Assembly (NCBI GenBank): GCA_017551625.1
Contig: JAFZLF010000018.1
Span: 1 to 64,000 of the forward strand
Direction: 5' to 3'
Length of the DNA stretch: 64,000 nt
Source: Clostridiales bacterium
GTDB taxonomy: Bacteria; Bacillota; Clostridia; Saccharofermentanales; Saccharofermentanaceae
Shown: positions 1 to 64,000 of the stretch, in pieces
Layout of the letters: each line of letters opens with the position of its first letter
How positions within the stretch are numbered: position 1 is the stretch's first letter
Notes under the pieces: generated by a model
Seen by the model: only the letters and a program-made list of their open reading frames with translations
What the model was told of the DNA's origin: nothing
The model's database searches: none
Made by a program: the position numbers and the translations under genes

Positions 1-1014
1 ATCTCTGTTACGTACGGAGATACCGGCACTCAGTATCCGCGCAAACAGCTGAACCAGTGTCTCTTCACTCTTTCTTCTGTTGTTGGCAATAAGATTATTC
101 CATACTATATAATTCCCAAGATGTTTGGTGGAGACACCGTGAAACCTGTTTATGAATTCCTTCAATGTTCGGTGATAGGCATTAATACGCTGTATCCCGT
201 ACGAGATGCCGTCTCTGTCGCATACACGGCTGTCTGTCTCCATCTGGATCAGGCGTATCTCCTTGGTCTCCGAGAAGGCTTTATATGCTTTCTCGTTGTC
301 AGTACAGAGTGTCGCACCGGGAGCAATGATCCCGTCGAACACAGTTGAAATACAGGATGAACTTGGCTTGCCGAGTTTTGCAGGTCTGGCATACGAGATT
401 CCGGATGTATCCACAGCACAAGGCACACACACTTTCTCGGAAGACAGACCTTTGACGCGGATATCGTTCCCTCGCTTATGGGCTTTCCTCGGCATGGTAA
501 AAGTCTTGCTGTTCTTGTGATTTCCTTTGTAGGAGACGTTGAAAAATGTCTCGTCTGCTTCCACTGTGCCATCCAGATACACCTTGTCTGTGACATCCCG
601 CAATGCATCGAGGATCTTGTGTCTCCATGAAAATGCTGTCGGCATAGAGATCCCGCACTCTTCCGAAGACTCCTTCAGTGTCTTCTTATCCAGCATGCAT
701 TTCAGGTACCTGATCCAGATTCCCATTTCTTTTCTTGTTCCAGAAGTAACAGACTGAGAACTGGGTATGAACGATTTTCCGCAATCCCGGCACAGGAAAC
801 GCTGTGTCCCATCCTTGCGCTTCCCATTCCTGACAACGTGATCACCTTTGCAATAGAGGCAGGAAAGATCGTCTCCCATCCTTGTCTCGATAAGGAATCC
901 CTGAAGTGTCTCTTCCCGCACATCGACATCGTTCGTGACCGTGGAATAAAATACGACACGGTCTCCAAACGACAGATTCCGATATGCAGTGATAACGTCC
1001 TTCAGTTCTGACAT
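1..1014 (-). CDS. IS1595-family transposase, 3' end beyond the window
   Basis: Read on the minus strand from the ATG at 1014, this frame stays open for 338 codons to the window edge, so the gene looks intact but its end is outside. It should cut and join the ends of its own insertion sequence. Residues 52-80 form a zinc ribbon (CLYC ... CRDC); a DDE-type core starts with EADETFF near residue 145; the C-terminal part has LKEFINRFHGVSTKHL. This order matches ISXO2-like transposases of the IS1595 family. A purine-rich GGGGAAGGG stretch lies just before the ATG. The right-hand terminal inverted repeat should lie between 1015 and about 1130, but I could not define it without the other end. Confidence 0.85.
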   Translation of the reverse strand, partial: MSELKDVITAYRNLSFGDRVVFYSTVTNDVDVREETLQGFLIETRMGDDLSCLYCKGDHVVRNGKRKDGTQRFLCRDCGKSFIPSSQSVTSGTRKEMGIWIRYLKCMLDKKTLKESSEECGISMPTAFSWRHKILDALRDVTDKVYLDGTVEADETFFNVSYKGNHKNSKTFTMPRKAHKRGNDIRVKGLSSEKVCVPCAVDTSGISYARPAKLGKPSSSCISTVFDGIIAPGATLCTDNEKAYKAFSETKEIRLIQMETDSRVCDRDGISYGIQRINAYHRTLKEFINRFHGVSTKHLGNYIVWNNLIANNRRKSEETLVQLFARILSAGISVRNRD

Positions 1015-1174
1015 GACCCTTCCCCATTCAATTTGATTGCCTTTATTATACAGAATAAATGTTCGTGCGTCAACCTTTAACTTGAAATGAGCCTTGACTT
1101 TTACCAAAATATACTTTTTTTCGTATCCCTGATATAATGAATCATAGTGTGTCATGATATGGGAGGTATTGGTT

Positions 1175-4100
1175 ATGAAGAGAAGAATTCTGTCCTGTTT
1201 TCTTGCTATTACGATGCTGGTCGGCGCTTTTTCCGGAGTGCTTCTTGCTGACGGTGAACAAAACGGGAACCCGGATCCGGTGGTTGCCGGAGACAGTCAA
1301 ACGTCTGTAGAAGAGCTGCCGGAGTTCCTGGGAGCTCTCACCGAGGGAGAAGAACTGGTCGTTACAGAAGAGATCCACGAGGGAGAGTTAAGGATCTGCA
1401 CGTTTACTCCCGAAGTGAGTGGACGATACGGATTTCTCTGTGCAGATGGACTGGAACTATCCGTCACCGTGAAAGACGAGTATGGTACCGAGGTGGTTCC
1501 TCAGGAATCGGATGTTACATTCCGATCCGTGGTGCAATATCTCCAGCTTGAGGCCGGAATAAAGTACATCTTCTATATCCGGGAGTCGGACGAGTATTCG
1601 AGCGCATATAGCGAGTATACTTATGTAAGAATTCTTATAAATCGATCCTCCAGGCAGTTATCTTTGGGAGAAACAGCGCTTTTCATGCGAGGGAATACGG
1701 ATAAACGGATCTCGTTCACTCCGAGTCAAAGTGGTTCTTACACTTTCCGTGTGACGAGTCTCACTTCAAACATTTCTAGTGTCAATACCGTCTTATACAA
1801 GGATGGCACAAACGATCGCCTTGCTGATGGTTCCTCAATTCCCAAGGGAAGTTTCGTGTTTGCGGAGCTTTCTGCCGGAGTAACATATGAACTGTGCTGT
1901 AATTGTTACCGAGATTCGAGTCAATACTGCGCATTCTTGGTTTCTGTAGGGTATGGTTTTCCGGAACTGAATGAAGGCACGAATGATGTGGATTTTAAGT
2001 CCGATTATTACAATTCGACATATTACTCTTTTACACCGACGGAGACGGACATTTATATCTTCGAATCAGAAGGCAATTATTCTACCCATGCTTTTACTTC
2101 CGGCTATCCGGAGTCAGGATCGGAAACCGGAATATATAGTAATTTTCGCCTAGGTGCTCGTATGGAAGCTGGGAAGACGTATACTCTGCGGTTCTATATG
2201 AGCGACTATGGTGAAGCAACGATACCTGTGAAAATCTATCGCGCCACAAGGTTAAATGATGGGCCCAATTCTCTCACGGTAGAAGCAAATGCTTACGGTT
2301 ATTTTGCATTCACACCTTCGGAATCCGGGTACTATATTGCCTGCAACGATTCTTCTAAAGTGCACGCATATTGCAGAGATGGTTCAGATAGTGTTCGTGA
2401 TTTGTCTTATTCATACTATCTCGAAAAAGACAAGCTCTACTATTTCTATTGCACAAATTCTACTGACTCCGACCAGGCATTTGACCTCACCATTAAGAAG
2501 ATTGATACAGAGTTGGTAGTGGGTGGAGAAGGCACGACTATGACCAAATTGGCAAATGATTACGCCTATGCCAAGTTTACCCCGACGCAGTCCGGCACAT
2601 ATTCTTTCACGCCCTCTGAGTCTTGCGCAACTATCAGACTTTATACTTCGAATCCGAATGACAATATATATGTTGATTATCCTTCGAGTGCCACGCCTCT
2701 GTCTGTTACTCTTTCCGCAGGAGAAACATATATCCTGGCACTAAGTTATAAATGGATGGACAATCCTCCCACAACAAACAAGATTACTGTTACGAAAGAA
2801 ACTCACACGGTTCTAAAAACCGGGAAAAATGAAGTATCGTATAGCCAATCGGGTGATACATACTATTCATACACTCCGGAGAAAACCGGGCTTTACCAGA
2901 TCCATTACGAAAATGATTACTACTATAGTCTATACAATGTAAACTTTAAAGAGGGAGCCGATCCCGTTAAGTCATACTCCACCAGCAATGAACCTTTCAA
3001 AGTCGTGTATCTGACAGCCGGCCACGACTATACCGTCACGTTAAATTCCAACTATTCCGGCGCCGGCATCCCATTTAATTTCTATATAGACAAAGCACCG
3101 ACTCTAGCGATCGGCACCAATCAGATATACCGCTCCGATTTTGAGTTCTGTGCAGAGTTTACTCCCTCCGAAAGCGGGCTGTACGGTTTTACTACAGCTG
3201 ATGGTGATATATATTCGAGATATTTCAGATATGCTACTTCCCTTGATGAATCTCCGGAGTTCACCTTTACGGGAAGTGAAGATGTGCGATATGCCTATCT
3301 CGAAAAAGGCGTGACATACATGGCGTATTTTTCCAGATTCGGTTCGTATGACGAGCCGGTTCCGATTGTTGTCACCCATGATGAGCCGGTTCTGAACATG
3401 GGTACAAATAACGTGGTCATCTCCGGCGATCCCGTGCAGTACGATATGGACTATGACTATAACTACTTCACGTTTATTGCTCCGTCAGATGGACCCTATA
3501 CATTCCGCACTGAGCAAGAAGGTCATGCGGCTCTTAGAGCATATCTTTTGGATGTGAATACGTCCATAGGGAGCTTACACGAAGAGGACGAGGAAGGAAA
3601 CTTCTCATTTGACTGCGATCTGAAAGCAGGGAAACTATATAGACTGAAGGTCTATCAGTATAATACAACGGAAGATGCAGAGGTCTCTCTGATCGTCGAG
3701 AAAACTGTGATTCCGGAAGCCAGACTTGAAGGCTATTCGCTCATTCTGGATGGCTCGATCGGAGTGAACCTGTATATGGCGCTTGACGAAAGTATCACAT
3801 CCAGTGACAGCTCCGTTCTCTGGATCACATTCCCGGACAGCGACGGAAACGACGGTATGCGGTACTGGATAAAGAGTAACCTGAACAACACCAGAGAAGT
3901 GAATGGCGAGACTTATTATGTATTCACGATCCCGATGGCAGCAAAAGAGATGACTGCAGAGTTTACTGCACAGATCATCGATCTTGACGCCGGATTTGAA
4001 GGGAAAAAATATGACATCAGCGTCCGGGACTATGCGGAATACATCCTTGAGAATGCCTATTACGATGACGGCTACGTCAAAAACAAAGAGTACGCTGATG

Positions 4101-4654
4101 CCGTCCCGCTGGTAAAAGCGATGCTCAATTACGGAACCCGCGCGCAGCTGTATTTCAAGTATCGGACAGATGCGGATCAGCTGGCCAACTCCATACTATC
4201 CGAAGAAGACCGGTCACTGAAATATGTAAATCCGGGTTCTATTCCGCACTTTGATTCAAGCACAGTGACTCTCCCCGAGGGCGTAAGTTTCTATGGGGCC
4301 AGTCTGATTCTCGAGTCAAATACAACTCTGAATTTCTATTTCGAGAACACCTCCGGAAAGACGATCAAATTCGCGACGGATTCCGATCCGGACGGCTTCT
4401 ACAGAGTTCCCAGATCTGTCGGCAATTATCTGGTAGTCAGTGTGACCGGCATCCCGGCCCACCGCTTAAGCAACTGTTTCAACGTCTATGTATTTGTAGA
4501 TGGTGTACGCTATACGATTACTTACAGTCCGCTCCACTACTGCTACAATGTTCTCTCCAGAGATATAACTGCGACAAGAACACAGGAACTGAAGGATCTG
4601 ATGACGTCATTCTATTTATTCACGCAGCAGGCGAAAGCATATATAGATGGTTAA
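1175..4654 (+). CDS. Secreted multi-repeat surface protein (PPC-like beta repeats)
   Basis: Predicted exported protein of 1,159 residues. An ATG at 1154 is in frame, but GGGAGG at 1161-1166 lies between the two ATGs, 8 bases before the ATG at 1175, and that start gives a clean signal peptide (MKRR, then a hydrophobic stretch ending near LLADG). About eight repeats of roughly 95 residues follow, each opening with a 'L..G.N.V' stretch and carrying a FTPSESGxY-like core. This pattern resembles PPC-type (bacterial pre-peptidase C-terminal) beta-sandwich domains. The last 300 residues contain two related segments (LILDGSIGVNLYM and LILESNTTLNFYF). No enzyme motif, sortase signal or transmembrane anchor is visible at the C-terminus. 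A TATAAT at 1133-1138 could be its -10 box. Role inferred: adhesion or binding at the cell surface. Confidence 0.75.
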   Translation: MKRRILSCFLAITMLVGAFSGVLLADGEQNGNPDPVVAGDSQTSVEELPEFLGALTEGEELVVTEEIHEGELRICTFTPEVSGRYGFLCADGLELSVTVKDEYGTEVVPQESDVTFRSVVQYLQLEAGIKYIFYIRESDEYSSAYSEYTYVRILINRSSRQLSLGETALFMRGNTDKRISFTPSQSGSYTFRVTSLTSNISSVNTVLYKDGTNDRLADGSSIPKGSFVFAELSAGVTYELCCNCYRDSSQYCAFLVSVGYGFPELNEGTNDVDFKSDYYNSTYYSFTPTETDIYIFESEGNYSTHAFTSGYPESGSETGIYSNFRLGARMEAGKTYTLRFYMSDYGEATIPVKIYRATRLNDGPNSLTVEANAYGYFAFTPSESGYYIACNDSSKVHAYCRDGSDSVRDLSYSYYLEKDKLYYFYCTNSTDSDQAFDLTIKKIDTELVVGGEGTTMTKLANDYAYAKFTPTQSGTYSFTPSESCATIRLYTSNPNDNIYVDYPSSATPLSVTLSAGETYILALSYKWMDNPPTTNKITVTKETHTVLKTGKNEVSYSQSGDTYYSYTPEKTGLYQIHYENDYYYSLYNVNFKEGADPVKSYSTSNEPFKVVYLTAGHDYTVTLNSNYSGAGIPFNFYIDKAPTLAIGTNQIYRSDFEFCAEFTPSESGLYGFTTADGDIYSRYFRYATSLDESPEFTFTGSEDVRYAYLEKGVTYMAYFSRFGSYDEPVPIVVTHDEPVLNMGTNNVVISGDPVQYDMDYDYNYFTFIAPSDGPYTFRTEQEGHAALRAYLLDVNTSIGSLHEEDEEGNFSFDCDLKAGKLYRLKVYQYNTTEDAEVSLIVEKTVIPEARLEGYSLILDGSIGVNLYMALDESITSSDSSVLWITFPDSDGNDGMRYWIKSNLNNTREVNGETYYVFTIPMAAKEMTAEFTAQIIDLDAGFEGKKYDISVRDYAEYILENAYYDDGYVKNKEYADAVPLVKAMLNYGTRAQLYFKYRTDADQLANSILSEEDRSLKYVNPGSIPHFDSSTVTLPEGVSFYGASLILESNTTLNFYFENTSGKTIKFATDSDPDGFYRVPRSVGNYLVVSVTGIPAHRLSNCFNVYVFVDGVRYTITYSPLHYCYNVLSRDITATRTQELKDLMTSFYLFTQQAKAYIDG

Positions 4655-4817
4655 TAGAAGAAAACAGGAATGAATAAGGGAAACAACTACGAGGTTCTAG
4701 AAATAGTAATCGTCAGATTTGACGCCGAAGATCTGATACTGACGTCGAATCAAACGCCGGTGGAAGAAGCATAAGCTTGATAAAAACATAAGCTTAAAAA
4801 TCTTAATCTTGGTAAAT

Positions 4818-4868
4818 AGGCTGATTTGAAAACGGGTGATTCACTCTTCTTCAGATCAGCCTTTTTCT
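4818..4868 (+). terminator. Rho-independent terminator of the surface protein gene
   Basis: Arms AGGCTGATTTGAA (4818-4830) and TTCAGATCAGCCT (4850-4862) pair over 13 positions with one mismatch, and TTTTT follows on the plus strand. It ends the transcript from the secreted protein gene just before the convergent gene at 4879. The rest of 4655-4817 holds no gene that I can see. Confidence 0.75.
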
Positions 4869-4878
4869 CAAGGGTCAA

Positions 4879-5655
4879 CTATTTCCTGATTACCTTCAGC
4901 AGCGCCTTCTCCTCCACGTCGAACTCCTTCCGAAGATGCGCGATGATCCGATCCCGCGACTCCTCGGGCTTCTCCTTATACCGCCCGGTCACGAACTCAT
5001 ACCCCCAGAGATACTCCGGCAGCGTGTACCGCGCGACCGACCAGCCGAAGGCCTCGCCGTTCTTATTCACCCGCGGCAGGAACTCCTTCACCACCAGGTA
5101 CGCCTCCATCTGAAGCTTCGCGCACGTCCCCTCGAAATTCTTCTCGCCGCCCTTTCCGAACCCCGCCATCTCTTTCACTTCATACGAGAAAAGCACTGGA
5201 TTCCCGACTTCCTTCTCGAGGTTTTTCTTGTTGATCTCACTGAGTTCCAGCCGCTGCGGCCAGAAAAGATCCATGATCCGCTTCTCCCGAAGTTCCGCTT
5301 TCGCATCGTCGAAACGCGCGTCGAAGTCGTACCCGTCGCGCCGGAAATTGGCGAAATAAGGGAACCACTTCTTCGACACATACCCGGCCTTCTTACCGAA
5401 GAACTTGCCATACGTGACCTTCCCCGTCTTCGTGAGCGTGACGCGCCATTCCCACGGATCGACCTGCGCATCCCCGCACCACCAGCACGCCGGATCCGTC
5501 AGGTTCTCCACCGAGAATCCCGGTACATCATTCGCGAAAAGCGGCAGAAAGCCGACCCGCTCGATCACCTCGAGCAGCTCCTCCGCGCTGTGCACGCATC
5601 CCGGGTCGTCCCAGTCCACCCCGTGCATGATCCATTGTCCGTCGATAACTTCCAT
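4879..5655 (-). CDS. AlkZ/YcaQ-related protein
   Basis: 258-residue protein that resembles the AlkZ-related group, relatives of the AlkZ/YcaQ winged-helix DNA glycosylases. Recognisable stretches are WWCGDAQVDPWEWR near residues 58-71, YGKFFGKKAGYVSKKWFPYF near 82-101 and RRDGYDFDARFDD near 105-117. True AlkZ enzymes use a QxQ or QxD catalytic motif to remove bulky alkylated or cross-linked bases; I do not see that motif clearly here, so activity should not be assumed. The gene runs convergently to the surface protein gene, with a terminator between. It begins with ATG at 5655 and stands alone. The 130 bases to the next gene hold nothing recognisable. The family name rests on pattern memory and is moderately sure. 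Confidence 0.6.
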   Translation of the reverse strand: MEVIDGQWIMHGVDWDDPGCVHSAEELLEVIERVGFLPLFANDVPGFSVENLTDPACWWCGDAQVDPWEWRVTLTKTGKVTYGKFFGKKAGYVSKKWFPYFANFRRDGYDFDARFDDAKAELREKRIMDLFWPQRLELSEINKKNLEKEVGNPVLFSYEVKEMAGFGKGGEKNFEGTCAKLQMEAYLVVKEFLPRVNKNGEAFGWSVARYTLPEYLWGYEFVTGRYKEKPEESRDRIIAHLRKEFDVEEKALLKVIRK

Positions 5656-5785
5656 ATCCGCTCCTTGTCCCCGCGCGTGCTGTTTTGCCAGGACTCGTTC
5701 TTTTCTCGCCCGCGCCGCCTCAACTATCTGGCATCATTTTACCACGCGTAGCGGCGCGGCCTGAAAGCGAGATTCGAAGACCTCC

Positions 5786-6379
5786 TTACGCGATCTTGTC
5801 CTGCACGTCCTCCCCGTCATCGTCCTCGTCAAAAATCACTTCAAACGGTTCGTCGAAATCCGGCGCGAAGCCATCTGCGAGCTCGTCCCACTCATCGTAG
5901 TCGTCCTCATCTTCGATCTCTTCGATCTCATCGAGACCGTCATCCTCATCATACTTCGAGAAGTCCTCGTCGCACTCGTAACCGTGCTCGTCGAGCACGA
6001 TGTAGTCGTTCCCGTCGACGAAGAACGCCGGCTCCTCGTCCGTATCCGCGTCGTCCCCGAACGCACGCATCTCATCGAAATCCTCGACCTCCTCGCAGAA
6101 ATCCGCCTCTGCGCAGGAGTCTTCCTCGTCCTCAATGGAATCATCCTCCGGCGGCGGCGTGAAGAACTCATCAAGCTCCTCATCCTGCGGGATGCCGTAG
6201 AGCAAACCCTGAATCTTGCTGACGACCATCACGATGTAGTTCATAATCACCGCGTTAAACTCTTCATCCGTCTCGTCTTCGACCATCCCGGCCAGCATGA
6301 CACGCATCCCCAGCAGTGCGAGATTTCTAACTTCCTTATACTCTTCGAAATTCACTTCTTTTCCGTTTCTCTTCTTCAT
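5786..6379 (-). CDS. Hypothetical protein with a very acidic C-terminal half
   Basis: 197 residues. The start at 6379 has a good ribosome binding site (GGAGGTACTGGACA before ATG). The first 75 residues look like two or three amphipathic helices; from about residue 65 to the end the chain is dominated by Asp and Glu, with DEDD-type runs and almost no basic residues. Such tails occur in proteins that bind basic partners or mimic DNA, but no family is recognised and no function is claimed. It lies between the AlkZ-related gene and a 514-residue unknown, all on the minus strand with gaps of more than 100 bases, so a shared operon is uncertain. Confidence 0.55.
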   Translation of the reverse strand: MKKRNGKEVNFEEYKEVRNLALLGMRVMLAGMVEDETDEEFNAVIMNYIVMVVSKIQGLLYGIPQDEELDEFFTPPPEDDSIEDEEDSCAEADFCEEVEDFDEMRAFGDDADTDEEPAFFVDGNDYIVLDEHGYECDEDFSKYDEDDGLDEIEEIEDEDDYDEWDELADGFAPDFDEPFEVIFDEDDDGEDVQDKIA

Positions 6380-6587
6380 TGTCCAGTACCTCCGTCAGAG
6401 ATGATGGATCGCTCCATCCGGCTTATCGTGGCTCATGCAGGAGGAGGGCGCCTCCGCCTCCCGCAGGAACCGGTCCGCAAGGTGGATCTTCTCTCACCCT
6501 ACGACCCCATTCTACTCGCCATACTGTCCAAATATCTCCCCACTTCTCGGACCATCAGAGAAACTTCGATGAAACTTCAGCGGAACC

Positions 6588-8132
6588 TCAGCACACCATA
6601 TTGATCCAGTCCGCTGCAGCGTTTTTGCCGCCGCGGGAGCCGTCGCTGCCCGTCTTCGGAAGCGTCCGGCAATACCGCGGATCCCCACGATACACGAGCT
6701 TATAGTGGACATTACTATCCGTGATCGCGAACCCGATCGACTCCAGTTCATGCTGCGTCTTCCCGTCCATATTCCGGTACCCGACCAGGAGGGTATCGAT
6801 CTTCTCCGCCCGCTTTTCCACATCGTGCTTATAATCGTTATTTGCGATCAGATCCGTCAGCACATCCTTACGGCGCGAACCCTCATGGCAACGGATCAGG
6901 GATTCCTCGAGCGTCCTCAGCACCAGCTCCTTGACCTCTCCGGGATACAGATCCTTCTCATTGCCGAACACCAGCACCGGCACCGCATCGACACGATTGA
7001 TCTTCGCGTTCAGGCCCTCATTTTCGTAGTACATCCGCGAATTTTCACGCGTCAGCGCCTCGATCTTCTCCCGGAGTTTCCGGTTCTCCTCATCAAATGC
7101 CTCGAGCAGCTTATTTGCCTCGTCCGTCGCTTTTCGCACCGCTTCTTCCGCGATCCGCTTATGCTCATCGTCCAGCGACGCCACGATCTTCGCCACTTCC
7201 TCCTCGGCCTTCTTCCGCGCCTCCTCCGCGACCTCGCTCTGCCGGCGCTGCGTCGACAGATCCGCGAGCAGAAGCGCGTGATTCACGCCCTGCCACGTAT
7301 AGAGCGGGTCGGCCACCTTCGAATTACAGAACTGCAGCACACGCCAGACCACCTTCTCCTGCAGCACCGCGTCCGCGCCCTGCTCGGCCGGATTCGACGA
7401 GAAGTACCGTTTCTTCGCGATCACGCGGTTCGGAAAATACACTCCGATCGTGCCGTTGTACTCGTTGTTGCTATCGCACGCCTCGCGGATCTTCTCGTTA
7501 CTCCCGCGGTCCTCCTGCACCAGCACATGCGCCATCCCCTTCAGCCGGCTGGCCATCCGCCTCACATCCACAGGATCGCTGCCGTCTACATTCTTCGATA
7601 CAAAAACGACCGGCAGCCGGTACTGGCTCTTCCCTTTGACGACGCCGGCGAGAAGCCCGATGTTGCCGTCGTTGATGAGCACCGGGTGGTTCGAGATCGG
7701 CAGATCGCCGTCCATCGGGAACATATCGTGCTCGATCAGGATCGTGATGAAGAACGGCGCCGAGAACTCGCTGTTCGTGAGATCGGCGTCCTCGGTGTAG
7801 CTCCTCTCCAGCCGGATCGCGAGCTTTCTCTCCGCGAAATTCATCACATAGTCGGTGTCCCAGATGATGCCGTCGGCCGACTTCTTCTCATAACGCACTG
7901 CGATGATGTTCTTTTCTTCGTATTCTTCGGCCGCGATCCAGAGATTCTCGCTCCCGCACCGGACACTCTTCTCCTTGTCCCACCTAAAGCCCGGGATGTG
8001 GTTCTTCTTATACCTGTCGTCGCCGTCCTCTTCGAACTTCAGGAATCTCTCGTTCCATTCCACCACTGCCGCGCGAAAAGCACTTCTGTTCAGGTCTTTC
8101 TTCACGTCTAAAACTGTCGAAAATAATAGCAT
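6588..8132 (-). CDS. Uncharacterised protein: alpha/beta part, coiled coil, HicA-like C-terminus
   Basis: 514 residues, start at 8132 with GAGGAGGG before the ATG. Three parts are visible. Residues 1-265 form a mixed alpha/beta region with conserved-looking stretches (IEHDMFPMDGDLPIS; YNGTIGVYFP). Residues 290-370 are a long charged coiled coil rich in E, K and A. The last 120 residues end with HYKLVYRGDPRY followed by TLPKTGSDGSRGGKN, which resembles the beta strands and basic tail of HicA-like RNA-binding or toxin domains. A sensor-coiled coil-effector layout is possible, as in some phage-defence proteins, but I do not recognise the whole family. It stands alone, 200 bases from either neighbour. 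Confidence 0.55.
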   Translation of the reverse strand: MLLFSTVLDVKKDLNRSAFRAAVVEWNERFLKFEEDGDDRYKKNHIPGFRWDKEKSVRCGSENLWIAAEEYEEKNIIAVRYEKKSADGIIWDTDYVMNFAERKLAIRLERSYTEDADLTNSEFSAPFFITILIEHDMFPMDGDLPISNHPVLINDGNIGLLAGVVKGKSQYRLPVVFVSKNVDGSDPVDVRRMASRLKGMAHVLVQEDRGSNEKIREACDSNNEYNGTIGVYFPNRVIAKKRYFSSNPAEQGADAVLQEKVVWRVLQFCNSKVADPLYTWQGVNHALLLADLSTQRRQSEVAEEARKKAEEEVAKIVASLDDEHKRIAEEAVRKATDEANKLLEAFDEENRKLREKIEALTRENSRMYYENEGLNAKINRVDAVPVLVFGNEKDLYPGEVKELVLRTLEESLIRCHEGSRRKDVLTDLIANNDYKHDVEKRAEKIDTLLVGYRNMDGKTQHELESIGFAITDSNVHYKLVYRGDPRYCRTLPKTGSDGSRGGKNAAADWINMVC

Positions 8133-8338
8133 CCGCCGTCCCTCCTCAACCTATTTGCTTTTGTGATATGATCTACATTATCTAAAGAACTCTCATCTTT
8201 GCTGTGTTTCTTTTAATTCCTCCGGAACACTGCTACTTCAGCATTTGTAACACTGTTACTTAACTCTCAGCTGCCCATTTCCCGTCCCTTTTCACGGGAA
8301 AGAAAGGCATCGGATGGAACCTTGAAAAAACTTTGACT

Positions 8339-8569
8339 TTACACCTCAGCCTGAACCACATGACCGAAATTAAGTTCATCCTGAAGCAACCCATACACAT
8401 AGGCAGGACTCTCCCTGTAAAGTCCGGTCTCAATGTCCTGCAATTTGGCATATACTTCAGAGTCATAAACTATACGCATCGCGGCATCGTATTCCATGCT
8501 CTGTGTTTCAGTAAGGATCTCGACAAGATCCTGAACCATATATTCCACCATTTGAAGTTCTTTAGACAC
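8339..8569 (-). CDS. Small helical protein, third gene of the DUF3990 operon
   Basis: 76 residues with the GTG at 8569 as start. This GTG overlaps the last eight bases of the DUF3990 gene (GTGTCTAA), and GGAAGGTGGG lies upstream, so translation is probably coupled. The sequence has a short helical first half and a YDSEVYAKLQDIETGLYRES stretch that recurs in small proteins found next to DUF3990 genes in Clostridia. No catalytic residues are visible. By position it is either a second antitoxin or an accessory factor for the ADP-ribosyltransferase-like protein encoded upstream. Function is inferred from neighbours only. Confidence 0.65.
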   Translation of the reverse strand: MSKELQMVEYMVQDLVEILTETQSMEYDAAMRIVYDSEVYAKLQDIETGLYRESPAYVYGLLQDELNFGHVVQAEV

Positions 8570-9074
8570 GGTTCGCACCCACCTTCCGCAGCAAAGCAAT
8601 TGCTTTTTGCGTATGAAACGAATATTGATTCGTCGTCTCTTTGAAGACCATACCGTCCAGCATGGTCTGAAAAGAGATCATTCCATTCTCGAATTGTCTG
8701 AAAAGAAGTGCCATATCGTCATCTGCGATAGGTCCGATAACGACATCATACTTATTGTCAAAATTGCACTCCGGATCAGAGAAATCCTCAAATTTCCGAT
8801 TACGGTTATTTTGGACGAATCGCGCCCATTTCTCCGATGTTTTTGTTCCAAAGTCCAAGATATTAAGGTCTTCTGTCTGCATGAAAGAATCGTCGATTTC
8901 ATAGACATTAAGAATTGGCGTGCCTCCATAGATTCTCGCCACTCTCCTGGCCATTTTCACCGCTTGCTCTTTCATCACAGTCAGATAAAAGCCCTGGCCG
9001 AAATCCTTGTACGGACGACACATAGCAAGGTTTATCACTTTGATATCCGTATTACTCCCATGATAAAGCAGCAT
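8562..9074 (-). CDS. DUF3990 protein, ADP-ribosyltransferase-like, probable toxin
   Basis: 170 residues. The ATG at 9074 overlaps the TGA of the upstream gene (TGATG), so I chose it over an in-frame position 27 bases earlier. The N-terminus has LYHGS and then DFGQGFYLT, the paired His and Tyr motifs of ADP-ribosyltransferase folds; DUF3990 has been grouped with that fold. Known members of the fold transfer ADP-ribose from NAD to proteins, RNA or DNA. The gene is the middle member of a three-gene overlapping operon with small helical proteins on each side, a layout typical of toxin-antitoxin units. Toxin activity and target are inference. It could also act in stress signalling. Confidence 0.7.
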   Translation of the reverse strand: MLLYHGSNTDIKVINLAMCRPYKDFGQGFYLTVMKEQAVKMARRVARIYGGTPILNVYEIDDSFMQTEDLNILDFGTKTSEKWARFVQNNRNRKFEDFSDPECNFDNKYDVVIGPIADDDMALLFRQFENGMISFQTMLDGMVFKETTNQYSFHTQKAIALLRKVGANRV

Positions 9075-9292
9075 CAGTACGCCCCCCCGTTGTTTCTGCA
9101 TACTCTTGTCAGATCTTCAACAACTTCATCCAGACTCAAAGTATGCTCAATATCGTAGTGCTCCTTGATAAATTCGATGCCCTTATAATCATACAAGTAG
9201 AAAAACGCCTCTTTGGCGACCAGATTATGCTTGCTCGCAAACTCATTGACGCAGACTACTGTATAGTTGATTCTTTTTTTCAGTTCGCTCAT
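9074..9292 (-). CDS. DUF3791 protein, probable antitoxin partner
   Basis: 72 residues counted from the ATG at 9292 (MSELKKRINY); an earlier in-frame ATG at 9355 would add 21 residues without family similarity. The pattern INY.VVC.NEFA followed by KEAFFYLYDYKGIEFIKEHY and HTLSLDEVVEDLTRVC is that of DUF3791, a small all-helical family seen again and again just upstream of DUF3990 genes. The stop overlaps the next start by one base, so the two proteins should be made together in fixed ratio, as expected for an antitoxin followed by its toxin. The antitoxin role is inferred from context. Confidence 0.7.
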   Translation of the reverse strand: MSELKKRINYTVVCVNEFASKHNLVAKEAFFYLYDYKGIEFIKEHYDIEHTLSLDEVVEDLTRVCRNNGGAY

Positions 9293-9455
9293 ACCTGCGC
9301 TCGCTTTCTCCCTGCAAATGCTTATCTCGAAAAACTTCTGAAACTGCAGTTTCATCTAGTAACAATTATACGGGCTATAGGTCAAATACTCAACATCACA
9401 CCCTGTCCTTTCAGAATATCGTTGGCCAGACGTAATCCAGAAAAAACGCAGATCA

Positions 9456-10076
9456 TCATGCCCCGGCTTCGACCTTCTCGATCGCGTCCTTGAGGATTTT
9501 CTCCACATCCGCCCCGGCGATGTCAAAACCAACCGCCATCGTGAGATCCACCTCCGGGATGCCGTAAAACTCCTGCGCCAGTGCTTTTACATAGCCGTAG
9601 CCATACTCCTCCGGAACGAGCGCGCCGCCCGCCGTCGTCACGTAGTGCAGTTTCCGCGCGCGGCACATCGGCGCCGGATAGCCCTCCGGCGTATAGTCGA
9701 AAGTGACGCCCATGCAGTTGATCTGCTCGAAATACTGTTTCAACGCGGCCGGGAAAGACAGATCCCAGTACGGCGCCGCTACCACGATCTCGTCCGCCGC
9801 CGCGAACTGCCGCGCGAGGTCGAAGATCGGATCGTCCCACTTCTTCTGCGCGATCAGCGCGTCTCTTTTCATCAGAAACGCCTCGTCCGCCACGGGAAAT
9901 GCGATGTCCTCGAGCCGCACTTCCTGGATCTCGAACGGCCGCTTCGCCCCTTCCGCCATATCAGGCGCCGCCGACATCCCGCGTTCCGCGTCCTCCAGGA
10001 CCTTCCGCAGAACCGCATCCGCGAGCCGCTTCGTCCGCGACTCCTTTCTCACACACGCATTGATGAACAAGATCAT
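9456..10076 (-). CDS. NAD(P)H-dependent flavin oxidoreductase, azoreductase-like
   Basis: 206 residues with a flavodoxin-like fold of the NAD(P)H quinone dehydrogenase / FMN-dependent azoreductase group. It begins MILFINACVRKESRTKRLA, the strand-loop-helix that holds FMN phosphate; APYWDLSFPAALKQYFEQI near residues 87-105 is the conserved second flavin loop; VTTAGG near residue 136 is the third. Such enzymes use NADH or NADPH to reduce quinones, azo compounds or nitro groups in two-electron steps in the cytosol. The physiological substrate cannot be read from sequence. The gene is monocistronic, with about 160 bases to each neighbour. Confidence 0.8.
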   Translation of the reverse strand: MILFINACVRKESRTKRLADAVLRKVLEDAERGMSAAPDMAEGAKRPFEIQEVRLEDIAFPVADEAFLMKRDALIAQKKWDDPIFDLARQFAAADEIVVAAPYWDLSFPAALKQYFEQINCMGVTFDYTPEGYPAPMCRARKLHYVTTAGGALVPEEYGYGYVKALAQEFYGIPEVDLTMAVGFDIAGADVEKILKDAIEKVEAGA

Positions 10077-10151
10077 GAAACCACCCTCCCCTCAGGCCTT
10101 CTAAACCACTTAACCTTAACACAAGTATAGCACAGCCAGTGTCACCGAAGA

Positions 10152-10233
10152 TTGCCTATTTCATCGCCTGTTTAAGGATTTTATAGACAACAAAACAGGC
10201 AACCGCAACGTGATACACCGCGATTGCCTATTT
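10152..10233. repeat. Short direct and inverted repeats flanking the toxin gene
   Basis: TTGCCTATTT occurs at 10152-10161 and again at 10224-10233. Between them GCCTGTTT (10166-10173) and AAACAGGC (10193-10200) form an inverted pair. A further copy, AAAACAGGCAAC, lies on the far side of the RelB/PIN pair near 11058, so related words flank the toxin-antitoxin unit. Confidence 0.55.
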
Positions 10234-10246
10234 CATTTTCTCTTTG

Positions 10247-10660
10247 TTATTTGCCTTCTGCAACGATGTCTAGCATTTCCCTCGGTGTAACTACATAGGT
10301 CTTTATTGGAAAATGTTTGATGTTTCCGGTAACAAGATAAGCATCCTCATCTTTTCGTTTTTCCATAAGCACCGCATAGAAAACAACATCTTTCGGATCA
10401 GGAATCTCATCCTCGATAAGCCCACAATCAGAATAGACAGCACGCCTCTTCAGCTCGTCTAGGAAAACATCTACTTTTCTCTCGTCAAAACGAAATTTCG
10501 GTCGTTTTAACACATCCTCATATTCAGCAAGAATATCTTCATTCAGCACAGGAATAATATCGCCGTTCAAGGCCTCTGCCAAAACCTCTGCAGGAATAGA
10601 GTTATGTTTCAGCATGGCGGAGACCAGGACATTCGTATCTAGAACGGCGTAATACCTCAT
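10247..10660 (-). CDS. PIN-domain toxin, putative ribonuclease
   Basis: 137 residues of the PIN_3 type. YYAVLDTNVLVSA at the N-terminus carries the first catalytic Asp; an acidic LNEDILAEYEDVL segment near residue 60 and IPDPKDVVFY near 95 supply the other metal-binding acids, and YLVTGNIKHF near 115 is the usual end of the fold. PIN toxins cut RNA with magnesium. The ATG overlaps the stop of the RelB-like gene by four bases (ATGA), so it is coupled to its antitoxin. The mix of PIN toxin with RelB-type antitoxin, instead of VapB, is common in Clostridia. Toxicity is inferred from family and pairing. Confidence 0.8.
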   Translation of the reverse strand: MRYYAVLDTNVLVSAMLKHNSIPAEVLAEALNGDIIPVLNEDILAEYEDVLKRPKFRFDERKVDVFLDELKRRAVYSDCGLIEDEIPDPKDVVFYAVLMEKRKDEDAYLVTGNIKHFPIKTYVVTPREMLDIVAEGK

Positions 10661-10965
10661 TTACCGGTTACCTGCCTCTCTCTTCTAGACGCCTCGATCT
10701 CGGCATTGATCTCATCCAGAGACATTTCAGACATACCATTCTTCTCCGACTCCTCGCCAATCTCAACCATCGCACGATAGCCACGCTCCGCCTGATACGG
10801 TGTCTTGGGAAGTGTCATTCTAAATGGAATTCCGTTTTCCATGACTGCACGTTTCAGAAACATCCTGACAGCCGTAGATGTATCGATTCCGAGCCTCTCG
10901 AAAACCTGAGCAGCCTCATCCTTTAACGATTCCTCAACACGAACCTGCAATAATGAAGTAGCCAT
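10657..10965 (-). CDS. RelB/DinJ-type antitoxin
   Basis: 102 residues. The ATG at 10965 is preceded by AAAGGAGGGATCCGTT, a near-perfect ribosome binding site, which settles the start against an in-frame codon 36 bases upstream. The N-terminal half, LLQVRVEESLKDEAAQVFE followed by GIDTSTAVRMFLKRAV, is a ribbon-helix-helix DNA-binding domain; the C-terminal half should wrap the PIN toxin. As known for the family, it likely represses its own promoter, where an 18-bp palindrome overlaps the -10 box at 10993-11010. Confidence 0.8.
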   Translation of the reverse strand: MATSLLQVRVEESLKDEAAQVFERLGIDTSTAVRMFLKRAVMENGIPFRMTLPKTPYQAERGYRAMVEIGEESEKNGMSEMSLDEINAEIEASRRERQVTGK

Positions 10966-10992
10966 AACGGATCCCTCCTTTTGCATTATTTT

Positions 10993-11029
10993 GTAATACA
11001 ATTATATTACATTGTTGTACACATTTCAA
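10993..11029 (-). promoter_or_regulatory. Promoter and operator of the RelB/PIN operon
   Basis: On the minus strand TTGAAA (11024-11029), a 17-base spacer and TATAAT (11001-11006) form a strong sigma-70 type promoter. The 18-bp palindrome GTAATA-N6-TATTAC at 10993-11010 covers the -10 box, the expected place for autorepression by the RelB-type protein. Confidence 0.75.
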
Positions 11030-11122
11030 TACTGCTCGATAGAATACAAAATACAATACAAAACAGGCAACTACCACAGTTTTGTCGCAGTTGTCTCAAA
11101 ACGCTTACTTAGCTACGATGTC

Positions 11123-11533
11123 TCACGAAGAATGGCAGAAAACCAGAGAACCTCGTGACCCATTCCGAAGGGCGATTCATGAGGTTTCGCTGTTTGGGCG
11201 CAGACCTCATGATTGTTTTCGCGATGAGATTCACGAGGTTTCGCCTAAATCGCATTAATCTCATGACATAAGTAGGCCTCGGCAGTCATGAGGTTTTGCC
11301 CTGATCACTACTACCTCATGAAATCTCGGTCGACAGTAGTCATGAGGTTTTGCCCTGATCACTACTACCTCATGAAATCCCGATCACCAGTAGTCACGAG
11401 GTTTGGCTATAATGGCGCAAAGCTCTTGAACATCCCCGTTTTGCGCCCAAGAGTTATTCTCCCCACGCGAAAAACTCTTAAGAGAACCTCTGTTTCCCTC
11501 AAGAGTTTTTCTTGTTTATCGTGATGTTCTTGA
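11123..11533. repeat. Array A: eight inverted-repeat units of 36 bp, period about 54 bp
   Basis: Units run 11123-11158, 11177-11212, 11231-11266, 11286-11321, 11340-11375, 11394-11429, 11447-11481 and 11499-11533. Six are exactly 36 bp and two are 35. Typical arms are TCATGAGGT and ACCTCATGA separated by 18 bases; the gap to the next unit is 17-19 bases. Arms drift along the array from TCATGAGGT to TCAAGAGTT, with both arms changing together in several units. Only units 4 and 5 also share their inner sequence. The array lies between the promoter side of the RelB/PIN operon and the 3' end of the sigma factor gene. The remaining bases of this 670-base gap (11030-11122 and 11534-11676) show no gene. 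Confidence 0.85.
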
Positions 11534-11676
11534 CTGCCCGGCGCAGTCCTTGCCCCGCGCTGTCGCCACTCAGCAAAACCTCTCACCTCTGCGCTCCCTG
11601 CCAATCTCAGCGCGCCCAGCTCAGTTCAGCAAGCACGTTCAGTTCACCGCGGCCGCCGCGCCCCGGCCCGCGCGCC

Positions 11677-13299
11677 TCAGTACCCCCACACCGTCACATC
11701 TACGACCTTCTTCTCGTCATTGACATCGATCGAATAGCGCTTGGCCTCGTAATTCTCGAGAATGAAGCTGTAAGTATTCGGGGTAAGATCATTGTCCGGG
11801 TTCGGTTTCGGCTCATAGTCGCCAATCATGCCGACCAGTTCGTCAAGGGTCGTCTCGCCCAGCACGATGACATGGCCGTCGATCTCGACCGAAGTCGCCA
11901 GATTGGAGTTGAAACCGAAGTGGTAGATCTTGCACTCGCCGATCGCCGTATTCTCCACATCCATAGCATCAAAATCGCACACACGCTCAAATCCGTGATT
12001 GATGACGATGCCAACGTGTCTCGATGTAACGGCCGTATCAAGCTCATCGAGCGTATAGTGGTTGTTCTCGTAGTCCGAGATCCTGATCTCGAACTCCTCC
12101 GGATCGAACTGCGCGACGAACTCGCCGAGCGTCTCCTTGAAGTAGATGTCTCCGTAGGAAGTCGTGACCTTGCTTACCGCGCAAAATCCACTTTCTCCTG
12201 GAGCCACGGCAGTTCCTTTACCGCCATCGTCCCCGTCACTATCTACACCAAAGATATTATCCGGATCGCCGCCGTCGACAGTGCCTTTCGCGCCGTCGGA
12301 ATCCTTTCCGCCCTTTTCGCCTTTCCCGGACTTTCCGGACTTCTTATCGTCATCTTTTTCCTTCTCTTCCACCTTCGTCTTTTCCTTCGAATCGCTGTTC
12401 TTCTTAACGATAGCGATCGTTCCTGCGATCGCGGAAATGCCGATCACTCCGGCGATGATCCAAATAACAAACTTCTTCATAATAATACCTGTTCCTTTCG
12501 TAACAGCCGCGGTCGCGGCCTTCATCGCTGCACCCTGCGAAGCAGTAGCAGCAGCTTCCGTCGCTACTTCCTGCGCGGCAGCAGTGGCAACTCCCGTCGT
12601 TGCCCCCTGCGCTGTGGCAGTAGCAGCCTCCATCGCTGCCCCCTGCGAAGCCGCAGAGGGAGCACTTTCCATAGATGCGGACAGGCTCAGAAGCGAAGCG
12701 GAGAGAGGCTTGATCGTCACCTTCTCTGCCTCTTTGGCGAACAACCGGCTTAAGAACGGTATCGCCATACCATAAAGCTTCGTGTCATTGTCTTTCTCAT
12801 ACTTCTCGACCTCCTTCTTGATTTTTTGCTTGGCAAAATTGATGCGCCACGACACCGTTCCCATCGGGATCCCCAGTGCTTCCGCGATCTCCTTCGTGCT
12901 CATCTCGTCGAAGTAAAAGAGGATCAGCGTCCTTCTTACTTCCTCGGACAGGGACTTCTCGATGATGTCCATGATGATCCTTCTCACATCGTCCGACTCG
13001 ACAAGCGCGTCCGGCAGGAAATCCTCCGGCACGGTCTCGAGGTCCTCGAGAAACTCATCGTCCACCGTGTCCGTCTTCGCCATCCTGATGCGATCCAGAC
13101 ACTTGTTCGCCGCGGTCTTCTTGAGCCACGCGGTCACCTTGCTCTTGTCCTTGATCGTGTCATAGGACTTGATCAGCGTGACAAATGCATCCTGCACGAC
13201 GTCCTCCGCGTCCTCTTCGTTATGAAGAAGCGACATCGCCGTCCAGTACACCGCCTTGTAAGACTCGTAATAGATCCGCTCCAGTTCCTCGTTCGTCAT
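11677..13299 (-). CDS. ECF sigma factor fused to a membrane anchor and external domain
   Basis: 540 residues from the ATG at 13299, which has AAAAGGAGG eight bases upstream; an earlier in-frame codon at 13326 lacks this. Residues 10-80 are sigma region 2 (ELERIYYESYKAVYWTA ... AEDVVQDAFVTL); residues 115-170 are region 4 with the helix-turn-helix STKEIAEALGIPMGTVSWR. A low-complexity Ala/Thr/Gly/Gln segment follows (about 205-260, repeats of SQGAA.EAAT), then one transmembrane helix near 270-290, a Lys/Asp/Gly-rich linker and a folded C-terminal domain of about 170 residues without a name. Most ECF factors are 160-200 residues and are held by a separate anti-sigma. Here the tethering part seems built in, so release by proteolysis is a plausible, unproven control. 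Confidence 0.8.
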   Translation of the reverse strand: MTNEELERIYYESYKAVYWTAMSLLHNEEDAEDVVQDAFVTLIKSYDTIKDKSKVTAWLKKTAANKCLDRIRMAKTDTVDDEFLEDLETVPEDFLPDALVESDDVRRIIMDIIEKSLSEEVRRTLILFYFDEMSTKEIAEALGIPMGTVSWRINFAKQKIKKEVEKYEKDNDTKLYGMAIPFLSRLFAKEAEKVTIKPLSASLLSLSASMESAPSAASQGAAMEAATATAQGATTGVATAAAQEVATEAAATASQGAAMKAATAAVTKGTGIIMKKFVIWIIAGVIGISAIAGTIAIVKKNSDSKEKTKVEEKEKDDDKKSGKSGKGEKGGKDSDGAKGTVDGGDPDNIFGVDSDGDDGGKGTAVAPGESGFCAVSKVTTSYGDIYFKETLGEFVAQFDPEEFEIRISDYENNHYTLDELDTAVTSRHVGIVINHGFERVCDFDAMDVENTAIGECKIYHFGFNSNLATSVEIDGHVIVLGETTLDELVGMIGDYEPKPNPDNDLTPNTYSFILENYEAKRYSIDVNDEKKVVDVTVWGY

Positions 13300-13472
13300 G
13301 AATCTTGCCTCCTTTTCTATCCGCATCTACTTACTAGACGTATGACGGACAGATTTTCTTGGGTAGCTCGAGAAAAATTTTTGAAAATCTTTTTTCAGGT
13401 TAGATTATACATCAGATCAACAACTCCTATCCGAAACCAAATAAACCGATTTCCGCACTTTTATACACGTAT

Positions 13473-13538
13473 TTTCGGAAATTTCTTTCCGAAACATTAA
13501 TATAAAAACTTGTTTTCTGTCTTTTTACGATGTACAAT
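13473..13538 (+). promoter_or_regulatory. Palindrome and promoter upstream of the AbiL-like pair
   Basis: TTTCGGAAA (13473-13481) and TTTCCGAAA (13486-13494) form a tight inverted repeat with a 4-base centre; related half-sites (TCCGAAA, ATTTCCG) lie just upstream. TTGTTT (13510-13515), a 17-base spacer and TACAAT (13533-13538) make a plausible promoter for the operon starting at 13563. The palindrome may be a repressor site, fitting a defence operon kept low. Confidence 0.6.
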
Positions 13539-13562
13539 AGCATCAAGAAGGAGGCATCTACT

Positions 13563-14765
13563 ATGTTGTGTCAGTTTACGTTTAAAAATTTCAAGTCCTA
13601 CCGCGATGAGACTACCCTGGATTTCCAGGCAGCCTCTATTCCTGAATTCCATGACTCATTGATTACTGAAGAAGATGCATCTGATCTTCTTCCTGTCAGT
13701 GTCATCTACGGCCCGAATGGCGGTGGCAAATCAAATCTCCTGCAGGCTCTATCCTGCGTCATTTCGAAGGTCGTAAAGTCTGTACACGACCTCGATAAAA
13801 ACCGTGAACCGATTATTCTTCAGCAGAAAACAGATGCCGTCCCGTTTCTTTTTGACACCGTATCTGCAAACGAGCCCATCGAGTTCCGTCTTTTCTTCCG
13901 CATCGGCAGAAATGAATACTGCTACTATATCGCATTTCAGGATGACGAGGTCACATCTGAATCCCTGTCACGCAAAACCGTAACAGGGAAAAAGCCGGCA
14001 GAACTTTTCGATCGGGAGAACGATAAGATCACTCTCGGATCCAGTATTAACAGGAAAAGCATCAACACCAACGTCAACCCGAAGATGCCATATCTTTCTT
14101 TTCTGGCGATCAATTACGATATTCCTGATATCAGCGAAGTCATGCTCTGGTTCGAGCGATGCATCATCAGAAGTTATTCCAACCCGATCGCCGAGCACCA
14201 GATCATGTTGGAGAAATACCCGGATTTCAAGGATCTTCTTATCCTCGCCCTGAACGACATGGACATCGATATTACTGATTACAGGTACGATGAAGACAGT
14301 CATCAACTGTATATGAAAAGAAAACTCGGAAAGAAGGAGTATGAATTATCTTTCGCCGAGGAATCTGACGGCACGCGGAAGCTGATCGCTGCCCTTCCCG
14401 TCATCCTCCTCGCTCTTCGTGATGGACGTCTACTAATCATCGACGAACTCGACGCCAAGCTTCATCCGAAGCTCCTTCGCTATGTGATCTCGCTTTTCAA
14501 GAACAAAGAGATCAACCGGCATGGTGCTCAGCTTCTTTTCACTTCGCATGACATGTACACCATGCGCAGCACGGTATTCCGCAGGGATGAAATCTGGTTT
14601 GCCGCCGAGGACGACGATCACGCAAGCGAGATCTATTCTCTGCACGAACTGAGAAACGAAGATGGTGACCGCATCAAGAATACCGCATCATATAACAAGC
14701 AGTATCTCGAAGGCCGCTATGGTGCAGATCCATATCTTCAGAACATGCTCGGAGGGAATTTCTGA
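13563..14765 (+). CDS. AAA ATPase, AbiLi/RloA-like, of a phage-defence pair
   Basis: 400 residues from the ATG at 13563, preceded by AAGGAGG; a codon at 13530 is in frame but upstream of that site. Family: ABC/SMC-like AAA ATPases (AAA_15/AAA_21). Walker A is YGPNGGGKS near residues 49-57, a signature-like EESDGTRKL lies near 265, and Walker B is LLIIDELDAKLHP near 290-302, followed by a switch His region (LFTSHD). The start of the next gene overlaps its stop (TGATG). ATPase plus RloB-type Toprim protein is the make-up of AbiL of lactococci, a two-gene abortive infection system in which the ATPase senses phage and licenses the nuclease. The defence role is taken from that family. Confidence 0.8.
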   Translation: MLCQFTFKNFKSYRDETTLDFQAASIPEFHDSLITEEDASDLLPVSVIYGPNGGGKSNLLQALSCVISKVVKSVHDLDKNREPIILQQKTDAVPFLFDTVSANEPIEFRLFFRIGRNEYCYYIAFQDDEVTSESLSRKTVTGKKPAELFDRENDKITLGSSINRKSINTNVNPKMPYLSFLAINYDIPDISEVMLWFERCIIRSYSNPIAEHQIMLEKYPDFKDLLILALNDMDIDITDYRYDEDSHQLYMKRKLGKKEYELSFAEESDGTRKLIAALPVILLALRDGRLLIIDELDAKLHPKLLRYVISLFKNKEINRHGAQLLFTSHDMYTMRSTVFRRDEIWFAAEDDDHASEIYSLHELRNEDGDRIKNTASYNKQYLEGRYGADPYLQNMLGGNF

Positions 14766-15433
14766 TGAGTCTGAAGCCACTTAAAAAGAGTGATCTTTCC
14801 AAAAACTGGATGCAGCCCCGAATTGATCGTCGAAAGTCTCTCCAGCCCGAGTATCACCTGATCGTTACAGAGGGTACGGATACGGAACCTTCCTATTTCG
14901 GTGCCATGAAAGAGATCATCAACAAGAGCTATCCTGACAGAATCCAGCTTGTCGTACAGGGAATGGGTGATAACACACTTAGTCTTTTCCAGAAGGCTAG
15001 GCGACTCGCCGAATCATCCGCAAACGGGTATAAACATGTCTGGATCGTGTACGACACGGATGATTTCCTTGCCGAGCACATCGATGAGACCGCACGTCTT
15101 TGCGAGAAGGAGTCTTCCGAAGAAACGACATACCATGCCATATGGTCAAACCAGTGTATCGAGCTGTGGTTCCTGCTTCACTTTAGTTATCTGCAGTCTG
15201 ATCTGCATAGAAAAACATACTGGCCGAAACTTACGGAACAACTCGTTTCTCTTGGAAAAGGCAAGTACTCTAAGAATCGCCAGGACATGTACGAGATCCT
15301 CTATCCGTTCATGAATACGGCCATCTCCAACGCCGAGAAGCTTGATCGAGTCAACAGTGGCAAACTTCCCTCCGCATCGGCACCCGGAACGAAAGTCCAT
15401 CTTCTGGTAAAGAAACTCAAGCCTTATCTGTGA
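14765..15433 (+). CDS. RloB-family Toprim-like nuclease, AbiLii-like
   Basis: 222 residues. YHLIVTEGTDTEPSYFGAM near residues 31-49 carries the conserved Glu of the RloB/Toprim-like fold; VWIVYDTDDF near residue 90 supplies the DxD-type acids; NQCIELWFLLHF near 130 is the third conserved block of RloB proteins. The gene overlaps the ATPase stop by one base, so the two are translated together. In AbiL- and PARIS-like systems the Toprim partner is the effector that cleaves nucleic acid (for PARIS, tRNA) after the ATPase detects infection. Here the target is unknown. It ends 20 bases before a convergent membrane-protein gene, with no clear terminator between. Confidence 0.78.
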   Translation: MSLKPLKKSDLSKNWMQPRIDRRKSLQPEYHLIVTEGTDTEPSYFGAMKEIINKSYPDRIQLVVQGMGDNTLSLFQKARRLAESSANGYKHVWIVYDTDDFLAEHIDETARLCEKESSEETTYHAIWSNQCIELWFLLHFSYLQSDLHRKTYWPKLTEQLVSLGKGKYSKNRQDMYEILYPFMNTAISNAEKLDRVNSGKLPSASAPGTKVHLLVKKLKPYL

Positions 15434-15453
15434 GGAATACTATAACCAGTTCG

Positions 15454-16293
15454 TCACTCATCGTTCACCACAACGATGGTGTCGTTCTCGGGGATCTCGA
15501 TCGAATCCGGGTTCAATTCCGCTTTGCGCTTGTGCTCGAGGTTCCATCCCATATTGTGCTTGCGCCGGAGCCATACCGAACACAGAAGGACGCCCAGTCC
15601 CAGAACCGCGAACCGTGCATAGGAGATGACGACGACCACCCATCCGGCTGATTCGGGGCGAGGATTTGACGCGGACACCCACGGAGTAACCACAAATGAG
15701 AGCGCCGAGGCCAGAGCGACCCAGACCTGGTACTTCGCCACTTTCTTAAGGACCGGCATCGTCGCCGCCATCCACGCAAGGAGAGCCAGGAAGAACGCGA
15801 ACTGGTACATGAGCCAGGAACGGCTGATCCTTCCGGGGCGGCACATGGCGCAGGCCGTCCCCAGAACTTGCGCGGCAACGGAAACAAACCAGGCCCACTT
15901 TGCAGCGCTTTTCCCGTCAAATCTTTTCTCGATAAACGAAAAGAAGAAAAACACTTCCAGCAACGTCAATGTCACGACACTCACGATCTCGAAAAGAGAG
16001 TTCCAGACAACTGCCGTGTCCCACCTCGGCCGGAGAAATAACAGAATAAAACAGAAAAGATACCACGGTATATGAAGGTACCGGCTGAGTTTTCGTTCCG
16101 CAAGGAGGATCACGATGGTCACCACGCAAAGGCCCGCCTCGAAGACGAGCAGCGGCCCCGTCTGCCCACTCACCCAGCCGACCGGACGGATGTAGTAATT
16201 GAAGTACCGGTAGAGCTCGAATCCCCCGAACAGCAGGAAGCACGCAACCGCGCCAAAAAAGAAAAACTTGTCAGATCTTTTCTCCACGATCAT
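15454..16293 (-). CDS. Multi-pass membrane protein of unknown function
   Basis: 279 residues with about eight hydrophobic helices, the first at residues 10-25 (FFFFGAVACFLLFGGFELYR) and the last near 225-245, and a charged cytosolic tail. No transporter or enzyme motif is visible. Its first 90 residues resemble the truncated membrane protein at 28181-28424 (shared FGG-ELYR-type block and spacing of the first three helices), so the two are paralogues that flank the 16.4-28.2 kb region. The start at 16293 has only a weak GGGGTG upstream. Confidence 0.6.
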   Translation of the reverse strand: MIVEKRSDKFFFFGAVACFLLFGGFELYRYFNYYIRPVGWVSGQTGPLLVFEAGLCVVTIVILLAERKLSRYLHIPWYLFCFILLFLRPRWDTAVVWNSLFEIVSVVTLTLLEVFFFFSFIEKRFDGKSAAKWAWFVSVAAQVLGTACAMCRPGRISRSWLMYQFAFFLALLAWMAATMPVLKKVAKYQVWVALASALSFVVTPWVSASNPRPESAGWVVVVISYARFAVLGLGVLLCSVWLRRKHNMGWNLEHKRKAELNPDSIEIPENDTIVVVNDE

Positions 16294-16442
16294 TCACCCC
16301 AAAGCAGCAAGCGTTCCTTAGACTCATCCTTCAGTATCGAGCTGTAACTCATTCCACCGAAACACAAGCATTTACACTATACCATTCTCTGAAATACATG
16401 CAAAGAATCTTAAGGATGATTTCGGCTAACGCAGACCTTCCA

Positions 16443-18320
16443 TTATTCCGGGTTTGTTGTTTCACACTTGCGCTCTTGGATTTTCACTCTCACGCGAAAC
16501 ACTTTCTTGAGTTTATGAAACACCTTTTCAGCTTCTGATCTGTCCATGATGCACAACTGGAAAGTCTCTTTATTGGCCGGCAGTAATTTCTTATATCTGT
16601 ACTGATTAGCAAAGTCAAGCAGAGGTTTTGAGATCGGATGTTTATTATCCTGCACTACTTCCAGAACATAGTATGTCTTTATGCCCCTCTTTTTCGCGAC
16701 CTTATCGGCTTCTTCTACCTCTTCCAACTCATGGATTTTCTGATCGATCCGTCTGATGACCTCGTTCAGGTCCTCCTGTTCTATGCCTAACCCTTTGCTA
16801 GCGTTATCACTTTCCGGACCTTTCTCTGGGTGTGATTTGAGGATTTCATCTCTTTCATCAAATTGCAACCACTCCGGAACAGGCAGTTTCCCAGCCCTAT
16901 ACTCCTGCACGATCTTCTTTAGGTGAAATTCCTCAGGTTGACTTCTTGTCTCAGGTTTATTCATCTTTGGATCCGTCACCAGCTTGACGTTGAAAATCTG
17001 AGTATAATCGGGAAGCCAGCTGATAAACTTCACGCGTCCCGAGATAATTACCAGCGCCTGTCCCACCTCCATCGCTCCGATCTGCACCGGAGTAATAAGC
17101 GGTTCCACGATCCGTTTATCCCCATAATCGACCTCACGCTCACCACACTTTTCGGAGAGTTCCTTGAGCGTCGGTACATGGTTGGTGCGAAAAGCCACGA
17201 TGGTATCCGCATTTGAGGTGATCGTTGTCGCACGGCTGTGTCCGTAAATATCGTCAAGTTGACTGAAACTCTGTAAAACGATGCTTGTTCGGATATTGCG
17301 GGACCTTCCGGCAGACATCAGAGTCGGCAGATTAGGAATCGCTCCGCCACCGATATTGCCGAGTTCTTCGATCACAACATTTACGCGTCGCGGAAGCTTG
17401 CCATTAAATCTCTCGTGGGCGATTTTGATGTAGTGGGAGACGATCTGGTTGACCGCGATTCCGCTTATCGCAGAGTAATACTCTGTCTCATCCGGAGTTA
17501 CGATGTACACGATTGTTTTTCCTTCTCCATCCAGCGAACTGATTTTGAAGTCATCCGTCGTACTCATCTTCATCAGGCCCGGATTTTTAATAAATGTGTT
17601 AAGTGGTTGATATGTCACAGCAAGAATAGAATTCATCGTATCGCTGGGTGCCGAGCAGACATTCTTCAGGAGAAAGGAAAATGACTCTGACGGAGCCATC
17701 TCACAGACTTCATCGAAGTATTTCTTTACGCCGGATCTAGCCACTCCATCGCTGATGATTCTATATACATTCAGCAAAGAGATCTCATTCTGACTCCGTG
17801 CATACTTAAACAGGATCTCCACCGACGCTTCAAAAAGACTTCTAGCCGAATCGGTCCAGAATGGATCCTGGCTCGATCCCGGCGCATGCAGGAATATGGA
17901 TTCAGCAACAGTTCCGATGAGTTCATGGGCAAGCTGCACATCGCTCTCAGTACCCTTCTTGTATAATTCGTAAGGATACATCAGGATGTTAAAGCCCATA
18001 CTCTGTTCCAGATTTCTGAAATTCAGTACAACGATATTGTACCCTCTCTTCTTTGCTTCAGCATACGAGGCGTGAAGCAGATCTCCTTTGGGATCGACGA
18101 TAACCTCGCTCTCCTCTCCTTCGATACAGGAGAGAACAAGCGGCGTTGTTCCTCTTCTGGTCTTTCCGGCACCGGAAACGCCAAAGAAAATAAGATTCGA
18201 CTCGTTATCAAGTGCAAACTTCTTATGGGTCTTTGGATCTACATAGAGAACTGCCCCAGCGCCATCAGGATTCAAAACATTCTGGATCTCGCTTTTATTC
18301 GAGTATCTCTCACTTCGCAT
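16443..18320 (-). CDS. VirD4/TraG-like ATPase without membrane anchor
   Basis: 625 residues of the VirD4/TraG coupling-protein family (HerA/FtsK superfamily). Walker A is GVSGAGKT near residue 50, followed by VIVDPKGDLLH near 85; Walker B is VNVVIEELGNIG near 320, then MSAGRSRNIRTSIVLQSFSQ near 340-360. Usual members have two N-terminal membrane helices; this one starts directly with the ATPase part, and has a C-terminal extension of about 200 residues that I do not recognise. I chose the ATG at 18320 (GTGAGG nine bases upstream) over 18341. It overlaps the end of the gene before it. No relaxase or other type IV secretion genes are nearby, so a conjugation role is unlikely from context; it may be a soluble pumping ATPase working with the adjacent ClpP. 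Confidence 0.75.
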   Translation of the reverse strand: MRSERYSNKSEIQNVLNPDGAGAVLYVDPKTHKKFALDNESNLIFFGVSGAGKTRRGTTPLVLSCIEGEESEVIVDPKGDLLHASYAEAKKRGYNIVVLNFRNLEQSMGFNILMYPYELYKKGTESDVQLAHELIGTVAESIFLHAPGSSQDPFWTDSARSLFEASVEILFKYARSQNEISLLNVYRIISDGVARSGVKKYFDEVCEMAPSESFSFLLKNVCSAPSDTMNSILAVTYQPLNTFIKNPGLMKMSTTDDFKISSLDGEGKTIVYIVTPDETEYYSAISGIAVNQIVSHYIKIAHERFNGKLPRRVNVVIEELGNIGGGAIPNLPTLMSAGRSRNIRTSIVLQSFSQLDDIYGHSRATTITSNADTIVAFRTNHVPTLKELSEKCGEREVDYGDKRIVEPLITPVQIGAMEVGQALVIISGRVKFISWLPDYTQIFNVKLVTDPKMNKPETRSQPEEFHLKKIVQEYRAGKLPVPEWLQFDERDEILKSHPEKGPESDNASKGLGIEQEDLNEVIRRIDQKIHELEEVEEADKVAKKRGIKTYYVLEVVQDNKHPISKPLLDFANQYRYKKLLPANKETFQLCIMDRSEAEKVFHKLKKVFRVRVKIQERKCETTNPE

Positions 18321-18813
18321 AGGATAATACCTCACTTTCATTTACATCGCACGTCATGAGCCGGATCTTAACCGAAAGATTTCCCAATACTCGTCCGGTA
18401 TCTGTTCCGTTCACATCATCGACAAAGAAGAGAAAATTCGCATGCAGACTGTATTGAGGCTGACAGATCGTCTTACAGAAGTATTCTGCTGCCATCCTGT
18501 TCCGAGGCAGAAGCAGTTCCGTCAGATCAAAGGCAAGTACGCCTTCAAAGTAGTTATCATATACAGCTGCTGATGCAATACATCCGAAGACATACTTTAT
18601 TTGTGAGAGAGTTCCGTCCAAAGTAAAGAACAGATATCTGTCAAGGCCATGGAACACCCGCAGTTTATTCTCAGCCATGAGATTGGCATATTCCTGAGCA
18701 AAAGAGTCCATCTTCGATGTCGGCAATCCCGTGACAACCCAGTGGCACGGTGCCTCATCTTCACTGTGATTGGCGTATTTGATTTCGTAATCCATCACTT
18801 TACTAAGCATCAT
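18310..18813 (-). CDS. Uncharacterised protein between ClpP and the VirD4-like ATPase
   Basis: 167 residues from the ATG at 18813, where AAGGAG stands seven bases upstream inside the ClpP coding region; other in-frame starts at 18819, 18810 and 18795 are possible. It overlaps the ClpP gene by 11 bases and the VirD4-like gene by 11, so the three are tightly coupled. The chain is mixed alpha/beta, with GLDRYLFFTLDG near residue 60 and HANFLFFVDDVNG near 135, and has no signal peptide or membrane helix. I do not recognise the family. Position suggests a subunit or adaptor for one of its two neighbours. Confidence 0.6.
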   Translation of the reverse strand: MMLSKVMDYEIKYANHSEDEAPCHWVVTGLPTSKMDSFAQEYANLMAENKLRVFHGLDRYLFFTLDGTLSQIKYVFGCIASAAVYDNYFEGVLAFDLTELLLPRNRMAAEYFCKTICQPQYSLHANFLFFVDDVNGTDTGRVLGNLSVKIRLMTCDVNESEVLSYAK

Positions 18814-19402
18814 CCTCAATCTCCTTTCCGATGATACGATCTACCAGGCCGTATTTCTTCGCTTCAACTGCACTCAGCCAGTAGTCTCTGTCCATATCCT
18901 TGAGAAGCGTCTTCATTCCTTTCCCGGTATGTTCGGAAAGATGCCGGGCAAGCTTCTCACGAGTATTCAGAATATGGTCGCACACCCTGCTGATTTCTGA
19001 AGCCTGTCCCTTCACCCCGCCGATCGGCTGATGAATCATCACCTCAGCATGCTTTCCGATAAGACGCTCACCCGAATCGCCACTGGCCAGGATCACCGCC
19101 GCCATCGAAGCTGCCAGTCCATAGCAACAAGTACTGACGATGCAAGGAGATTCTTCCATCGCATCAATGATTGCAAAACCGGCCGATACCGACCCACCTG
19201 GGGAATTGATAAAAAGCGTGATCGGGTCAGAAGACATATCCTCGAGAACATGCATCTGTGAGATAATGTTCGTCGCACACATATCCTCGATCTCACCACA
19301 GAGATAGATCCTTCTGTTACTCAGTTCATAACTGAGCGGCGATATCAACTGCTCAGTTCCGCTTCTGTTTACAATTACATTGGGTATAAACAACTCACTC
19401 AT
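18803..19402 (-). CDS. clpP: ClpP-family serine protease (extra copy)
   Basis: 199 residues, start at 19402 after TGGAGGTCAAAT. All parts of the ClpP active site are present: Ser in GLAASMAA near residue 97, His in VMIHQPIGG near 122 and Asp in DMDRDYWLS near 170. INSPGGSVSAG near 65 is the substrate-binding turn. ClpP forms a 14-subunit barrel that degrades chains fed by an AAA+ unfoldase. Housekeeping clpP usually sits next to clpX or tig; this copy instead precedes an unknown gene and a VirD4-like ATPase, so it is probably a specialised paralogue with its own feeder. Whether it assembles with the VirD4-like protein is only an idea. Confidence 0.88.
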   Translation of the reverse strand: MSELFIPNVIVNRSGTEQLISPLSYELSNRRIYLCGEIEDMCATNIISQMHVLEDMSSDPITLFINSPGGSVSAGFAIIDAMEESPCIVSTCCYGLAASMAAVILASGDSGERLIGKHAEVMIHQPIGGVKGQASEISRVCDHILNTREKLARHLSEHTGKGMKTLLKDMDRDYWLSAVEAKKYGLVDRIIGKEIEDDA

Positions 19403-19413
19403 ATTTGACCTCC

Positions 19414-19440
19414 ATTCAAACTTGAATAGTATTAATTCAA
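19414..19440. promoter_or_regulatory. Clustered ATTCAA/TTGAAT half-sites before clpP
   Basis: ATTCAA (19414-19419), TTGAAT (19422-19427) and ATTCAA (19435-19440) form two overlapping inverted pairs, 6-2-6 and 6-7-6, directly upstream of the clpP ribosome binding site. This looks like an operator for the clpP cluster; no regulator is identified. Confidence 0.45.
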
Positions 19441-19549
19441 AGAAAAAGCACTGACCTCTTCCTGTTTTCGTTTCATAGTCCTCCCATCTACATGATAGGT
19501 TCTTTCAATGTCTGACGTGCATTCCCATAGGATACAAATCAAACGCTCA

Positions 19550-20065
19550 TTAAGAATCGTCCGATTGCAGTCGTTCAAGCGCACATGTCAGTAACACTCG
19601 ATAGTATTCTTTCATATCTGGTTCGATTCTCCCGGCACACATGCGACTCAAAGTCTTATATAACCGACAAGCTTCACTTGTCATCGAACGCACATATATC
19701 CAGAAAAACTCACTATCAAATGCCCCGGGGCGAACCAGATAAGAATAATCAAAGAAGACTACACCTGTTTCCATATCAATACGAAGATTGGTAAATGCTT
19801 TGTCCCTATACTCCGTCAGAAACAATGCCAGTATGGGAAGCATCCCTTGTTCAGAAGCGAAAGGGAAGACTAGCCGGATATTAATCTTCTTGTCATACGC
19901 AAAGAAATAGATACGCATTTTGTAATCATTGATAACAATCTCCATTACCAGAGCATTACTATGTTTCGAAGATGTAAGAAATACAAACGAATTGCAATCA
20001 AGTTCTTCTTTTATGACATCTATTAAACTTATCGGTTTTTCTTCCAAGCTATCCATACACTTCAT
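19550..20065 (-). CDS. YbjN-like small protein
   Basis: 171 residues from the ATG at 20065 (a GTG at 20068 is also possible). The pattern of a strand-rich core (EIVINDYKMRIYFFAYDKKINIRLVF split over residues 45-70), then two helices flanking RIDMETGVVFFDYSYLV, resembles the YbjN fold, related to type III secretion chaperones. YbjN-type proteins bind other proteins and have no enzyme motif. The gene stands 147 bases upstream of clpP on the same strand and may belong to the same unit. A second YbjN-like gene at 32072-32494 precedes the ClpC-FtsH fusion, which makes the pairing with proteolysis worth noting. Confidence 0.5.
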   Translation of the reverse strand: MKCMDSLEEKPISLIDVIKEELDCNSFVFLTSSKHSNALVMEIVINDYKMRIYFFAYDKKINIRLVFPFASEQGMLPILALFLTEYRDKAFTNLRIDMETGVVFFDYSYLVRPGAFDSEFFWIYVRSMTSEACRLYKTLSRMCAGRIEPDMKEYYRVLLTCALERLQSDDS

Positions 20066-20123
20066 CACTTCCCATGTATTCTAAGATCTGACTCATTCGC
20101 TCGACTTCGAAACAGCACAGTCC

Positions 20124-20498
20124 TCACAGGCGCTCGCAACCATGAGCATCAAGATAGTCATTGAGTTCGTCAATATCATAGTCGGCATAATAATCATCAG
20201 AATGTTCGCGAAGATACTGCCAGATCAGCCGGTTCTCATCGCTCATCCTTGGGCTCAGCACAATATTCGCCGCCTCAAGATAATCCGCAAACAAAATTGC
20301 AGGGACATTGGCGCCAATGCCAATGCGGAGATAAATAACGGGGTCGTGACTTTTTCCGCTCCTTACTTTATAATAGTAGCGTCGGGATTCGTAATCAGCA
20401 TACACACAGACTTCAATCACAGTCCGGTGGCAACGCTTTCTTGATTCGAACAGAATCTGATCGATTCTGCGGCAGGCTTTTGTGGAAAGCTGTTTCAT
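20124..20498 (-). CDS. Small hypothetical protein
   Basis: 124 residues; the ATG at 20498 follows GAGGAGG with good spacing. The N-terminal half is basic, with a strand pattern (VIEVCVYADYESRRYYYKVR), the C-terminal half acidic and Tyr/Asp-rich (DDYYADYDIDELNDYLD). No family recognised. It is the first minus-strand gene of the YbjN/clpP/VirD4-like group and is divergent from the STAND ATPase gene, sharing a 117-base intergenic region with the repeated word TAGTGCGACATT-like near 20575-20600. Confidence 0.55.
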   Translation of the reverse strand: MKQLSTKACRRIDQILFESRKRCHRTVIEVCVYADYESRRYYYKVRSGKSHDPVIYLRIGIGANVPAILFADYLEAANIVLSPRMSDENRLIWQYLREHSDDYYADYDIDELNDYLDAHGCERL

Positions 20499-20615
20499 GG
20501 TGTTTACCTCCTCGTATAGTATGTGACCATTTTATAACTGACAACTTTTGCTGTCGTAGACATCAGTGCATCAATAAGTGCGACATTAGTGCGACATTTT
20601 CGAAAGGCAAATAAT

Positions 20616-23462
20616 ATGACCAGATACAAAATCGGAGAAGCTGCTATAATTAGATTTTTAACAATAGAAGAACCATTAGGTGAGGATGAAAGATTCTACA
20701 ATATCTATTATCCGGATTCAACGAATGCTCTTACTCCAGTACTCGAGAGATGCATTGCTGCTTTAGCATATTTGTACAATCAGTCTCATCGAGGCATCCT
20801 CCCTAAAGAGATAGCCGAATTTTTACCTGAGGGTAGTGTCAATCTTGATATTCCCGCTATAAGGAAGAGAATCCAACGCGTCAAGGAGAAGAACGAACTG
20901 TGGGATAGCCTGATCAGACATCCAGTAAATGAGAATGGTAAGCAAGGGAACGGCTTCGAAATTGGTGATTTTGAGGAGATACCTGACGCTCCCCTCTCTC
21001 AAGAAGTTTCTGAGAACACGAATGATATTGATGAAACTGTTTTTCAGAATTGCTCAGATGACACTTCACTTGAAGGAAATATATCTAGCAGTAACGAGAA
21101 CACCAATTCCACCCACACTTCTTCAGCATCCAACGCTAATGTTAAATACCCTGCAAATAAGGTATCCGTAGCCTGTCAAAACAAATCGTTTTTCCGTACA
21201 GACGAGATTAGCAACATTAGGGATCTTCTACTCTCATGCCAGCACTCTGCCATTGCGCTATCTGCAGATGGTGGAATCGGAAAATCCACGATAGCCAGAG
21301 AACTCTATTTCGACACCCAAATCAACGAGCATTATTCCAAAGTAATATGGATAGACTATATCGGAAACCTTGACGATTCTATCCTTAACGCCGTAGATAT
21401 GTTCTCGGAAATACCCGACAGAGACATCCGGCTATCGATGATACATGAATACCTTACCAATCATACGGAGCCCGTGTTGCTTTTTATCGACAATGTCATC
21501 GACGACAAGGTTGCAAATCAAGATCCTATTCACGAAAAAGGCACTTTTACTCCGCTAAATGTGTCAAGCCTATCTGCGCATGTCGATGTGCTTATTACGA
21601 CAAGACTCGACGCTCTTCCAAACGAAGAGTATATCATTGTGCGTATAGAAAGCTTTAAAGAGAATACTGATCTTGGCGAAGATCTATTCTTGTTTCACTA
21701 CAATTCGCTCAAATCAACTTCATCGATTTCATGCGCAACCAGAAGCCAAATCAAGCAAATCGTGACCTGGTGCAATGGGAACCCTTTCGCCATTATGCTG
21801 TTTGCAAAGCAGGCCGCCAGTTCTTCGTTAAGAAGTGTATATGAGCATCTTAAAGGTTACTTTTCGGCCAACCAGAATACGAGCTTGTCTACGGAACAAC
21901 TGATTGATGCTGCGATAGCACACAGGGCATTCTCTGAAGCAGAAAGGCGGATTGTGCTCGGATTTGCAATCTTGCCAAATATATATCTGACGGAAAATGA
22001 ATGTTCGGAATGGTTCTCTTACGATCTATCCTGTATCAGCCAACTTGCATGCGAAGGTTGGTTGGAGAATGAATCTTCCGATAATAATCGATATCAGATG
22101 CATGATCTTGTCAAGTACGCTATCAAAAAAAGCAAGATTGGGCTGGATTGCGCAGACATACTACTAGACGAGGATAAATATGCATATGAAGATTACAGTA
22201 TGACGTACAAGTTTGCATCTCGAGAGGGCTTAGTTCCCTCATTTATTGACTCGTATACTAAACTGATAAGTATGATTTGTGAGAATAACCAGTCATCTTT
22301 ATATGATCCTTCCATCTATTCTCAAGTCACTCGTCTAGTCGAGGTTCTTAAAACGACTTTGATATTCTGTATTCTTACAAATATGCAGCGTGCCAGAATC
22401 GCTCATATGATTGCTACCATTTCATTCAAGATTATCAAAAATGACATCCTTACATACAACAGTTACAGTCATGCCATCAACTGTATGAGACGTTGTAGCT
22501 CACGCGCCAGAAACAGATCCGAAGAATTCGAAGCACAGCAATTCATGTTCCATTATCATTTTGACTTGGGTTATTTTCTTTCTTCATTAGAGAGCAATCG
22601 ATATACCGAGGCAGAAGGAATATTACGTCGTGCTACAGGTTTTCTTAACCAGACATACTCAAAATACTTAACCGATACCGATAAGGATTTTGTTTACATT
22701 TCCAATAATATTGTTTTGGTTCTTCACGAATCAGACATTGATCTTCTTGATACTCACTTTATCAAAAGAGTACTCTCAGAAAGATATACCAACAAGCTCG
22801 AAGAATTCATCAGGGACTATGCTACCGTTCTCGATCATTTGGGCTATATCCTGACTATATCCAACAACGGAGATTTCGAAGAGGCGAAACTGCATCTGAA
22901 GATTGCTGAAGAACTTGTATGTACATTATATGTTACTAATTCGGAGAAGTACAAGCGTTTACTCGCCAGAATAGATGACAACCTCGGATATCTTCTTTTC
23001 CACATCGGTCCGGAATATCCAGGTTCAAATTACCATCTGCAAAAAGCGCTTAATGCCAGGAAAGAGCTTCTACGAGAAGACCGATACAAGTATATCTCTG
23101 AGTACTCCTGGACGCTAAACAATCTTGCAGAATTGCAGACATGTATGGGCGGCGATAATCTCACCGAATCGGAGAAGAACTATAGAAAAGCAATCGAAAT
23201 GCGAGAAGAACTGAACACCAACAAACATGGTAAATACCGTCACTATATCGCATGGTCCAACTACGGATTAGGTCGTTGTCTCGCGCGGCAGGGCAGATTG
23301 AGTGAAGCGAAGGAATACTTTAAAGCTGCACTTGATATATATACTGATCTCGCAGCCAAGACAAAATCCTATAAGAAAGACTGTGAGTATGTCCGGAATG
23401 TTGATATGGATCTAGAAGATGAATTCAAACCATGGATAGGAAACCATTCGCACTTCAACTGA
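20616..23462 (+). CDS. STAND (NLR-like) ATPase with TPR-type repeats
   Basis: 948 residues from the ATG at 20616 (AAAGG nine bases upstream); a GTG at 20589 is in frame but poorly placed. Residues 1-100 look like a helical DNA-binding or effector domain; 100-190 is a Ser/Asn/Glu-rich linker. The NB-ARC-type ATPase begins at VSVACQNKSFFRTDEI; the P-loop is GGIGKST near 219, Walker B LLFIDNV near 290, sensor LITTRLD near 328, and the winged-helix MHD-like QMHDLVKYAI near 495. From about 600 to the end there are helical repeats, clearest in the last 150 residues (TPR-like NLAELQ, EKNYRKAIEMREEL). This is the layout of bacterial NLR-like STAND proteins, many of which sense phage proteins. The defence role is inference; a regulator role is the alternative. 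Confidence 0.75.
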   Translation: MTRYKIGEAAIIRFLTIEEPLGEDERFYNIYYPDSTNALTPVLERCIAALAYLYNQSHRGILPKEIAEFLPEGSVNLDIPAIRKRIQRVKEKNELWDSLIRHPVNENGKQGNGFEIGDFEEIPDAPLSQEVSENTNDIDETVFQNCSDDTSLEGNISSSNENTNSTHTSSASNANVKYPANKVSVACQNKSFFRTDEISNIRDLLLSCQHSAIALSADGGIGKSTIARELYFDTQINEHYSKVIWIDYIGNLDDSILNAVDMFSEIPDRDIRLSMIHEYLTNHTEPVLLFIDNVIDDKVANQDPIHEKGTFTPLNVSSLSAHVDVLITTRLDALPNEEYIIVRIESFKENTDLGEDLFLFHYNSLKSTSSISCATRSQIKQIVTWCNGNPFAIMLFAKQAASSSLRSVYEHLKGYFSANQNTSLSTEQLIDAAIAHRAFSEAERRIVLGFAILPNIYLTENECSEWFSYDLSCISQLACEGWLENESSDNNRYQMHDLVKYAIKKSKIGLDCADILLDEDKYAYEDYSMTYKFASREGLVPSFIDSYTKLISMICENNQSSLYDPSIYSQVTRLVEVLKTTLIFCILTNMQRARIAHMIATISFKIIKNDILTYNSYSHAINCMRRCSSRARNRSEEFEAQQFMFHYHFDLGYFLSSLESNRYTEAEGILRRATGFLNQTYSKYLTDTDKDFVYISNNIVLVLHESDIDLLDTHFIKRVLSERYTNKLEEFIRDYATVLDHLGYILTISNNGDFEEAKLHLKIAEELVCTLYVTNSEKYKRLLARIDDNLGYLLFHIGPEYPGSNYHLQKALNARKELLREDRYKYISEYSWTLNNLAELQTCMGGDNLTESEKNYRKAIEMREELNTNKHGKYRHYIAWSNYGLGRCLARQGRLSEAKEYFKAALDIYTDLAAKTKSYKKDCEYVRNVDMDLEDEFKPWIGNHSHFN

Positions 23463-23505
23463 ATATTCATTCAGTAAAACCAAGTCAAAAACCCTGGAGG
23501 AGAAT

Positions 23506-23793
23506 ATGAACAAGAACAGTTTTTCTATGATTGATAAAAATGGAAACGAGGTCATTTACGACGTACTCTTCACATTTGAAAGTGACGAAACCGGCAAAAA
23601 CTACATTGTCTATACAGATAATTCCAGAGATGAGAATGGCAGCATTCAAGTATTTGCATCCATCTATGACCCAGAAGACCCCGAAGGTCATTTAGAGGCC
23701 GTAACCACCGACGAAGAATGGAATATGATTGAGGAAGTACTTGAAAGAGCACGAGAAGAAGCCCAGCGTGCCAAAAAGGATCTCGATGAGTAA
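23506..23793 (+). CDS. DUF1292 family protein
   Basis: 95 residues, ATG after GGAGGAGAAT. The stretch FSMIDKNGNEVIYDVLFTFE followed by KNYIVYTDNSRDENG, IQVFASIYDP and a C-terminal ATTDEEW-like block matches DUF1292, a small beta-rich family common in Firmicutes, usually next to ruvX-like (yrrK) genes. Function unknown. Here it follows the STAND ATPase gene by 43 bases, away from its normal neighbours, so it is probably an extra copy carried in the accessory region. The C-terminal 25 residues form a charged helix. Confidence 0.75.
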   Translation: MNKNSFSMIDKNGNEVIYDVLFTFESDETGKNYIVYTDNSRDENGSIQVFASIYDPEDPEGHLEAVTTDEEWNMIEEVLERAREEAQRAKKDLDE

Positions 23794-23908
23794 TACTCAT
23801 TAATCAGAAAAAGCCTGTTTCTTTCGTATTGTATTTTCCTAAAATACATCCTTTTCAGTCTTCTGATTGATAATAGAATCACAATCAAGTGAAAAGGAGA
23901 AGAGAGAA

Positions 23909-25195
23909 ATGGCAGGGACAAAAAAGATCAAGCATCCCATCTTATTGACACTTGGAGTTGTCTTTATTTTTCATTCAGTTTTAAAGAACAATAATGATGC
24001 CTCAAGCAATAAGCATGACGCTGTCAGCATCACGTCGTCAGATAGTTCGCAACCTGAAGCCAAAACCGAAGAAGTCTATTCTCCCACATGTGAGGAAACA
24101 GTATATGCTAAACCCGAGACCTATGTAGAAGATAGCTTGTGGGATACCGGAACAATCACTACCAGCAGTGAACGATCATACTCCGATGAAACAATCGACT
24201 CGCAAAACGAAAACAGTTCTTCATACGTATCTGCTTCATATTGGGACGCAAATCCATATACTGCAATTGAAAAAGCAATTCAAGAGATGGCATCTCAGAT
24301 CACAATTGAAGATGATGCGTACACGCTTACATGGGCGGACGTTGGCACGATGCCATATGGGAGTTTCTGGATCAAGAGCATCACAAGTTCACATTATACC
24401 GAAAACGGACATGATTACAACACGTACTATTTTGAATACTATAATGTCTCTTCTGACGACATTATAGAGATGAAGGCTCAGATCGATGAACGCTATCAAG
24501 AGATTGTTTCATATATTCCGGAAGATGCCGATACTTTTGAGACAGCGAGAATTGTTCATGACATTTTAGTCTCCGAGATCTCATACGATCATACTCTGAC
24601 TCAGGATTATAGAACGAGTGTCTATGGCGGTCTTGTTCGTGGCCAAGCGGTCTGTTGCGGTTATGCGACTACATATTGTTTCATCCTTAACAGATTAGGC
24701 ATCCCCTGTCAAATCATCCAAAATGATGACCACTCCTTCAATAAAATCGGGAGTACCTATGTTGATGTGACCTGGGACGATGATGATTGTATTGACGAAA
24801 ACGGAAATGCTGTTATCAGATACACATATTTCGGAATGAGTCTTGATACCGTAAATTCGATTCCAGCTCACGAGGTAGCCTATGTTTCATATAACGAAGG
24901 ATCGGATGCATATATTTTGCCCTCCTACTTTGAGTACTACGGATACGAATTGTCTTACTATGACTATAACGCAATTGTCAATATCTTTCGCGAACAATAC
25001 TCTACGGGCAATCTTTTCCCCTCGGTTCATTTTGCGAACTCCGATGCTTACTATGAATTTGCCGAGAAAATCAATACAGATATCTGGTCAATTCTTCCTG
25101 ACATCGGATATAGCGGAGAATACATCGTATTCTATCCTGATGAAGAAAACCTAACTTGGAGACTGGGACTAAGTCCTGTCATCAGCCTCGATTAA
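23909..25195 (+). CDS. Membrane-anchored transglutaminase-like protein
   Basis: 428 residues from the ATG at 23909 (AAGGAGAAGAGAGAA upstream). One hydrophobic helix at residues 10-27 anchors the protein, followed by a Ser/Thr/Glu-rich linker to residue 110. The transglutaminase-like core has Cys in QAVCCGYATTY near 249, His in NDDHSFNKIG near 274 and Asp in YVDVTWDDDD near 286, the usual Cys-His-Asp triad. Members of this group act as proteases or cross-linking enzymes outside the cell. It begins a run of three plus-strand genes for membrane or surface proteins (to 27224) with good individual ribosome binding sites. Confidence 0.75.
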   Translation: MAGTKKIKHPILLTLGVVFIFHSVLKNNNDASSNKHDAVSITSSDSSQPEAKTEEVYSPTCEETVYAKPETYVEDSLWDTGTITTSSERSYSDETIDSQNENSSSYVSASYWDANPYTAIEKAIQEMASQITIEDDAYTLTWADVGTMPYGSFWIKSITSSHYTENGHDYNTYYFEYYNVSSDDIIEMKAQIDERYQEIVSYIPEDADTFETARIVHDILVSEISYDHTLTQDYRTSVYGGLVRGQAVCCGYATTYCFILNRLGIPCQIIQNDDHSFNKIGSTYVDVTWDDDDCIDENGNAVIRYTYFGMSLDTVNSIPAHEVAYVSYNEGSDAYILPSYFEYYGYELSYYDYNAIVNIFREQYSTGNLFPSVHFANSDAYYEFAEKINTDIWSILPDIGYSGEYIVFYPDEENLTWRLGLSPVISLD

Positions 25196-25292
25196 GACGA
25201 GACTATTGACCTCACATTTGTGTACCCTTATCAACTACAGTGTCAAGTCAAAGTATTTATATAAACCAACTGCAAATTTGAGGAGGTACTCT

Positions 25293-26141
25293 ATGATACG
25301 TTCAAGAACATGTCCAAATTGTGGTGCTCAGTATGACGTGAGAAATGGTTATTATCACTGTCCGTACTGCAATTCCACATTCGATATCCTTCCAGACGAG
25401 TCAGAAGTGGTTCGTCACACACCGACTTTCGAAACAAGAGAGAATAGTCCGGCAAGTCTCCCTTCTGTACCAAGTCAGGCTAATATTCCCAGCCATTCGC
25501 TTAATGACGGCTTCTCTTTCGCCGCTATCGCTTGTGGTGTTATCGCCGTCATAGTGATCATATCCATCTTCAACTTGGGAAAGAAAAAGGATTCCTGGAC
25601 TCTGTCGGATAATGCGAATCGCAACGGGAACACAGAGAATACAATCAGTAATGGCAGTTCATCGCACAAGCCGAGTGATACGAATGCTGCACAGCCTACC
25701 GTTCCTGATCACGTCTATTTGACATCCATCGAACCGTATACATATTCAACGAATTCATTTCCTTTCTACGAGTTGTGTGACGGATCTAAGGACATATTTG
25801 GAAATGCTTACAGCACAGGAATACGCGCGAATAAAGGAGAAGCCTCTGTTTCTTACCGTCTGGATTCCGCGTATCGTTTCTTTACATTCACTCTCGCGGT
25901 TGATGAATACGAAAAAAGCAACAAGGATGTTGAAGGGAGTGTACGAGTATACGCAGATGGAGTCATTATCTTCGAACGTGTCGGGATCACTTCAGATTTT
26001 GAAACAGAAAGTGTTTCTCTAGATGTTTCAGGCACTAAAGACCTGACTATTGAGCTTTACGGAGACTATGTAACCGAGGCATCCATTACAGGATTTCGTA
26101 CACTCTATCCGATGATCTGTGATCCGATTCTTTACCGGTAA
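25293..26141 (+). CDS. Zinc-ribbon membrane protein with external NPCBM-like domain
   Basis: 282 residues from the ATG at 25293 (GAGGAGG upstream; an earlier in-frame ATG at 25206 is unlikely). Residues 6-27 are a zinc ribbon (CPNCGAQY ... HCPYCNSTF), expected in the cytosol. One transmembrane helix lies near 72-90 (AAIACGVIAVIVIISIF). Outside the cell a Ser/Asn-rich linker leads to a jelly-roll-like domain from about 145 with GNAYSTGIRAN, VSYRLDSAYRFFTF and LTIELYGD, the pattern of NPCBM/NEW2 carbohydrate-binding modules. This joins a cytosolic metal-binding head to a possible sugar-binding sensor. No enzyme motif is seen. Confidence 0.7.
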   Translation: MIRSRTCPNCGAQYDVRNGYYHCPYCNSTFDILPDESEVVRHTPTFETRENSPASLPSVPSQANIPSHSLNDGFSFAAIACGVIAVIVIISIFNLGKKKDSWTLSDNANRNGNTENTISNGSSSHKPSDTNAAQPTVPDHVYLTSIEPYTYSTNSFPFYELCDGSKDIFGNAYSTGIRANKGEASVSYRLDSAYRFFTFTLAVDEYEKSNKDVEGSVRVYADGVIIFERVGITSDFETESVSLDVSGTKDLTIELYGDYVTEASITGFRTLYPMICDPILYR

Positions 26142-26174
26142 TCGATTAGCATTAAGATGAGGGAGGACATAAAA

Positions 26175-27224
26175 ATGGAAAAGACCAAGAAAAAATTTAA
26201 TTCTTTGTACATCTACATCAGTCTTATCATCCATACCTTCTGGGTCATAACTTTCTGGATATGGTACAGAATCATTCTGTTCAGATGTCTTCCACATCAC
26301 TCACTGCATGAATCGAAGTGCATCCTGATTGGATTGGTTATATGCACTTCTATCATTGGAATGACAATTGATGTGACATACAAAAAAGATGGATATTTCC
26401 CGTTTTTAAACCCTATCATCGGATTTGGTATGTATGCTTCGATGTCATATATGTTCTTGCATAGTCGTCTGGTAATCATTTCTTTAATAACTTGCTGTAT
26501 CATTTCCATTGCGAGTACGCTTCTTTTGTTCATCCGCAACCATAGAGGCAGACACGGTACAGCTTTATCTACAAAAAAACGAATACATCTAGTTCTGATC
26601 AGAAGCAAGTCAATTGGGGCTCTTGGTTTCGTATTCATTATGGTATTCATAAGTTTACCTATCATTTTCCACGGTTATCTGATCAAGGCATCCGTCTCGC
26701 CAGCTAAACTATCGGATACAGGTGTATGGACGCTGCAGAACCAGAAAGAATCTCTCTTACTTCTAGATGAGGACTCGTGGAAGGAGTTATCGATCACAAG
26801 GAGACTTAACATTTGTCAGATCATTGCAAATATCGAGACACAACGTTTAGGACTACATCACGAATTAAATGTTGTTGTCTCCGACATCAAAAGTGATGCT
26901 TTTGCCTACTATGACGAAAGCCAACATATGATCGTCATCGATTTAGAATGCTTAACTTACAGTTGTGCGGCCGAAACATGTAATACAGTTACGCATGAGT
27001 CTTTTCACGCCATGCAAAAGCAATTAGTCAATGAATATAGCGGAAATGAATCCAAGGAAATCGATACCGCACTTACAACGTACAAACACGAATTTGAAAA
27101 CTATATAAATCCTGAAACAGATAAGTTAGGCTACTACACCCAAACATGCGAAATATCGGCCAGAGAATATGCCAGATTAGAAACATCGATGATTCTGAGC
27201 CAGATTGAATCGTCAGAAGAATAG
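26175..27224 (+). CDS. Membrane protein with metallopeptidase-like HESFH motif
   Basis: 349 residues from the ATG at 26175, with GGGAGG upstream. Five or so membrane helices occupy residues 12-170 (for example LIIHTFWVITFWIWYRIILF). The C-terminal part is soluble and has THESFHAMQKQL near residue 272-283, a zinc-metallopeptidase HExxH motif, preceded by a strand with MIVIDLECL and followed by ISAREYARLE, which may give the third ligand Glu. It follows the NPCBM-type gene by 33 bases and is likely cotranscribed. Substrate unknown; with the transglutaminase-like and carbohydrate-binding neighbours a role in cell-envelope remodelling or signalling is possible. Confidence 0.6.
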   Translation: MEKTKKKFNSLYIYISLIIHTFWVITFWIWYRIILFRCLPHHSLHESKCILIGLVICTSIIGMTIDVTYKKDGYFPFLNPIIGFGMYASMSYMFLHSRLVIISLITCCIISIASTLLLFIRNHRGRHGTALSTKKRIHLVLIRSKSIGALGFVFIMVFISLPIIFHGYLIKASVSPAKLSDTGVWTLQNQKESLLLLDEDSWKELSITRRLNICQIIANIETQRLGLHHELNVVVSDIKSDAFAYYDESQHMIVIDLECLTYSCAAETCNTVTHESFHAMQKQLVNEYSGNESKEIDTALTTYKHEFENYINPETDKLGYYTQTCEISAREYARLETSMILSQIESSEE

Positions 27225-27305
27225 ACAAGGGGATATCCACATGAAAGATAGTGTATACTGATATTATGCCCTGAATAATCGATGAAGAATTGACGAGTTA
27301 ACTAT

Positions 27306-28180
27306 ATGGAACAATCAGCAGACCTGCTCTCAAAGAAAACCCAAATCAAGTCTGCGGATATGACGCAAGTATCTGCAAGAAGAGAAAGACTCAGAGAAAA
27401 GCCAGAATTAAGGTATCTATTCTTCGAGTTAACAGATCAATGCAATCTCGGTTGCCTCCACTGCGGTAGTACCTGCACTAGTACAAATCATCGGTACCTA
27501 GACAAGGGCTTAATTTGCCGGACACTACGTGAAGTCAATGAAGATTTTCCTCGTAACTCCGTCATGATCTGCCTTACTGGTGGAGAGCCTCTTCTTCATC
27601 CGGATATCTTCCCTATTATCGAAGAAATAGTACGCCTGGGTTTTCCCTGGGGAATCACAACAAACGCAACTCTCGTCGATTTACCCACTGCACAGAGATT
27701 AAAACAATATGCACTTCACTCCGTAACAGTAAGCTTGGATGGTCTTAGAAAATCACACGAGTGGCTACGGAATAGTCAAGGCTGCTATCAGAAAACAATA
27801 GATGCCATCAAGTTATTCAAACAGGTGGGAATACCAGTACAGGTTACTTCGGTAATACATAGAAAGAACATAAACGAGCTGGAAGAACTATATACTCTCA
27901 TGACGGATCTGGGTGTCTCATCCTGGCGCGTCGTGAATATTGAACCTATAGGTCGTGCTTTGCACAATAAGGATCTGCTCTTAACTAAAGATGAATTCAT
28001 TCATTTGCTCTCATTCATCCGCGAGAAGAGGTTCTCAAGGCAAACGCCTATGGAAGTATGTTTCGGCTGTTCGCACTATCTCTCCTTTGATTTTGAACAC
28101 GAGCTGCGAGATAATTACTTCCTTTGCGGTGCCGGAATCTTAGTTGGCGGAATCCTTTGCAATGGAGATATTGTTTCTAC
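27306..28180 (+). pseudogene. Radical SAM/SPASM protein gene cut at its 3' end
   Basis: The first 290 codons are a normal radical SAM protein: CNLGCLHC near residue 46-53 binds the 4Fe-4S cluster, MICLTGGEPLLHPDIF near 88-103 follows, and the start of the C-terminal SPASM part is present (FLCGAGI ... CNGDIVST). After about 28180 the similarity stops: the frame continues open to 29162, but that part is the antisense of a membrane-protein fragment and of the ClpC-FtsH gene. The remaining SPASM cysteines are therefore missing. Intact relatives modify peptides or carry out RiPP and cofactor maturation. I read it as a gene truncated by a recombination junction; a shortened functional product is not excluded. 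Confidence 0.65.
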
Positions 28181-28424
28181 CTACGATATACGCCGCAATC
28201 CATATTGCTTCGAGTATATACGGAACAGATTTCACGATCTTCATCGACGCAATCATCAGTACACACAGCGCCACCTCCGCAGCAAGCATAACTCCCGCGG
28301 CCTTATCGACCCAACCATTGCCAAAGATATAGAAACGCAGCAACCGACAGAGCTCGATCCCGCCAAATGTCAGGAATCCCGCGATTGCCGCAAACAACAG
28401 GATCTTCTCTTCTATATTCTTCAT
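28181..28424 (-). pseudogene. Truncated membrane-protein gene, paralogue of the gene at 15454-16293
   Basis: From the ATG at 28424 the frame encodes three hydrophobic helices (LLFAAIAGFLTFGGIELCRL; VMLAAEVALCVLMIASM; ILEAIWIAAYIVG) that match the first 90 residues of the membrane protein at 15454-16293. The similarity ends at about 28180, and the frame stops at 28140 after some 14 unrelated residues read through the radical SAM fragment. It lies 18 bases downstream of the ClpC-FtsH gene on the same strand. So two broken genes meet tail to tail at one point. Confidence 0.65.
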
Positions 28425-28442
28425 AAAACTCACAACAGTGTT

Positions 28443-31400
28443 CTATTCCGGCTTCTCTTCCATCCCGAAGATCTCGAGGATCTTTTCTTCAGTGGCCTGG
28501 TTGTTCTTCATGAGGTAATCCGCGAGTTTCTTGATCTTCGCCTTACCTTCGTGTACGAGTTTCTGTGTCTCGCCCATCTCGGAAAGGAGGATCTCGTTGG
28601 CCTGGTTCAGGCGTCTGTCGCCGGATTCGGAGCCGATGAGATCGTCGAAATCCACACTCGTCAGGTTTCCGTCGACCATACCATAGGTGCAGATGATCCT
28701 CATAGCGATACTCGTTGCCTGACGGATATCTCCGGATACACCTGTGTTAATGCCCTTATCACCGAAGAACTCGACCTCAGCGGCACGTCCGGCCAATGCA
28801 CAGCGGATCTTCCAGATGAGCTGTTCCTTCGTATAGGAAGGTGTTTTTTCCGAGTTTTCATGTTGCATGTAGCCGCCGAAATCACCGCGGGATACGATGG
28901 TGACAAAGCTTGGTTTCTCTCCGGAAAGTGCACAGACATAGGCATGTCCGGACTCGTGGATCGCTACAGAGCGGGTATATTCTTCGTTGTTTTCTCTCTT
29001 CTCGCCGTACATGAACTCTTCATACGCATTGAGAAGGGTGTTGTCATCGAGCTTGATACCTGCCATATTTGCTTTACGGACGGCAAGTCCGAAAATGGCC
29101 TTAAGATTGGCGAGGCTCTCACCCGGGGTTCTCTTCGCAAGATTACTAACTGCCTCGTTTGAGACCACGTGATCCTTCACCTTTCCGAGGAGAATGTTGA
29201 TGTACTTCTTTCTCTCTTCCTCAACCGGGAGATCTACGAGAATGTGGTTATCGAAACGACGCCAGAGCGCGCGGTCAAGTTCTTTTCCTACAGAACCGGC
29301 CTGGCCGTAGTTCGTCGCCGCGATGACGAATACCGGCTTGGCAGGGTTAAATACGAAACCTTCCATCTCTGTAAGGAGAGCATTCAGCATCGACTCGGTG
29401 TGTGCCGTCGAACTGTCACCGGTCCTCTGCTTACCGATCGCATCGATCTCGTCGATGAAGATGATACTCGGCGCAAACTTCTTTGCGACAGAGAAGATCT
29501 GGCGGATCTTGCGCTCACTCTCACCTACGTACTTGTCCATGAATTCGGTGGCAGATGTGGCAAAGAATGTCACGTCACTCTCACCGGCCATGGCACGTGC
29601 AAGCATAGTCTTACCGGTTCCAGGCGGGCCGTAAAGGAGGATGCCCATCGCCGGTTTCTCGCCACGTGCCATATGTTTCTTCGGATTCTTCAGATAATCC
29701 ACGAAGTAGGACAATTCGTCGATGGCATTCTGCGCGCCAATCACATCCGAGAACTTCTCCTTCGGTCTTTGTTCGTCCGACAGGAGGAGATTGCCCTCGC
29801 CGGCGTCAGCTGCGATGCTGATCTTAAAGTCATAGAAAACGATGTTACCCACACCCTTCGAGATCTTCTGTGCCGTATTGTACGAGAGGACACGGCCGCG
29901 GCTGGAGAGTTCGTTTGCTCTGGCCTGCAGATAGACCATATCAGCGATCTGCGCGAGCTGGTCGGCCATCTCGAGGTCATTTTTCCAGTGGATAAAGGCA
30001 CGTGCGCCACGTTCGATGAAGTTGATCATATCTCCATCCCAGATCTCTTCCTTATGAACCAGATAGATCGGGAGATTCGGCATCTTCTCGGAAAGAAGAT
30101 CGAATGCGCGGACAGATTCACTCTTAATATCGTCGAGGCTCAGATAGCCCTTCTTGTTATCGGACTTGGCATACTGGATGTGGATCAGGACATAAGAGAT
30201 ATCCTTTGTCGCGATCGTCTCGAGAGCATGTTCGCAGTCAGAGAACTCGATCTTACACTTCGGGCTTAACGGAACATCCTTAAAGTCTGCGGGATCGCCG
30301 ATGTAGAGAACAGTTGTGATCTCCTTATTCTCGAAGAGATAGCGAACTTCTTCACTAGCATCGTCAAGATCCAAAGTGAAGCTGAAAGACTTGATTTTCT
30401 TGAAAGTCTCCGGGGATCGTACTGCAAATCGAGAGAACTCATGTATCTCATTTCTCAGGAGAAGTTCACTTTGCGCGGTTGCTTTGCGCGCATCCGAGCG
30501 GGCACTCTGGGACAGGATGATCATGGGCGCGACTCTCGGGTCAAAGGTGACATCGAAATTGTAGGTATTCTTAAAAAGAGCCGCATCCTTCTTCAATTTC
30601 TCATTGATGATGTCGACCAGGATATGTACGGACAGTCTGTTGAACATGATGACATTTCCGGAGAAAAGTCGGGAACAGATAGCCGGCGACAGGATTTCTT
30701 CGTCGATGATCTCCTTCTGGATGATCGACGGGTGAAGTGTAGAGAGATTCTCACGGTCATTGTCTTCGTAGAGTCTCCTTCCGGCATTACTCGTGAAGAT
30801 GAGGATCGTATCCTTGAAGGATACGGATTTCCCGGTGCTCTTGTCCTCGATCTTTCCATCGTCGAGGATCTGAAGGAACATGGTGATGATATCAGAGTTT
30901 GCCTTCTCGATTTCATCAAAAAGAATGATCGAGCTCGGGTTCTTCCTGACATATGATGTCAGCGCGCCTTCTCCGGTTCCCTGATAGTTCTTCGGGATAC
31001 CGATCAGCGTATCCAGGGAGTCGTGCTGGCAATACTGCCCCATATTAAAGCGGCGGAACGGTACGTCGAGGATCTCCACGGCCGTTTCTGCCAGATATGT
31101 CTTTCCGACGCCTGAAGGCCCCACGAAGAAGAATGTGGACTTCGGTCCTTTTTTCTCTTCGTCTTCCCGACGAAAGAGACGGCTCTGGAAATACCCCTGT
31201 GCAAAGAGACGGATCGCCTCGTCCTGTCCGAACACCTTCACTTTCAGGCGTTCGTAGAGGCGGTTTGCTTCGAGTGTGAGCTTGTCGAGACTAATGATCT
31301 CGGAGAGAACGGAGGTCGCCTTCTCCTCTGCCTTTGCCTCGCTCTTCCCCTCGGACTTTTTATCCGAAGAGTCTTTCTCTTCTTTCTTGCCTTCGGATCT

Positions 31401-31934
31401 GTTCTCGGACTTTCCCTTCTCGGCCTCCTCAGAGCCCTTCTTTTCTTCTGGCTTATTCTCTTTCGTCGATTCCGGCTCTTTTTCCGGTTCGGGTCGCTTC
31501 GGGACGGTCTCGAGATAATTCAGGACGTCGTCGAGGTCTTTCCCTTCTTTCGCGTTTGCAAGGCCGGGAACATCTCCTTCGAGAAGGTCTTTAAGGATCT
31601 GCGCAGCAGGTTCTTTTACCGATGGTCGGCTGTTCTTGGTAAGCACTTCCTGAAGTTTCTTGCCATCCGACGACGGAATCTCCTTGCCCCGAAGGAACGG
31701 CATGGCGGCCTTCAGGAGTTTGACGTCGATTCCGTTGTCCTTGAAGATCTGAACGATCTTCTCGAGTTCTTTTTGATCGTCTTCGTCGGAGAACATGGCA
31801 TGTAATACCATCTCGTCCATCGAAGCAAGTTTCGCATAACCGCAAATAACTTCCAGCACAGATCTTTCCTGATCTTTGCCGAAAGCGTCTGCGGTCAGCT
31901 TCTCAACATACGTATAGATATTATTATCTGGCAT
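28443..31934 (-). CDS. ClpC-type AAA+ / receiver-like / FtsH protease fusion protein
   Basis: 1,163 residues from the ATG at 31934 (TTG at 31943 is an alternative). Order: helical N-terminal domain (1-130); Lys/Glu/Ser-rich linker (150-215); ClpC/ClpB second-type AAA+ module with Walker A VGPSGVGKT near 275 and Walker B ILFDEIEKA near 345; a receiver-like alpha/beta domain (about 530-660, ending GARAFIHW) in which I see no phospho-acceptor Asp; then an FtsH unit: Walker A YGPPGTGKT near 771, Walker B IIFIDEIDAIG near 830, zinc site HESGH near 992 and GDIRQAT for the third ligand. FtsH normally has two membrane helices; none are present here. The protein should be a cytosolic ATP-driven protease with two motors. 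It follows a YbjN-like gene. Confidence 0.85.
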   Translation of the reverse strand: MPDNNIYTYVEKLTADAFGKDQERSVLEVICGYAKLASMDEMVLHAMFSDEDDQKELEKIVQIFKDNGIDVKLLKAAMPFLRGKEIPSSDGKKLQEVLTKNSRPSVKEPAAQILKDLLEGDVPGLANAKEGKDLDDVLNYLETVPKRPEPEKEPESTKENKPEEKKGSEEAEKGKSENRSEGKKEEKDSSDKKSEGKSEAKAEEKATSVLSEIISLDKLTLEANRLYERLKVKVFGQDEAIRLFAQGYFQSRLFRREDEEKKGPKSTFFFVGPSGVGKTYLAETAVEILDVPFRRFNMGQYCQHDSLDTLIGIPKNYQGTGEGALTSYVRKNPSSIILFDEIEKANSDIITMFLQILDDGKIEDKSTGKSVSFKDTILIFTSNAGRRLYEDNDRENLSTLHPSIIQKEIIDEEILSPAICSRLFSGNVIMFNRLSVHILVDIINEKLKKDAALFKNTYNFDVTFDPRVAPMIILSQSARSDARKATAQSELLLRNEIHEFSRFAVRSPETFKKIKSFSFTLDLDDASEEVRYLFENKEITTVLYIGDPADFKDVPLSPKCKIEFSDCEHALETIATKDISYVLIHIQYAKSDNKKGYLSLDDIKSESVRAFDLLSEKMPNLPIYLVHKEEIWDGDMINFIERGARAFIHWKNDLEMADQLAQIADMVYLQARANELSSRGRVLSYNTAQKISKGVGNIVFYDFKISIAADAGEGNLLLSDEQRPKEKFSDVIGAQNAIDELSYFVDYLKNPKKHMARGEKPAMGILLYGPPGTGKTMLARAMAGESDVTFFATSATEFMDKYVGESERKIRQIFSVAKKFAPSIIFIDEIDAIGKQRTGDSSTAHTESMLNALLTEMEGFVFNPAKPVFVIAATNYGQAGSVGKELDRALWRRFDNHILVDLPVEEERKKYINILLGKVKDHVVSNEAVSNLAKRTPGESLANLKAIFGLAVRKANMAGIKLDDNTLLNAYEEFMYGEKRENNEEYTRSVAIHESGHAYVCALSGEKPSFVTIVSRGDFGGYMQHENSEKTPSYTKEQLIWKIRCALAGRAAEVEFFGDKGINTGVSGDIRQATSIAMRIICTYGMVDGNLTSVDFDDLIGSESGDRRLNQANEILLSEMGETQKLVHEGKAKIKKLADYLMKNNQATEEKILEIFGMEEKPE

Positions 31935-32007
31935 GAGAAACAAACCGTCCCTTCAGTATTCTTTTATCATTCGGGTGCTATCCCTCTTTCGGATCCGAAT
32001 CAATCAC

Positions 32008-32043
32008 GATATGCGCAAACCGTCTGTGCGATCTGCGCATATC
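32008..32043. repeat. Single 36-bp inverted-repeat unit
   Basis: GATATGCGCA (32008-32017), 16 bases, TGCGCATATC (32034-32043): perfect 10-bp arms and exactly 36 bp, the same geometry as the units in the arrays at 11.1, 38.7 and 59.6 kb but with its own arm sequence. With one mismatch the arms extend to 13 bp. It lies between the YbjN-like gene and the ClpC-FtsH gene. Confidence 0.8.
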
Positions 32044-32071
32044 ATGTCTTACGAATCCAAACATAGAAGAA

Positions 32072-32494
32072 TCAGGAGAAGATGCCCTTCATGATGTCTG
32101 CATATGCTTTGTCAATGATTCCGAGCATCTGCATGGAGCACTGCATAACTTCCTGAGCGCAACTGTCGATCTGGATAACCGCATCGTCTGCAGCCGTGAT
32201 CGTAAAGTCATTCTCATCTACGGTAAACTTAATCCAGCGGAATCTGTCATTAAGAGTATTTACGAGCTTATACATCGCATCTATCTTCTCTTCCGGGAAT
32301 TTAGCGATTTCAAACGCACGGATGGCTACGCCCTCTTCGTCATCGTCAAAGTGGATAATCAGACGCTGCGTTCCCGGACGATTATGCATCGAGAATCCGG
32401 TGAGGATGACTTCCTGGTTCTCGCCGGTAAGATCGTACTTGATCCCTTCCGAATCAAAGAAAGCCGCTGTTACTTTTGCTGCCATGTTTGCCAT
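32072..32494 (-). CDS. YbjN domain protein
   Basis: 140 residues, ATG after GGGAGGGTTTAGTT. Features of YbjN domains are visible: an early strand pair (KVTAAFFDSEGIKYDL), a second pair ending RLIIHFDDDEEGVAIRAFEI, and the helix-strand block KLVNTLNDRFRWIKFTVDE followed by FTITAADDAVIQID. YbjN proteins share the fold of type III secretion chaperones and bind partner proteins. It has its own promoter and is 137 bases upstream of the ClpC-FtsH fusion gene on the same strand; a 36-bp inverted repeat lies between. It could deliver substrates to, or regulate, that protease; this is inference from position. Confidence 0.65.
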   Translation of the reverse strand: MANMAAKVTAAFFDSEGIKYDLTGENQEVILTGFSMHNRPGTQRLIIHFDDDEEGVAIRAFEIAKFPEEKIDAMYKLVNTLNDRFRWIKFTVDENDFTITAADDAVIQIDSCAQEVMQCSMQMLGIIDKAYADIMKGIFS

Positions 32495-32533
32495 AACTAA
32501 ACCCTCCCAAAAGAAAATGTTAATATGAATTGA

Positions 32534-32562
32534 TTATACAACGTGTACATATCGAGCACAAG
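32534..32562 (-). promoter_or_regulatory. Promoter of the YbjN / ClpC-FtsH unit
   Basis: On the minus strand TTGTGC (32557-32562), 17 bases, TATAAT (32534-32539), about 40 bases before the YbjN start codon. A CAAGCGCTTG palindrome lies a little further upstream (near 32568-32577). Confidence 0.65.
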
Positions 32563-32619
32563 AATTCAAGCGCTTGTTGTTGATTGTGACTAGTAAATAA
32601 TCTGTGAACAAACGCTGTC

Positions 32620-32707
32620 TTGATTCTTCTTTTAACCGGCTATATAATGTGTGTACAATATGTGTGCACTTTTGATTCAAACACGCAAGTGCTGATATTT
32701 AGCACTT
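32620..32707 (+). promoter_or_regulatory. Promoter and candidate operator of vapBC
   Basis: TTGATT (32620-32625), 17 bases, TATAAT (32643-32648) form the promoter. Downstream AAGTGCT (32687-32693) and AGCACTT (32701-32707) make a perfect 7-7-7 inverted repeat, with another GCACTT half-site near 32667. VapB-type antitoxins bind such palindromes to repress their own operon. Confidence 0.65.
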
Positions 32708-32742
32708 TGTAACATTGTTATATTCATGAAAGGATGATCTTT

Positions 32743-32979
32743 ATGGTTCCGACTCGGGTTTTTAAGAACGGAAACAGTCAGGCGATCCGCATCCCTCAGG
32801 AGCTGCGGACAGATACACAGGACTACTACATCACAAAGGTCGGCAAGGTTTTTATCGCCTATCCGGCGGATGATCCGTGGGCTACGACACGAATGGCAAT
32901 CGGTGCTTTTGCCAAGGACTTTATGGCAGACCGTGAACAGCCACCCTGGGACGAGGTGCCATCAAGGAAGAAACTGTAA
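32743..32979 (+). CDS. vapB: VapB-type antitoxin
   Basis: 78 residues from the ATG at 32743, where AAAGGATGATCTTT precedes; an in-frame ATG at 32734 is less well placed. The N-terminal VPTRVFKNGNSQAIRIP is the AbrB/MazE-type swapped-hairpin DNA-binding domain of VapB. The C-terminal tail, rich in Trp and acidic residues, is the usual toxin-binding arm. Its stop overlaps the next start (TAATG). It should neutralise the PIN toxin and repress the operon through the palindrome at 32687-32707. Confidence 0.85.
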   Translation: MVPTRVFKNGNSQAIRIPQELRTDTQDYYITKVGKVFIAYPADDPWATTRMAIGAFAKDFMADREQPPWDEVPSRKKL

Positions 32980-33377
32980 TGTACCTTCTTGATACCAACA
33001 TCTGTATATCACTGATGAAGGATCAGTATCCGAAGCTGACATCCAAGGTCCTCTCTCTTGATCCTTCGCTGTTCTATATCTCTTCAGTCACTGTTTTTGA
33101 GCTTGAATATGGAGTGGCCAAAAGTAAGCAACAGGAAAAGAACAGCATGCATTTGAATATGTTTCTTTCTGCTTTCACGATCCTTCCGTTTGATTCGGAC
33201 GATGCAATTGTTGCCGGACGTATCCGTGCGGAGCTTGCCAAGAAAGGCACACCCATCGGGCCCTACGATCTTCAGATCGCGGCACAGGGTCTTTCCCGGA
33301 AGCTGATCGTTGTCACGCACAATTCGGACGAGTTCTCACGCGTTCTGGAACTGCAGGTCGAGGACTGGGTTTCATAG
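32979..33377 (+). CDS. vapC: VapC-type PIN ribonuclease toxin
   Basis: 132 residues. MYLLDTNICISLMK gives the first acid of the PIN site; SSVTVFELEYGVAKS near residue 36-50 the second; PYDLQIAAQGLSR near 98 and VTHNSDEF near 115 the remaining conserved residues. VapC toxins cut tRNA or rRNA at specific sites. The start overlaps the vapB stop by one base, as usual for this pair. It ends 64 bases before a convergent ATPase gene. Confidence 0.87.
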   Translation: MYLLDTNICISLMKDQYPKLTSKVLSLDPSLFYISSVTVFELEYGVAKSKQQEKNSMHLNMFLSAFTILPFDSDDAIVAGRIRAELAKKGTPIGPYDLQIAAQGLSRKLIVVTHNSDEFSRVLELQVEDWVS

Positions 33378-33441
33378 CATGTAGACAGTTTCTTCGCAAT
33401 CTGAATCTCGACGGAAGATCGAGTCGACGACCTTTTTGCTG

Positions 33442-34899
33442 TCAGAATGCAAACAGATCGTCCATCAAAACAACCTTTACAAAATCACCGTAGTATTCAT
33501 TTTGTTTCAATCCATATGTTGTAATTAATGTACTATGAACAACTGCCTTCTTGGGAATCATGGGTATCAGCATCGTGCGTCTATCGTCCAGAACAAAGTG
33601 ATAGTCTTTATTCACCGTGAACAGGTTACTCAGAAACTTGATCTCACACATATTCACGACATTATCTTTTCTCTTGATAATTAAATCTATCTGCGCCCCT
33701 CTTTTATCTTCATCGCCACGCCTTGACCAGAATGATTCTTCCGTGGAGACGTCACTGATACCCAGCGCCGATTTGATCTGGTCTATATGATTAAAGCACA
33801 CGTTTTCAAAAGCAAGCCCTCTCCATGTGATCACCGATGAAGTTGACTCTAAATTGGTCCATCTGATTCTCTTTCCGATATTGTCCTTCACATACTTTAG
33901 GTAGAAGATACAGAAAGGATCCGCCAACTTGAACAACTCATCTCTCTTTCCACTTCCGAACGAGATATACCGTATTACAAATCCTCCTGAAATGAGCGCT
34001 TCCAAAAATCTCGAGAATTCTCCGCCGTCCTTCTCTCCTGACACCTTGATCAATTCCCGTCTTGTGAACCCAGCTGATCGCGTGTTCAGGGCGCAAACGA
34101 TTCTCTTCATTGCATCCGGATTCACAAACAATGAATTGAACAGCCGATCAAATTCGTACTTGAGAGGAGCATCCTTTGCAAAAAACACGGCATCAACATT
34201 CTGTGCCAAGCTCTTTTCACGGTTGAAATACTGGAGATAGTACGGTATTCCACCCGCCATCATGTATGCCTGAACAATATCATATCGGGATATAACGAAA
34301 TCTCTGGAGTGAAAATACTCCTCGCATTCCTTCAAAGAAAACGGCGAAAGCCTCATTTCACAGGTAACTCTGTCATAAAGACCTCCATGGTTGTTGATCA
34401 ACTTATCCAGCACCCAGGAGCTTGAACTGCCACAGACGATCATCATGATATTCCGCTTGTGGCATGCCCATCCGTTCCAGAAGGCTTCAAGCCCTGTCAT
34501 GAAGCCGGATCTCGGAGTATCGAGCCACTGTATCTCATCAATGAAGATTAACACTCTGCTCTTGCCATCATTCTTTTCAGCAAGGTAATCCTCAAGCATA
34601 TAGAAAGCATCAAGCCATGAGTCGGGAATCTTGACATTTTTCATTCCGGCGTCCTTTAAAGATCGGCAGAAATGCTTCAGTTGATCTCTCATTCTGCTCT
34701 TCCCGTCATAGTCTTCAGATTGCTCCGCTTCAATTGGGGAAAGTCCCGAGTGTCTGAATGTAATCTTATCCTCGAATACTTCATCGATCAGAAATGTTTT
34801 TCCGACACGTCTACGTCCGTATAGCGCTACCAACTCTGCAGTATTGCTCTCATATAAATCCTTCAGCTTTTTGATTTCTTGTTTTCGGCCTATAATCAT
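33442..34899 (-). CDS. AAA ATPase with C-terminal DUF234 nuclease-like domain
   Basis: 485 residues from the ATG at 34899 (GGAGGAG upstream; an open stretch to 35028 is noncoding). Family: archaeal-type ATPases (ATPase_2). Walker A is LYGRRRVGKTFL near 26-37, Walker B VLIFIDEIQWLD near 118, followed by a helical and winged-helix part. The C-terminal DUF234 has ESFWSRRGDEDKRGAQIDLI and then MCEIKF, the E-(x)n-D-(x)n-ExK pattern of PD-(D/E)XK nucleases. This family is present in many copies in some archaea and anaerobes and its role is unsettled. Its upstream region holds two copies of a 50-bp inverted-repeat unit, described separately. Confidence 0.8.
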   Translation of the reverse strand: MIIGRKQEIKKLKDLYESNTAELVALYGRRRVGKTFLIDEVFEDKITFRHSGLSPIEAEQSEDYDGKSRMRDQLKHFCRSLKDAGMKNVKIPDSWLDAFYMLEDYLAEKNDGKSRVLIFIDEIQWLDTPRSGFMTGLEAFWNGWACHKRNIMMIVCGSSSSWVLDKLINNHGGLYDRVTCEMRLSPFSLKECEEYFHSRDFVISRYDIVQAYMMAGGIPYYLQYFNREKSLAQNVDAVFFAKDAPLKYEFDRLFNSLFVNPDAMKRIVCALNTRSAGFTRRELIKVSGEKDGGEFSRFLEALISGGFVIRYISFGSGKRDELFKLADPFCIFYLKYVKDNIGKRIRWTNLESTSSVITWRGLAFENVCFNHIDQIKSALGISDVSTEESFWSRRGDEDKRGAQIDLIIKRKDNVVNMCEIKFLSNLFTVNKDYHFVLDDRRTMLIPMIPKKAVVHSTLITTYGLKQNEYYGDFVKVVLMDDLFAF

Positions 34900-34922
34900 A
34901 CCAGCACTCCTCCACAGAACAA

Positions 34923-35055
34923 TTATATTTTTCTGCAATTCAACCAATTTACCTCTCTTCAGAAAAATATAACGGATTTTGGACGATTTTTCAAGGCATA
35001 TCCGTTTATATTTTTCTGGAGAGCACACTTTTACCTCAATTCCAGAAAAATATAA
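34923..35055. repeat. Two 50-bp inverted-repeat units upstream of the DUF234 ATPase
   Basis: TTATATTTTTCTG and CAGAAAAATATAA are paired at 34923-34972 and again at 35006-35055, each time with exactly 24 bases between the 13-bp arms. The inner arms extend towards each other (AACGGAT and ATCCGTT). Four half-sites next to the start codon suggest an operator bound by a dimer of dimers, possibly by the ATPase itself. Confidence 0.75.
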
Positions 35056-35200
35056 CGTCTTTCAGAATCTAGTGTTGTAAACCTTCCGTGAACCTTCGTC
35101 AAGTTCCCTTGAGGGAAATCGGGCGCTGTGATAGTATTTCCTTATTAGAGATGTCTCTTTATGGGATGTCGGTATTTGAGATATCGTTCGAGGTGCGTGC

Positions 35201-37030
35201 ATGAAGATCTGTGCTTTTATCGGAGATATGTATCGGGATTATTCGTCGGAGATCATCCTGACGATCCAGAAGTATGCGACCGAGCGCGGACACCGTGTGG
35301 ATGTTTTCGGGAACTGTTCGGTGCCGAGTGAGAACCCGCTTCATGCCGAGGGCTTAAAGAAGATCCTCTCGCTTCCGAATTATTCCGACTATGACGGCAT
35401 CATTCTCTGTTCGGATACTCTGCATCACGCAGGCCTGAATTACGAACTTCTCGAGAAGCTGACCTCGGCGACGGATCTTCCTCCGGTCGTGAGTGTCCGC
35501 GCGGAGGAGTCGGGCTTCTACGCCATCGTTCCCGATAACCGCCAGATCATGTACGATATCGCGAAATACGTCATCGAGAAGGTCGGCTGCGACGACATCG
35601 GTTTTGTCATGGGACGCGAGGATCTGAAGGACGCTCATGAGCGCCTCGCCGGCTTTGGCGACGCGATGCAGGAAGCGGGCTACGAAGTCCACTCCGACAT
35701 GATCTTCCACGGGAACTACTGGACGAACCAGGGCCCCGAGACGGCAGACTTTTTCACGAGAAAAGACGGCACGCTTCCGAAGGCCATCATCTGCTCAAAT
35801 GACTATATGGCGATCGCCCTGATCGACGAGCTGATGCTCCGCGGTTATTCGATCCCGAAGGATACGATCATCACGGGCGTCGATAATCTGGACGCGGCGG
35901 CGGTGCACGTGCCTTCGCTGACGACTTCCGATATTCCCGAGGAGACGCTCGGGCACGCGGCGATCGATTGCCTCGAGAAGATCTATAACGGCGAGGACGT
36001 GGATATCAACATCACGGTGCCCGGCCGCCTGATCCTTCGCGAATCCACCGGAGATAAGATGGAGGATCGGGATTACGACGAGATGCACCGCCGGCTCGAT
36101 GCGCTCCAGCGGAATTACTATGACAAGACGCGCGCATTTGTGCTTCTCAGCTCCGACTATGAGGACGTGCTTTCCTACGATGCCTGTGTGCACTACACGC
36201 TCGACAATCTTCAGGGATATGGGCTTTTCAGCCAGATCTATCTCTGTAAATACTGTGAGAATGACCGGCAGCTCGTCGGTTATTGCACAGATGACAAATG
36301 CACTCGTTCGGATATTTCGTTCCCGAATTCGCAGATCCTGCCGGCGGAGTTCGATATCCCGCTTCCGGGTCTTCGCATCTTCCTGCCGGTCTTCTATAAG
36401 AGTGAGGTGTACGGCTACACCTGCTTCGCGCTGAAGGACGATGTGAAGTACATCCTCGACGAGAAGCTCGAGTTTACGATGGTGCTTCTCGGACAGACGC
36501 TGAACCGTCTGCGTCTCTACGATAAGCTTTTCGAGGTCAATAACATCATGGACCTCTACATCAAGGACGCACTGACCGGACTTTATAACCGCCGTGGTTT
36601 CGAACGGAAGATCACCGAGTTTTTCGAGAACGGAAAAACGAAGGAGCACAAGATCGCGGTCGCGAGTATCGATATGGATTGCCTGAAGGAGATCAACGAT
36701 ACGCTCGGGCATGCGGCCGGTGATGAGGCGCTGAAGGGTATCGCGCACTGTCTGGAGTCAGTTCTGCAGGAGGGCGAGATCGCGGCACGAATGGGCGGCG
36801 ATGAATTTGAAGCGGTACTGATCCTCAATAACCCCGCGCGCATCGGCCAGTTTATCCGTTCTTTCCGTAACGCGATCAAAAAGGCCAATGCCGAGAACCG
36901 CATGGACTACACCCTCGGCGCAAGTGTCGGCACCTGCGAGGTCTCCGAGTTCGAGACGCTCATGGAGTGTATGAACAAGGCCGATAAGATCATGTACATC
37001 GAGAAGAAGACGAAGAAGCACAGAACCTAA
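35201..37030 (+). CDS. Diguanylate cyclase with LacI-type ligand-binding sensor
   Basis: 609 residues, ATG after GAGGTGCGTGC. Residues 1-270 are a periplasmic-binding-protein type I fold as in LacI effectors (KICAFIGDMYRDYSSEI; DDIGFVMGREDLKDAHER; TIITGVDNLDAA), but without a helix-turn-helix or signal peptide, so the sensor is in the cytosol. Residues 280-430 form a middle domain, followed by a short coiled segment. The GGDEF domain spans 445-605 with ARMGGDEFEA near 530. I see no RxxD inhibitory site five residues before it. It should make cyclic di-GMP in answer to a small ligand, likely a sugar. The gene is monocistronic between two convergent or divergent ATPase genes. Confidence 0.85.
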   Translation: MKICAFIGDMYRDYSSEIILTIQKYATERGHRVDVFGNCSVPSENPLHAEGLKKILSLPNYSDYDGIILCSDTLHHAGLNYELLEKLTSATDLPPVVSVRAEESGFYAIVPDNRQIMYDIAKYVIEKVGCDDIGFVMGREDLKDAHERLAGFGDAMQEAGYEVHSDMIFHGNYWTNQGPETADFFTRKDGTLPKAIICSNDYMAIALIDELMLRGYSIPKDTIITGVDNLDAAAVHVPSLTTSDIPEETLGHAAIDCLEKIYNGEDVDINITVPGRLILRESTGDKMEDRDYDEMHRRLDALQRNYYDKTRAFVLLSSDYEDVLSYDACVHYTLDNLQGYGLFSQIYLCKYCENDRQLVGYCTDDKCTRSDISFPNSQILPAEFDIPLPGLRIFLPVFYKSEVYGYTCFALKDDVKYILDEKLEFTMVLLGQTLNRLRLYDKLFEVNNIMDLYIKDALTGLYNRRGFERKITEFFENGKTKEHKIAVASIDMDCLKEINDTLGHAAGDEALKGIAHCLESVLQEGEIAARMGGDEFEAVLILNNPARIGQFIRSFRNAIKKANAENRMDYTLGASVGTCEVSEFETLMECMNKADKIMYIEKKTKKHRT

Positions 37031-37045
37031 GAGCGCAGCTTCCAC

Positions 37046-38101
37046 TTATTCCTCTAGGCCATAGTGTTCCAGCACGAAGTTTTCAAACAAAGGCAGTGCA
37101 AAACGCACTACGCCATATGTGTTTCCGTTGACGATTCCCTTACGGATCAGCCTCGTGCGGTAAGGCGTAAACCGGTTGTTGTCCATCTCGAGGAACTTGC
37201 GGATTGCCGCTACATTTCCACTCGGTGTTTTTGCAATTCCATATAGGACTCTTCGGTCTTCAGAAGATAACTCCTGCCAGATCTTCTCATAGACGAAATC
37301 TTCCAGATACTGTTTATACTCCGCGCGGATCCTCTCGTTATCTTTCCGGTATTTCCAAGTGAAATACCCGAGAACCTGAAATGCAAAAGAGAATCCTTTC
37401 GTCTTCTTCGCCATCTCCAGTGCTTCGGAAAAAGAAAGTTCGAATATGCGGGCATAACTGTCTGCCATTCTTCCCATATTCAGAGGTTCGAGCGCCATGC
37501 GAGGAGCTCGATATAGGAAGGTCAGTGTCTTCTGGTCCTGAAGCTGCCTGACGTTTTCGAAGAGGCCCGTCATAAGAAGAAATATCGGAAGTTCCTGTCG
37601 CAGGAAAATCTGGTATGCGCTGGCAAATACTTTCATTGAAGGGGTATTGGAGACTTCATCGATGGCGACCAGCACTTTCTTATTATGTTTCTTCAGCGTT
37701 GTCAGCATCTTGGTCAGTGCTACCTCTATGTCCTGTTCCGGATCCGTTCCGCTGATCTGCACGCCAACACCAAAAGCAGAAAGATTGATTTTGGCCGCGG
37801 AGAAAAGGTCCTTTAGAGGCTTCTCACCATTAAGTTTTGCGGCAAGGTTCTGAAGCAGATCACGGTCAGGATTCAGCTCGACGACGACCCAATCCTTCTC
37901 TTCTTTAAAGCGTTTGCACACAGATGTCATGAAAACGGTCTTGCCACTTCCGCGAACACCGGTAATGATGCTGATATGGCTACTCGGATTCTCTGCCATG
38001 AAATCATTGACCAGATCCGTCAGAAGCACGGATCTGGGGATCATCTCGTACGGTTCCCTTCCGAAGTCAAGTGTAAATGGATTCGTCTTAATCTTCTCCA
38101 T
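37046..38101 (-). CDS. AAA ATPase (ORC/Cdc6-like, expanded family)
   Basis: 351 residues from the ATG at 38101, with TAAAGGAGGAAAGG upstream. Walker A is ITGVRGSGKTVFM near residue 44-56, Walker B VLVAIDEVSNTP near 150, and RAPRMALEPLN near 205 is the sensor 2/arginine region; a helical winged-helix part occupies 250-350. This group of single-domain ATPases (AAA_16/Orc1-like) is found in several copies per genome in gut Clostridia and its role is not established. Upstream is an unusual array of 10-bp repeats. It ends 16 bases from the convergent GGDEF gene. Confidence 0.75.
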   Translation of the reverse strand: MEKIKTNPFTLDFGREPYEMIPRSVLLTDLVNDFMAENPSSHISIITGVRGSGKTVFMTSVCKRFKEEKDWVVVELNPDRDLLQNLAAKLNGEKPLKDLFSAAKINLSAFGVGVQISGTDPEQDIEVALTKMLTTLKKHNKKVLVAIDEVSNTPSMKVFASAYQIFLRQELPIFLLMTGLFENVRQLQDQKTLTFLYRAPRMALEPLNMGRMADSYARIFELSFSEALEMAKKTKGFSFAFQVLGYFTWKYRKDNERIRAEYKQYLEDFVYEKIWQELSSEDRRVLYGIAKTPSGNVAAIRKFLEMDNNRFTPYRTRLIRKGIVNGNTYGVVRFALPLFENFVLEHYGLEE

Positions 38102-38170
38102 GTTTTCCTTTCCTCCTTTACACTGCCATTTTCGCCAGCAGCAAGTAGTCTGGATCAAGCCAGGATCGGC

Positions 38171-38291
38171 TCAATTTTACAAGTCTTTACAGTTCTACAG
38201 ATATTTTACAACCTTTTACAGGTTTTTACAACTTTTTACAACTCTTTACAGTTTAGAATAGTTTTTTACAACTCTTTACAACTTTTTACAG
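38171..38291. repeat. Array of 10-bp direct repeats (TTTTACA-type)
   Basis: From 38201 to 38290 there are nine consecutive 10-mers of the form NNNTTTTACA (one, 38251-38260, is degenerate), and three looser copies lie before. The phase is exactly 10 bases, close to one DNA helical turn, so the T-tracts face the same side and the DNA should be bent. It lies 70-190 bases before the start of the ATPase gene at 38101 (minus strand), where iteron-like operator function is possible. Confidence 0.8.
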
Positions 38292-38300
38292 TTCGCGGGC

Positions 38301-38334
38301 ATAAAGAAAACCTCCGAGGCTCTCGCGCCGGAGG
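38301..38334 (-). terminator. Terminator-like hairpin
   Basis: On the minus strand CCTCCG ... CGGAGG (38334-38311) is followed by TTTTCTTTAT. It would stop transcripts entering from the array C side before the ATPase promoter. Confidence 0.55.
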
Positions 38335-38703
38335 CATATTCTTTAGTTAATAAACTGTACAAACTCAAAAAACTTAAAGAGAAACTCTTTCTTGATCTTC
38401 ACTCAAGCAACGGGAGGATTCAGTCATCCGCATTGCCTGAGTTGTGTGTTCGTCCTGCATCGGTCTGTCCTCCTTTGTTCTTTCTATGGCTTTATTCTAA
38501 AGAAGAAAAATGGAAGCACTATGGCGCATTTGTTAACAAAGTAAGAATGATTCTTCTCTATTTTGAGAAGCAAGTGTCCAGTTGTCAGATCGTTGATTAT
38601 ATGAGTTTTCAGCCCGGAGGTTGCTTGGTAATTATGCCTGACCTACTAAACCAGCTGAAATCTCTCTCTCGTGTGTCAAATCACCATGATTTCAAGGTGC
38701 CTA
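38335..38703. other. Gene-free stretch before array C
   Basis: No convincing gene. A plus-strand open frame of 138 codons at 38433-38849 runs into the repeat array, has no ribosome binding site and no protein-like pattern. A few words (ACCTACTAAA near 38641) resemble the first arms of array C and may be a decayed unit. Confidence 0.5.
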
Positions 38704-39082
38704 ACCTACCAGACGGTGAAATTCATGCCGCTGGTATGTTAAATCACGTGTTTCCAGTACTTTTCGGGCGAGAATCGACATACTGGAGAGACGTTTTTGA
38801 TTCGCTAGTATGTTGGCGCCTCTTGAAAAGCACTGAAACGACATACTAACTTCCTCTTTTTTCGAGTTTAGTAAGTTGTGCCGCAAGAAGCGCTGTCTCG
38901 TCTCCGCAACACATTATTTCTCTCAAATCGCTAGTTTAATGAGTCGTTCCTTCCCCTACCCGAAGCAGTCAGCACATTAAAACGCCTCGGACAGTCGATC
39001 TAATGTGTCAGCCCCCCAGGTTGAAGTGCTTTTCGCATGGGAAATAACACATTATTTCGAAGAAATCTGTGATTCAATGTGT
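38704..39082. repeat. Array C: six inverted-repeat units of 36 bp with drifting arms
   Basis: Units: 38704-38739 (ACCTACCAG / CTGGTATGT), 38778-38813 (ACATACT / AGTATGT), 38841-38876 (ACATACTAAC / TTTAGTAAGT), 38909-38944 (ACACATTA / TAATGAGT), 38972-39008 (GCACATTA / TAATGTGT) and 39047-39082 (ACACATTA / CAATGTGT). Five are exactly 36 bp, one 37. Gaps are 27-38 bases. The arms change stepwise from CCTACCAG through CATACT to CACATTA, both sides together. Two copies of the 9-mer AAAAGCACT lie in the gaps (38826 and, reversed, 39025). It stands between the AAA ATPase promoter region and the 3' end of the HD-GYP gene. Confidence 0.8.
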
Positions 39083-39216
39083 TGGGGCCCTTGAAAACAG
39101 GGAATTTTAACACATTGAATGAACAAAAAAGTACATTTAAATAGGTCGGGTCCTGAAATCAACGCTCAAGGGTGACAGAGCCAAATGAAAAAGACAAGAC
39201 ATCGCCTGTCAGTATC

Positions 39217-41103
39217 TCATTCTTTGGATGTATCTGACGTTGCGGCCGGGGCAGAAGCTTCAGGTGCCGGCGTGGCAGGGGCAGAAGCAGCCGGGGCCGG
39301 TGCAGTTGGTGCGGCAGAAGCGGCGGGTGCATCCTCGACCTGAGTGTGGTCTTCTTCGAGCTGGGCGGCGTAGTAGGCCTCGAGCGCGGGGCGGGCGGCC
39401 TCGTAGTACTTCTGAAGGCCCGGGTCGAACTGGGTGCCCATGCCCTCGAGGATGATGGCGTTGGCCTTCTCGGGCGGCATCTTGCTCTTGTAGACACGTT
39501 TGCTGACGAGGGCGTCGTAGACGTCGGCGATCGCCATGATGCGCGCCTCGAGCGGGATGGCCTCGCCGGCGAGTCCCTCCGGATAGCCTTTGCCGTCCCA
39601 CCGCTCGTGGTGGTACTTGGCAACGTTAACGGTCACTTTCAGGAAGTCCTTCTCATCCACATTTTTCAGGATCTTCCACAGGACCTTCGCGCCCTCGGCC
39701 GAGTGGCTCTTCATGATGGCATACTGCTCCTCCGAATAGCGGCCGGTAAAAAGAAGGATGTCATCCGGGATAGCGATTTTGCCGATATCGTGCATCGGCG
39801 CGGCCTTGGCGACCAGACTGCAGAACTTCTCGGAGACACGGATGGAAGGATCCTTCTTCATCTCCTGGATAAGTAGCCGGACGCCCTCGCTCGTTCTGCG
39901 GATGTGTCCGCCGGTGAAAGGATCGCGGCTCTCGACGAGCATCGCCATGCTGATGAGGAGGTGGTCGTTCATCTGACGGATGCGCTCGGTCTTCTGGTCG
40001 ACGCTGTCGCGAAGGACAGTATTAAACTTCTCCTGGAATTCCATATACTTCACGTCGGCGGTGTCGTCCGTGATGAAGAGCTGATATCCCCTCTTCTTGC
40101 GGCCGTCGTAGAGGTAGTTCACCTCGACACGGAAAGTCCTATTGGCGTCAGCGCTTTTGACATGGAAATGGAGGTCTTCCCCGTCTTCGCCATGAATCTC
40201 ATCGGCGATATCCTCCGGGATCTTTCCTGTCTCTTCTTTATATCGAAAAGCACTGATCCAGCGGACGACGTTGTCCTGCAGCTCGGGTATCTCCGTGATG
40301 ACACGCTCGACGTGGAGGTCCTTGAGCATGGGGAGAGCTTCGCGTGCGGTCTCGTTGCCGCCCAGGTAACGCATCTTAAAGTCGAAGGATGCAAAGCCTG
40401 TCTCGCCCTTCAGAAGCAGCGAGTCGAGGCCGGAGTCGTCGATGTTGTAAAGGCCCAGGCGGAAGACGATCAGGAGATAGAAGATCTCGGCGATGATGTA
40501 CGTCGCGGGCAGGAGCTCGACCTCGGTGATGCGGCGGCCGATGAAGAAGGCGATCATCGAGACGAGGACCGGCAGGAACAAAAGGTAGATAATCTTATGG
40601 GAGACGTCGTTCTTCTTGATGTGGCTGTAAATCAGGGAGATCAGGCAGCAGAAGAAAAGGACGAAGATCCAGGCGTAGAGGACGGTGTGCATGAAGCCGT
40701 ATTCTTTGTTGCCGAGGGTCGAGATGCCGTGGCTCATTACGAACTCGGCGTTCTTGTAGAAGATCTCGTAACGGCCGATGGTCAGGACCGGAAGATACAG
40801 CAGCAGCGTGATCGAGACGAAGATCGCGCGGACGAATCTCGGCACGCGCAGATGGCACAGGTCGAGGATCGTGAGCATGATGAAAAGGATCGTGAAGCAT
40901 CCCGCGATGTAGATGAATTTGTTGGCGAGGATCGCCTCTTCGAGGTTTTCCGACTTCGCCTGCGCGACGTACGCGAGAAGGCTGATCGGACAGAGCACGA
41001 AAATCATCGTGATGTTGACATCGAAGTGCTTATGCCACATGTAGGCATAGACGATGGCCAGGAATATCGAAAGCCCCAGTAGTATCTCATAGTAGATCAG
41101 CAT
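39217..41103 (-). CDS. Membrane HD-GYP phosphodiesterase
   Basis: 628 residues, ATG after GAGGGGTGATAGTTT. Seven membrane helices fill residues 1-220, as in 7TM sensor regions of histidine kinases; a PAS-like domain follows (about 235-360), then a short coiled coil and the HD-GYP domain at 380-570 with the HD pair in APMHDIGKIAIPD and the GYP region in HHERWDGKGYPEGL. HD-GYP enzymes hydrolyse cyclic di-GMP (some cyclic GMP-AMP). The last 50 residues are a low-complexity Ala/Pro/Thr tail. The protein is the likely counterpart of the GGDEF protein at 35201-37030 and stands next to the polysaccharide cluster, whose output cyclic di-GMP often controls. Confidence 0.88.
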   Translation of the reverse strand: MLIYYEILLGLSIFLAIVYAYMWHKHFDVNITMIFVLCPISLLAYVAQAKSENLEEAILANKFIYIAGCFTILFIMLTILDLCHLRVPRFVRAIFVSITLLLYLPVLTIGRYEIFYKNAEFVMSHGISTLGNKEYGFMHTVLYAWIFVLFFCCLISLIYSHIKKNDVSHKIIYLLFLPVLVSMIAFFIGRRITEVELLPATYIIAEIFYLLIVFRLGLYNIDDSGLDSLLLKGETGFASFDFKMRYLGGNETAREALPMLKDLHVERVITEIPELQDNVVRWISAFRYKEETGKIPEDIADEIHGEDGEDLHFHVKSADANRTFRVEVNYLYDGRKKRGYQLFITDDTADVKYMEFQEKFNTVLRDSVDQKTERIRQMNDHLLISMAMLVESRDPFTGGHIRRTSEGVRLLIQEMKKDPSIRVSEKFCSLVAKAAPMHDIGKIAIPDDILLFTGRYSEEQYAIMKSHSAEGAKVLWKILKNVDEKDFLKVTVNVAKYHHERWDGKGYPEGLAGEAIPLEARIMAIADVYDALVSKRVYKSKMPPEKANAIILEGMGTQFDPGLQKYYEAARPALEAYYAAQLEEDHTQVEDAPAASAAPTAPAPAASAPATPAPEASAPAATSDTSKE

Positions 41104-41216
41104 AAACTATCACCCCTCAACGTCAATTATATCACGCGGAGGGGTGGCGGTGCACTTGGTTATTCAGGCGGTGCGCGCTAATGGCCGATGCGATGCGCGG
41201 CTCGGATGGAACAGTG

Positions 41217-42755
41217 TTATTCGGCCGGTTCTTCCTTATGTTTCTTCTTCCCGATCCGGGCGTGGACGACGGCGCTGATCCTCTCCTTCTCGAGGGTATT
41301 GAGTCCGAAGAACCACAGCAGCGCGGCATAGACGAGGCAGAACGCCAGACACTTCGTCGCAAAGGGCAGGATCCCCACGTAGGAGATGAAATTCAGCGGG
41401 ATGCAGACGACGGTCGTTACGACGGCGCACGGGAAGATGCCCTTCAGGATCGACCGGAAGAGGCGGAATACGTTGATGCCGATTTTCTTTTTATAGTATA
41501 GGTTCATCGCGATGTTATTGCCGAGGACGAGGGAGATACATGTGCCGATAGGCGCGCCCATCAGACCGAACTGGTCGACGAGGATGACGGTCAGCAGCAG
41601 GTTGGCCAGGGCCATCGCGCCGAGTACATAACTTCGGAACATCCTCTTGTTCATCGCCGTCAGGATCGACAGGCAGACGTTCTGGATCAGGGGCAGGAGC
41701 GACGGCGCCATCAGAAGAAGGGCGATCGTCCAGGCCTGTGTCGTTTCTTCACCGGACCACATCGACAGGAACTCGCGTCCGAAGAGGATGAATCCGCCCA
41801 GGATGCCTCCGCAGAAGATCAGCTGGTACCGGCCCGGCCCGATGACGAAGCTCGTCAGCTCTTCGCCGTCTGCCTTACGCGCGACCAGTTTGACGACCTG
41901 CGGCAGGTAGAGGCGCTGGATCACGGTGGCGATCTCGTCGTAGAACATGGAGAAGGTCAGCGCGAGCGTGTAGATCGTGACCGATACGGTGTCGAGTTTT
42001 CTTCCGAGGATGTACTTATCGATCGAGGAATTCAGAAACGAGATCAGGGACTGCAGGCACAGCGCCGTCGCCAGTTTCGCGATCCCGCGGAGGAGTTTGT
42101 TGTCCTTATAGTGGAACTTGATCTTCAGGTTCAGGACTTTCTTACAGTAGATGATCTCGAACAGCAGGCAGCAGCCCACGCCGAAGAAGTCACCGAGCGC
42201 GATCGACATGACACCGACCTTGCTGTACAGCAGGAGGATCGTGATCGTGCAGCGTCCGACAATCTGGACGAGATCGACGGCGCGGGAGGTGACGTACTTC
42301 TCGGCGGCGAGGATGACGCCCTCGAAGAAGTGCTGGAACATGAGCATGATCAGCTCACTGATCATGAGCACCAGGAGTTCCCGGGTGAGCGTGATCCGGC
42401 CCGCAACGGCATCACCGAAGATCTGCGGTGCGCCGATGATGATGACCGCGCCGAAGATCGCGATGATGATGGCCGAGACCGTGGAGAAAGCAAACGTGTA
42501 GAACATGACGTTCTCGACGCCCTTCTGGTCTCCCTTCTCTTTATACTTGATCGCAAATGCGTTGATGACCGCCGTGATACCGAAATCCAGTACGACGACG
42601 TAGCTGGCTATGGAGAATACGTACTCGTAGAAACCGTACTCATCCAGACCCAGGATCTTCAGATAAAGTGGCGTGAGACACAGCTTGATGAGTGTTCTCA
42701 CCGCCGTAGCTACATAGGAAATAGCTATGCCTTTGACTCTCGATTGTTGACCCAT
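41217..42755 (-). CDS. Polysaccharide flippase (Wzx/MATE-like)
   Basis: 512 residues with 12-14 hydrophobic helices and the MOP-superfamily start KGIAISYVATAVRTLIKLCL followed by TPLYLKILGLDEYGFYEYV, typical of lipid-linked oligosaccharide flippases. It should move the undecaprenyl-diphosphate repeat unit across the membrane. It is the last gene of the polysaccharide operon, 6 bases after the LicD gene. AAAGGATAAGAACAG before the ATG is its ribosome binding site. Confidence 0.85.
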   Translation of the reverse strand: MGQQSRVKGIAISYVATAVRTLIKLCLTPLYLKILGLDEYGFYEYVFSIASYVVVLDFGITAVINAFAIKYKEKGDQKGVENVMFYTFAFSTVSAIIIAIFGAVIIIGAPQIFGDAVAGRITLTRELLVLMISELIMLMFQHFFEGVILAAEKYVTSRAVDLVQIVGRCTITILLLYSKVGVMSIALGDFFGVGCCLLFEIIYCKKVLNLKIKFHYKDNKLLRGIAKLATALCLQSLISFLNSSIDKYILGRKLDTVSVTIYTLALTFSMFYDEIATVIQRLYLPQVVKLVARKADGEELTSFVIGPGRYQLIFCGGILGGFILFGREFLSMWSGEETTQAWTIALLLMAPSLLPLIQNVCLSILTAMNKRMFRSYVLGAMALANLLLTVILVDQFGLMGAPIGTCISLVLGNNIAMNLYYKKKIGINVFRLFRSILKGIFPCAVVTTVVCIPLNFISYVGILPFATKCLAFCLVYAALLWFFGLNTLEKERISAVVHARIGKKKHKEEPAE

Positions 42756-42761
42756 CTGTTC

Positions 42762-43592
42762 TTATCCTTTTGTTTTGTCCTTCATGTAGAAATGTACGAA
42801 AGCGCGGTCAACGGGATGCTGCGCGCTCTGAGGCGGCGGTGTCATGTAGTCGCCGTACCAGGTCTTAAGGAAGCAGTCGTAGTCCTTAAATCCCGGGTAC
42901 TGCTTTCCGTCGTACTCGTAAAGCGCATATTCTTTCGTGGCGGCATACGGGTAGAAGACCGGTTCTTCCGACTCGCAGAAGACGCATGTCGATCTGCGCT
43001 CGCTCTCCGGCATGTTCTCGTATTTTCTTGCGACCTTGTGGAGTTTCTCGAGTGTGCGGTCGTAGCTAAAGGGCGCCACGGCCAGCAGCACCATCTTCCG
43101 CAGCAGTTTTCCCGCGCCATGCATGACCTCCGGATGGACATCCTTCGCGCGGATGATCTTCTGGAGGAACCACCATCTCATCAACATGATCTTAAGTTTC
43201 AGCGAACTGTTCGGCATGATGTCGAGCGGATAGACGTCGATATGCACGCCATGGTATTCGTTGGTCTTATGGGCCGTCTCGGTGATGGTGTCAAAATCGA
43301 TGAAATACCCGATCTTCGTCTTGATCTCCGGATGGTTCCTGTGGCTTACGAACTGGAAGCGGTCCTTACAGTCCGGGGCCCGGTAGATCGCGACGAGCTT
43401 CTCGTATTCTTCGCGTGTCATGACGACATCGATATCGTCATCCCACGGGATCATGCCCTTATGCCGGATCGCGCCGAGCAGCGTGCCGTACGCCAGGGAA
43501 TACTTCAGTCCCTTCTCCGTACACATCTTATCAAATTCGTCTAAGAGCCTCTTTCGGATCTCTATGACTTGTTTCGGTTGCAGTTCTATCAT
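42762..43592 (-). CDS. LicD-family phosphotransferase (first copy)
   Basis: 276 residues. LAYGTLLGAIRHKGMIPWDD followed by DIDVVMTREEY near residues 33-60 is the nucleotidyltransferase-type core of LicD, with the metal-binding DDDID acids. A C-terminal YPLDIMPNSS and late aromatic blocks also fit. LicD proteins attach phosphocholine, phosphoethanolamine or related groups to surface sugars. Its ATG overlaps the stop of the polymerase gene by four bases. No choline uptake genes are in view, so the transferred group is unknown. Confidence 0.85.
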   Translation of the reverse strand: MIELQPKQVIEIRKRLLDEFDKMCTEKGLKYSLAYGTLLGAIRHKGMIPWDDDIDVVMTREEYEKLVAIYRAPDCKDRFQFVSHRNHPEIKTKIGYFIDFDTITETAHKTNEYHGVHIDVYPLDIMPNSSLKLKIMLMRWWFLQKIIRAKDVHPEVMHGAGKLLRKMVLLAVAPFSYDRTLEKLHKVARKYENMPESERRSTCVFCESEEPVFYPYAATKEYALYEYDGKQYPGFKDYDCFLKTWYGDYMTPPPQSAQHPVDRAFVHFYMKDKTKG

Positions 43593-44800
43593 GCAGCTAT
43601 CTCCTCTTTGTCAGCAGGTAGTATACCACTTGTCGCCGGTTTTGCCATATCAAATGTCTCCGCGATCAGGATCCCGAAGTAGAATGTCTGGGTGATGAAG
43701 TTCGTCATGTGCGCGATGACGAAAAGGAAGGCGAAGCAAACGCTGCCCAGGATCACGTAGTTCTTCCGGCTCTTCAGGCACAGATACAGGAAGAGGAAGA
43801 ACTCCAGTACCACACAGATGATGCCGTACTTATAGATCGTATCCGCCAGTCCGGCGAGATACAGAGGAAAGTTCACACTGTCGCCGTATCCGGTCCAGAG
43901 CGTGTAGGTGTCCATGGTCCCGATCGCATCGTTCCAGTTGTGCGTGCGGCCCGAGACGGCGTTATATCCGTCTACGTTTGAGAAGATACGCTGCATGGCG
44001 GTCGCGAAGAATGTCGTCTGCGACAGTGCCAGAAGGCCGAGGAGTCCGAGCGGGATGATCGCGAAGATGCGGAGGATCTTCTTCTCGTGGGCTTCTTTAC
44101 TAAAGAGCAGGAACCAGCCGATCACGCCGGCGGTCAGGGCGATGCCCATGCCGGATGTCGTCAGGACGCAGCCGGCGGCGATGGCGGCCGCTTTCTTCAG
44201 TTTCGGCTTCCCCTCCCGCGGGAAAAGCGCTGAAATCAGCGCGTAGATGCAGTACTGCGCGAAGTGGGACGGCTCGAGGAAGAGCGCGCTCGGACGGAAG
44301 AGTCCTTCGAGCGGGCGGAATACGTAGCTCTCCCGGTACTCGGCATAGACGAGTCCTCTGGGCACGTACTGCAGCCGGATCTTCAGGACATAGAAGAAGA
44401 GGATCTGGATGATCAGGAGCACCAGGTTGATGATGGCAAATGTCTCGATGATCTTTCTCAGTTTCGAGGTCTTGACGGCGCCGTGGATCATGCCGCCGAT
44501 ATTGATAAATGTCGCGACGCAGAGCAGGATGCGGACGATATTCATATCCGACCGCATGATGAGATAGATGTAGAAGAACAGGAACAGGAACAGCGCGCCG
44601 CCGCGGAATCTGTCCATTCCTTTTACGAAGAAGAGGAACGAGTACGGGACCAGCGCCAGGATGATGATCGTGCCGACGCTCATCCCCAGCACCGGCATCT
44701 GGAAGATGTAGAGGAACGGGAGAAGCGCCACGCACAGATGGTAGGCATTCTCGAGTGTGAGGTATCGGTGACCGGGTCGGATCGTAAACTCAGGATTCAC
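43589..44800 (-). CDS. O-antigen-type polysaccharide polymerase (Wzy-like)
   Basis: 403 residues starting at a GTG (44800) that overlaps the stop of the upstream LicD gene (GTGA) and follows GGAGGAG. Ten or more hydrophobic helices and one large external loop (about residues 160-200 and 275-310, with GRTHNWNDAI) fit the Wzy polymerase pattern; sequence identity in this family is always low. It should join lipid-linked repeat units on the outer face of the membrane. Position between two LicD genes and near the flippase supports the call. Confidence 0.75.
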   Translation of the reverse strand: MNPEFTIRPGHRYLTLENAYHLCVALLPFLYIFQMPVLGMSVGTIIILALVPYSFLFFVKGMDRFRGGALFLFLFFYIYLIMRSDMNIVRILLCVATFINIGGMIHGAVKTSKLRKIIETFAIINLVLLIIQILFFYVLKIRLQYVPRGLVYAEYRESYVFRPLEGLFRPSALFLEPSHFAQYCIYALISALFPREGKPKLKKAAAIAAGCVLTTSGMGIALTAGVIGWFLLFSKEAHEKKILRIFAIIPLGLLGLLALSQTTFFATAMQRIFSNVDGYNAVSGRTHNWNDAIGTMDTYTLWTGYGDSVNFPLYLAGLADTIYKYGIICVVLEFFLFLYLCLKSRKNYVILGSVCFAFLFVIAHMTNFITQTFYFGILIAETFDMAKPATSGILPADKEEIAA

Positions 44801-45612
44801 TTTTTCTCCTCCGTGTAATAGGCCTCGAACTTGTGCGTCGAAGTGCGCTTGTCCTCCGGCGGCAGCTGCATATAGTCTCCGTAAAGTGTCGTCAGCCAGA
44901 AATCATAGTTCTCCGGCCCCGGGTATTTCTTCCCTTCAAATTCCACCTCGCAGAAGTGCTCGAAGGTGGACTTCGGTACGCAGAAATAGGTGTTGTCGTA
45001 AGGATCGACGAAGGTGCATACCGACTTAGCCGGAAGATTGCGGTAACGCTTCGCGTTTTTGTCGAGGGAGCGGTTGATCTTCGATTTCGGGACCGGCTTC
45101 ATGAGAAGTCCCCCGATCTGATACGCGAGTTTTTTCGCGCCGCGCACATCCTCACGAAGCGGGAGCTGGAGGCGTCTCACTCTTCCGAGAAAATCTCTCT
45201 TCTTAAAGGCCTTCGCTCTCTTTTCCTTTTCTTCCGGGGCGTTGTCGTAGACGAAAACATCGATATAGACATGGGACTTGATGCCCGCTTCTCCGTACTC
45301 ATAGAGCACGGTGGTGGTATCGAGGAGCTTACCGAAAGGATATCTCCCCTTCTTATCGTTCACGGGTGTCTGGAACAGATATCTCCCGTCGGACTGGGCG
45401 TTAAAGATCTTCGCGGCCTTTTCGTAATCGTCGCGGAGCATGGTCACATCGAGATCGTCGTCCCACGGGATGTACCCCTTGTGGCGGACCGCGCCGAGAA
45501 GCGTACCGTAATCGAGCCAGTAATGGAGGTTATTTCTTCTGCAGAAAGCATCGAAATAGTCCAGCATCTCGACCTGTAATTTCTTTAATTCCTCTGTATC
45601 GATCGTTCTCAT
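44797..45612 (-). CDS. LicD-family phosphotransferase (second copy)
   Basis: 271 residues. YWLDYGTLLGAVRHKG near 32-47 and YIPWDDDLDVTMLRDDY near 48-64 give the same LicD core as the first copy, but the two differ widely elsewhere, so they probably modify different sugars or transfer different groups. Late YPFGKLLDTTTVLYEYG and YIDVFVYDNAP blocks are also typical. Its stop overlaps the GTG of the polymerase gene. Between this gene and the next upstream are 80 pyrimidine-rich bases without a clear ribosome binding site. Confidence 0.85.
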   Translation of the reverse strand: MRTIDTEELKKLQVEMLDYFDAFCRRNNLHYWLDYGTLLGAVRHKGYIPWDDDLDVTMLRDDYEKAAKIFNAQSDGRYLFQTPVNDKKGRYPFGKLLDTTTVLYEYGEAGIKSHVYIDVFVYDNAPEEKEKRAKAFKKRDFLGRVRRLQLPLREDVRGAKKLAYQIGGLLMKPVPKSKINRSLDKNAKRYRNLPAKSVCTFVDPYDNTYFCVPKSTFEHFCEVEFEGKKYPGPENYDFWLTTLYGDYMQLPPEDKRTSTHKFEAYYTEEKK

Positions 45613-45692
45613 GTTAAGGTCTTCGTACCTTCCCTCTTTACTCTTTTCCGTTTACTCTTTTCGGTTGCTTTTTTCCATTTGCTCTTTACTGT

Positions 45693-46868
45693 TTACTTTT
45701 CCTGCTTTTCTTCCCTGCGGCTTACTTTTCGGTAGAGTGTGTATACCTTCTGCTGCATATTCGGAAGGGCGAAGTTCTGCAGCGCGTATTGCTTCGCCGC
45801 TTCGCCGATCGCTGCGGTCTTCTCCCGGTTATTATACATAAAAACGACCTGCTTTGCGAAGTCCGCGTCATCGGCGTACGAAAAGAGCACGCCGTTTTCC
45901 CCATCCCGGATCAGTTCGGTATTCGCGCCGGTATCTGCCGCGAGGACGCAAAGCCCCGCCGCCATATACTCGACCGTCGTCAGTCCGAAGCCTTCGCCGC
46001 GGGAGCAGTTCAGTCCGATATCGTAGTCGGCGAGGACATCGCCGATGTGATCGCAGTAGCCGAGAAGCCGGATCTTCACGCCGGATGCTTCCGCCTGTTC
46101 TTTCAGGAGTTTCTGATAGGATTCTTCACCGTCGCCGATGAAGCTGAGCGTGATGTGCTCCCGGATCTCGGAGGGCACCTGCGCGAGCTTACGGATGATC
46201 TGATCCTGGCCTTTGGCCGGGCACAGATGACCGATCATGAGCATCTTCAGCTCGCCGTCCTCGGTGTATGTCTCTTTCGTCCGGATCGGCGAAAGATCGA
46301 CTCCGTTCATCACGGTCGTGATCCTTTCCGGTGTCAGGCCGTTACTGCCCCATTCTTTCGCGACCGTATCCGAGATCGCGATGAAACGGTCCGCATGCTC
46401 ATCCATCCACCTGACCTGATCCTTCTTTAAGAAAGTCAGCTGGTAATGGGAACGGAAGAGTTCCTGGATGTGCCATATGTGCGGGATATCGTATTTTCTG
46501 GAGAGGAGGCCGCCGAGCATATCGCGGCTTAAGTTCGTGTGGATCACGTCGATCTTCTTCATGTCGACCGTGCGCGCGATGACCTTCGCCGCGCGCTTCG
46601 TGAGGAATTCCGCGCGATTCTTCCAGATGGTCTTCTTGACAAACTTCAGAAGCGGATTGCCGGGCTCCTTGTACACGAAGAATGTAAACGGAACGACGAT
46701 ACAGGCGATGCCGTTTCGCTCGCAGAATTCGGAAACGACGCCGCGGTTGGCGACGACCGCCGTGTAGCGGATGCCGTTTTCCTTACCGGCGGCCAGCAGA
46801 TCCATCGCGATGATCTCCGAGCCGTACCGCTTTCCTTCTCCTCCGATGATGTACAGTACTTCAATCAT
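45693..46868 (-). CDS. Glycosyltransferase, GT4 family
   Basis: 391 residues if the ATG at 46868 (MIEVLYIIGGEGKRYGSE) is used; a GTG at 46883 overlapping the upstream stop (GTGA) would add five residues and is equally possible. The GT-B fold of GT4 is visible: NRGVVSEF-type N-terminal half, IHTNLSRDMLGGLL near 110, and in the C-terminal half LMIGHLCPAKGQDQIIRKL near 215 and EGFGLTTVEYMAAGLCVL near 290 with the E-x7-E retaining motif. It should add one sugar from a nucleotide donor to the repeat unit; sugar and linkage are not readable. Confidence 0.85.
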   Translation of the reverse strand: MIEVLYIIGGEGKRYGSEIIAMDLLAAGKENGIRYTAVVANRGVVSEFCERNGIACIVVPFTFFVYKEPGNPLLKFVKKTIWKNRAEFLTKRAAKVIARTVDMKKIDVIHTNLSRDMLGGLLSRKYDIPHIWHIQELFRSHYQLTFLKKDQVRWMDEHADRFIAISDTVAKEWGSNGLTPERITTVMNGVDLSPIRTKETYTEDGELKMLMIGHLCPAKGQDQIIRKLAQVPSEIREHITLSFIGDGEESYQKLLKEQAEASGVKIRLLGYCDHIGDVLADYDIGLNCSRGEGFGLTTVEYMAAGLCVLAADTGANTELIRDGENGVLFSYADDADFAKQVVFMYNNREKTAAIGEAAKQYALQNFALPNMQQKVYTLYRKVSRREEKQEK

Positions 46869-46879
46869 ATCTTCCGGTC

Positions 46880-47824
46880 TCACTCTACTCTGACACTCTG
46901 GTCGAAACGGCAGTAGACGGCGCCGTTTTCGGCCGCGCCGGCGATATAGCCGACCTTCTCACCCTGCATGAGGCGATAGAGCGCCTCGCAGCTGTTGGCG
47001 CCGGCCTTCATGCTCAGAGGCGCGCCGCCGCCGAAGCGGGGGTTGATCTCGATGTAGTAATCTTCACCTGTCTTGCTGTCACGGATCAGCTGGACCGTGA
47101 TCGGCCCGCAGGGCTTAAACTCCCGGATGATCCGCTTCGTCTCTTCGATGATCACTTCGTCCTGATCGATCTTCGTCTTCAGGACTTCGCCGGCACGTAC
47201 GGCCAGACGGATACGCGGCGTGATATAGATCGGTTCGCCGTCGAAATCGCAGAACACATCGACGGTATACTCGGTGCCGCCGATGAACGGCTGGATGATG
47301 TAGTCCGGGATCATCTTCGCAAGAGACGCGAGCTCGAACTCGTTATTCGCTTTAAAAGCATTGATGCTGGAACTGCCGTCGAGGGGCTTGATGAACGCGG
47401 GGAATCCGTCCTTATATTCTTCGACGTTATCTGTCGGGCGCGGGCACTTCACGCCGGCGCGCGTAAAGAGGTTGCCGGTCAGGCGCTTATCGCGGCACTG
47501 GGCGACCGACTCCGTCGAACTGATGAGCACGCGGGTACCCGTGAACCGCGCTACATTCTCGGAAAGAAGGAGAAGGTCCGTGTCGATGGTCGGGATCAGG
47601 ACATCGATCTTCTCGCGGCTACAGAGATCGACGAGAAACGGGATGTAGCTGTCTTCCTTGATCCTCGGGCAGATGATCTTCCTGTCGCAGAACTGCAGCG
47701 CCGGCGCGCTCTCGGAGATATCCGCGCCATAGATCACAAGCTCGATTCCGCACTTCTTCGCGCTCTCGCGGAACGCCTGCATCAGCTCCACTCTGCGGCC
47801 TACACTGGTAAATAAGACTCTCAT
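46880..47824 (-). CDS. ATP-grasp ligase (carbamoyl-phosphate synthase large-subunit-like)
   Basis: 314 residues, ATG after GGGAGGAAAGAAG. The start RVLFTSVGRRVELMQAF and middle KPLDGSSSINAFKA, then EYTVDVFCDFDGEPIYITPR and the metal-binding YIEINPRFGGGAPLS, are those of ATP-grasp ligases of the PylC/CarB-like group often found in surface polysaccharide clusters. Such enzymes join a carboxylate to an amine or thiol using ATP, here perhaps amidating a sugar acid or adding an amino acid. It shares the operon with the GT4 gene directly downstream. Confidence 0.8.
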   Translation of the reverse strand: MRVLFTSVGRRVELMQAFRESAKKCGIELVIYGADISESAPALQFCDRKIICPRIKEDSYIPFLVDLCSREKIDVLIPTIDTDLLLLSENVARFTGTRVLISSTESVAQCRDKRLTGNLFTRAGVKCPRPTDNVEEYKDGFPAFIKPLDGSSSINAFKANNEFELASLAKMIPDYIIQPFIGGTEYTVDVFCDFDGEPIYITPRIRLAVRAGEVLKTKIDQDEVIIEETKRIIREFKPCGPITVQLIRDSKTGEDYYIEINPRFGGGAPLSMKAGANSCEALYRLMQGEKVGYIAGAAENGAVYCRFDQSVRVE

Positions 47825-47839
47825 CTTCTTTCCTCCCTG

Positions 47840-48871
47840 TTATCTTTTCTTCATGACGCCCACGACGGACGAGACGAGATTCACCACACCGATCATGCGG
47901 TGATAAAGCGCGAAAACCACTATTTTCCGCATCAGTTGCAGATGTTTAAGCGAGTATTCCTTCCGGAACATCTCGTCGTTACTGAGCATCTTCAGAAATC
48001 CCCTTCTGCTATATCCGCAGGCCGGGTTGATGCTCCTTACTTTGATCGCGGTGATGGAAACATCCATCATGTAATTACTGTGGATCAGTTCCTCTAAGGT
48101 CTCATCCTTATACGCCCAGGTCTTCGAGTACTCGATGATGCGGGCGTGGAGGCAGCGGATGCTGTTAAAAAAGTTCAGGACATCGTAGCGTTTGCTGGCG
48201 CTGCTCATATTCTGGATGCGCCAGTAGTAGTAGGATTCCTTGAGGTAGATGACCTTCTTCGCGCGGGAAAGAATCGGCAGGATCAGCATCGGTCCGTCAC
48301 GGAGCATCCGGAAGTCTTCCCGGTATTCGTATTCCTCGTCGAAGAGCGCGCGGCTGAACGTCATCATCCAGATGTGGTGGAGGTTCTTCGTACCGAGGTA
48401 ATCCTTATAGAGCGTCAAGAGCTTGCTTCCCTCGAAGGTCTCCCCGTCTTCGTACGGGAAGTGGCAGAGGAGATGACCGGTCTCCATGTTGTCCACCGCG
48501 TTAAAAACGACGAGGTCCGCGCCCTTTTCGTTGATGGTATCCTTGAGGTTCTCGAAGGCCTTCTCGGATATGATCAGGTCGTCGTTGTCCATGACATAGA
48601 TATACCGGCCGCGGGCGGAACGGATGCCGTTTCTCTTGGCCATATATACTCCGGTATTCTTCTGGTGGATGACCGTGACCTGGTCGGGATAGTTGTCGCG
48701 CCAGCTGTCGCAGATCTTCCCGCTGCTGTCCTTCGATTCGTCATCGACGAGGACCAGCTCGAAGTCCTTGCAGGTCTGCTTGAAGATCGACCGGATACAC
48801 TCGTCGAGATACTTCTCGCTGTTATATACCGGTATGACTACCGAGAAGAAAGGTGTGTTCGTATCAGCCAT
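47840..48871 (-). CDS. Glycosyltransferase, GT2 family
   Basis: 343 residues from the ATG at 48871, which lies within the last bases of the sugar transferase gene and has GGGGAG upstream; the longer Arg-rich in-frame extension to 49000 is only the other gene read in a wrong frame. FFSVVIPVYNSEKYLDECI opens the GT-A fold; LVDDESKDSSG near 38-48 and YVMDNDDLI near 92-100 (the DxD metal site) are the GT2 signatures. It adds one sugar to the lipid-linked unit. The C-terminal 100 residues are basic and may touch the membrane. Confidence 0.87.
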   Translation of the reverse strand: MADTNTPFFSVVIPVYNSEKYLDECIRSIFKQTCKDFELVLVDDESKDSSGKICDSWRDNYPDQVTVIHQKNTGVYMAKRNGIRSARGRYIYVMDNDDLIISEKAFENLKDTINEKGADLVVFNAVDNMETGHLLCHFPYEDGETFEGSKLLTLYKDYLGTKNLHHIWMMTFSRALFDEEYEYREDFRMLRDGPMLILPILSRAKKVIYLKESYYYWRIQNMSSASKRYDVLNFFNSIRCLHARIIEYSKTWAYKDETLEELIHSNYMMDVSITAIKVRSINPACGYSRRGFLKMLSNDEMFRKEYSLKHLQLMRKIVVFALYHRMIGVVNLVSSVVGVMKKR

Positions 48872-49583
48872 CGTTCGCACTCTCCCCTTTCGTCTCCTGT
48901 GCGGGTTGCGGTGCATCTGTCTGCGCGTCTGTCTGCGCAGTGGCCTGCTCGCCCGCCGGCGCGCTTCCCTGGAACTCGGCGATGACATCGGCCGTCGCAC
49001 TGCCGATGCCCTCGCGCTTAAAGACGGATCGGACCGTCAGGAAGATGACCTTGACATCCATGAGGAAACTCAGTTTCCGGATATATTCGAGATCGTAGGC
49101 GAATTTCTGCTCCCACGAGATCAGGTTCCTGCCCTTCGCCTGCGCATATCCGGTAAGGCCCGGACGCACGGCATGGCGCTGTCTCTGCTCCTCGGTATAA
49201 AGCGGGAGATACTTCACGAGAAGCGGTCTCGGTCCGACGATACTCATGTCGCCCTTGAGGATATTGAGGAGCTCCGGGAGCTCATCGAGCGAGGTCGATC
49301 TCAGGCGTTTTCCGAACTTCGTCAGTCTCTGCTCCTTCGGGAGAAGCACGCCGTCCGGTCCCTTCTCGTTCGTCATGGAGCGGAATTTGTAGAGCTTAAA
49401 TATCTTCTCTTTACCGGTCTTCGGATCGATCTTACCGGGACGTTCCTGTGAGAAGATCACGGGAGATCCGAGGTTGATGCGCACCAGGAGTGCGACGATC
49501 AGGAGCACCGGCGACAGCACGATCAGGGCCAGTCCCGAGAGCAGGATATCGAGTAAACGCTTCACAAAGTTTCTATAGATCAC
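48864..49583 (-). CDS. Undecaprenyl-phosphate sugar phosphotransferase (PglC/WbaP-like)
   Basis: 239 residues if translation begins at the GTG at 49583 (AAAGGATAAACAACTC upstream), giving YRNFVKRLLDILLSGLALIV as first helix; a GTG at 49628 inside the upstream gene is less likely. The bacterial sugar transferase core has FKLYKFRSM near 78-86, LDELPELLNIL followed by KGDMSIVGPRP near 115-135, and RPGLTGYAQ near 155. This small PglC type has one re-entrant membrane helix. It moves a sugar-1-phosphate to undecaprenyl phosphate, the first step of repeat-unit assembly. An Ala/Gln/Thr-rich tail of about 40 residues is extra. Confidence 0.9.
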   Translation of the reverse strand: MIYRNFVKRLLDILLSGLALIVLSPVLLIVALLVRINLGSPVIFSQERPGKIDPKTGKEKIFKLYKFRSMTNEKGPDGVLLPKEQRLTKFGKRLRSTSLDELPELLNILKGDMSIVGPRPLLVKYLPLYTEEQRQRHAVRPGLTGYAQAKGRNLISWEQKFAYDLEYIRKLSFLMDVKVIFLTVRSVFKREGIGSATADVIAEFQGSAPAGEQATAQTDAQTDAPQPAQETKGESANDG

Positions 49584-49603
49584 GAGTTGTTTATCCTTTC
49601 CGG

Positions 49604-50179
49604 TCAACGATTTTTCATTTGTTCCCACAGTTTTTCTTCGAGCTGCGGAGAGATCTGGTGGCCGCGTGGCCGCAGCTCATCCGGATACGGTTCGTCCTGG
49701 AGTCTCTTCTTCACAAAGTCGTCGAAAGATCCGATGACCCGGGCCGGAACGCCCGCGGCGACCGAGTTGTCCGGGATGTCGCGGTTGACGATGCTGCCCG
49801 CTCCGATGACGACGTTATTTCCGATCTTGACGCCGTAGAGGATGGTGACATTTGAACCGACAAAAACATTGTTCCCGATATCGATACAGCCGATCTTTTC
49901 CTTACACTTCCTGCCGCCCGTTACGGCATCGTCCAGGTTATTGATGCACATGTGCGCCGCGTCGTGCGTGACCAGCAGGACATGTGTCGCCAGATGGACA
50001 TTGTCTCCGAGCGAGATCAGACGGGAATAGAGGGGGACCTTGCGGTCCATGATGGTGCAGCCTCTGCCGATATGGTGGAAGACTTTCTTCTTCTGTAAAT
50101 ATGTGGCGCGCCTGCCGCTGCTCGTGATCGTCAGCAGACGGAAAGAATGCCATATCCGTACGAAGGTCTGTCTGTTCAT
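49604..50179 (-). CDS. Hexapeptide-repeat acyltransferase
   Basis: 191 residues. From about 85 to 155 the chain has left-handed beta-helix repeats (IDIGNNVFVGSNVTILYGV; IGNNVVIGAGSIV; PDNSVAAGVPARVIG), as in maltose or colanic-acid O-acetyltransferases. It should acetylate a sugar of the repeat unit from acetyl-CoA. The N-terminal 40 residues are basic with a hydrophobic stretch. It ends 20 bases before the sugar transferase start. Confidence 0.85.
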   Translation of the reverse strand: MNRQTFVRIWHSFRLLTITSSGRRATYLQKKKVFHHIGRGCTIMDRKVPLYSRLISLGDNVHLATHVLLVTHDAAHMCINNLDDAVTGGRKCKEKIGCIDIGNNVFVGSNVTILYGVKIGNNVVIGAGSIVNRDIPDNSVAAGVPARVIGSFDDFVKKRLQDEPYPDELRPRGHQISPQLEEKLWEQMKNR

Positions 50180-50266
50180 CTTTTTATCTTTTCCCCAAAT
50201 TTCCCGTTTCTCTTAACTTCTCGTGAGTTTCTCACTATTCTTCTTTACTTTTCGTGAGCGGATAGA

Positions 50267-51574
50267 TCACCGGAAGCAGCGGTGGATGATGTCGATCGCG
50301 ACATCCTGCTGCTCTTCGGTCATGTTGATATCACTCGGCAGGCACAGTCCTCTTCTGAAGATGTCCGCGCCGACATCGATGCCGGATCCCGCGATATAGG
50401 CGTTACTTCTGCCGCGGCCGTTTCCTTCCTTCGTGATGAAGGCATGCGAGCGGTAGATCGGCTGCATGTGCATCGGTTTCCAGATCGGACGGCCCTCGAT
50501 GTTAAAGGCAGCCAGTGCGTCGAGGATCTCGTGCGGGCTGCTCTTGCCCGGGACGGTCTCGTAGAGATAGTCGGAGTCGCCGCGGACAGACGGAGCCATC
50601 GCGTCCTCGTCGATGATCAGGCAGCTCAGCCAGAAGTTCGGGATGCTCTTTTCCTCATCCCAGGGATTCATCCGGACCGGCAGATCCGAGAGGGCCTCTC
50701 TGTAGCGCTCGTAGATGGCTCTCTTTCTGTCGATATGCTCGGTGAGATACGGGACCTGGCCGCGTACCACGCCGGCGACGATATTACTCATCCGGTAGTT
50801 GTATCCGATCTCTTCATGCTGATACCACGGCGCGGCTTCACGGCTCTGTGTGGACCACTTGCGGACTTTCTCCGCGTCCTCCTTCGAATCGGTCAGGAAC
50901 ATGCCGCCCGACGATCCCGTGATGATCTTGTTCCCGTTAAAAGAGACGCAGCCGTAATCGCCGATCGATCCGGTCTGGACCCATTTTCCGTCGAGAAGGT
51001 AACTCGCGCCGAGACTCTCGGCCGCATCCTCGACGATGAGCGCGCCATGCGCGTCGCAGATCTTCCGCAGTTCCTGCATCTTACCCGGCGTGCCGTACAG
51101 GTGCGCGATCACGACCAGCTTCACATCCGGATAGATCCGGAACGCCTGCTCCAGCGCCTCCGGACTCATGTTCCACGTGTCATATTCGGTGTCGATAAAG
51201 ACCGCTTCGCCGTCCTCATAGGCCACAGGATTGATCGACGCGTCGAAAGTCACATCCGAACAGAAGACTCTCTTTCCTTCGAGTGTTCCGTGATTCGGAA
51301 GGGCCTGCCCGTAGAGGCGTTCACCGGCAAGCTTCGTGGCGAGGTGAAGCGCCGACGTGCCGCAGGCGAGCGCGACTGCGTACTTGACGCCGACCTTTTC
51401 GGCGATTTGTCTTTCGATCTCATTGAGGTTCTCACCTACCGTGGATACCCAGTTCGTGCGGATCGCTTCGTCGACCCATTTCTGTTCCTCGCCATGCATC
51501 TTCGGAGAGGCGAGCCAGATCTTCTTCTCAAAACGTGTGATTCCGGAAAAACGCGGATCATTCTCGTATGTCAT
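50267..51574 (-). CDS. DegT/DnrJ/EryC1-type sugar aminotransferase
   Basis: 435 residues, ATG after GGGAGTAAGAAA. Family markers: ACGTSALHLATKLAG near 70, VEDAAESLGASY near 180 and the PLP-binding Lys in SFNGNKIITGSSGGM near 215. The enzyme moves an amino group from glutamate to a nucleotide-linked keto-sugar, giving an amino sugar for the polysaccharide (for example a PglE-like 4-amino sugar). No matching dehydratase other than the rhamnose-pathway RfbB is in view, so the keto-sugar may come from that step or from elsewhere. It has its own promoter at 51623-51650. Confidence 0.88.
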   Translation of the reverse strand: MTYENDPRFSGITRFEKKIWLASPKMHGEEQKWVDEAIRTNWVSTVGENLNEIERQIAEKVGVKYAVALACGTSALHLATKLAGERLYGQALPNHGTLEGKRVFCSDVTFDASINPVAYEDGEAVFIDTEYDTWNMSPEALEQAFRIYPDVKLVVIAHLYGTPGKMQELRKICDAHGALIVEDAAESLGASYLLDGKWVQTGSIGDYGCVSFNGNKIITGSSGGMFLTDSKEDAEKVRKWSTQSREAAPWYQHEEIGYNYRMSNIVAGVVRGQVPYLTEHIDRKRAIYERYREALSDLPVRMNPWDEEKSIPNFWLSCLIIDEDAMAPSVRGDSDYLYETVPGKSSPHEILDALAAFNIEGRPIWKPMHMQPIYRSHAFITKEGNGRGRSNAYIAGSGIDVGADIFRRGLCLPSDINMTEEQQDVAIDIIHRCFR

Positions 51575-51622
51575 TTTCTTACTCCCGACGGGTCAGATTG
51601 ATATTCAGATAAACCCTAGAAT

Positions 51623-51650
51623 ATTATACCATTCTTACCTATTAATACAA
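51623..51650 (-). promoter_or_regulatory. Promoter of the downstream polysaccharide genes
   Basis: On the minus strand TTGTAT (51645-51650), 16 bases, TATAAT (51623-51628). It starts a new transcript for the aminotransferase and following genes. The -35 box overlaps the T-run of the terminator at 51646-51691. Confidence 0.65.
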
Positions 51651-51691
51651 AAACCACCCGTTGTACAAATATCCGAAAAAGCGGGTGGTTT
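51646..51691 (-). terminator. Rho-independent terminator after the AT3 gene
   Basis: On the minus strand AACCACCCG (51690-51682) pairs with CGGGTGGTT (51660-51652) and is followed by TTTTTG. It splits the polysaccharide cluster into an upstream unit (rfbA to AT3) and a downstream unit. Confidence 0.75.
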
Positions 51692-51750
51692 AGCGCATGT
51701 TCATTGTTGTTTACGTAAGTGCCTGACGGCTCGTGAAATACGGGCTTTCG

Positions 51751-52869
51751 TCAGACCGGTCGTTTTCCTGCGGGAGCGGTCATCTTCCGGATCAGACTCG
51801 TGCGCAGTCCTTTCGTCGAAACATCGATCACATAGATCAGCGCCGAGAAGAAAATCACCGCCAGATAGAATACCGGGACCTTGATGAGCGTCCTGATCGG
51901 GAGACCGAAATACCAGACGCGCACAGTGTAGAAGATCGGCTGGCCGAGGAAGACGTAGACCGAGATCTTCCCGAGTACATCGGCGGTCTTCTGGTAACGG
52001 CTCCCCTCCTTCGGCTGCGCCTCGCCGAGGTAGGCGGTAAGCAGGAAAGCGAAGAACAACACCACGATGAAGAGGTAGTCGAACTGATAGGGTGTCTCGA
52101 CTGTGTTCGATCCGAACGGGAATATCCAGAAGCCGAAAACGGCGCACCACAGAAGGACGTTAAGAAGTGTAAGTATCCTGCGTCCGAACGCCGTGAAGCG
52201 TTTGCCTGAGAGTACGTCATAGAGTCCATAGGCAAAAACGCCGAGGTGGATATCGGCCAGCGCGCGGAGCAAGCCCTTGAAGGCCGGGAAGCCCGGAATG
52301 ATCTTATGGGGATAGTAGAGATAGTCGAACTGCATGCTCAACATCCCGAGAAGGAAAAAACCGATGACCGGCGCAGCATAGAGCGCGTAGCGGAGTTTGA
52401 ACTTGTACGCGAGCGGGCAGACGATCAGCATCGACAGCACCAGCGCCGAGAAGAACCATCCGACGAGATTACTGTACTCGCCCTTGACGAAACCACACAT
52501 CTCCAGGAAGGTCAGTTCGTAGATGCTGTTGATGAGTTTCCTTCCGATATCGAGAGGATCGCCCGCGAGATAATCCGCGATCCGGCACCCGATGAAACAG
52601 AAGATCCACGTCACGTAATAGGGAAAAGCGATTTTGCCGATCCTCTTCAGGACATACCGGATCGGCCAGCGCTCGTCCGAGTCTGCCCGCACTGCGGCAA
52701 AAGCCAGGAAGAATCCGGACACCATGAAGAAAAACTCATCTGCGATGTACCCTCGGCAGAAAAAGTTCGGCAGATCATTGTCCCTGAGAAAATAACTGTA
52801 TACGTGATACGAGACGATCACAAAGCAGGACAGAAATCTCAGGATCTGGATGGAATAATTTCTCTTCAT
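51751..52869 (-). CDS. Acyltransferase family 3 (AT3) membrane protein
   Basis: 372 residues, ATG after CGGAGGGGACGCG. Ten hydrophobic helices; NYSIQILRFLSCFVIVSYHV with the conserved R and H near residues 3-22 is the AT3 (OafA/NolL) start, and FFMVSGFFLA near 46 follows. AT3 proteins transfer acetyl or other acyl groups to sugars at the membrane. It is the last gene of the upstream unit that carries the rhamnose genes. Confidence 0.85.
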   Translation of the reverse strand: MKRNYSIQILRFLSCFVIVSYHVYSYFLRDNDLPNFFCRGYIADEFFFMVSGFFLAFAAVRADSDERWPIRYVLKRIGKIAFPYYVTWIFCFIGCRIADYLAGDPLDIGRKLINSIYELTFLEMCGFVKGEYSNLVGWFFSALVLSMLIVCPLAYKFKLRYALYAAPVIGFFLLGMLSMQFDYLYYPHKIIPGFPAFKGLLRALADIHLGVFAYGLYDVLSGKRFTAFGRRILTLLNVLLWCAVFGFWIFPFGSNTVETPYQFDYLFIVVLFFAFLLTAYLGEAQPKEGSRYQKTADVLGKISVYVFLGQPIFYTVRVWYFGLPIRTLIKVPVFYLAVIFFSALIYVIDVSTKGLRTSLIRKMTAPAGKRPV

Positions 52870-52887
52870 CGCGTCCCCTCCGTATGG

Positions 52888-53493
52888 TCAGAAGGAAAAG
52901 GTTTCCCCGATCCCCGACCACTTCTGGTCTTTATCGGATAGATTCAGCGGCGCACCGTCCACCGAGTACCCTTCCGCCGAAGCGCTTCCGCGGTACTCTC
53001 CCAGCAGGCGCGGCCATGAAATGCCGATGGCCGGGTCATTCCAGGCGAGACCGCCCTCATCGTTCGGGTGATAGAAATCGTCGCACTTATAGCAGAATTC
53101 CGCCACATCGGACAGAACGAGGAACCCGTGGGCAAATCCGCGCGGGATCAGGAACTGGTTCTTGTTCTCCTCGGTGAGGAGCTCTCCGTGCCACTTGCCG
53201 AATGTCGGGCTGTCTTTTCTGAGATCGACCGCTACGTCGAAGACCTCGCCCTTGATCACGCGGACCAGTTTCGTCTGCGGGAACTGCTTCTGGAAATGCA
53301 GGCCGCGGAGCACGCCCTTCGTGCTCATCGACTGGTTGTCCTGCACGAATACGATATCGATGCCGGCCTCCTGCATATCTCTCTGCGAATATGTCTCCAT
53401 AAAGTACCCGCGCGCGTCGCCGTGTACGGCCGGCGTGATCAGACACAGTCCCTGTATGCCGTCGAGGTCTTTCTTTACTTCGATCTGTCCCAT
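52888..53493 (-). CDS. rfbC: dTDP-4-dehydrorhamnose 3,5-epimerase
   Basis: 201 residues, ATG after GGAGGCGCAACTATA. Cupin-type epimerase: GLCLITPAVHGDARGYFMET near 16-35, FVQDNQSMSTKGVLRGLHFQ near 48-67 with the catalytic His, and LIPRGFAHGFLVLSD near 115. It turns dTDP-4-keto-6-deoxyglucose into dTDP-4-keto-L-rhamnose. Third step of the dTDP-L-rhamnose route; genes for all four steps follow one another here. Confidence 0.93.
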   Translation of the reverse strand: MGQIEVKKDLDGIQGLCLITPAVHGDARGYFMETYSQRDMQEAGIDIVFVQDNQSMSTKGVLRGLHFQKQFPQTKLVRVIKGEVFDVAVDLRKDSPTFGKWHGELLTEENKNQFLIPRGFAHGFLVLSDVAEFCYKCDDFYHPNDEGGLAWNDPAIGISWPRLLGEYRGSASAEGYSVDGAPLNLSDKDQKWSGIGETFSF

Positions 53494-53515
53494 TATAGTT
53501 GCGCCTCCGCTTTCT

Positions 53516-54430
53516 TTATAATTTCGCCTCTTTGAGGTACCGGCTCACGGCATCCTGCCAGGACGGCAGCGGCGTGAAGCCTGCTTTGCTGAGTTTGGAT
53601 CTGTCCAGTCTGGAATTAAAGGGCCGCGCGGCTTTGCTCAGTCCGTACTCGGCCGTCGTTACCGGCTCGACCTTCGTCGCAAGGCCGTATTGGCGGTAGA
53701 ATTCGCAGCAGAAATCGTACCAGGAGATATACCCGCCCTCGTTCGTCGCGTGGTAGTACCCGTACTTTTCCGTGCCGATCATGTCGGCTAGAAGTACGGC
53801 CAGATCGAGTGTGTAGGTAGGCGTACCGATCTGATCGCAGACGACACGGACGGTGTCATGTGTTTTCCCTACGTTGATCATGGTCTTGATGAAGTTCTTG
53901 CCGTTCAGGCCGAAGACCCAAGCGATCCTTACGATGAAGTATTTGTCGAGGATTTCCGAGACCGCCAGTTCTCCGTCGAGCTTGCTCTGCCCGTAGACAT
54001 TCAGCGGCGCGTAGCACTTGTCGTCCGGCTCCCACGGGCGCTCTCCCTGTCCGTCGAAAACATAGTCCGTGCTGATGTAGACCATCTTGGCATCGGCGGC
54101 CTTCGCCGCTTCGGCGATGAACCGCGTGCCCTCCGCATTGATGCGGCGCACCTTCTCCCGGTTCTCCTCTTCTTCCGCCGCATCGACGGCCGTCCAGGCA
54201 GCGCAGTGGATCACCGCGTCCGGCGCGATCTCCCCGATGGTGGAGAGCACGGCTTCTCTATCTGTGATATCCAGACTCACATAGGGGGCCGATTCACAAG
54301 CAGACCCGTCGGCGATACCGGAGTAGACCGGCTGGATATCGGATCCGACCACATCAAAACCTCGCCCGGACAGTTCATTTACCACGTCATGACCGAGCTG
54401 GCCTCCGACGCCGGTGACAAAAATCTTCAT
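53516..54430 (-). CDS. rfbD: dTDP-4-dehydrorhamnose reductase
   Basis: 304 residues. Short-chain reductase with FVTGVGGQLGHDVV for the cofactor loop, CAAWTAVDAAEEE near 75-87, STDYVFDG near 120 and YGQSKLDGE as the YxxxK catalytic pair near 147. It reduces dTDP-4-keto-L-rhamnose with NAD(P)H to dTDP-L-rhamnose, the final step. ATG after GAGGTGTGAACG, 18 bases downstream of rfbB. Confidence 0.93.
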   Translation of the reverse strand: MKIFVTGVGGQLGHDVVNELSGRGFDVVGSDIQPVYSGIADGSACESAPYVSLDITDREAVLSTIGEIAPDAVIHCAAWTAVDAAEEEENREKVRRINAEGTRFIAEAAKAADAKMVYISTDYVFDGQGERPWEPDDKCYAPLNVYGQSKLDGELAVSEILDKYFIVRIAWVFGLNGKNFIKTMINVGKTHDTVRVVCDQIGTPTYTLDLAVLLADMIGTEKYGYYHATNEGGYISWYDFCCEFYRQYGLATKVEPVTTAEYGLSKAARPFNSRLDRSKLSKAGFTPLPSWQDAVSRYLKEAKL

Positions 54431-54448
54431 CGTTCACACCTCAAAGCT

Positions 54449-55477
54449 TTACACTTCCGCACGGTTACCGTACATCTTCTCGTAGTACTGCTGGTATTCT
54501 CCGGAGATGATGGTCTCCCACCACTCCTTGTTCTCGAGGTACCACTTGATCGTCTTCTTGATGCCGTCCGCGAACTTCGTCTCCGGCAGCCAACCGAGCT
54601 CGTTATGGATCTTAGTGGGGTCGATGGCGTAGCGCATGTCGTGGCCCTTGCGGTCCTCTACGTGGACGATCAGGCTCTCGGGCTTGCCGAGTTCCTTGCA
54701 GATGAGCTTGACGATATCGATATTGCGCATCTCGTTGTGTCCGCCGACGTTATAGACCTCGCCGACGCGGCCGTTATGGATGATCATGTCGATCGCGCGG
54801 CAGTGATCCTCGACATACAGCCAGTCGCGGACGTTGAGGCCCTCTCCGTAGACCGGGAGAGGCTTGTCTGCGAGGGCATTGGCGATCATGAGCGGGATGA
54901 GTTTCTCCGGGAAGTGATAGGGGCCGTAGTTATTCGAGCAGCGGCTGATCGTGACCGGAAGGCCGTATGTCCTGTAGTAGGCCATGACCAGAAGGTCGGC
55001 GCCGGCCTTAGATGAACTGTAGGGGCTGCTGGTATGGATCGGGGTATCCTCTGTGAAGAACAGGTCCGGACGGTCAAGCGGAAGATCGCCGTATACCTCG
55101 TCGGTCGATACCTGGTGATAACGCGTGATCCCGTACTTGCGGCAGGCGTCCATCAGCACCTGTGTGCCGAGGATATTGGTGCGCAGGAAGATCTCCGGGT
55201 CTTCGATCGAGCGGTCTACATGCGACTCGGCCGCGAAGTTTACCACGATGTCCGGCTTTTCTTCCTCGAAGAGCTTGTAGATCGCTTCCCGGTCGCAGAT
55301 ATCCGCCTTCACGAAACGGAAGTTGGGATTGTCCATCACGGGCTTAAGTGTCGAGAGATTGCCGGCGTAGGTAAGCTTGTCGATGCAGATGATCCGGTAA
55401 TCCGGATGTGTCTTCAGCATGTAGAAGATGAAATTGCTTCCGATGAAGCCCGCGCCGCCTGTTACAATAATCGTCAT
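54449..55477 (-). CDS. rfbB: dTDP-glucose 4,6-dehydratase
   Basis: 342 residues. Extended short-chain fold: IVTGGAGFIGSNF binds NAD, HVDRSIEDPEIF near 84-95, STDEVYGDLPL near 124 with the Thr-Asp-Glu catalytic set, and YSSSKAGAD near 157 as the YxxxK pair. It forms dTDP-4-keto-6-deoxyglucose, second step of the pathway and also a branch point to amino sugars such as those made by the DegT-type enzyme in this cluster. It follows rfbA directly (start 2 bases after the rfbA stop). Confidence 0.94.
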   Translation of the reverse strand: MTIIVTGGAGFIGSNFIFYMLKTHPDYRIICIDKLTYAGNLSTLKPVMDNPNFRFVKADICDREAIYKLFEEEKPDIVVNFAAESHVDRSIEDPEIFLRTNILGTQVLMDACRKYGITRYHQVSTDEVYGDLPLDRPDLFFTEDTPIHTSSPYSSSKAGADLLVMAYYRTYGLPVTISRCSNNYGPYHFPEKLIPLMIANALADKPLPVYGEGLNVRDWLYVEDHCRAIDMIIHNGRVGEVYNVGGHNEMRNIDIVKLICKELGKPESLIVHVEDRKGHDMRYAIDPTKIHNELGWLPETKFADGIKKTIKWYLENKEWWETIISGEYQQYYEKMYGNRAEV

Positions 55478-55478
55478 A

Positions 55479-56366
55479 TCAATACCTGACCTTTCCTTCT
55501 GCGACGGCCTTAAGGTGCGCCCCGTAAGGGCTCTTGCCGTAGCAGTCTGCTGATTCTATCAGTTTTTCTCTGCTGATCCATCCGTTCTTATAGGCGATCT
55601 CTTCGGGGGCCGAGACCGTGATTCCCTGCCGTTCCGCGATCATCTTGATGAAGATCGCCGCCTCGACGAGGCTGTCCATCGTCCCGGTATCGAGCCAGGC
55701 GAAGCCGCGGCCGAGGAGCTGGACGTCGAGGATCGAGTCCTTCAGATACATCTCGTTTAGCGTCGTGATCTCGAGCTCGCCACGGGCCGAAGGCTCGACC
55801 TGATGGGCCCGGGCCGACACGCCCTTCGGATAGAAGTACAGTCCCGTCACCGCGTAGTTCGACTTCGGGCTCTGCGGTTTTTCTTCGATACTTGTGGCCT
55901 GTCCGTTCTCGTCAAAAGCAACGACGCCGAATCTTTCCGGGTCGTTGACGTAGTATCCGAATACCGTCGCGCGTCCTCTGTCTTCGGCATCTTCTACCGC
56001 TGCGCGCAGAACTTTGCTAAATCCGTTTCCGTAGAAGATGTTATCTCCGAGTACCATCGCGCACGCATCGTCTCCGATAAACTCTTCGCCGAGGAGGAAG
56101 GCCTGCGCCAGTCCGTCCGGTGAAGGCTGGACCTTATACTGCAGCTTCACGCCGAACTGGGAACCGTCTCCGAGCAGCTGCTCGAAGCGCGGGGTGTCGT
56201 CCGGAGTACTGATGATCAGGATATCCTTGATCCCGGCGAGCATCAGCGTGGAGAGCGGATAGTAGATCATGGGCTTGTCATAGACCGGGAGGAGCTGTTT
56301 AGACGTGACCATCGTCAACGGATACAGTCTCGTTCCGGCTCCGCCTGCTAAAATAATCCCTTTCAT
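55479..56366 (-). CDS. rfbA: Glucose-1-phosphate thymidylyltransferase
   Basis: 295 residues, ATG after [30 protein letters not shown] is the nucleotide-binding start, followed by [28 protein letters not shown] near 108 and [20 protein letters not shown] near 160-180. It makes dTDP-glucose from glucose-1-phosphate and dTTP, the entry step. It is the first gene of the polysaccharide cluster; the promoter should lie in the 129 bases to obgE, where I see no strong consensus. Confidence 0.94.
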
Positions 56367-56426
56367 AGTGTTTCCCCTTTCATCTCATTCAGGAGCATAT
56401 ATACCTATTGTACCGCATTTTCTATC

Positions 56427-56515
56427 AGTCGATAAAGTCGAATTATGTCGCTTCTTTTGTCGGCCGGCAAAGTCGCGGATCGTGGCCCTGTCGCCCTAGT
56501 CGATAAAGTCGAATT
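56427..56515. repeat. Direct repeat of the obgE 3' end
   Basis: The 18 bases AGTCGATAAAGTCGAATT occur at 56498-56515 (the last obgE codons, minus strand) and again at 56427-56444, 71 bases further downstream of the gene. This is a small duplication of the end of obgE and may mark an old junction with the polysaccharide cluster. Confidence 0.7.
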
Positions 56516-57764
56516 CGAGATCGTAGATCCGGACGGGATCGCCCTCTTTGCAGCCGGCCTTTTCGAGGGCGTCGATGACGCCGTTCTTTCGGATCGTGCG
56601 CTGGAAGTACGCGAGGGATTCGGGATCGTCGAAGTTTGTGGACTCGAGCACGACGCGGATCCAGTCACCGAGAACGCAGTAGACGCCGTCCTCGATCTCG
56701 ATCCTGAACTTCTCTTCCGGCTTGAATTCGTAGAGGGTCTCTTCTTTCGCCGCTTCGACGAGGATCGTCGGCGGGAGCTTGCTGATCTCGGCGGCGACGT
56801 AGTTCACGAGTTCCTGTGTGCCCTCGGCAATCGCCGCGCTCATGAGGAAGACCTTGTAGCCCCTGGACTCCAGTGCTTTTTGAAAGGCATCGACGACGGC
56901 GTCATCCGCCTGGTCGATCTTGTTCCCGACGACCACCTGCGGGCGGGTCGAGAGGAGAGGATTGAACTTATGGAGTTCTTCGTTGATCTGGTCAAAGTCG
57001 GAGATCGGATCTCTGCCGTCCTGCGCGGATACGTCGACGACGTGGATCAGGAGCCGCGTCCTCTCGATGTGCCGGAGGAAATCGTGGCCGAGGCCGTTGC
57101 CGTCCGCGGCGCCCTCGATGAGGCCCGGGATGTCGGCGACGACGAAGCTCGTGTCTCCGCAATTTACGACGCCGAGCATCGGCTCAAGTGTCGTAAAGGG
57201 GTAGTCCGCGATCTTCGGTTTTGCAGAAGTGATCACGGAAAGAAGCGTGGATTTGCCGGCGTTCGGGAAGCCCACGAGTCCGACGTCCGCGATGAGCTTG
57301 AGCTCGACGTAGACATCTCTTTCTTCGCCGGGGATGCCGGCTCTGGCAAATTTCGGCGCCTGGCGGATCGCGTTACTGAAGTGGATGTTGCCCTGGCCGC
57401 CGCGGCCGCCCTTACAGATGATCTCTTCCTGTCCGGCCTCGGTAAAGTCGGCGATGATCTTACCGGTCTCGAGGTCCTTCATGACGGTGCCGACGGGCAC
57501 GCCGATGCGCAGGTCCTCGCCGCCCTTACCGTACATCTTTCGGTTCATGCCGTTGCTGCCGTTCTCGGCGACGAACTTGTGCTTGAAGCGGAAGTTACTG
57601 AGCGTGGTCAGCTCGGGGGAGGCATAGAAGATGATGTCGCCGCCCTTGCCGCCGTCGCCGCCGTCCGGTCCGCCGTTGGTGATATATTTCTCCGTATGGA
57701 AAGAGACCATCCCGTTTCCGCCGTCGCCGGCCTTCAGGTGGATCTTCGCATGGTCGATAAACAT
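56496..57764 (-). CDS. obgE: Obg-family GTPase
   Basis: 422 residues, ATG after AAAAGGAGGCGGAAACGAG. The Gly-rich Obg domain fills residues 1-157 (GDGGNGMVSF; GGPDGGDGGKGGDI; CKGGRGGQGNIHF). The G domain has GFPNAGKST near 166-174, DIPGLIEGAADG near 213 and VVGNKIDQ near 283. A C-terminal OCT-like domain ends at the stop. Obg acts in late assembly of the large ribosomal subunit and in stress control. It sits with rpmA, prp and rplU as in most Firmicutes, but 535 bases of repeats separate it from rpmA. Confidence 0.95.
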   Translation of the reverse strand: MFIDHAKIHLKAGDGGNGMVSFHTEKYITNGGPDGGDGGKGGDIIFYASPELTTLSNFRFKHKFVAENGSNGMNRKMYGKGGEDLRIGVPVGTVMKDLETGKIIADFTEAGQEEIICKGGRGGQGNIHFSNAIRQAPKFARAGIPGEERDVYVELKLIADVGLVGFPNAGKSTLLSVITSAKPKIADYPFTTLEPMLGVVNCGDTSFVVADIPGLIEGAADGNGLGHDFLRHIERTRLLIHVVDVSAQDGRDPISDFDQINEELHKFNPLLSTRPQVVVGNKIDQADDAVVDAFQKALESRGYKVFLMSAAIAEGTQELVNYVAAEISKLPPTILVEAAKEETLYEFKPEEKFRIEIEDGVYCVLGDWIRVVLESTNFDDPESLAYFQRTIRKNGVIDALEKAGCKEGDPVRIYDLEFDFID

Positions 57765-57797
57765 CTCGTTTCCGCCTCCTTTTGATATCTTGATCTT

Positions 57798-57873
57798 GGT
57801 GGTTATCTTGTAGTTATCTCGGTAGCTATCTTATAGTTATCTCGGTAGCTATCTCGGTAGCTATCTCGGTAGC
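57798..57873. repeat. 11-12-bp tandem repeats in the obgE leader
   Basis: About six copies of GGTAGCTATCTC-like words (11 or 12 bp), ending 34 bases before the obgE ATG (minus strand). The last two full copies are identical. Slippage could change the leader length. Confidence 0.75.
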
Positions 57874-57877
57874 CCCA

Positions 57878-58124
57878 GTCTATGATTTGGTCTATGTTTG
57901 ACGAGAAAGATAGACTGTTTTATAGACTCCGGATCAGGTTCTATGATTTGGTCTATGTTTCGAGAAAAACATAGACCGTTTTATAGACTGCAGGGCAGTC
58001 CCGACACTATGTTCTACACTTTGTCCCACATTTTGCAAAAAAGTGTAGGACATTTTGTAGGATCCTGGTCCAGTCCTACACTTTGTCCCACATTTTGCAA
58101 AAAAGTGTAGGACATTTTGTAGGA
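57878..58124. repeat. Array D: four nested hairpin units of 50-51 bp
   Basis: Units: 57878-57927, 57939-57988 (50 bp each) and 58012-58062, 58074-58124 (51 bp each); within each pair the gap is 11 bases. All share one plan: word, yTTTG, word, TTT, short loop, AAA, reversed word, TTTT-like spacer, reversed word. In the first pair the word is TCTATG, in the second CCTACA/CCCACA. So two different words fill the same frame and the paired arms changed together. The array lies between the obgE leader repeats and the rpmA terminator. Confidence 0.8.
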
Positions 58125-58141
58125 TTACGCGCATATAAACG

Positions 58142-58195
58142 AAAAAAGGAAAGGGGCATCTCCAAGTGAACGTGTCACTTATGGGACGACCCCTT
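58142..58195 (-). terminator. Terminator downstream of rpmA
   Basis: On the minus strand AAGGGG (58195-58190) pairs with CCCCTT (58156-58151), with an inner AAGTGA/TCACTT hairpin, followed by TCCTTTTTT. It should end the rplU-prp-rpmA transcript, leaving obgE with its own promoter. Confidence 0.65.
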
Positions 58196-58204
58196 CTTCC
58201 ATTC

Positions 58205-58280
58205 ATTCCATTAACAAGGGAACATCCCCCATCTCATCAATAAGAGAAATCCCTCATTCCATCAACAAGGGAAAGTCCCC
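58205..58280. repeat. Three imperfect 25-bp tandem repeats after rpmA
   Basis: ATTCCATTAACAAGGGAACA (58205), ATCTCATCAATAAGAGAAAT (58231) and ATTCCATCAACAAGGGAAAG (58255) are diverged copies with a spacing of 24-26 bases, between the rpmA stop and its terminator. Confidence 0.6.
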
Positions 58281-58299
58281 GTCGCACCCTTCGGCAGAA

Positions 58300-58584
58300 T
58301 TACTCTGCTACCGGATAAACGCTGACCTTCTTCTTGTCACGGCCCATACGCTCATACTTAACATGGCCGTCGACACGCGCATAGAGCGTATCGTCGGAAC
58401 CGATGCCAACATTGGTACCCGGGTGAATCTTCGTGCCGCGCTGTCTTACGAGGATGTTGCCTGCTGCGACGAGCTGGCCGTCACCTTTCTTAGCGCCGAG
58501 ACGTTTCGCCTCAGAGTCACGACCGTTCTTGGTCGAACCCATACCTTTCTTATGAGCGAAGAGTTGCAAATTCATCTTTAACAT
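58300..58584 (-). CDS. rpmA: Ribosomal protein L27
   Basis: 94 residues from the ATG at 58584, with GGAGGGCTTGACC upstream. It begins [14 protein letters not shown]: the first nine residues are the Firmicutes extension that Prp removes after Phe9, exposing AHKKG, which reaches the peptidyl-transfer centre. The body ([32 protein letters not shown]) is standard L27. It lies 19 bases downstream of prp. Confidence 0.96.
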
Positions 58585-58603
58585 GGTCAAGCCCTCCATT
58601 TTC

Positions 58604-58960
58604 TCATTTTACTTTCGTTGTGACCCGTAAATACTTCGAGCCGTAGTTCTCGCGGACACTTTCCCCGACATCCGAGATGCCCCGGACGATGGTCTTTAAG
58701 ATCACCTGGGCGGTTTCCCGCTCCTTCGTGGTGGCCTCATCGGGTGTCCAGACCTCACAGAAATTACTTTCGTTTCCTGTGACCATATAGAAATCTTTCC
58801 AGCCGAGCTGCTCTTCCAGTGCATTTACCGCAGTGGTGAAAAGCGTCGAGATCGAAGCGCAGATGATATCTTTTCCTTCTTCCTCGTATCCCGCGTGTCC
58901 CTCTGTCGAGAAACCCAGGATGTCGCCCTGCTTATTCTTCCATATGACGATCGTGATCAT
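58604..58960 (-). CDS. prp: Ribosomal-processing cysteine protease Prp
   Basis: 118 residues. His22 in [16 protein letters not shown] and Cys34 in DIICASIS form the catalytic pair, at the same positions as in known Prp proteins. Prp cuts the N-terminal extension off L27; the extension is present in the adjacent rpmA. The gene stands between rplU and rpmA, the usual Firmicutes order. Confidence 0.93.
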
Positions 58961-59037
58961 TTACAAGCACAACCTTCTTCGACTATTGTCTACTTGCTTT
59001 CGTCTTTCGACTTCTTGTCTTCCGACTAGCTTACGCC

Positions 59038-59346
59038 TCAGCCGTTGATCGCGGTGATGCGGACGCGTGTGTAAGGCTGTCTGTGGCCGTTCTTTCTTCT
59101 GTAGCCTTTCTTAGCCTTCATCTTGAATACGACGATCTTCTTGTTCTTGCCCTGCTTTACGATCTCGCCTTCAACTGTCGCTTTCAGATCCGCGCCAGCC
59201 TTGATGCCGTTATCGTCAGCCACTGCCAGAACCTGATCAAATGTGATCTTTTCGCCGGCTTCGCCTTCGAGCTTCTCTACGAAGATCTCGTCATCGCAAG
59301 CAACCTTGTACTGCTTGCCGCCTGTCAGAATTACTGCATACTGCAT
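59038..59346 (-). CDS. rplU: Ribosomal protein L21
   Basis: 102 residues from the ATG at 59346, preceded by CAGGAGGGAAACGTTTCT; the open frame goes on upstream but that part is not protein-like. [15 protein letters not shown] at the start and [19 protein letters not shown] at the end are typical L21. First gene of the rplU-prp-rpmA unit. Confidence 0.96.
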
Positions 59347-59460
59347 AGAAACGTTTCCCTCCTGTTCATCCAGTCTCGCTGCTTTATCCAAGGCACTGTT
59401 TCCTAAAAAAGGGCACAGATTTAGTAGCCCGGCACATGCGGTCACCGCAATAGAATAGCA
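59347..59460 (-). ncRNA. Possible L21 leader of rplU
   Basis: The 115 bases before rplU can form small hairpins on the minus strand (TGCGG-TGA-CCGCA near 59435-59450 and GGGC...GCCC near 59413-59433), and Firmicutes rplU genes often have an autoregulatory L21 leader in this place. I could not match the consensus, so this is a weak call. Confidence 0.25.
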
Positions 59461-59629
59461 CGCGTAATGGGGTTCGTCAAGTAGAAAAATCAGTGGCGCG
59501 AGGCTGCTGAAGTGAAAAGTTAAGTTCCATTTCAGGGGGCCGCGAGTGGAAGTCAGTCTTACAGGCGCGAGGCTCGAAGTTCTGTGATTTTCGCGCGGTC
59601 CGAAGGACAGTGCTTTTCGCGCAGGGTAT

Positions 59630-59877
59630 TTGCATAAGACTTCACCACTTTTCATTCTTATGCAACATTTCTCCGAGTGATTTTGCATAAGAATATCATA
59701 ATGTCCGTTCTTATGCAAAAGCACTGTCACTCTTTGCACCTAAGAAATCTCCGATCGTCACTCTTATGCAACAACCCGTCTGGTTTTTTTACCTAAGAAC
59801 AACAGAATCGCCAGTCTTATGCAAAACCGAAGGACTTTTAGTTGCATAAGACTTCACCACTTTTCATTCTTATGCAA
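59630..59877. repeat. Array E: five inverted-repeat units of 36 bp, period exactly 53 bp
   Basis: Units start at 59630, 59683, 59736, 59789 and 59842, each 36 bp and each followed by 17 bases. Arms are TTGCATAAGA and TCTTATGCAA with 16 bases between; units 3 and 4 have CCTAAGA in the left arm. The inner 16 bases differ between units, except that units 1 and 5 are identical. Three copies of the 9-mer AAAAGCACT lie at 59609 (reversed), 59717 and 59876, two of them overlapping a right arm. The array is between the rplU promoter side and the 3' end of the LacI-type gene. The bases 59461-59629 show nothing else. Confidence 0.88.
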
Positions 59878-59972
59878 AAGCACTTGCTCCGTGCGTGCAC
59901 CGGGATCCCCGGACAGTTATTCTGCTCGCCGGGAACCACAAAAAACTCATTTTCACGAATAACGTAAATCTG

Positions 59973-60980
59973 TTACTTGATCTTCTTCACCGAGGCGCCG
60001 AAATCGATGACGGCCTTGAGGCGCACGTTTCGCGGCTCGCCCTCGTACTCGCCCTTCATCCGCTCGAGGAGCATGCGCACCGCGGTCTGCCCGATCTTGC
60101 GCATCGGCTGGATCCCGATGGTCAGCGTCGGGTTAAAGACATGCGCGATGGTCTGGTTCTCAAAGCCCACGAAGGACACGTCGTCAGGCACGCGCAGGTT
60201 CTTCTCGTTCAGGTACATCACGGCGCCGCACGTCAGGTCATTCCCGCTCGCGAAGACCGCTGTCGGCCGCTTCTTCATCTGCATGAAGCTCGCCATCGCG
60301 AGATACCCGCTCTCCTCAGACACGTTCTGGAGATGCAGAAGCTCCGGTTCCGCTTCGAGCCCCTCCTCGGCAAGTGCTTTTCGGAAGCCCGCGACACGGT
60401 CATCCGTCGTGATAAAGCCCGGGGCGCCGCCGATGAAGCCGATACGCTTGTGGCCGTTCTCGAGAAGATGCTTCGTGATGCGGTACGCGATATCGACATT
60501 ATCGATCGTAACAGAATCACATGTGATCTCGGGGTGCTCCATATCGACAAAAACGATCGGCACATCCGCCTTCGCCGCGCGGTCGATATCCTCCTGGCGC
60601 ACATTGATCGGCTGCATGATGATGCCGTCGATCTGCTTATTAATAAGGAAATTGATTTTGTCGGACGCGCCCGTCGGGTCGGTCTGGGAATAGTCGCAGA
60701 TGATCGTGCTATAGCCCGACGCATAGAGCTCCTGGTCGATGCACGAGAGGATCGACACGCCGTAGTAGTCCGCGAGGCTCGGGATCAGGACGCCGACGGA
60801 CATGGTCTTTCGGGTCTTCATGCCGCGCGCGACGGTATTCACCTGATAGTTCAGAGTCGCGATCGCATTCTCGATCTGCTGGCGGTTCTCCTCGAGGACA
60901 TTGCCGCCGTTGATGAACTTCGAAACGGTTGAAATCGATACTCCGGCCATCTTGGCCACGTCTTTGATCGTCGATGACAT
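59973..60980 (-). CDS. LacI-family transcription regulator
   Basis: 335 residues. N-terminal helix-turn-helix DVAKMAGVSISTVSKFINGG (residues 7-26) is followed by a hinge region and a sugar-binding type I fold (SVGVLIPSLADYYGVSILSC near 62; QIDGIIMQP near 114; RIGFIGGAPGF near 170; FVGFENQTIAHVFNPTLT near 262). It should bind a palindromic operator and respond to a sugar. No sugar-use genes are next to it here, so its targets are elsewhere or it regulates the upstream membrane protein gene. Confidence 0.9.
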   Translation of the reverse strand: MSSTIKDVAKMAGVSISTVSKFINGGNVLEENRQQIENAIATLNYQVNTVARGMKTRKTMSVGVLIPSLADYYGVSILSCIDQELYASGYSTIICDYSQTDPTGASDKINFLINKQIDGIIMQPINVRQEDIDRAAKADVPIVFVDMEHPEITCDSVTIDNVDIAYRITKHLLENGHKRIGFIGGAPGFITTDDRVAGFRKALAEEGLEAEPELLHLQNVSEESGYLAMASFMQMKKRPTAVFASGNDLTCGAVMYLNEKNLRVPDDVSFVGFENQTIAHVFNPTLTIGIQPMRKIGQTAVRMLLERMKGEYEGEPRNVRLKAVIDFGASVKKIK

Positions 60981-61073
60981 AGGCTCCCCTCCCGTCAGAA
61001 CATTATCCTCTTATCTTCTCTTCTTGCCCGGCGCTTCCGTCATTCTACGGCAAAAGCACTGTCGCCGCGGCGT

Positions 61074-62762
61074 TTAGAACATCATCCAGTAAAGTGCGGC
61101 GTAAAGGATCACAGAGAGGACTTCCCCCAGTGCTCCTTTTCTTACGACCCGGCGCAGATATGATGCGCCGAGAAGCGATGCGGCCAGCAGAAACACCTGC
61201 ACGGCATATAGTCCTCTTCCTATTATAATCGAGAAAGTGAAAACAATCACTAGTGGAACGAAACGTATCGCGGAAAATTTTACGGAATCGAGTACGCTCT
61301 GGTTGCTGCCCTGGATCTTGCCGAAGAAATTGTCCGTGAGACGGAGCATCGCCATCGCGATCCCGACGAGGACGGACAGCACGATCGCGATGAGGAGGAG
61401 CAGGTCGAGCTTTAGAAAACCGGAGCCTTTCCACAGGAGCGTCAGCATGAAGATGTCCCCGGCCAGAAAGACCGTAAACAGGAGGTGCAACGGCCACATC
61501 GAGCGGGACGATCTCACTTTTCTCCCCTTAAGTTTCCGGATGTACGGCATCAGGAAGAAAGCGGAAGACAGGAACGAGAAGCATACCCAGACCAGCAGTA
61601 CGACACGGTACGCGCTGTCTTTGCGCGCCACGAAAACGAGCGCCGGCAGCGAGATCACCGCGCCGAGGAGAAGCTGCAGCGCGAGGAGATGGTTAAGCGT
61701 ACTTTTGTATTTCTCGGCGATCGAGCGGCCGCGGAGTTTGCCCTTGCGGTCGCGTTCGTGTTCTTTCTCGCCGGGTTCTTTCGGTGTCTCTTCCGGCTTG
61801 AACCTGCGGTTCGCCGGAAGTGTCGACGCGTAGAGGAAAAAGGCAATGAGCGTGAGGATGGTGCACACGGTCTTGGCGACCCAGGTCCAAAGTGGCGCGC
61901 GGGAGATGCCCTTCTCCCCGAGAGTGTGGTTCTTCAGGTAATTGGCCAGATAGGTCTGCATCACGGGGCTGTTCATGGTGATGACCGACGCGACTTCCGG
62001 ATTCGGATAGTTCCCCATCCGCGCGTAGTAGCGCATCGCGTCGGAGGACAGATAGAGCTCCGGCGCCGACTCGTCCGCCTTCACCCCGCGGGCGAGCTTC
62101 GTATCTTCTCCGGAGAGCCGCTCGTAAATCGTGTCCGAATCCGTGCCCTTCTCCGAGAAGATCGCCACACGGCAGGAAGGAGTTTTCGCGCCGAGTTCGC
62201 TGAAAACGGCGGCGCCGGTCTTCGCTGTGGACGCGGTTTTCGCAGTGGACTCACTTTTCGCAGTGGACCCGGTCTTCGATTCATCGGCATTCGCCGCGGA
62301 CGCATTCTTCGCCGCCGCGTCCAGTTCCGCTGCCGAAGGAAGCTCCGGCGAAAGCAGGATCAGATCCGTGATGCCGCTATTCTCCGCGGCGCCCCCGGCA
62401 TTTCCGGTCGTGACGCCGCCATTTCCCGAAGCGATGGAAAGCCCGCTCAAGGCGTAGTCGCCCTCGCAGACTAAGATGACGGAGTCGATCCGTTTCTTGG
62501 CGAGAACACGGGAGACTTCCGCAGCCATCTCCTCCTGCGTCAGACCGTCCTCGACGACGTAGTACGACGCGATGTCCAGATGCGAGAACAGCTGGCTGAT
62601 ATCGGTCTGCGGAAACAGCAGCCCCTCATGGATGAAGCACACGGCGGCGCGCCCCGACTTCGCATCGTTTCTCCTCGGAAGAAGGAGGTCGAGCGACACG
62701 AACAGCAGGATCAGCGCCAGTGCGATGACGCATATGGTGCGGAGGGCGCGGACTTTCTTCAT
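61074..62762 (-). CDS. Membrane protein with large external domain, next to murC
   Basis: 562 residues. One N-terminal helix (ICVIALALILLFVSLDLLL, residues 10-28), then about 250 residues outside with IDSVILVCEGDYALSGLSIA near 93-112 and a low-complexity Ser/Thr/Ala/Lys part (TGSTAKSESTAKTASTAK near 165-185), then a further helix near 300 and five to six helices up to the end. No enzyme motif is certain. The start is three bases after the murC stop, so it is cotranscribed with murC and may act in the cell envelope. Confidence 0.65.
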   Translation of the reverse strand: MKKVRALRTICVIALALILLFVSLDLLLPRRNDAKSGRAAVCFIHEGLLFPQTDISQLFSHLDIASYYVVEDGLTQEEMAAEVSRVLAKKRIDSVILVCEGDYALSGLSIASGNGGVTTGNAGGAAENSGITDLILLSPELPSAAELDAAAKNASAANADESKTGSTAKSESTAKTASTAKTGAAVFSELGAKTPSCRVAIFSEKGTDSDTIYERLSGEDTKLARGVKADESAPELYLSSDAMRYYARMGNYPNPEVASVITMNSPVMQTYLANYLKNHTLGEKGISRAPLWTWVAKTVCTILTLIAFFLYASTLPANRRFKPEETPKEPGEKEHERDRKGKLRGRSIAEKYKSTLNHLLALQLLLGAVISLPALVFVARKDSAYRVVLLVWVCFSFLSSAFFLMPYIRKLKGRKVRSSRSMWPLHLLFTVFLAGDIFMLTLLWKGSGFLKLDLLLLIAIVLSVLVGIAMAMLRLTDNFFGKIQGSNQSVLDSVKFSAIRFVPLVIVFTFSIIIGRGLYAVQVFLLAASLLGASYLRRVVRKGALGEVLSVILYAALYWMMF

Positions 62763-62765
62763 GGA

Positions 62766-64000
62766 TCACCCGAGCTCGACCAGGCGGTCGCCGAGAGAGC
62801 GGATGTCCTCCGGCCCGAGGATCAGGATCATGTCGCCCTCGGAAACGCAACCCGAGAGGCGCTCCACGATCGCATCCTTCGACTCGAAGAACTCAGCATG
62901 GCCGCCGCGTCTATTGATCTCGTCGGCGATGTCGCGCGAGGAGATGTCGCCGGGGTCGACCTCACGGTCGGAGAAGATCTCGTCGAAGAATACATCTTCG
63001 CACGGAAGGAGCGATGTCACATAATCCTCAAAGAGGACTTTTGTACGGGAGTATGTGAGTGGCTGGAAGACGACCCAGGTCTTCCCGTGCGGTACATGCG
63101 AAGCGGCATCGAGTGTCGCTCTTGCGGCACTCGGGTGGTGGGCGTAGTCGGTCACGACCATCGCGCCCTTAAACTTGCCCTTGATGTCGAAGCGTCCTTC
63201 TGCGCCGGTAAACTCGGAAAGGGCCTGCTGCGCGGCCTCTGCCGTGCCGCCCGCGAGCGACGCGCATGCGATCGCGGTCAGGGCGTTGTAGACGTTATGG
63301 GTGCCGGGGATCGCCAGCTGGATATGCGTGTACGGGCGGCCCTTATAGAGCACATCGAAGCCCGCCTTACCATCGGTATATGTGACATTTGCCGCGCAGA
63401 AATCCGGATCTCTCTTCCAGAAATCGACGCCTTCACCGGAAAGACCCGTGGTCATGATGCGCGGTTCCTCCATCCCGACAGCCTTACGGCATGCGGGGAT
63501 GCGGCGGACGCACTCCTGCACGTTCTTGTCGCCTGCCGGGATGACGAGGGTGCCGTCCGCCGAGAGCTTCTCGGTGAACTGGGCAAATACGTCGATGACC
63601 TCATCGATGCTGGCGTAGCAGTCGACGTGGTCGTAGTCGATGTTCGTGATCGCGGCGATCGTGGAGTAGAACTCGAGGAAGGAACGGTGGTACTCGCACG
63701 CCTCGGAGACGAGGAGCTGGTCCTTCGAGCCGAGGTAGACCGTCCCGCCGAAAGCCGGGAGTTCCGCGCCGAGATGGACGGTGGGGTTGGCGCCGCTCTT
63801 AAGAAGGATCAGCGAAACCATCGAGGTGGTAGTGGTTTTGCCGTGGGTGCCGGAAATATTGATGACGTTATTGAAGTTTCTCGTGATGAGGCCGAGGAAG
63901 ACCGAGCGCTCCATGACGGTGATGCCGTTTGCGCGGGCATAGTCGAGCTCGGGATTGCCGGGCAGGATCGCAGCGGTGTGGACGACGATGTCCGGAGCAA
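62766..64000 (-). CDS. murC: UDP-N-acetylmuramate--L-alanine ligase, 5' end beyond the window
   Basis: 411 codons are in view, reading in frame from the window edge (VVHTAAILPGNPELDYARAN ahead of an internal Met at 63914). ATP site ISGTHGKTTTTSM, then NIDYDHVDCY, PGTHNVYNALTAIA and VTDYAHHPS are MurC hallmarks (Mur ligase fold, three domains). It adds L-alanine to UDP-MurNAc in peptidoglycan synthesis in the cytosol. The end (LGPEDIRSLGDRLVELG) is complete. Confidence 0.94.
   Translation of the reverse strand, partial: APDIVVHTAAILPGNPELDYARANGITVMERSVFLGLITRNFNNVINISGTHGKTTTTSMVSLILLKSGANPTVHLGAELPAFGGTVYLGSKDQLLVSEACEYHRSFLEFYSTIAAITNIDYDHVDCYASIDEVIDVFAQFTEKLSADGTLVIPAGDKNVQECVRRIPACRKAVGMEEPRIMTTGLSGEGVDFWKRDPDFCAANVTYTDGKAGFDVLYKGRPYTHIQLAIPGTHNVYNALTAIACASLAGGTAEAAQQALSEFTGAEGRFDIKGKFKGAMVVTDYAHHPSAARATLDAASHVPHGKTWVVFQPLTYSRTKVLFEDYVTSLLPCEDVFFDEIFSDREVDPGDISSRDIADEINRRGGHAEFFESKDAIVERLSGCVSEGDMILILGPEDIRSLGDRLVELG

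Follow-up and report, generated by a model that had tools for sequence, protein, structure and literature searches.

Organization of the gene cluster

The 64,000-nucleotide stretch of Clostridiales DNA analyzed here (contig JAFZLF010000018.1, positions 1 to 64,000; hereafter the window) encodes a ClpP peptidase and a VirD4-like ATPase in one reverse-strand cluster. The features of the locus, with their basis in brackets where given, are:

16443..18320, minus strand: soluble VirD4/TraG-type ATPase (Pfam/NCBIfam, sequence)
18310..18813, minus strand: orphan protein of 167-169 aa between ClpP and VirD4 (ORF, sequence)
18803..19402, minus strand: dedicated ClpP with a Ser-His-Asp triad and changed unfoldase-docking residues (Pfam, alignment)
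19550..20065, minus strand: orphan protein of 171-172 aa, codirectional with ClpP and ~150 bp upstream of it, an uncertain member of the cluster
20124..20498, minus strand: orphan ORF of 124 aa, also upstream and codirectional, likewise an uncertain member
13530..15433, plus strand: AbiL-like pair flanking the module and outside it, comprising an AAA_21 ATPase (13530-14765) and an RloB-like protein (14765-15433)
20589..23462, plus strand: NB-ARC/TPR STAND protein flanking the module and outside it
13327..28442, no strand assigned: variable low-GC island of ~15 kb carrying the module (congener comparison)

All four open reading frames named in an earlier sequence-only reading are present. For the orphan gene between ClpP and VirD4 the better start is ATG 18813, which gives an 11-base overlap with the ClpP stop. 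The longest VirD4 reading frame (16443-18341) begins at 18341; the better start is ATG 18320, which follows a GTGAGG ribosome-binding site and overlaps the orphan-gene stop by 11 bases. The 11-base overlaps reported at both joints are therefore correct.

The window ClpP matches Pfam CLP_protease at 1.1e-59. The 172-aa upstream protein had been called YbjN-like, a description that could not be confirmed: neither Pfam nor NCBIfam matches it, and a homologue is found in none of 115 genomes of the family. A homologue search with the 169-aa protein found none, and its single-sequence AF2 model reached a pLDDT of 38, too low for the fold to be used. Neither protein has HH similarity to the accessory superfamily of other loci. 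As both small proteins are orphans, a fixed four-gene system with a YbjN-like member is rejected.

The window VirD4 is 625 aa long from ATG 18320 (632 aa from ATG 18341) and carries Walker A (GVSGAGKT) and Walker B (VVIEEL) motifs, an all-alpha-type insert and a C-terminal extension of ~170 aa. Pfam assigns it T4SS-DNA_transf (1.6e-32) and TraG-D_C (1.2e-22), with no HerA_C or AAA match, and the best curated NCBIfam model is CD1115 at 225 bits, below its cut-off of 250. The protein has no N-terminal hydrophobic segment; its 19-residue Kyte-Doolittle maximum, taken over the whole protein, is 1.58 compared with a median of 2.14 in conjugative VirD4s. A search around the cluster found no type IV secretion system (T4SS) genes. 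The ATPase had been described as free of a membrane anchor and without relaxase or secretion genes nearby, and both points are borne out.

The module has a GC content of 45%, against 55% in the core. The island is absent from its site in one congener (G107), and another (G097) has a ThiF-JAB/HerA/TIR cluster there instead. The flanking pair matches the PADLOC AbiLi- and AbiLii-like models (6e-83 and 5e-27), the second protein being RloB (2.1e-40). The proposed setting thus stands: the cluster lies between an AbiL-like pair and a STAND ATPase, in a variable island with defense-like genes. Within the module itself, PADLOC-DB 2.0 gave no defense-model match for ClpP, the orphans or VirD4, except a weak mad8 match to VirD4 (23.5 bits). 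Across 80 related loci, PADLOC matched 19 families among 134 neighbor proteins, a count that has no control set; these matches are therefore not taken as proof. Some loci lie among ordinary metabolic genes.

Recurrence and co-inheritance of ClpP and VirD4

The ClpP and VirD4 pair is a recurrent module across Clostridia, many of them from the gut, that occurs outside conjugative elements and is often accompanied by a small gene, a putative helper. ClpP is linked to a soluble VirD4 in 71 of the 80 loci: immediately upstream in 63, immediately downstream in five, across one accessory gene in two and at 2.9 kb in one. A nearby ClpP is missing from the other nine, one of which is ended by a contig end. 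The genome that holds the window encodes a second, divergent pair. When the VirD4 of that pair was used as a query, by sequence only, all 11 top matches (at least 168 bits, query included) lay beside ClpP. The next matches, at 153 bits or less, were of conjugative type without ClpP among those examined, except for the diverged, ClpP-linked L071.

The two proteins are also co-inherited. VirD4 and ClpP distances correlate with a Mantel r of 0.88 (n=72), or 0.85 in the non-redundant set (n=43), where the maximum of 2000 permutations was 0.45. It is near certain that ClpP and VirD4 function jointly. Of the four genes expected to co-occur, it is these two that recur together, while the small genes do not: other loci carry unrelated or different small partners. 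One of these is a helical protein, A2, whose model is all-helical (pLDDT 88) and has no match in the PDB (best E 0.39). PADLOC has no match for A2 or for the VirD4s of the main clade. The open-access papers searched include none joining ClpP with VirD4, TraG or HerA in one system.

Soluble VirD4 lineages

VirD4/TraG motors translocate DNA, and coupling proteins are parts of secretion systems. The module VirD4s share with VirD4/TraG/CD1115 coupling proteins the P-loop domain, the TraG-D_C motif and the position of the all-alpha insert. They differ in being paired with ClpP and in having lost the membrane segment and the T4SS context: an N-terminal hydrophobic segment is found in 0/75 module VirD4s versus 20/22 conjugative controls. 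Searches that detected their positive controls found VirB4 in none of the 80 loci and a relaxase-like ORF in one. Homologous clusters inside complete conjugative elements, the observation named in advance as refuting the first interpretation of the cluster, were therefore looked for and not found.

In a tree, a supported branch (99/98) separates all soluble VirD4s from the conjugative ones. The ClpP link occurs in two separate VirD4 lineages, which may reflect two origins or a single origin followed by losses, and the window pair belongs to the second. Walker B carries DD in 73/73 main-clade proteins versus DE in 22/22 conjugative ones, and EE or DE in the window's lineage. The change of the catalytic Glu to Asp in the main clade could make for a weak or non-processive motor.

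The genes for the closest relatives of the window VirD4 (45-49% identity) lie next to that of a retron-type reverse transcriptase (RT), with a structured RNA between the two. An RT together with msr/msd RNA, judged from sequence, is found in five sister loci (L008 and L020-L023). Retrons consist of RT, ncRNA and effector; the window cluster instead has ClpP, and its ORFs and their Pfam and NCBIfam matches include no RT.

The ClpP docking surface

The Ser-His-Asp triad is kept in 72/72 module ClpPs, that of the window included. Relative to housekeeping ClpP, aligned docking residues differ: R22 becomes E or another residue, Y/Q60 becomes T, I90 becomes V, M92 becomes I or T, and F112 becomes E or Q. 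The ClpX-docking surface is, by this alignment, remodeled, and in most module ClpPs it has shifted away from a ClpX-type pocket. A ClpP-docking tripeptide in VirD4 was considered and rejected, as no consistent ClpP-binding motif was found and any [LIVM]G[FL] occurs in only 26/72.

To our knowledge, every known ClpP machine has an AAA+ Hsp100 or proteasome-type motor as its partner. The module resembles ClpXP, ClpAP and ClpCP in its ClpP fold family, its intact triad and the placement of a ring motor gene beside a barrel protease gene. It differs in its docking residues and in a partner gene that is VirD4-type rather than AAA+ Hsp100; the window VirD4 has no AAA match, and module VirD4s lack a consistent IGF-like loop. 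HerA-effector defense systems such as SIR2-HerA and DUF4297-HerA likewise place a gene for an FtsK-HerA superfamily ATPase beside that for a hydrolase effector, in defense islands. In the module the ATPase is VirD4-type rather than HerA-type, and the effector is a ClpP peptidase rather than a NADase or nuclease.

Proposed function and alternative explanations

The ClpP-VirD4 pair looks less like part of a conjugation system than like an undescribed cellular defense machine. The leading proposal, held tentatively and with slightly less than even confidence, is that ClpP and the VirD4-like ATPase form one cytosolic, energy-driven proteolytic machine, recruited from conjugation motors and kept in exchangeable conflict islands, probably anti-phage. 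Within this proposal, a defense function is likely. In such a machine the anchor-free VirD4 ring would recognize a target (a phage protein, a DNA-protein complex, or a guard or antitoxin) by means of its all-alpha face together with a small adaptor particular to each locus. This adaptor would be the 169-aa protein in the window and the helical A2-type protein elsewhere. ATP binding or hydrolysis would then lead VirD4 to hand the target to its dedicated ClpP, or to open ClpP. The chances that the small proteins are adaptors are about even, and direct docking of the VirD4 motor on ClpP is rather unlikely.

A somewhat less probable account than the leading proposal dispenses with docking. Here the VirD4-like ring would be a sensor or translocase of DNA (or DNA-protein), as the DNA-moving activity of its relatives suggests, and ClpP would act separately from it, destroying an inhibitor, antitoxin or phage protein with the help of a Clp-type AAA+ ATPase that the locus or the host supplies. 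A Clp/Hsp100-type AAA+ ATPase is encoded by its own gene in 7/80 loci, six with an IGF-like loop, and ClpP is present in five of those seven; ClpP there may therefore have a conventional partner. ClpP residue 112 is hydrophobic in 4/5 loci with both AAA+ and ClpP versus 16/67 others (Fisher p=0.019, uncorrected), and RecQ/DEAD-type helicase family members occur in 24 loci, several in the same operon direction. This account is at odds with the 73/80 loci that have no Clp-type ATPase within the stretch read, and with the shifted docking surface of most module ClpPs.

Housekeeping or regulatory proteolysis in Clostridia, for stress or development, is distinctly less probable. The modules are chromosomal, IMG/VR contigs gave only one locus, and a metabolic setting is seen at some loci, all of which would suit such a role. 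Against it, distribution is patchy (high-scoring ClpP-linked VirD4s in ~12/188 genomes of the window's order, with at most two divergent copies per genome), the island site is empty or swapped in congeners, and the sister VirD4s are retron-associated. That the VirD4 is a leftover coupling protein of an integrative and conjugative element, with ClpP as a passenger, is very improbable. The ATPase does belong to the coupling-protein superfamily, and its best curated model is a conjugal family. Yet the missing anchor, the lack of T4SS genes in the 80 loci (one has a relaxase-like ORF) and the separate clades largely refute this reading; Walker motifs and the ClpP triad are intact, and the 15 best plasmid matches listed are all ~31% identical or less, those with annotation being conjugative CD1115-type.

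A bolder form of the proteolytic-machine proposal, which we regard as somewhat unlikely, is that a dedicated ClpP acquired a VirD4 ring of conjugation type as its cytosolic motor, an event that possibly happened twice. The product would be an immune machine that degrades proteins (or nucleoproteins) and has a DNA/protein pump in place of the AAA+ unfoldase, the sister motors serving instead as retron effectors. With natural variants in the hundreds, the pair is a concrete system in which to ask if VirD4 motors can unfold and thread proteins. If the proposal is true, Clostridia that abound in gut and rumen would hold an energy-dependent protease of a new kind, which would probably also be a new immune system.

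Gene content and site of the cluster

An ORF check placed the four minus-strand genes of the window cluster where the sequence-only reading had put them. The two best-defined members are:

18803-19402, minus strand, ClpP (CLP_protease match, 1.1e-59)
16443-18341 (longest ORF), minus strand, VirD4-like ATPase (T4SS-DNA_transf and TraG-D_C matches)

The likeliest starts, read from the sequence, are ATG 18813 for the intervening 169-aa gene and ATG 18320 for VirD4; given these, the two 11-base overlaps match the earlier claim exactly. The VirD4-like protein scores 225 bits against the CD1115 conjugal model, just below its cut-off of 250 bits, and has no N-terminal hydrophobic stretch, in line with the proposed lack of a membrane anchor. 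The cluster is indeed flanked by an AbiLi/AbiLii (RloB) pair and an NB-ARC/TPR STAND protein. The label YbjN-like for the 172-aa protein is unproven: family models and 115 genomes of the family gave neither a match nor a homologue, and the same kind of search left the 169-aa protein an orphan.

In congener G107, the sigma factor (11677-13326 in the window) and the AAA-M41 gene (28443-31943) adjoin with one small membrane-protein gene between them, and the AbiL pair, ClpP-VirD4 cluster and STAND gene are absent from this site. On the AAA-M41 side, congener G097 has an unrelated cluster of ThiF-JAB, HerA_C-like, AAA_2 and TIR proteins. This cluster (L251 7124-18964, on contig C46 of G097), which includes a ThiF-JAB fusion and a HerA_C-like ATPase, is possibly a prokaryotic ubiquitin-like conflict cluster. 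GC content is 45% in the module versus 55% in the core. The product of 28443-31943 (minus strand, 1166 aa) is itself an unusual tandem AAA-FtsH fusion, comprising a Clp/Cdc48-type AAA_2, a second AAA and an FtsH-type Peptidase_M41; in the parts compared, its identity is 93% to the G107 protein and 80% to the G097 protein.

Recurrence of the ClpP-VirD4 pair

Of the four genes, whose co-occurrence in other genomes the sequence-only reading had suggested checking, ClpP and VirD4 are found together widely, and the 169- and 172-aa proteins are orphans. A second pair, overlapping by 4 bases, lies on contig C36 of the same 3.18-Mb genome, whose contig C17 holds the window (33% identity to the window pair for ClpP, 25% for VirD4). 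When the C36 VirD4 was searched by sequence only against 115 family genomes, all 11 best places (at least 168 bits, itself included) directly adjoined ClpP; the next matches examined (at most 153 bits) were conjugative VirD4s that have VirB4 but not ClpP nearby; the one exception is L071, a diverged ClpP-unknown-VirD4 locus. Across 188 genomes of the order, 14/14 places above 430 bits adjoin a ClpP that is extra to the housekeeping ClpP, present in most genomes, and a class-wide sample added three further pairs.

A search across 84,980 species genomes yielded 306 relatives. The 80 best were read; they come from Lachnospiraceae, Oscillospiraceae, Ruminococcus, Butyrivibrio, Saccharofermentans and others. 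ClpP is directly upstream in 63, directly downstream in 5, separated by an accessory gene (the window's order) in 2, at 2.9 kb in 1 and absent from 9, a linkage percentage biased by collection with a profile of ClpP-linked VirD4s; the sequence-only C36 search is less exposed to that bias. VirD4 and ClpP distance matrices correlate (r=0.88 over 72 pairs), also after thinning to 43 rows more than 35% different (r=0.85 versus a permutation maximum of 0.45). At the level of sequence this shows shared inheritance, which does not by itself imply contact. That the two proteins work together is very probable.

In many main-clade loci a 200-330-aa gene adjoins ClpP. Its most frequent family, represented by 28 genes in 26 loci, is tied to five others by profile comparison (hhalign 82-99%); the AlphaFold2 model is all-helical and confident (pLDDT 88), with no PDB match, and the window's 169-aa protein is not similar to this family. 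DEAD/RecQ-like helicases occur near the module in 24 loci read (e.g. L134, L142, L161, L167), in several with the same operon direction, and DUF488-like and dual-OB-like proteins, named by eye, in L061, L172 and L176.

Separation from conjugative VirD4 proteins

Homologous clusters inside complete conjugative elements, the finding that would have refuted the sequence-only reading, were not encountered: VirB4 and VirB6 are absent from all 80 loci (0.96 Mb) and a relaxase-like ORF occurs in one, with conjugative controls positive. An N-terminal hydrophobic segment is found in 0/75 module VirD4s versus 20/22 conjugative ones. Among the plasmid matches listed, the 15 best reach at most about 31% identity, the annotated ones being conjugative CD1115-type, and one IMG/VR contig carries a relative.

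The catalytic triad Ser97-His122-Asp171 (E. coli mature numbering) is kept in 72/72 module ClpPs. These differ from housekeeping ClpPs at residues that in E. coli ClpP line the ClpX/ClpA docking pocket (E replaces R22 in most, with T at 60, V at 90, I/T at 92 and E/Q at 112); the window ClpP follows the same pattern of change with other letters (Y22, T60, F62, C90, Y92, L112). Walker-B reads DD in 73/73 main-clade VirD4s versus DE in 22/22 conjugative proteins, and EE/DE in the window lineage; all these position assignments depend on a MAFFT alignment.

Two lineages and relatives with probable retron links

In a careful 44-row tree, the VirD4s of the window and of L024, a locus from another genus with the same ClpP-unknown-VirD4 order (35% identity), join those that lie next to an RT gene in the window's own genus (100/100); the main ClpP clade (96/91) and the conjugative one (99/98) are separate from this group. 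The ClpP tree divides window plus L024 (99/95) from the remaining module ClpPs (97/92), with the housekeeping ClpPs (96/88) distinct from either. The trees thus agree at their deepest split, setting window plus L024 apart from the main ClpP-linked set, and the ClpP-VirD4 link may either have arisen twice or have been lost in the RT lineage.

Five loci of the window's genus, including own-genome contig C46, encode a VirD4 of 726-900 aa with an RT gene after it. The best PADLOC model for the C46 RT is retron RT_Ec107-like (6e-86), and the other four RTs match the C46 RT. A structured region with complementary ends (GACCACAG...CTGTGGTC) and conserved stems lies at the junction of the VirD4 end and RT start, arranged as in a retron msr-msd. 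The called RT ORFs of L020 and L022 extend upstream into this region. These cassettes are, by strong inference, retrons. The arrangement of VirD4-like protein, structured RNA and retron-type RT is conserved beside copA (L008:7696-11490 on C46, L020, L021, L022, L023) and is a candidate for a new type of retron, one that would use VirD4 as its effector. In congener G102, the next gene downstream of the VirD4 that is closest to the window's (47-48% identity) encodes a 258-aa orphan (L019:9605-10381); at this place the other congeners carry the RT.

Predicted function

Direct feeding of ClpP by a VirD4 ring, as first proposed, would account for both the lost anchor and the changed ClpP docking surface. 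It is rather unlikely: no ClpP docking motif was found in VirD4, and seven ClpP-VirD4-type loci have a separate Clp/Hsp100-type AAA+ gene, whose product has an IGF-like loop in six of them and would offer a conventional partner:

L157:1336-3183, AAA+ ATPase
L170:8256-10100, AAA+ ATPase
L186:3578-5497, AAA+ ATPase
L209:124-1374, AAA+ ATPase
L183:8938-10026, AAA+ ATPase
L176:2811-4289, AAA+ ATPase, locus without ClpP
L179:927-2405, AAA+ ATPase, locus without ClpP

The main alternative, itself tentative, is therefore that VirD4 is a sensor or translocase and ClpP a separate proteolytic arm.

No PADLOC model joins these parts, nor was a paper doing so found among the open-access papers searched. 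Each part belongs to a known superfamily; what would be new is their combination, whose function is a prediction. The module probably serves in defence or conflict: its distribution is patchy, its site is swapped in a congener, AbiL and STAND genes flank it, and the sister VirD4s linked to retrons raise the likelihood that this VirD4 lineage acts in defence.
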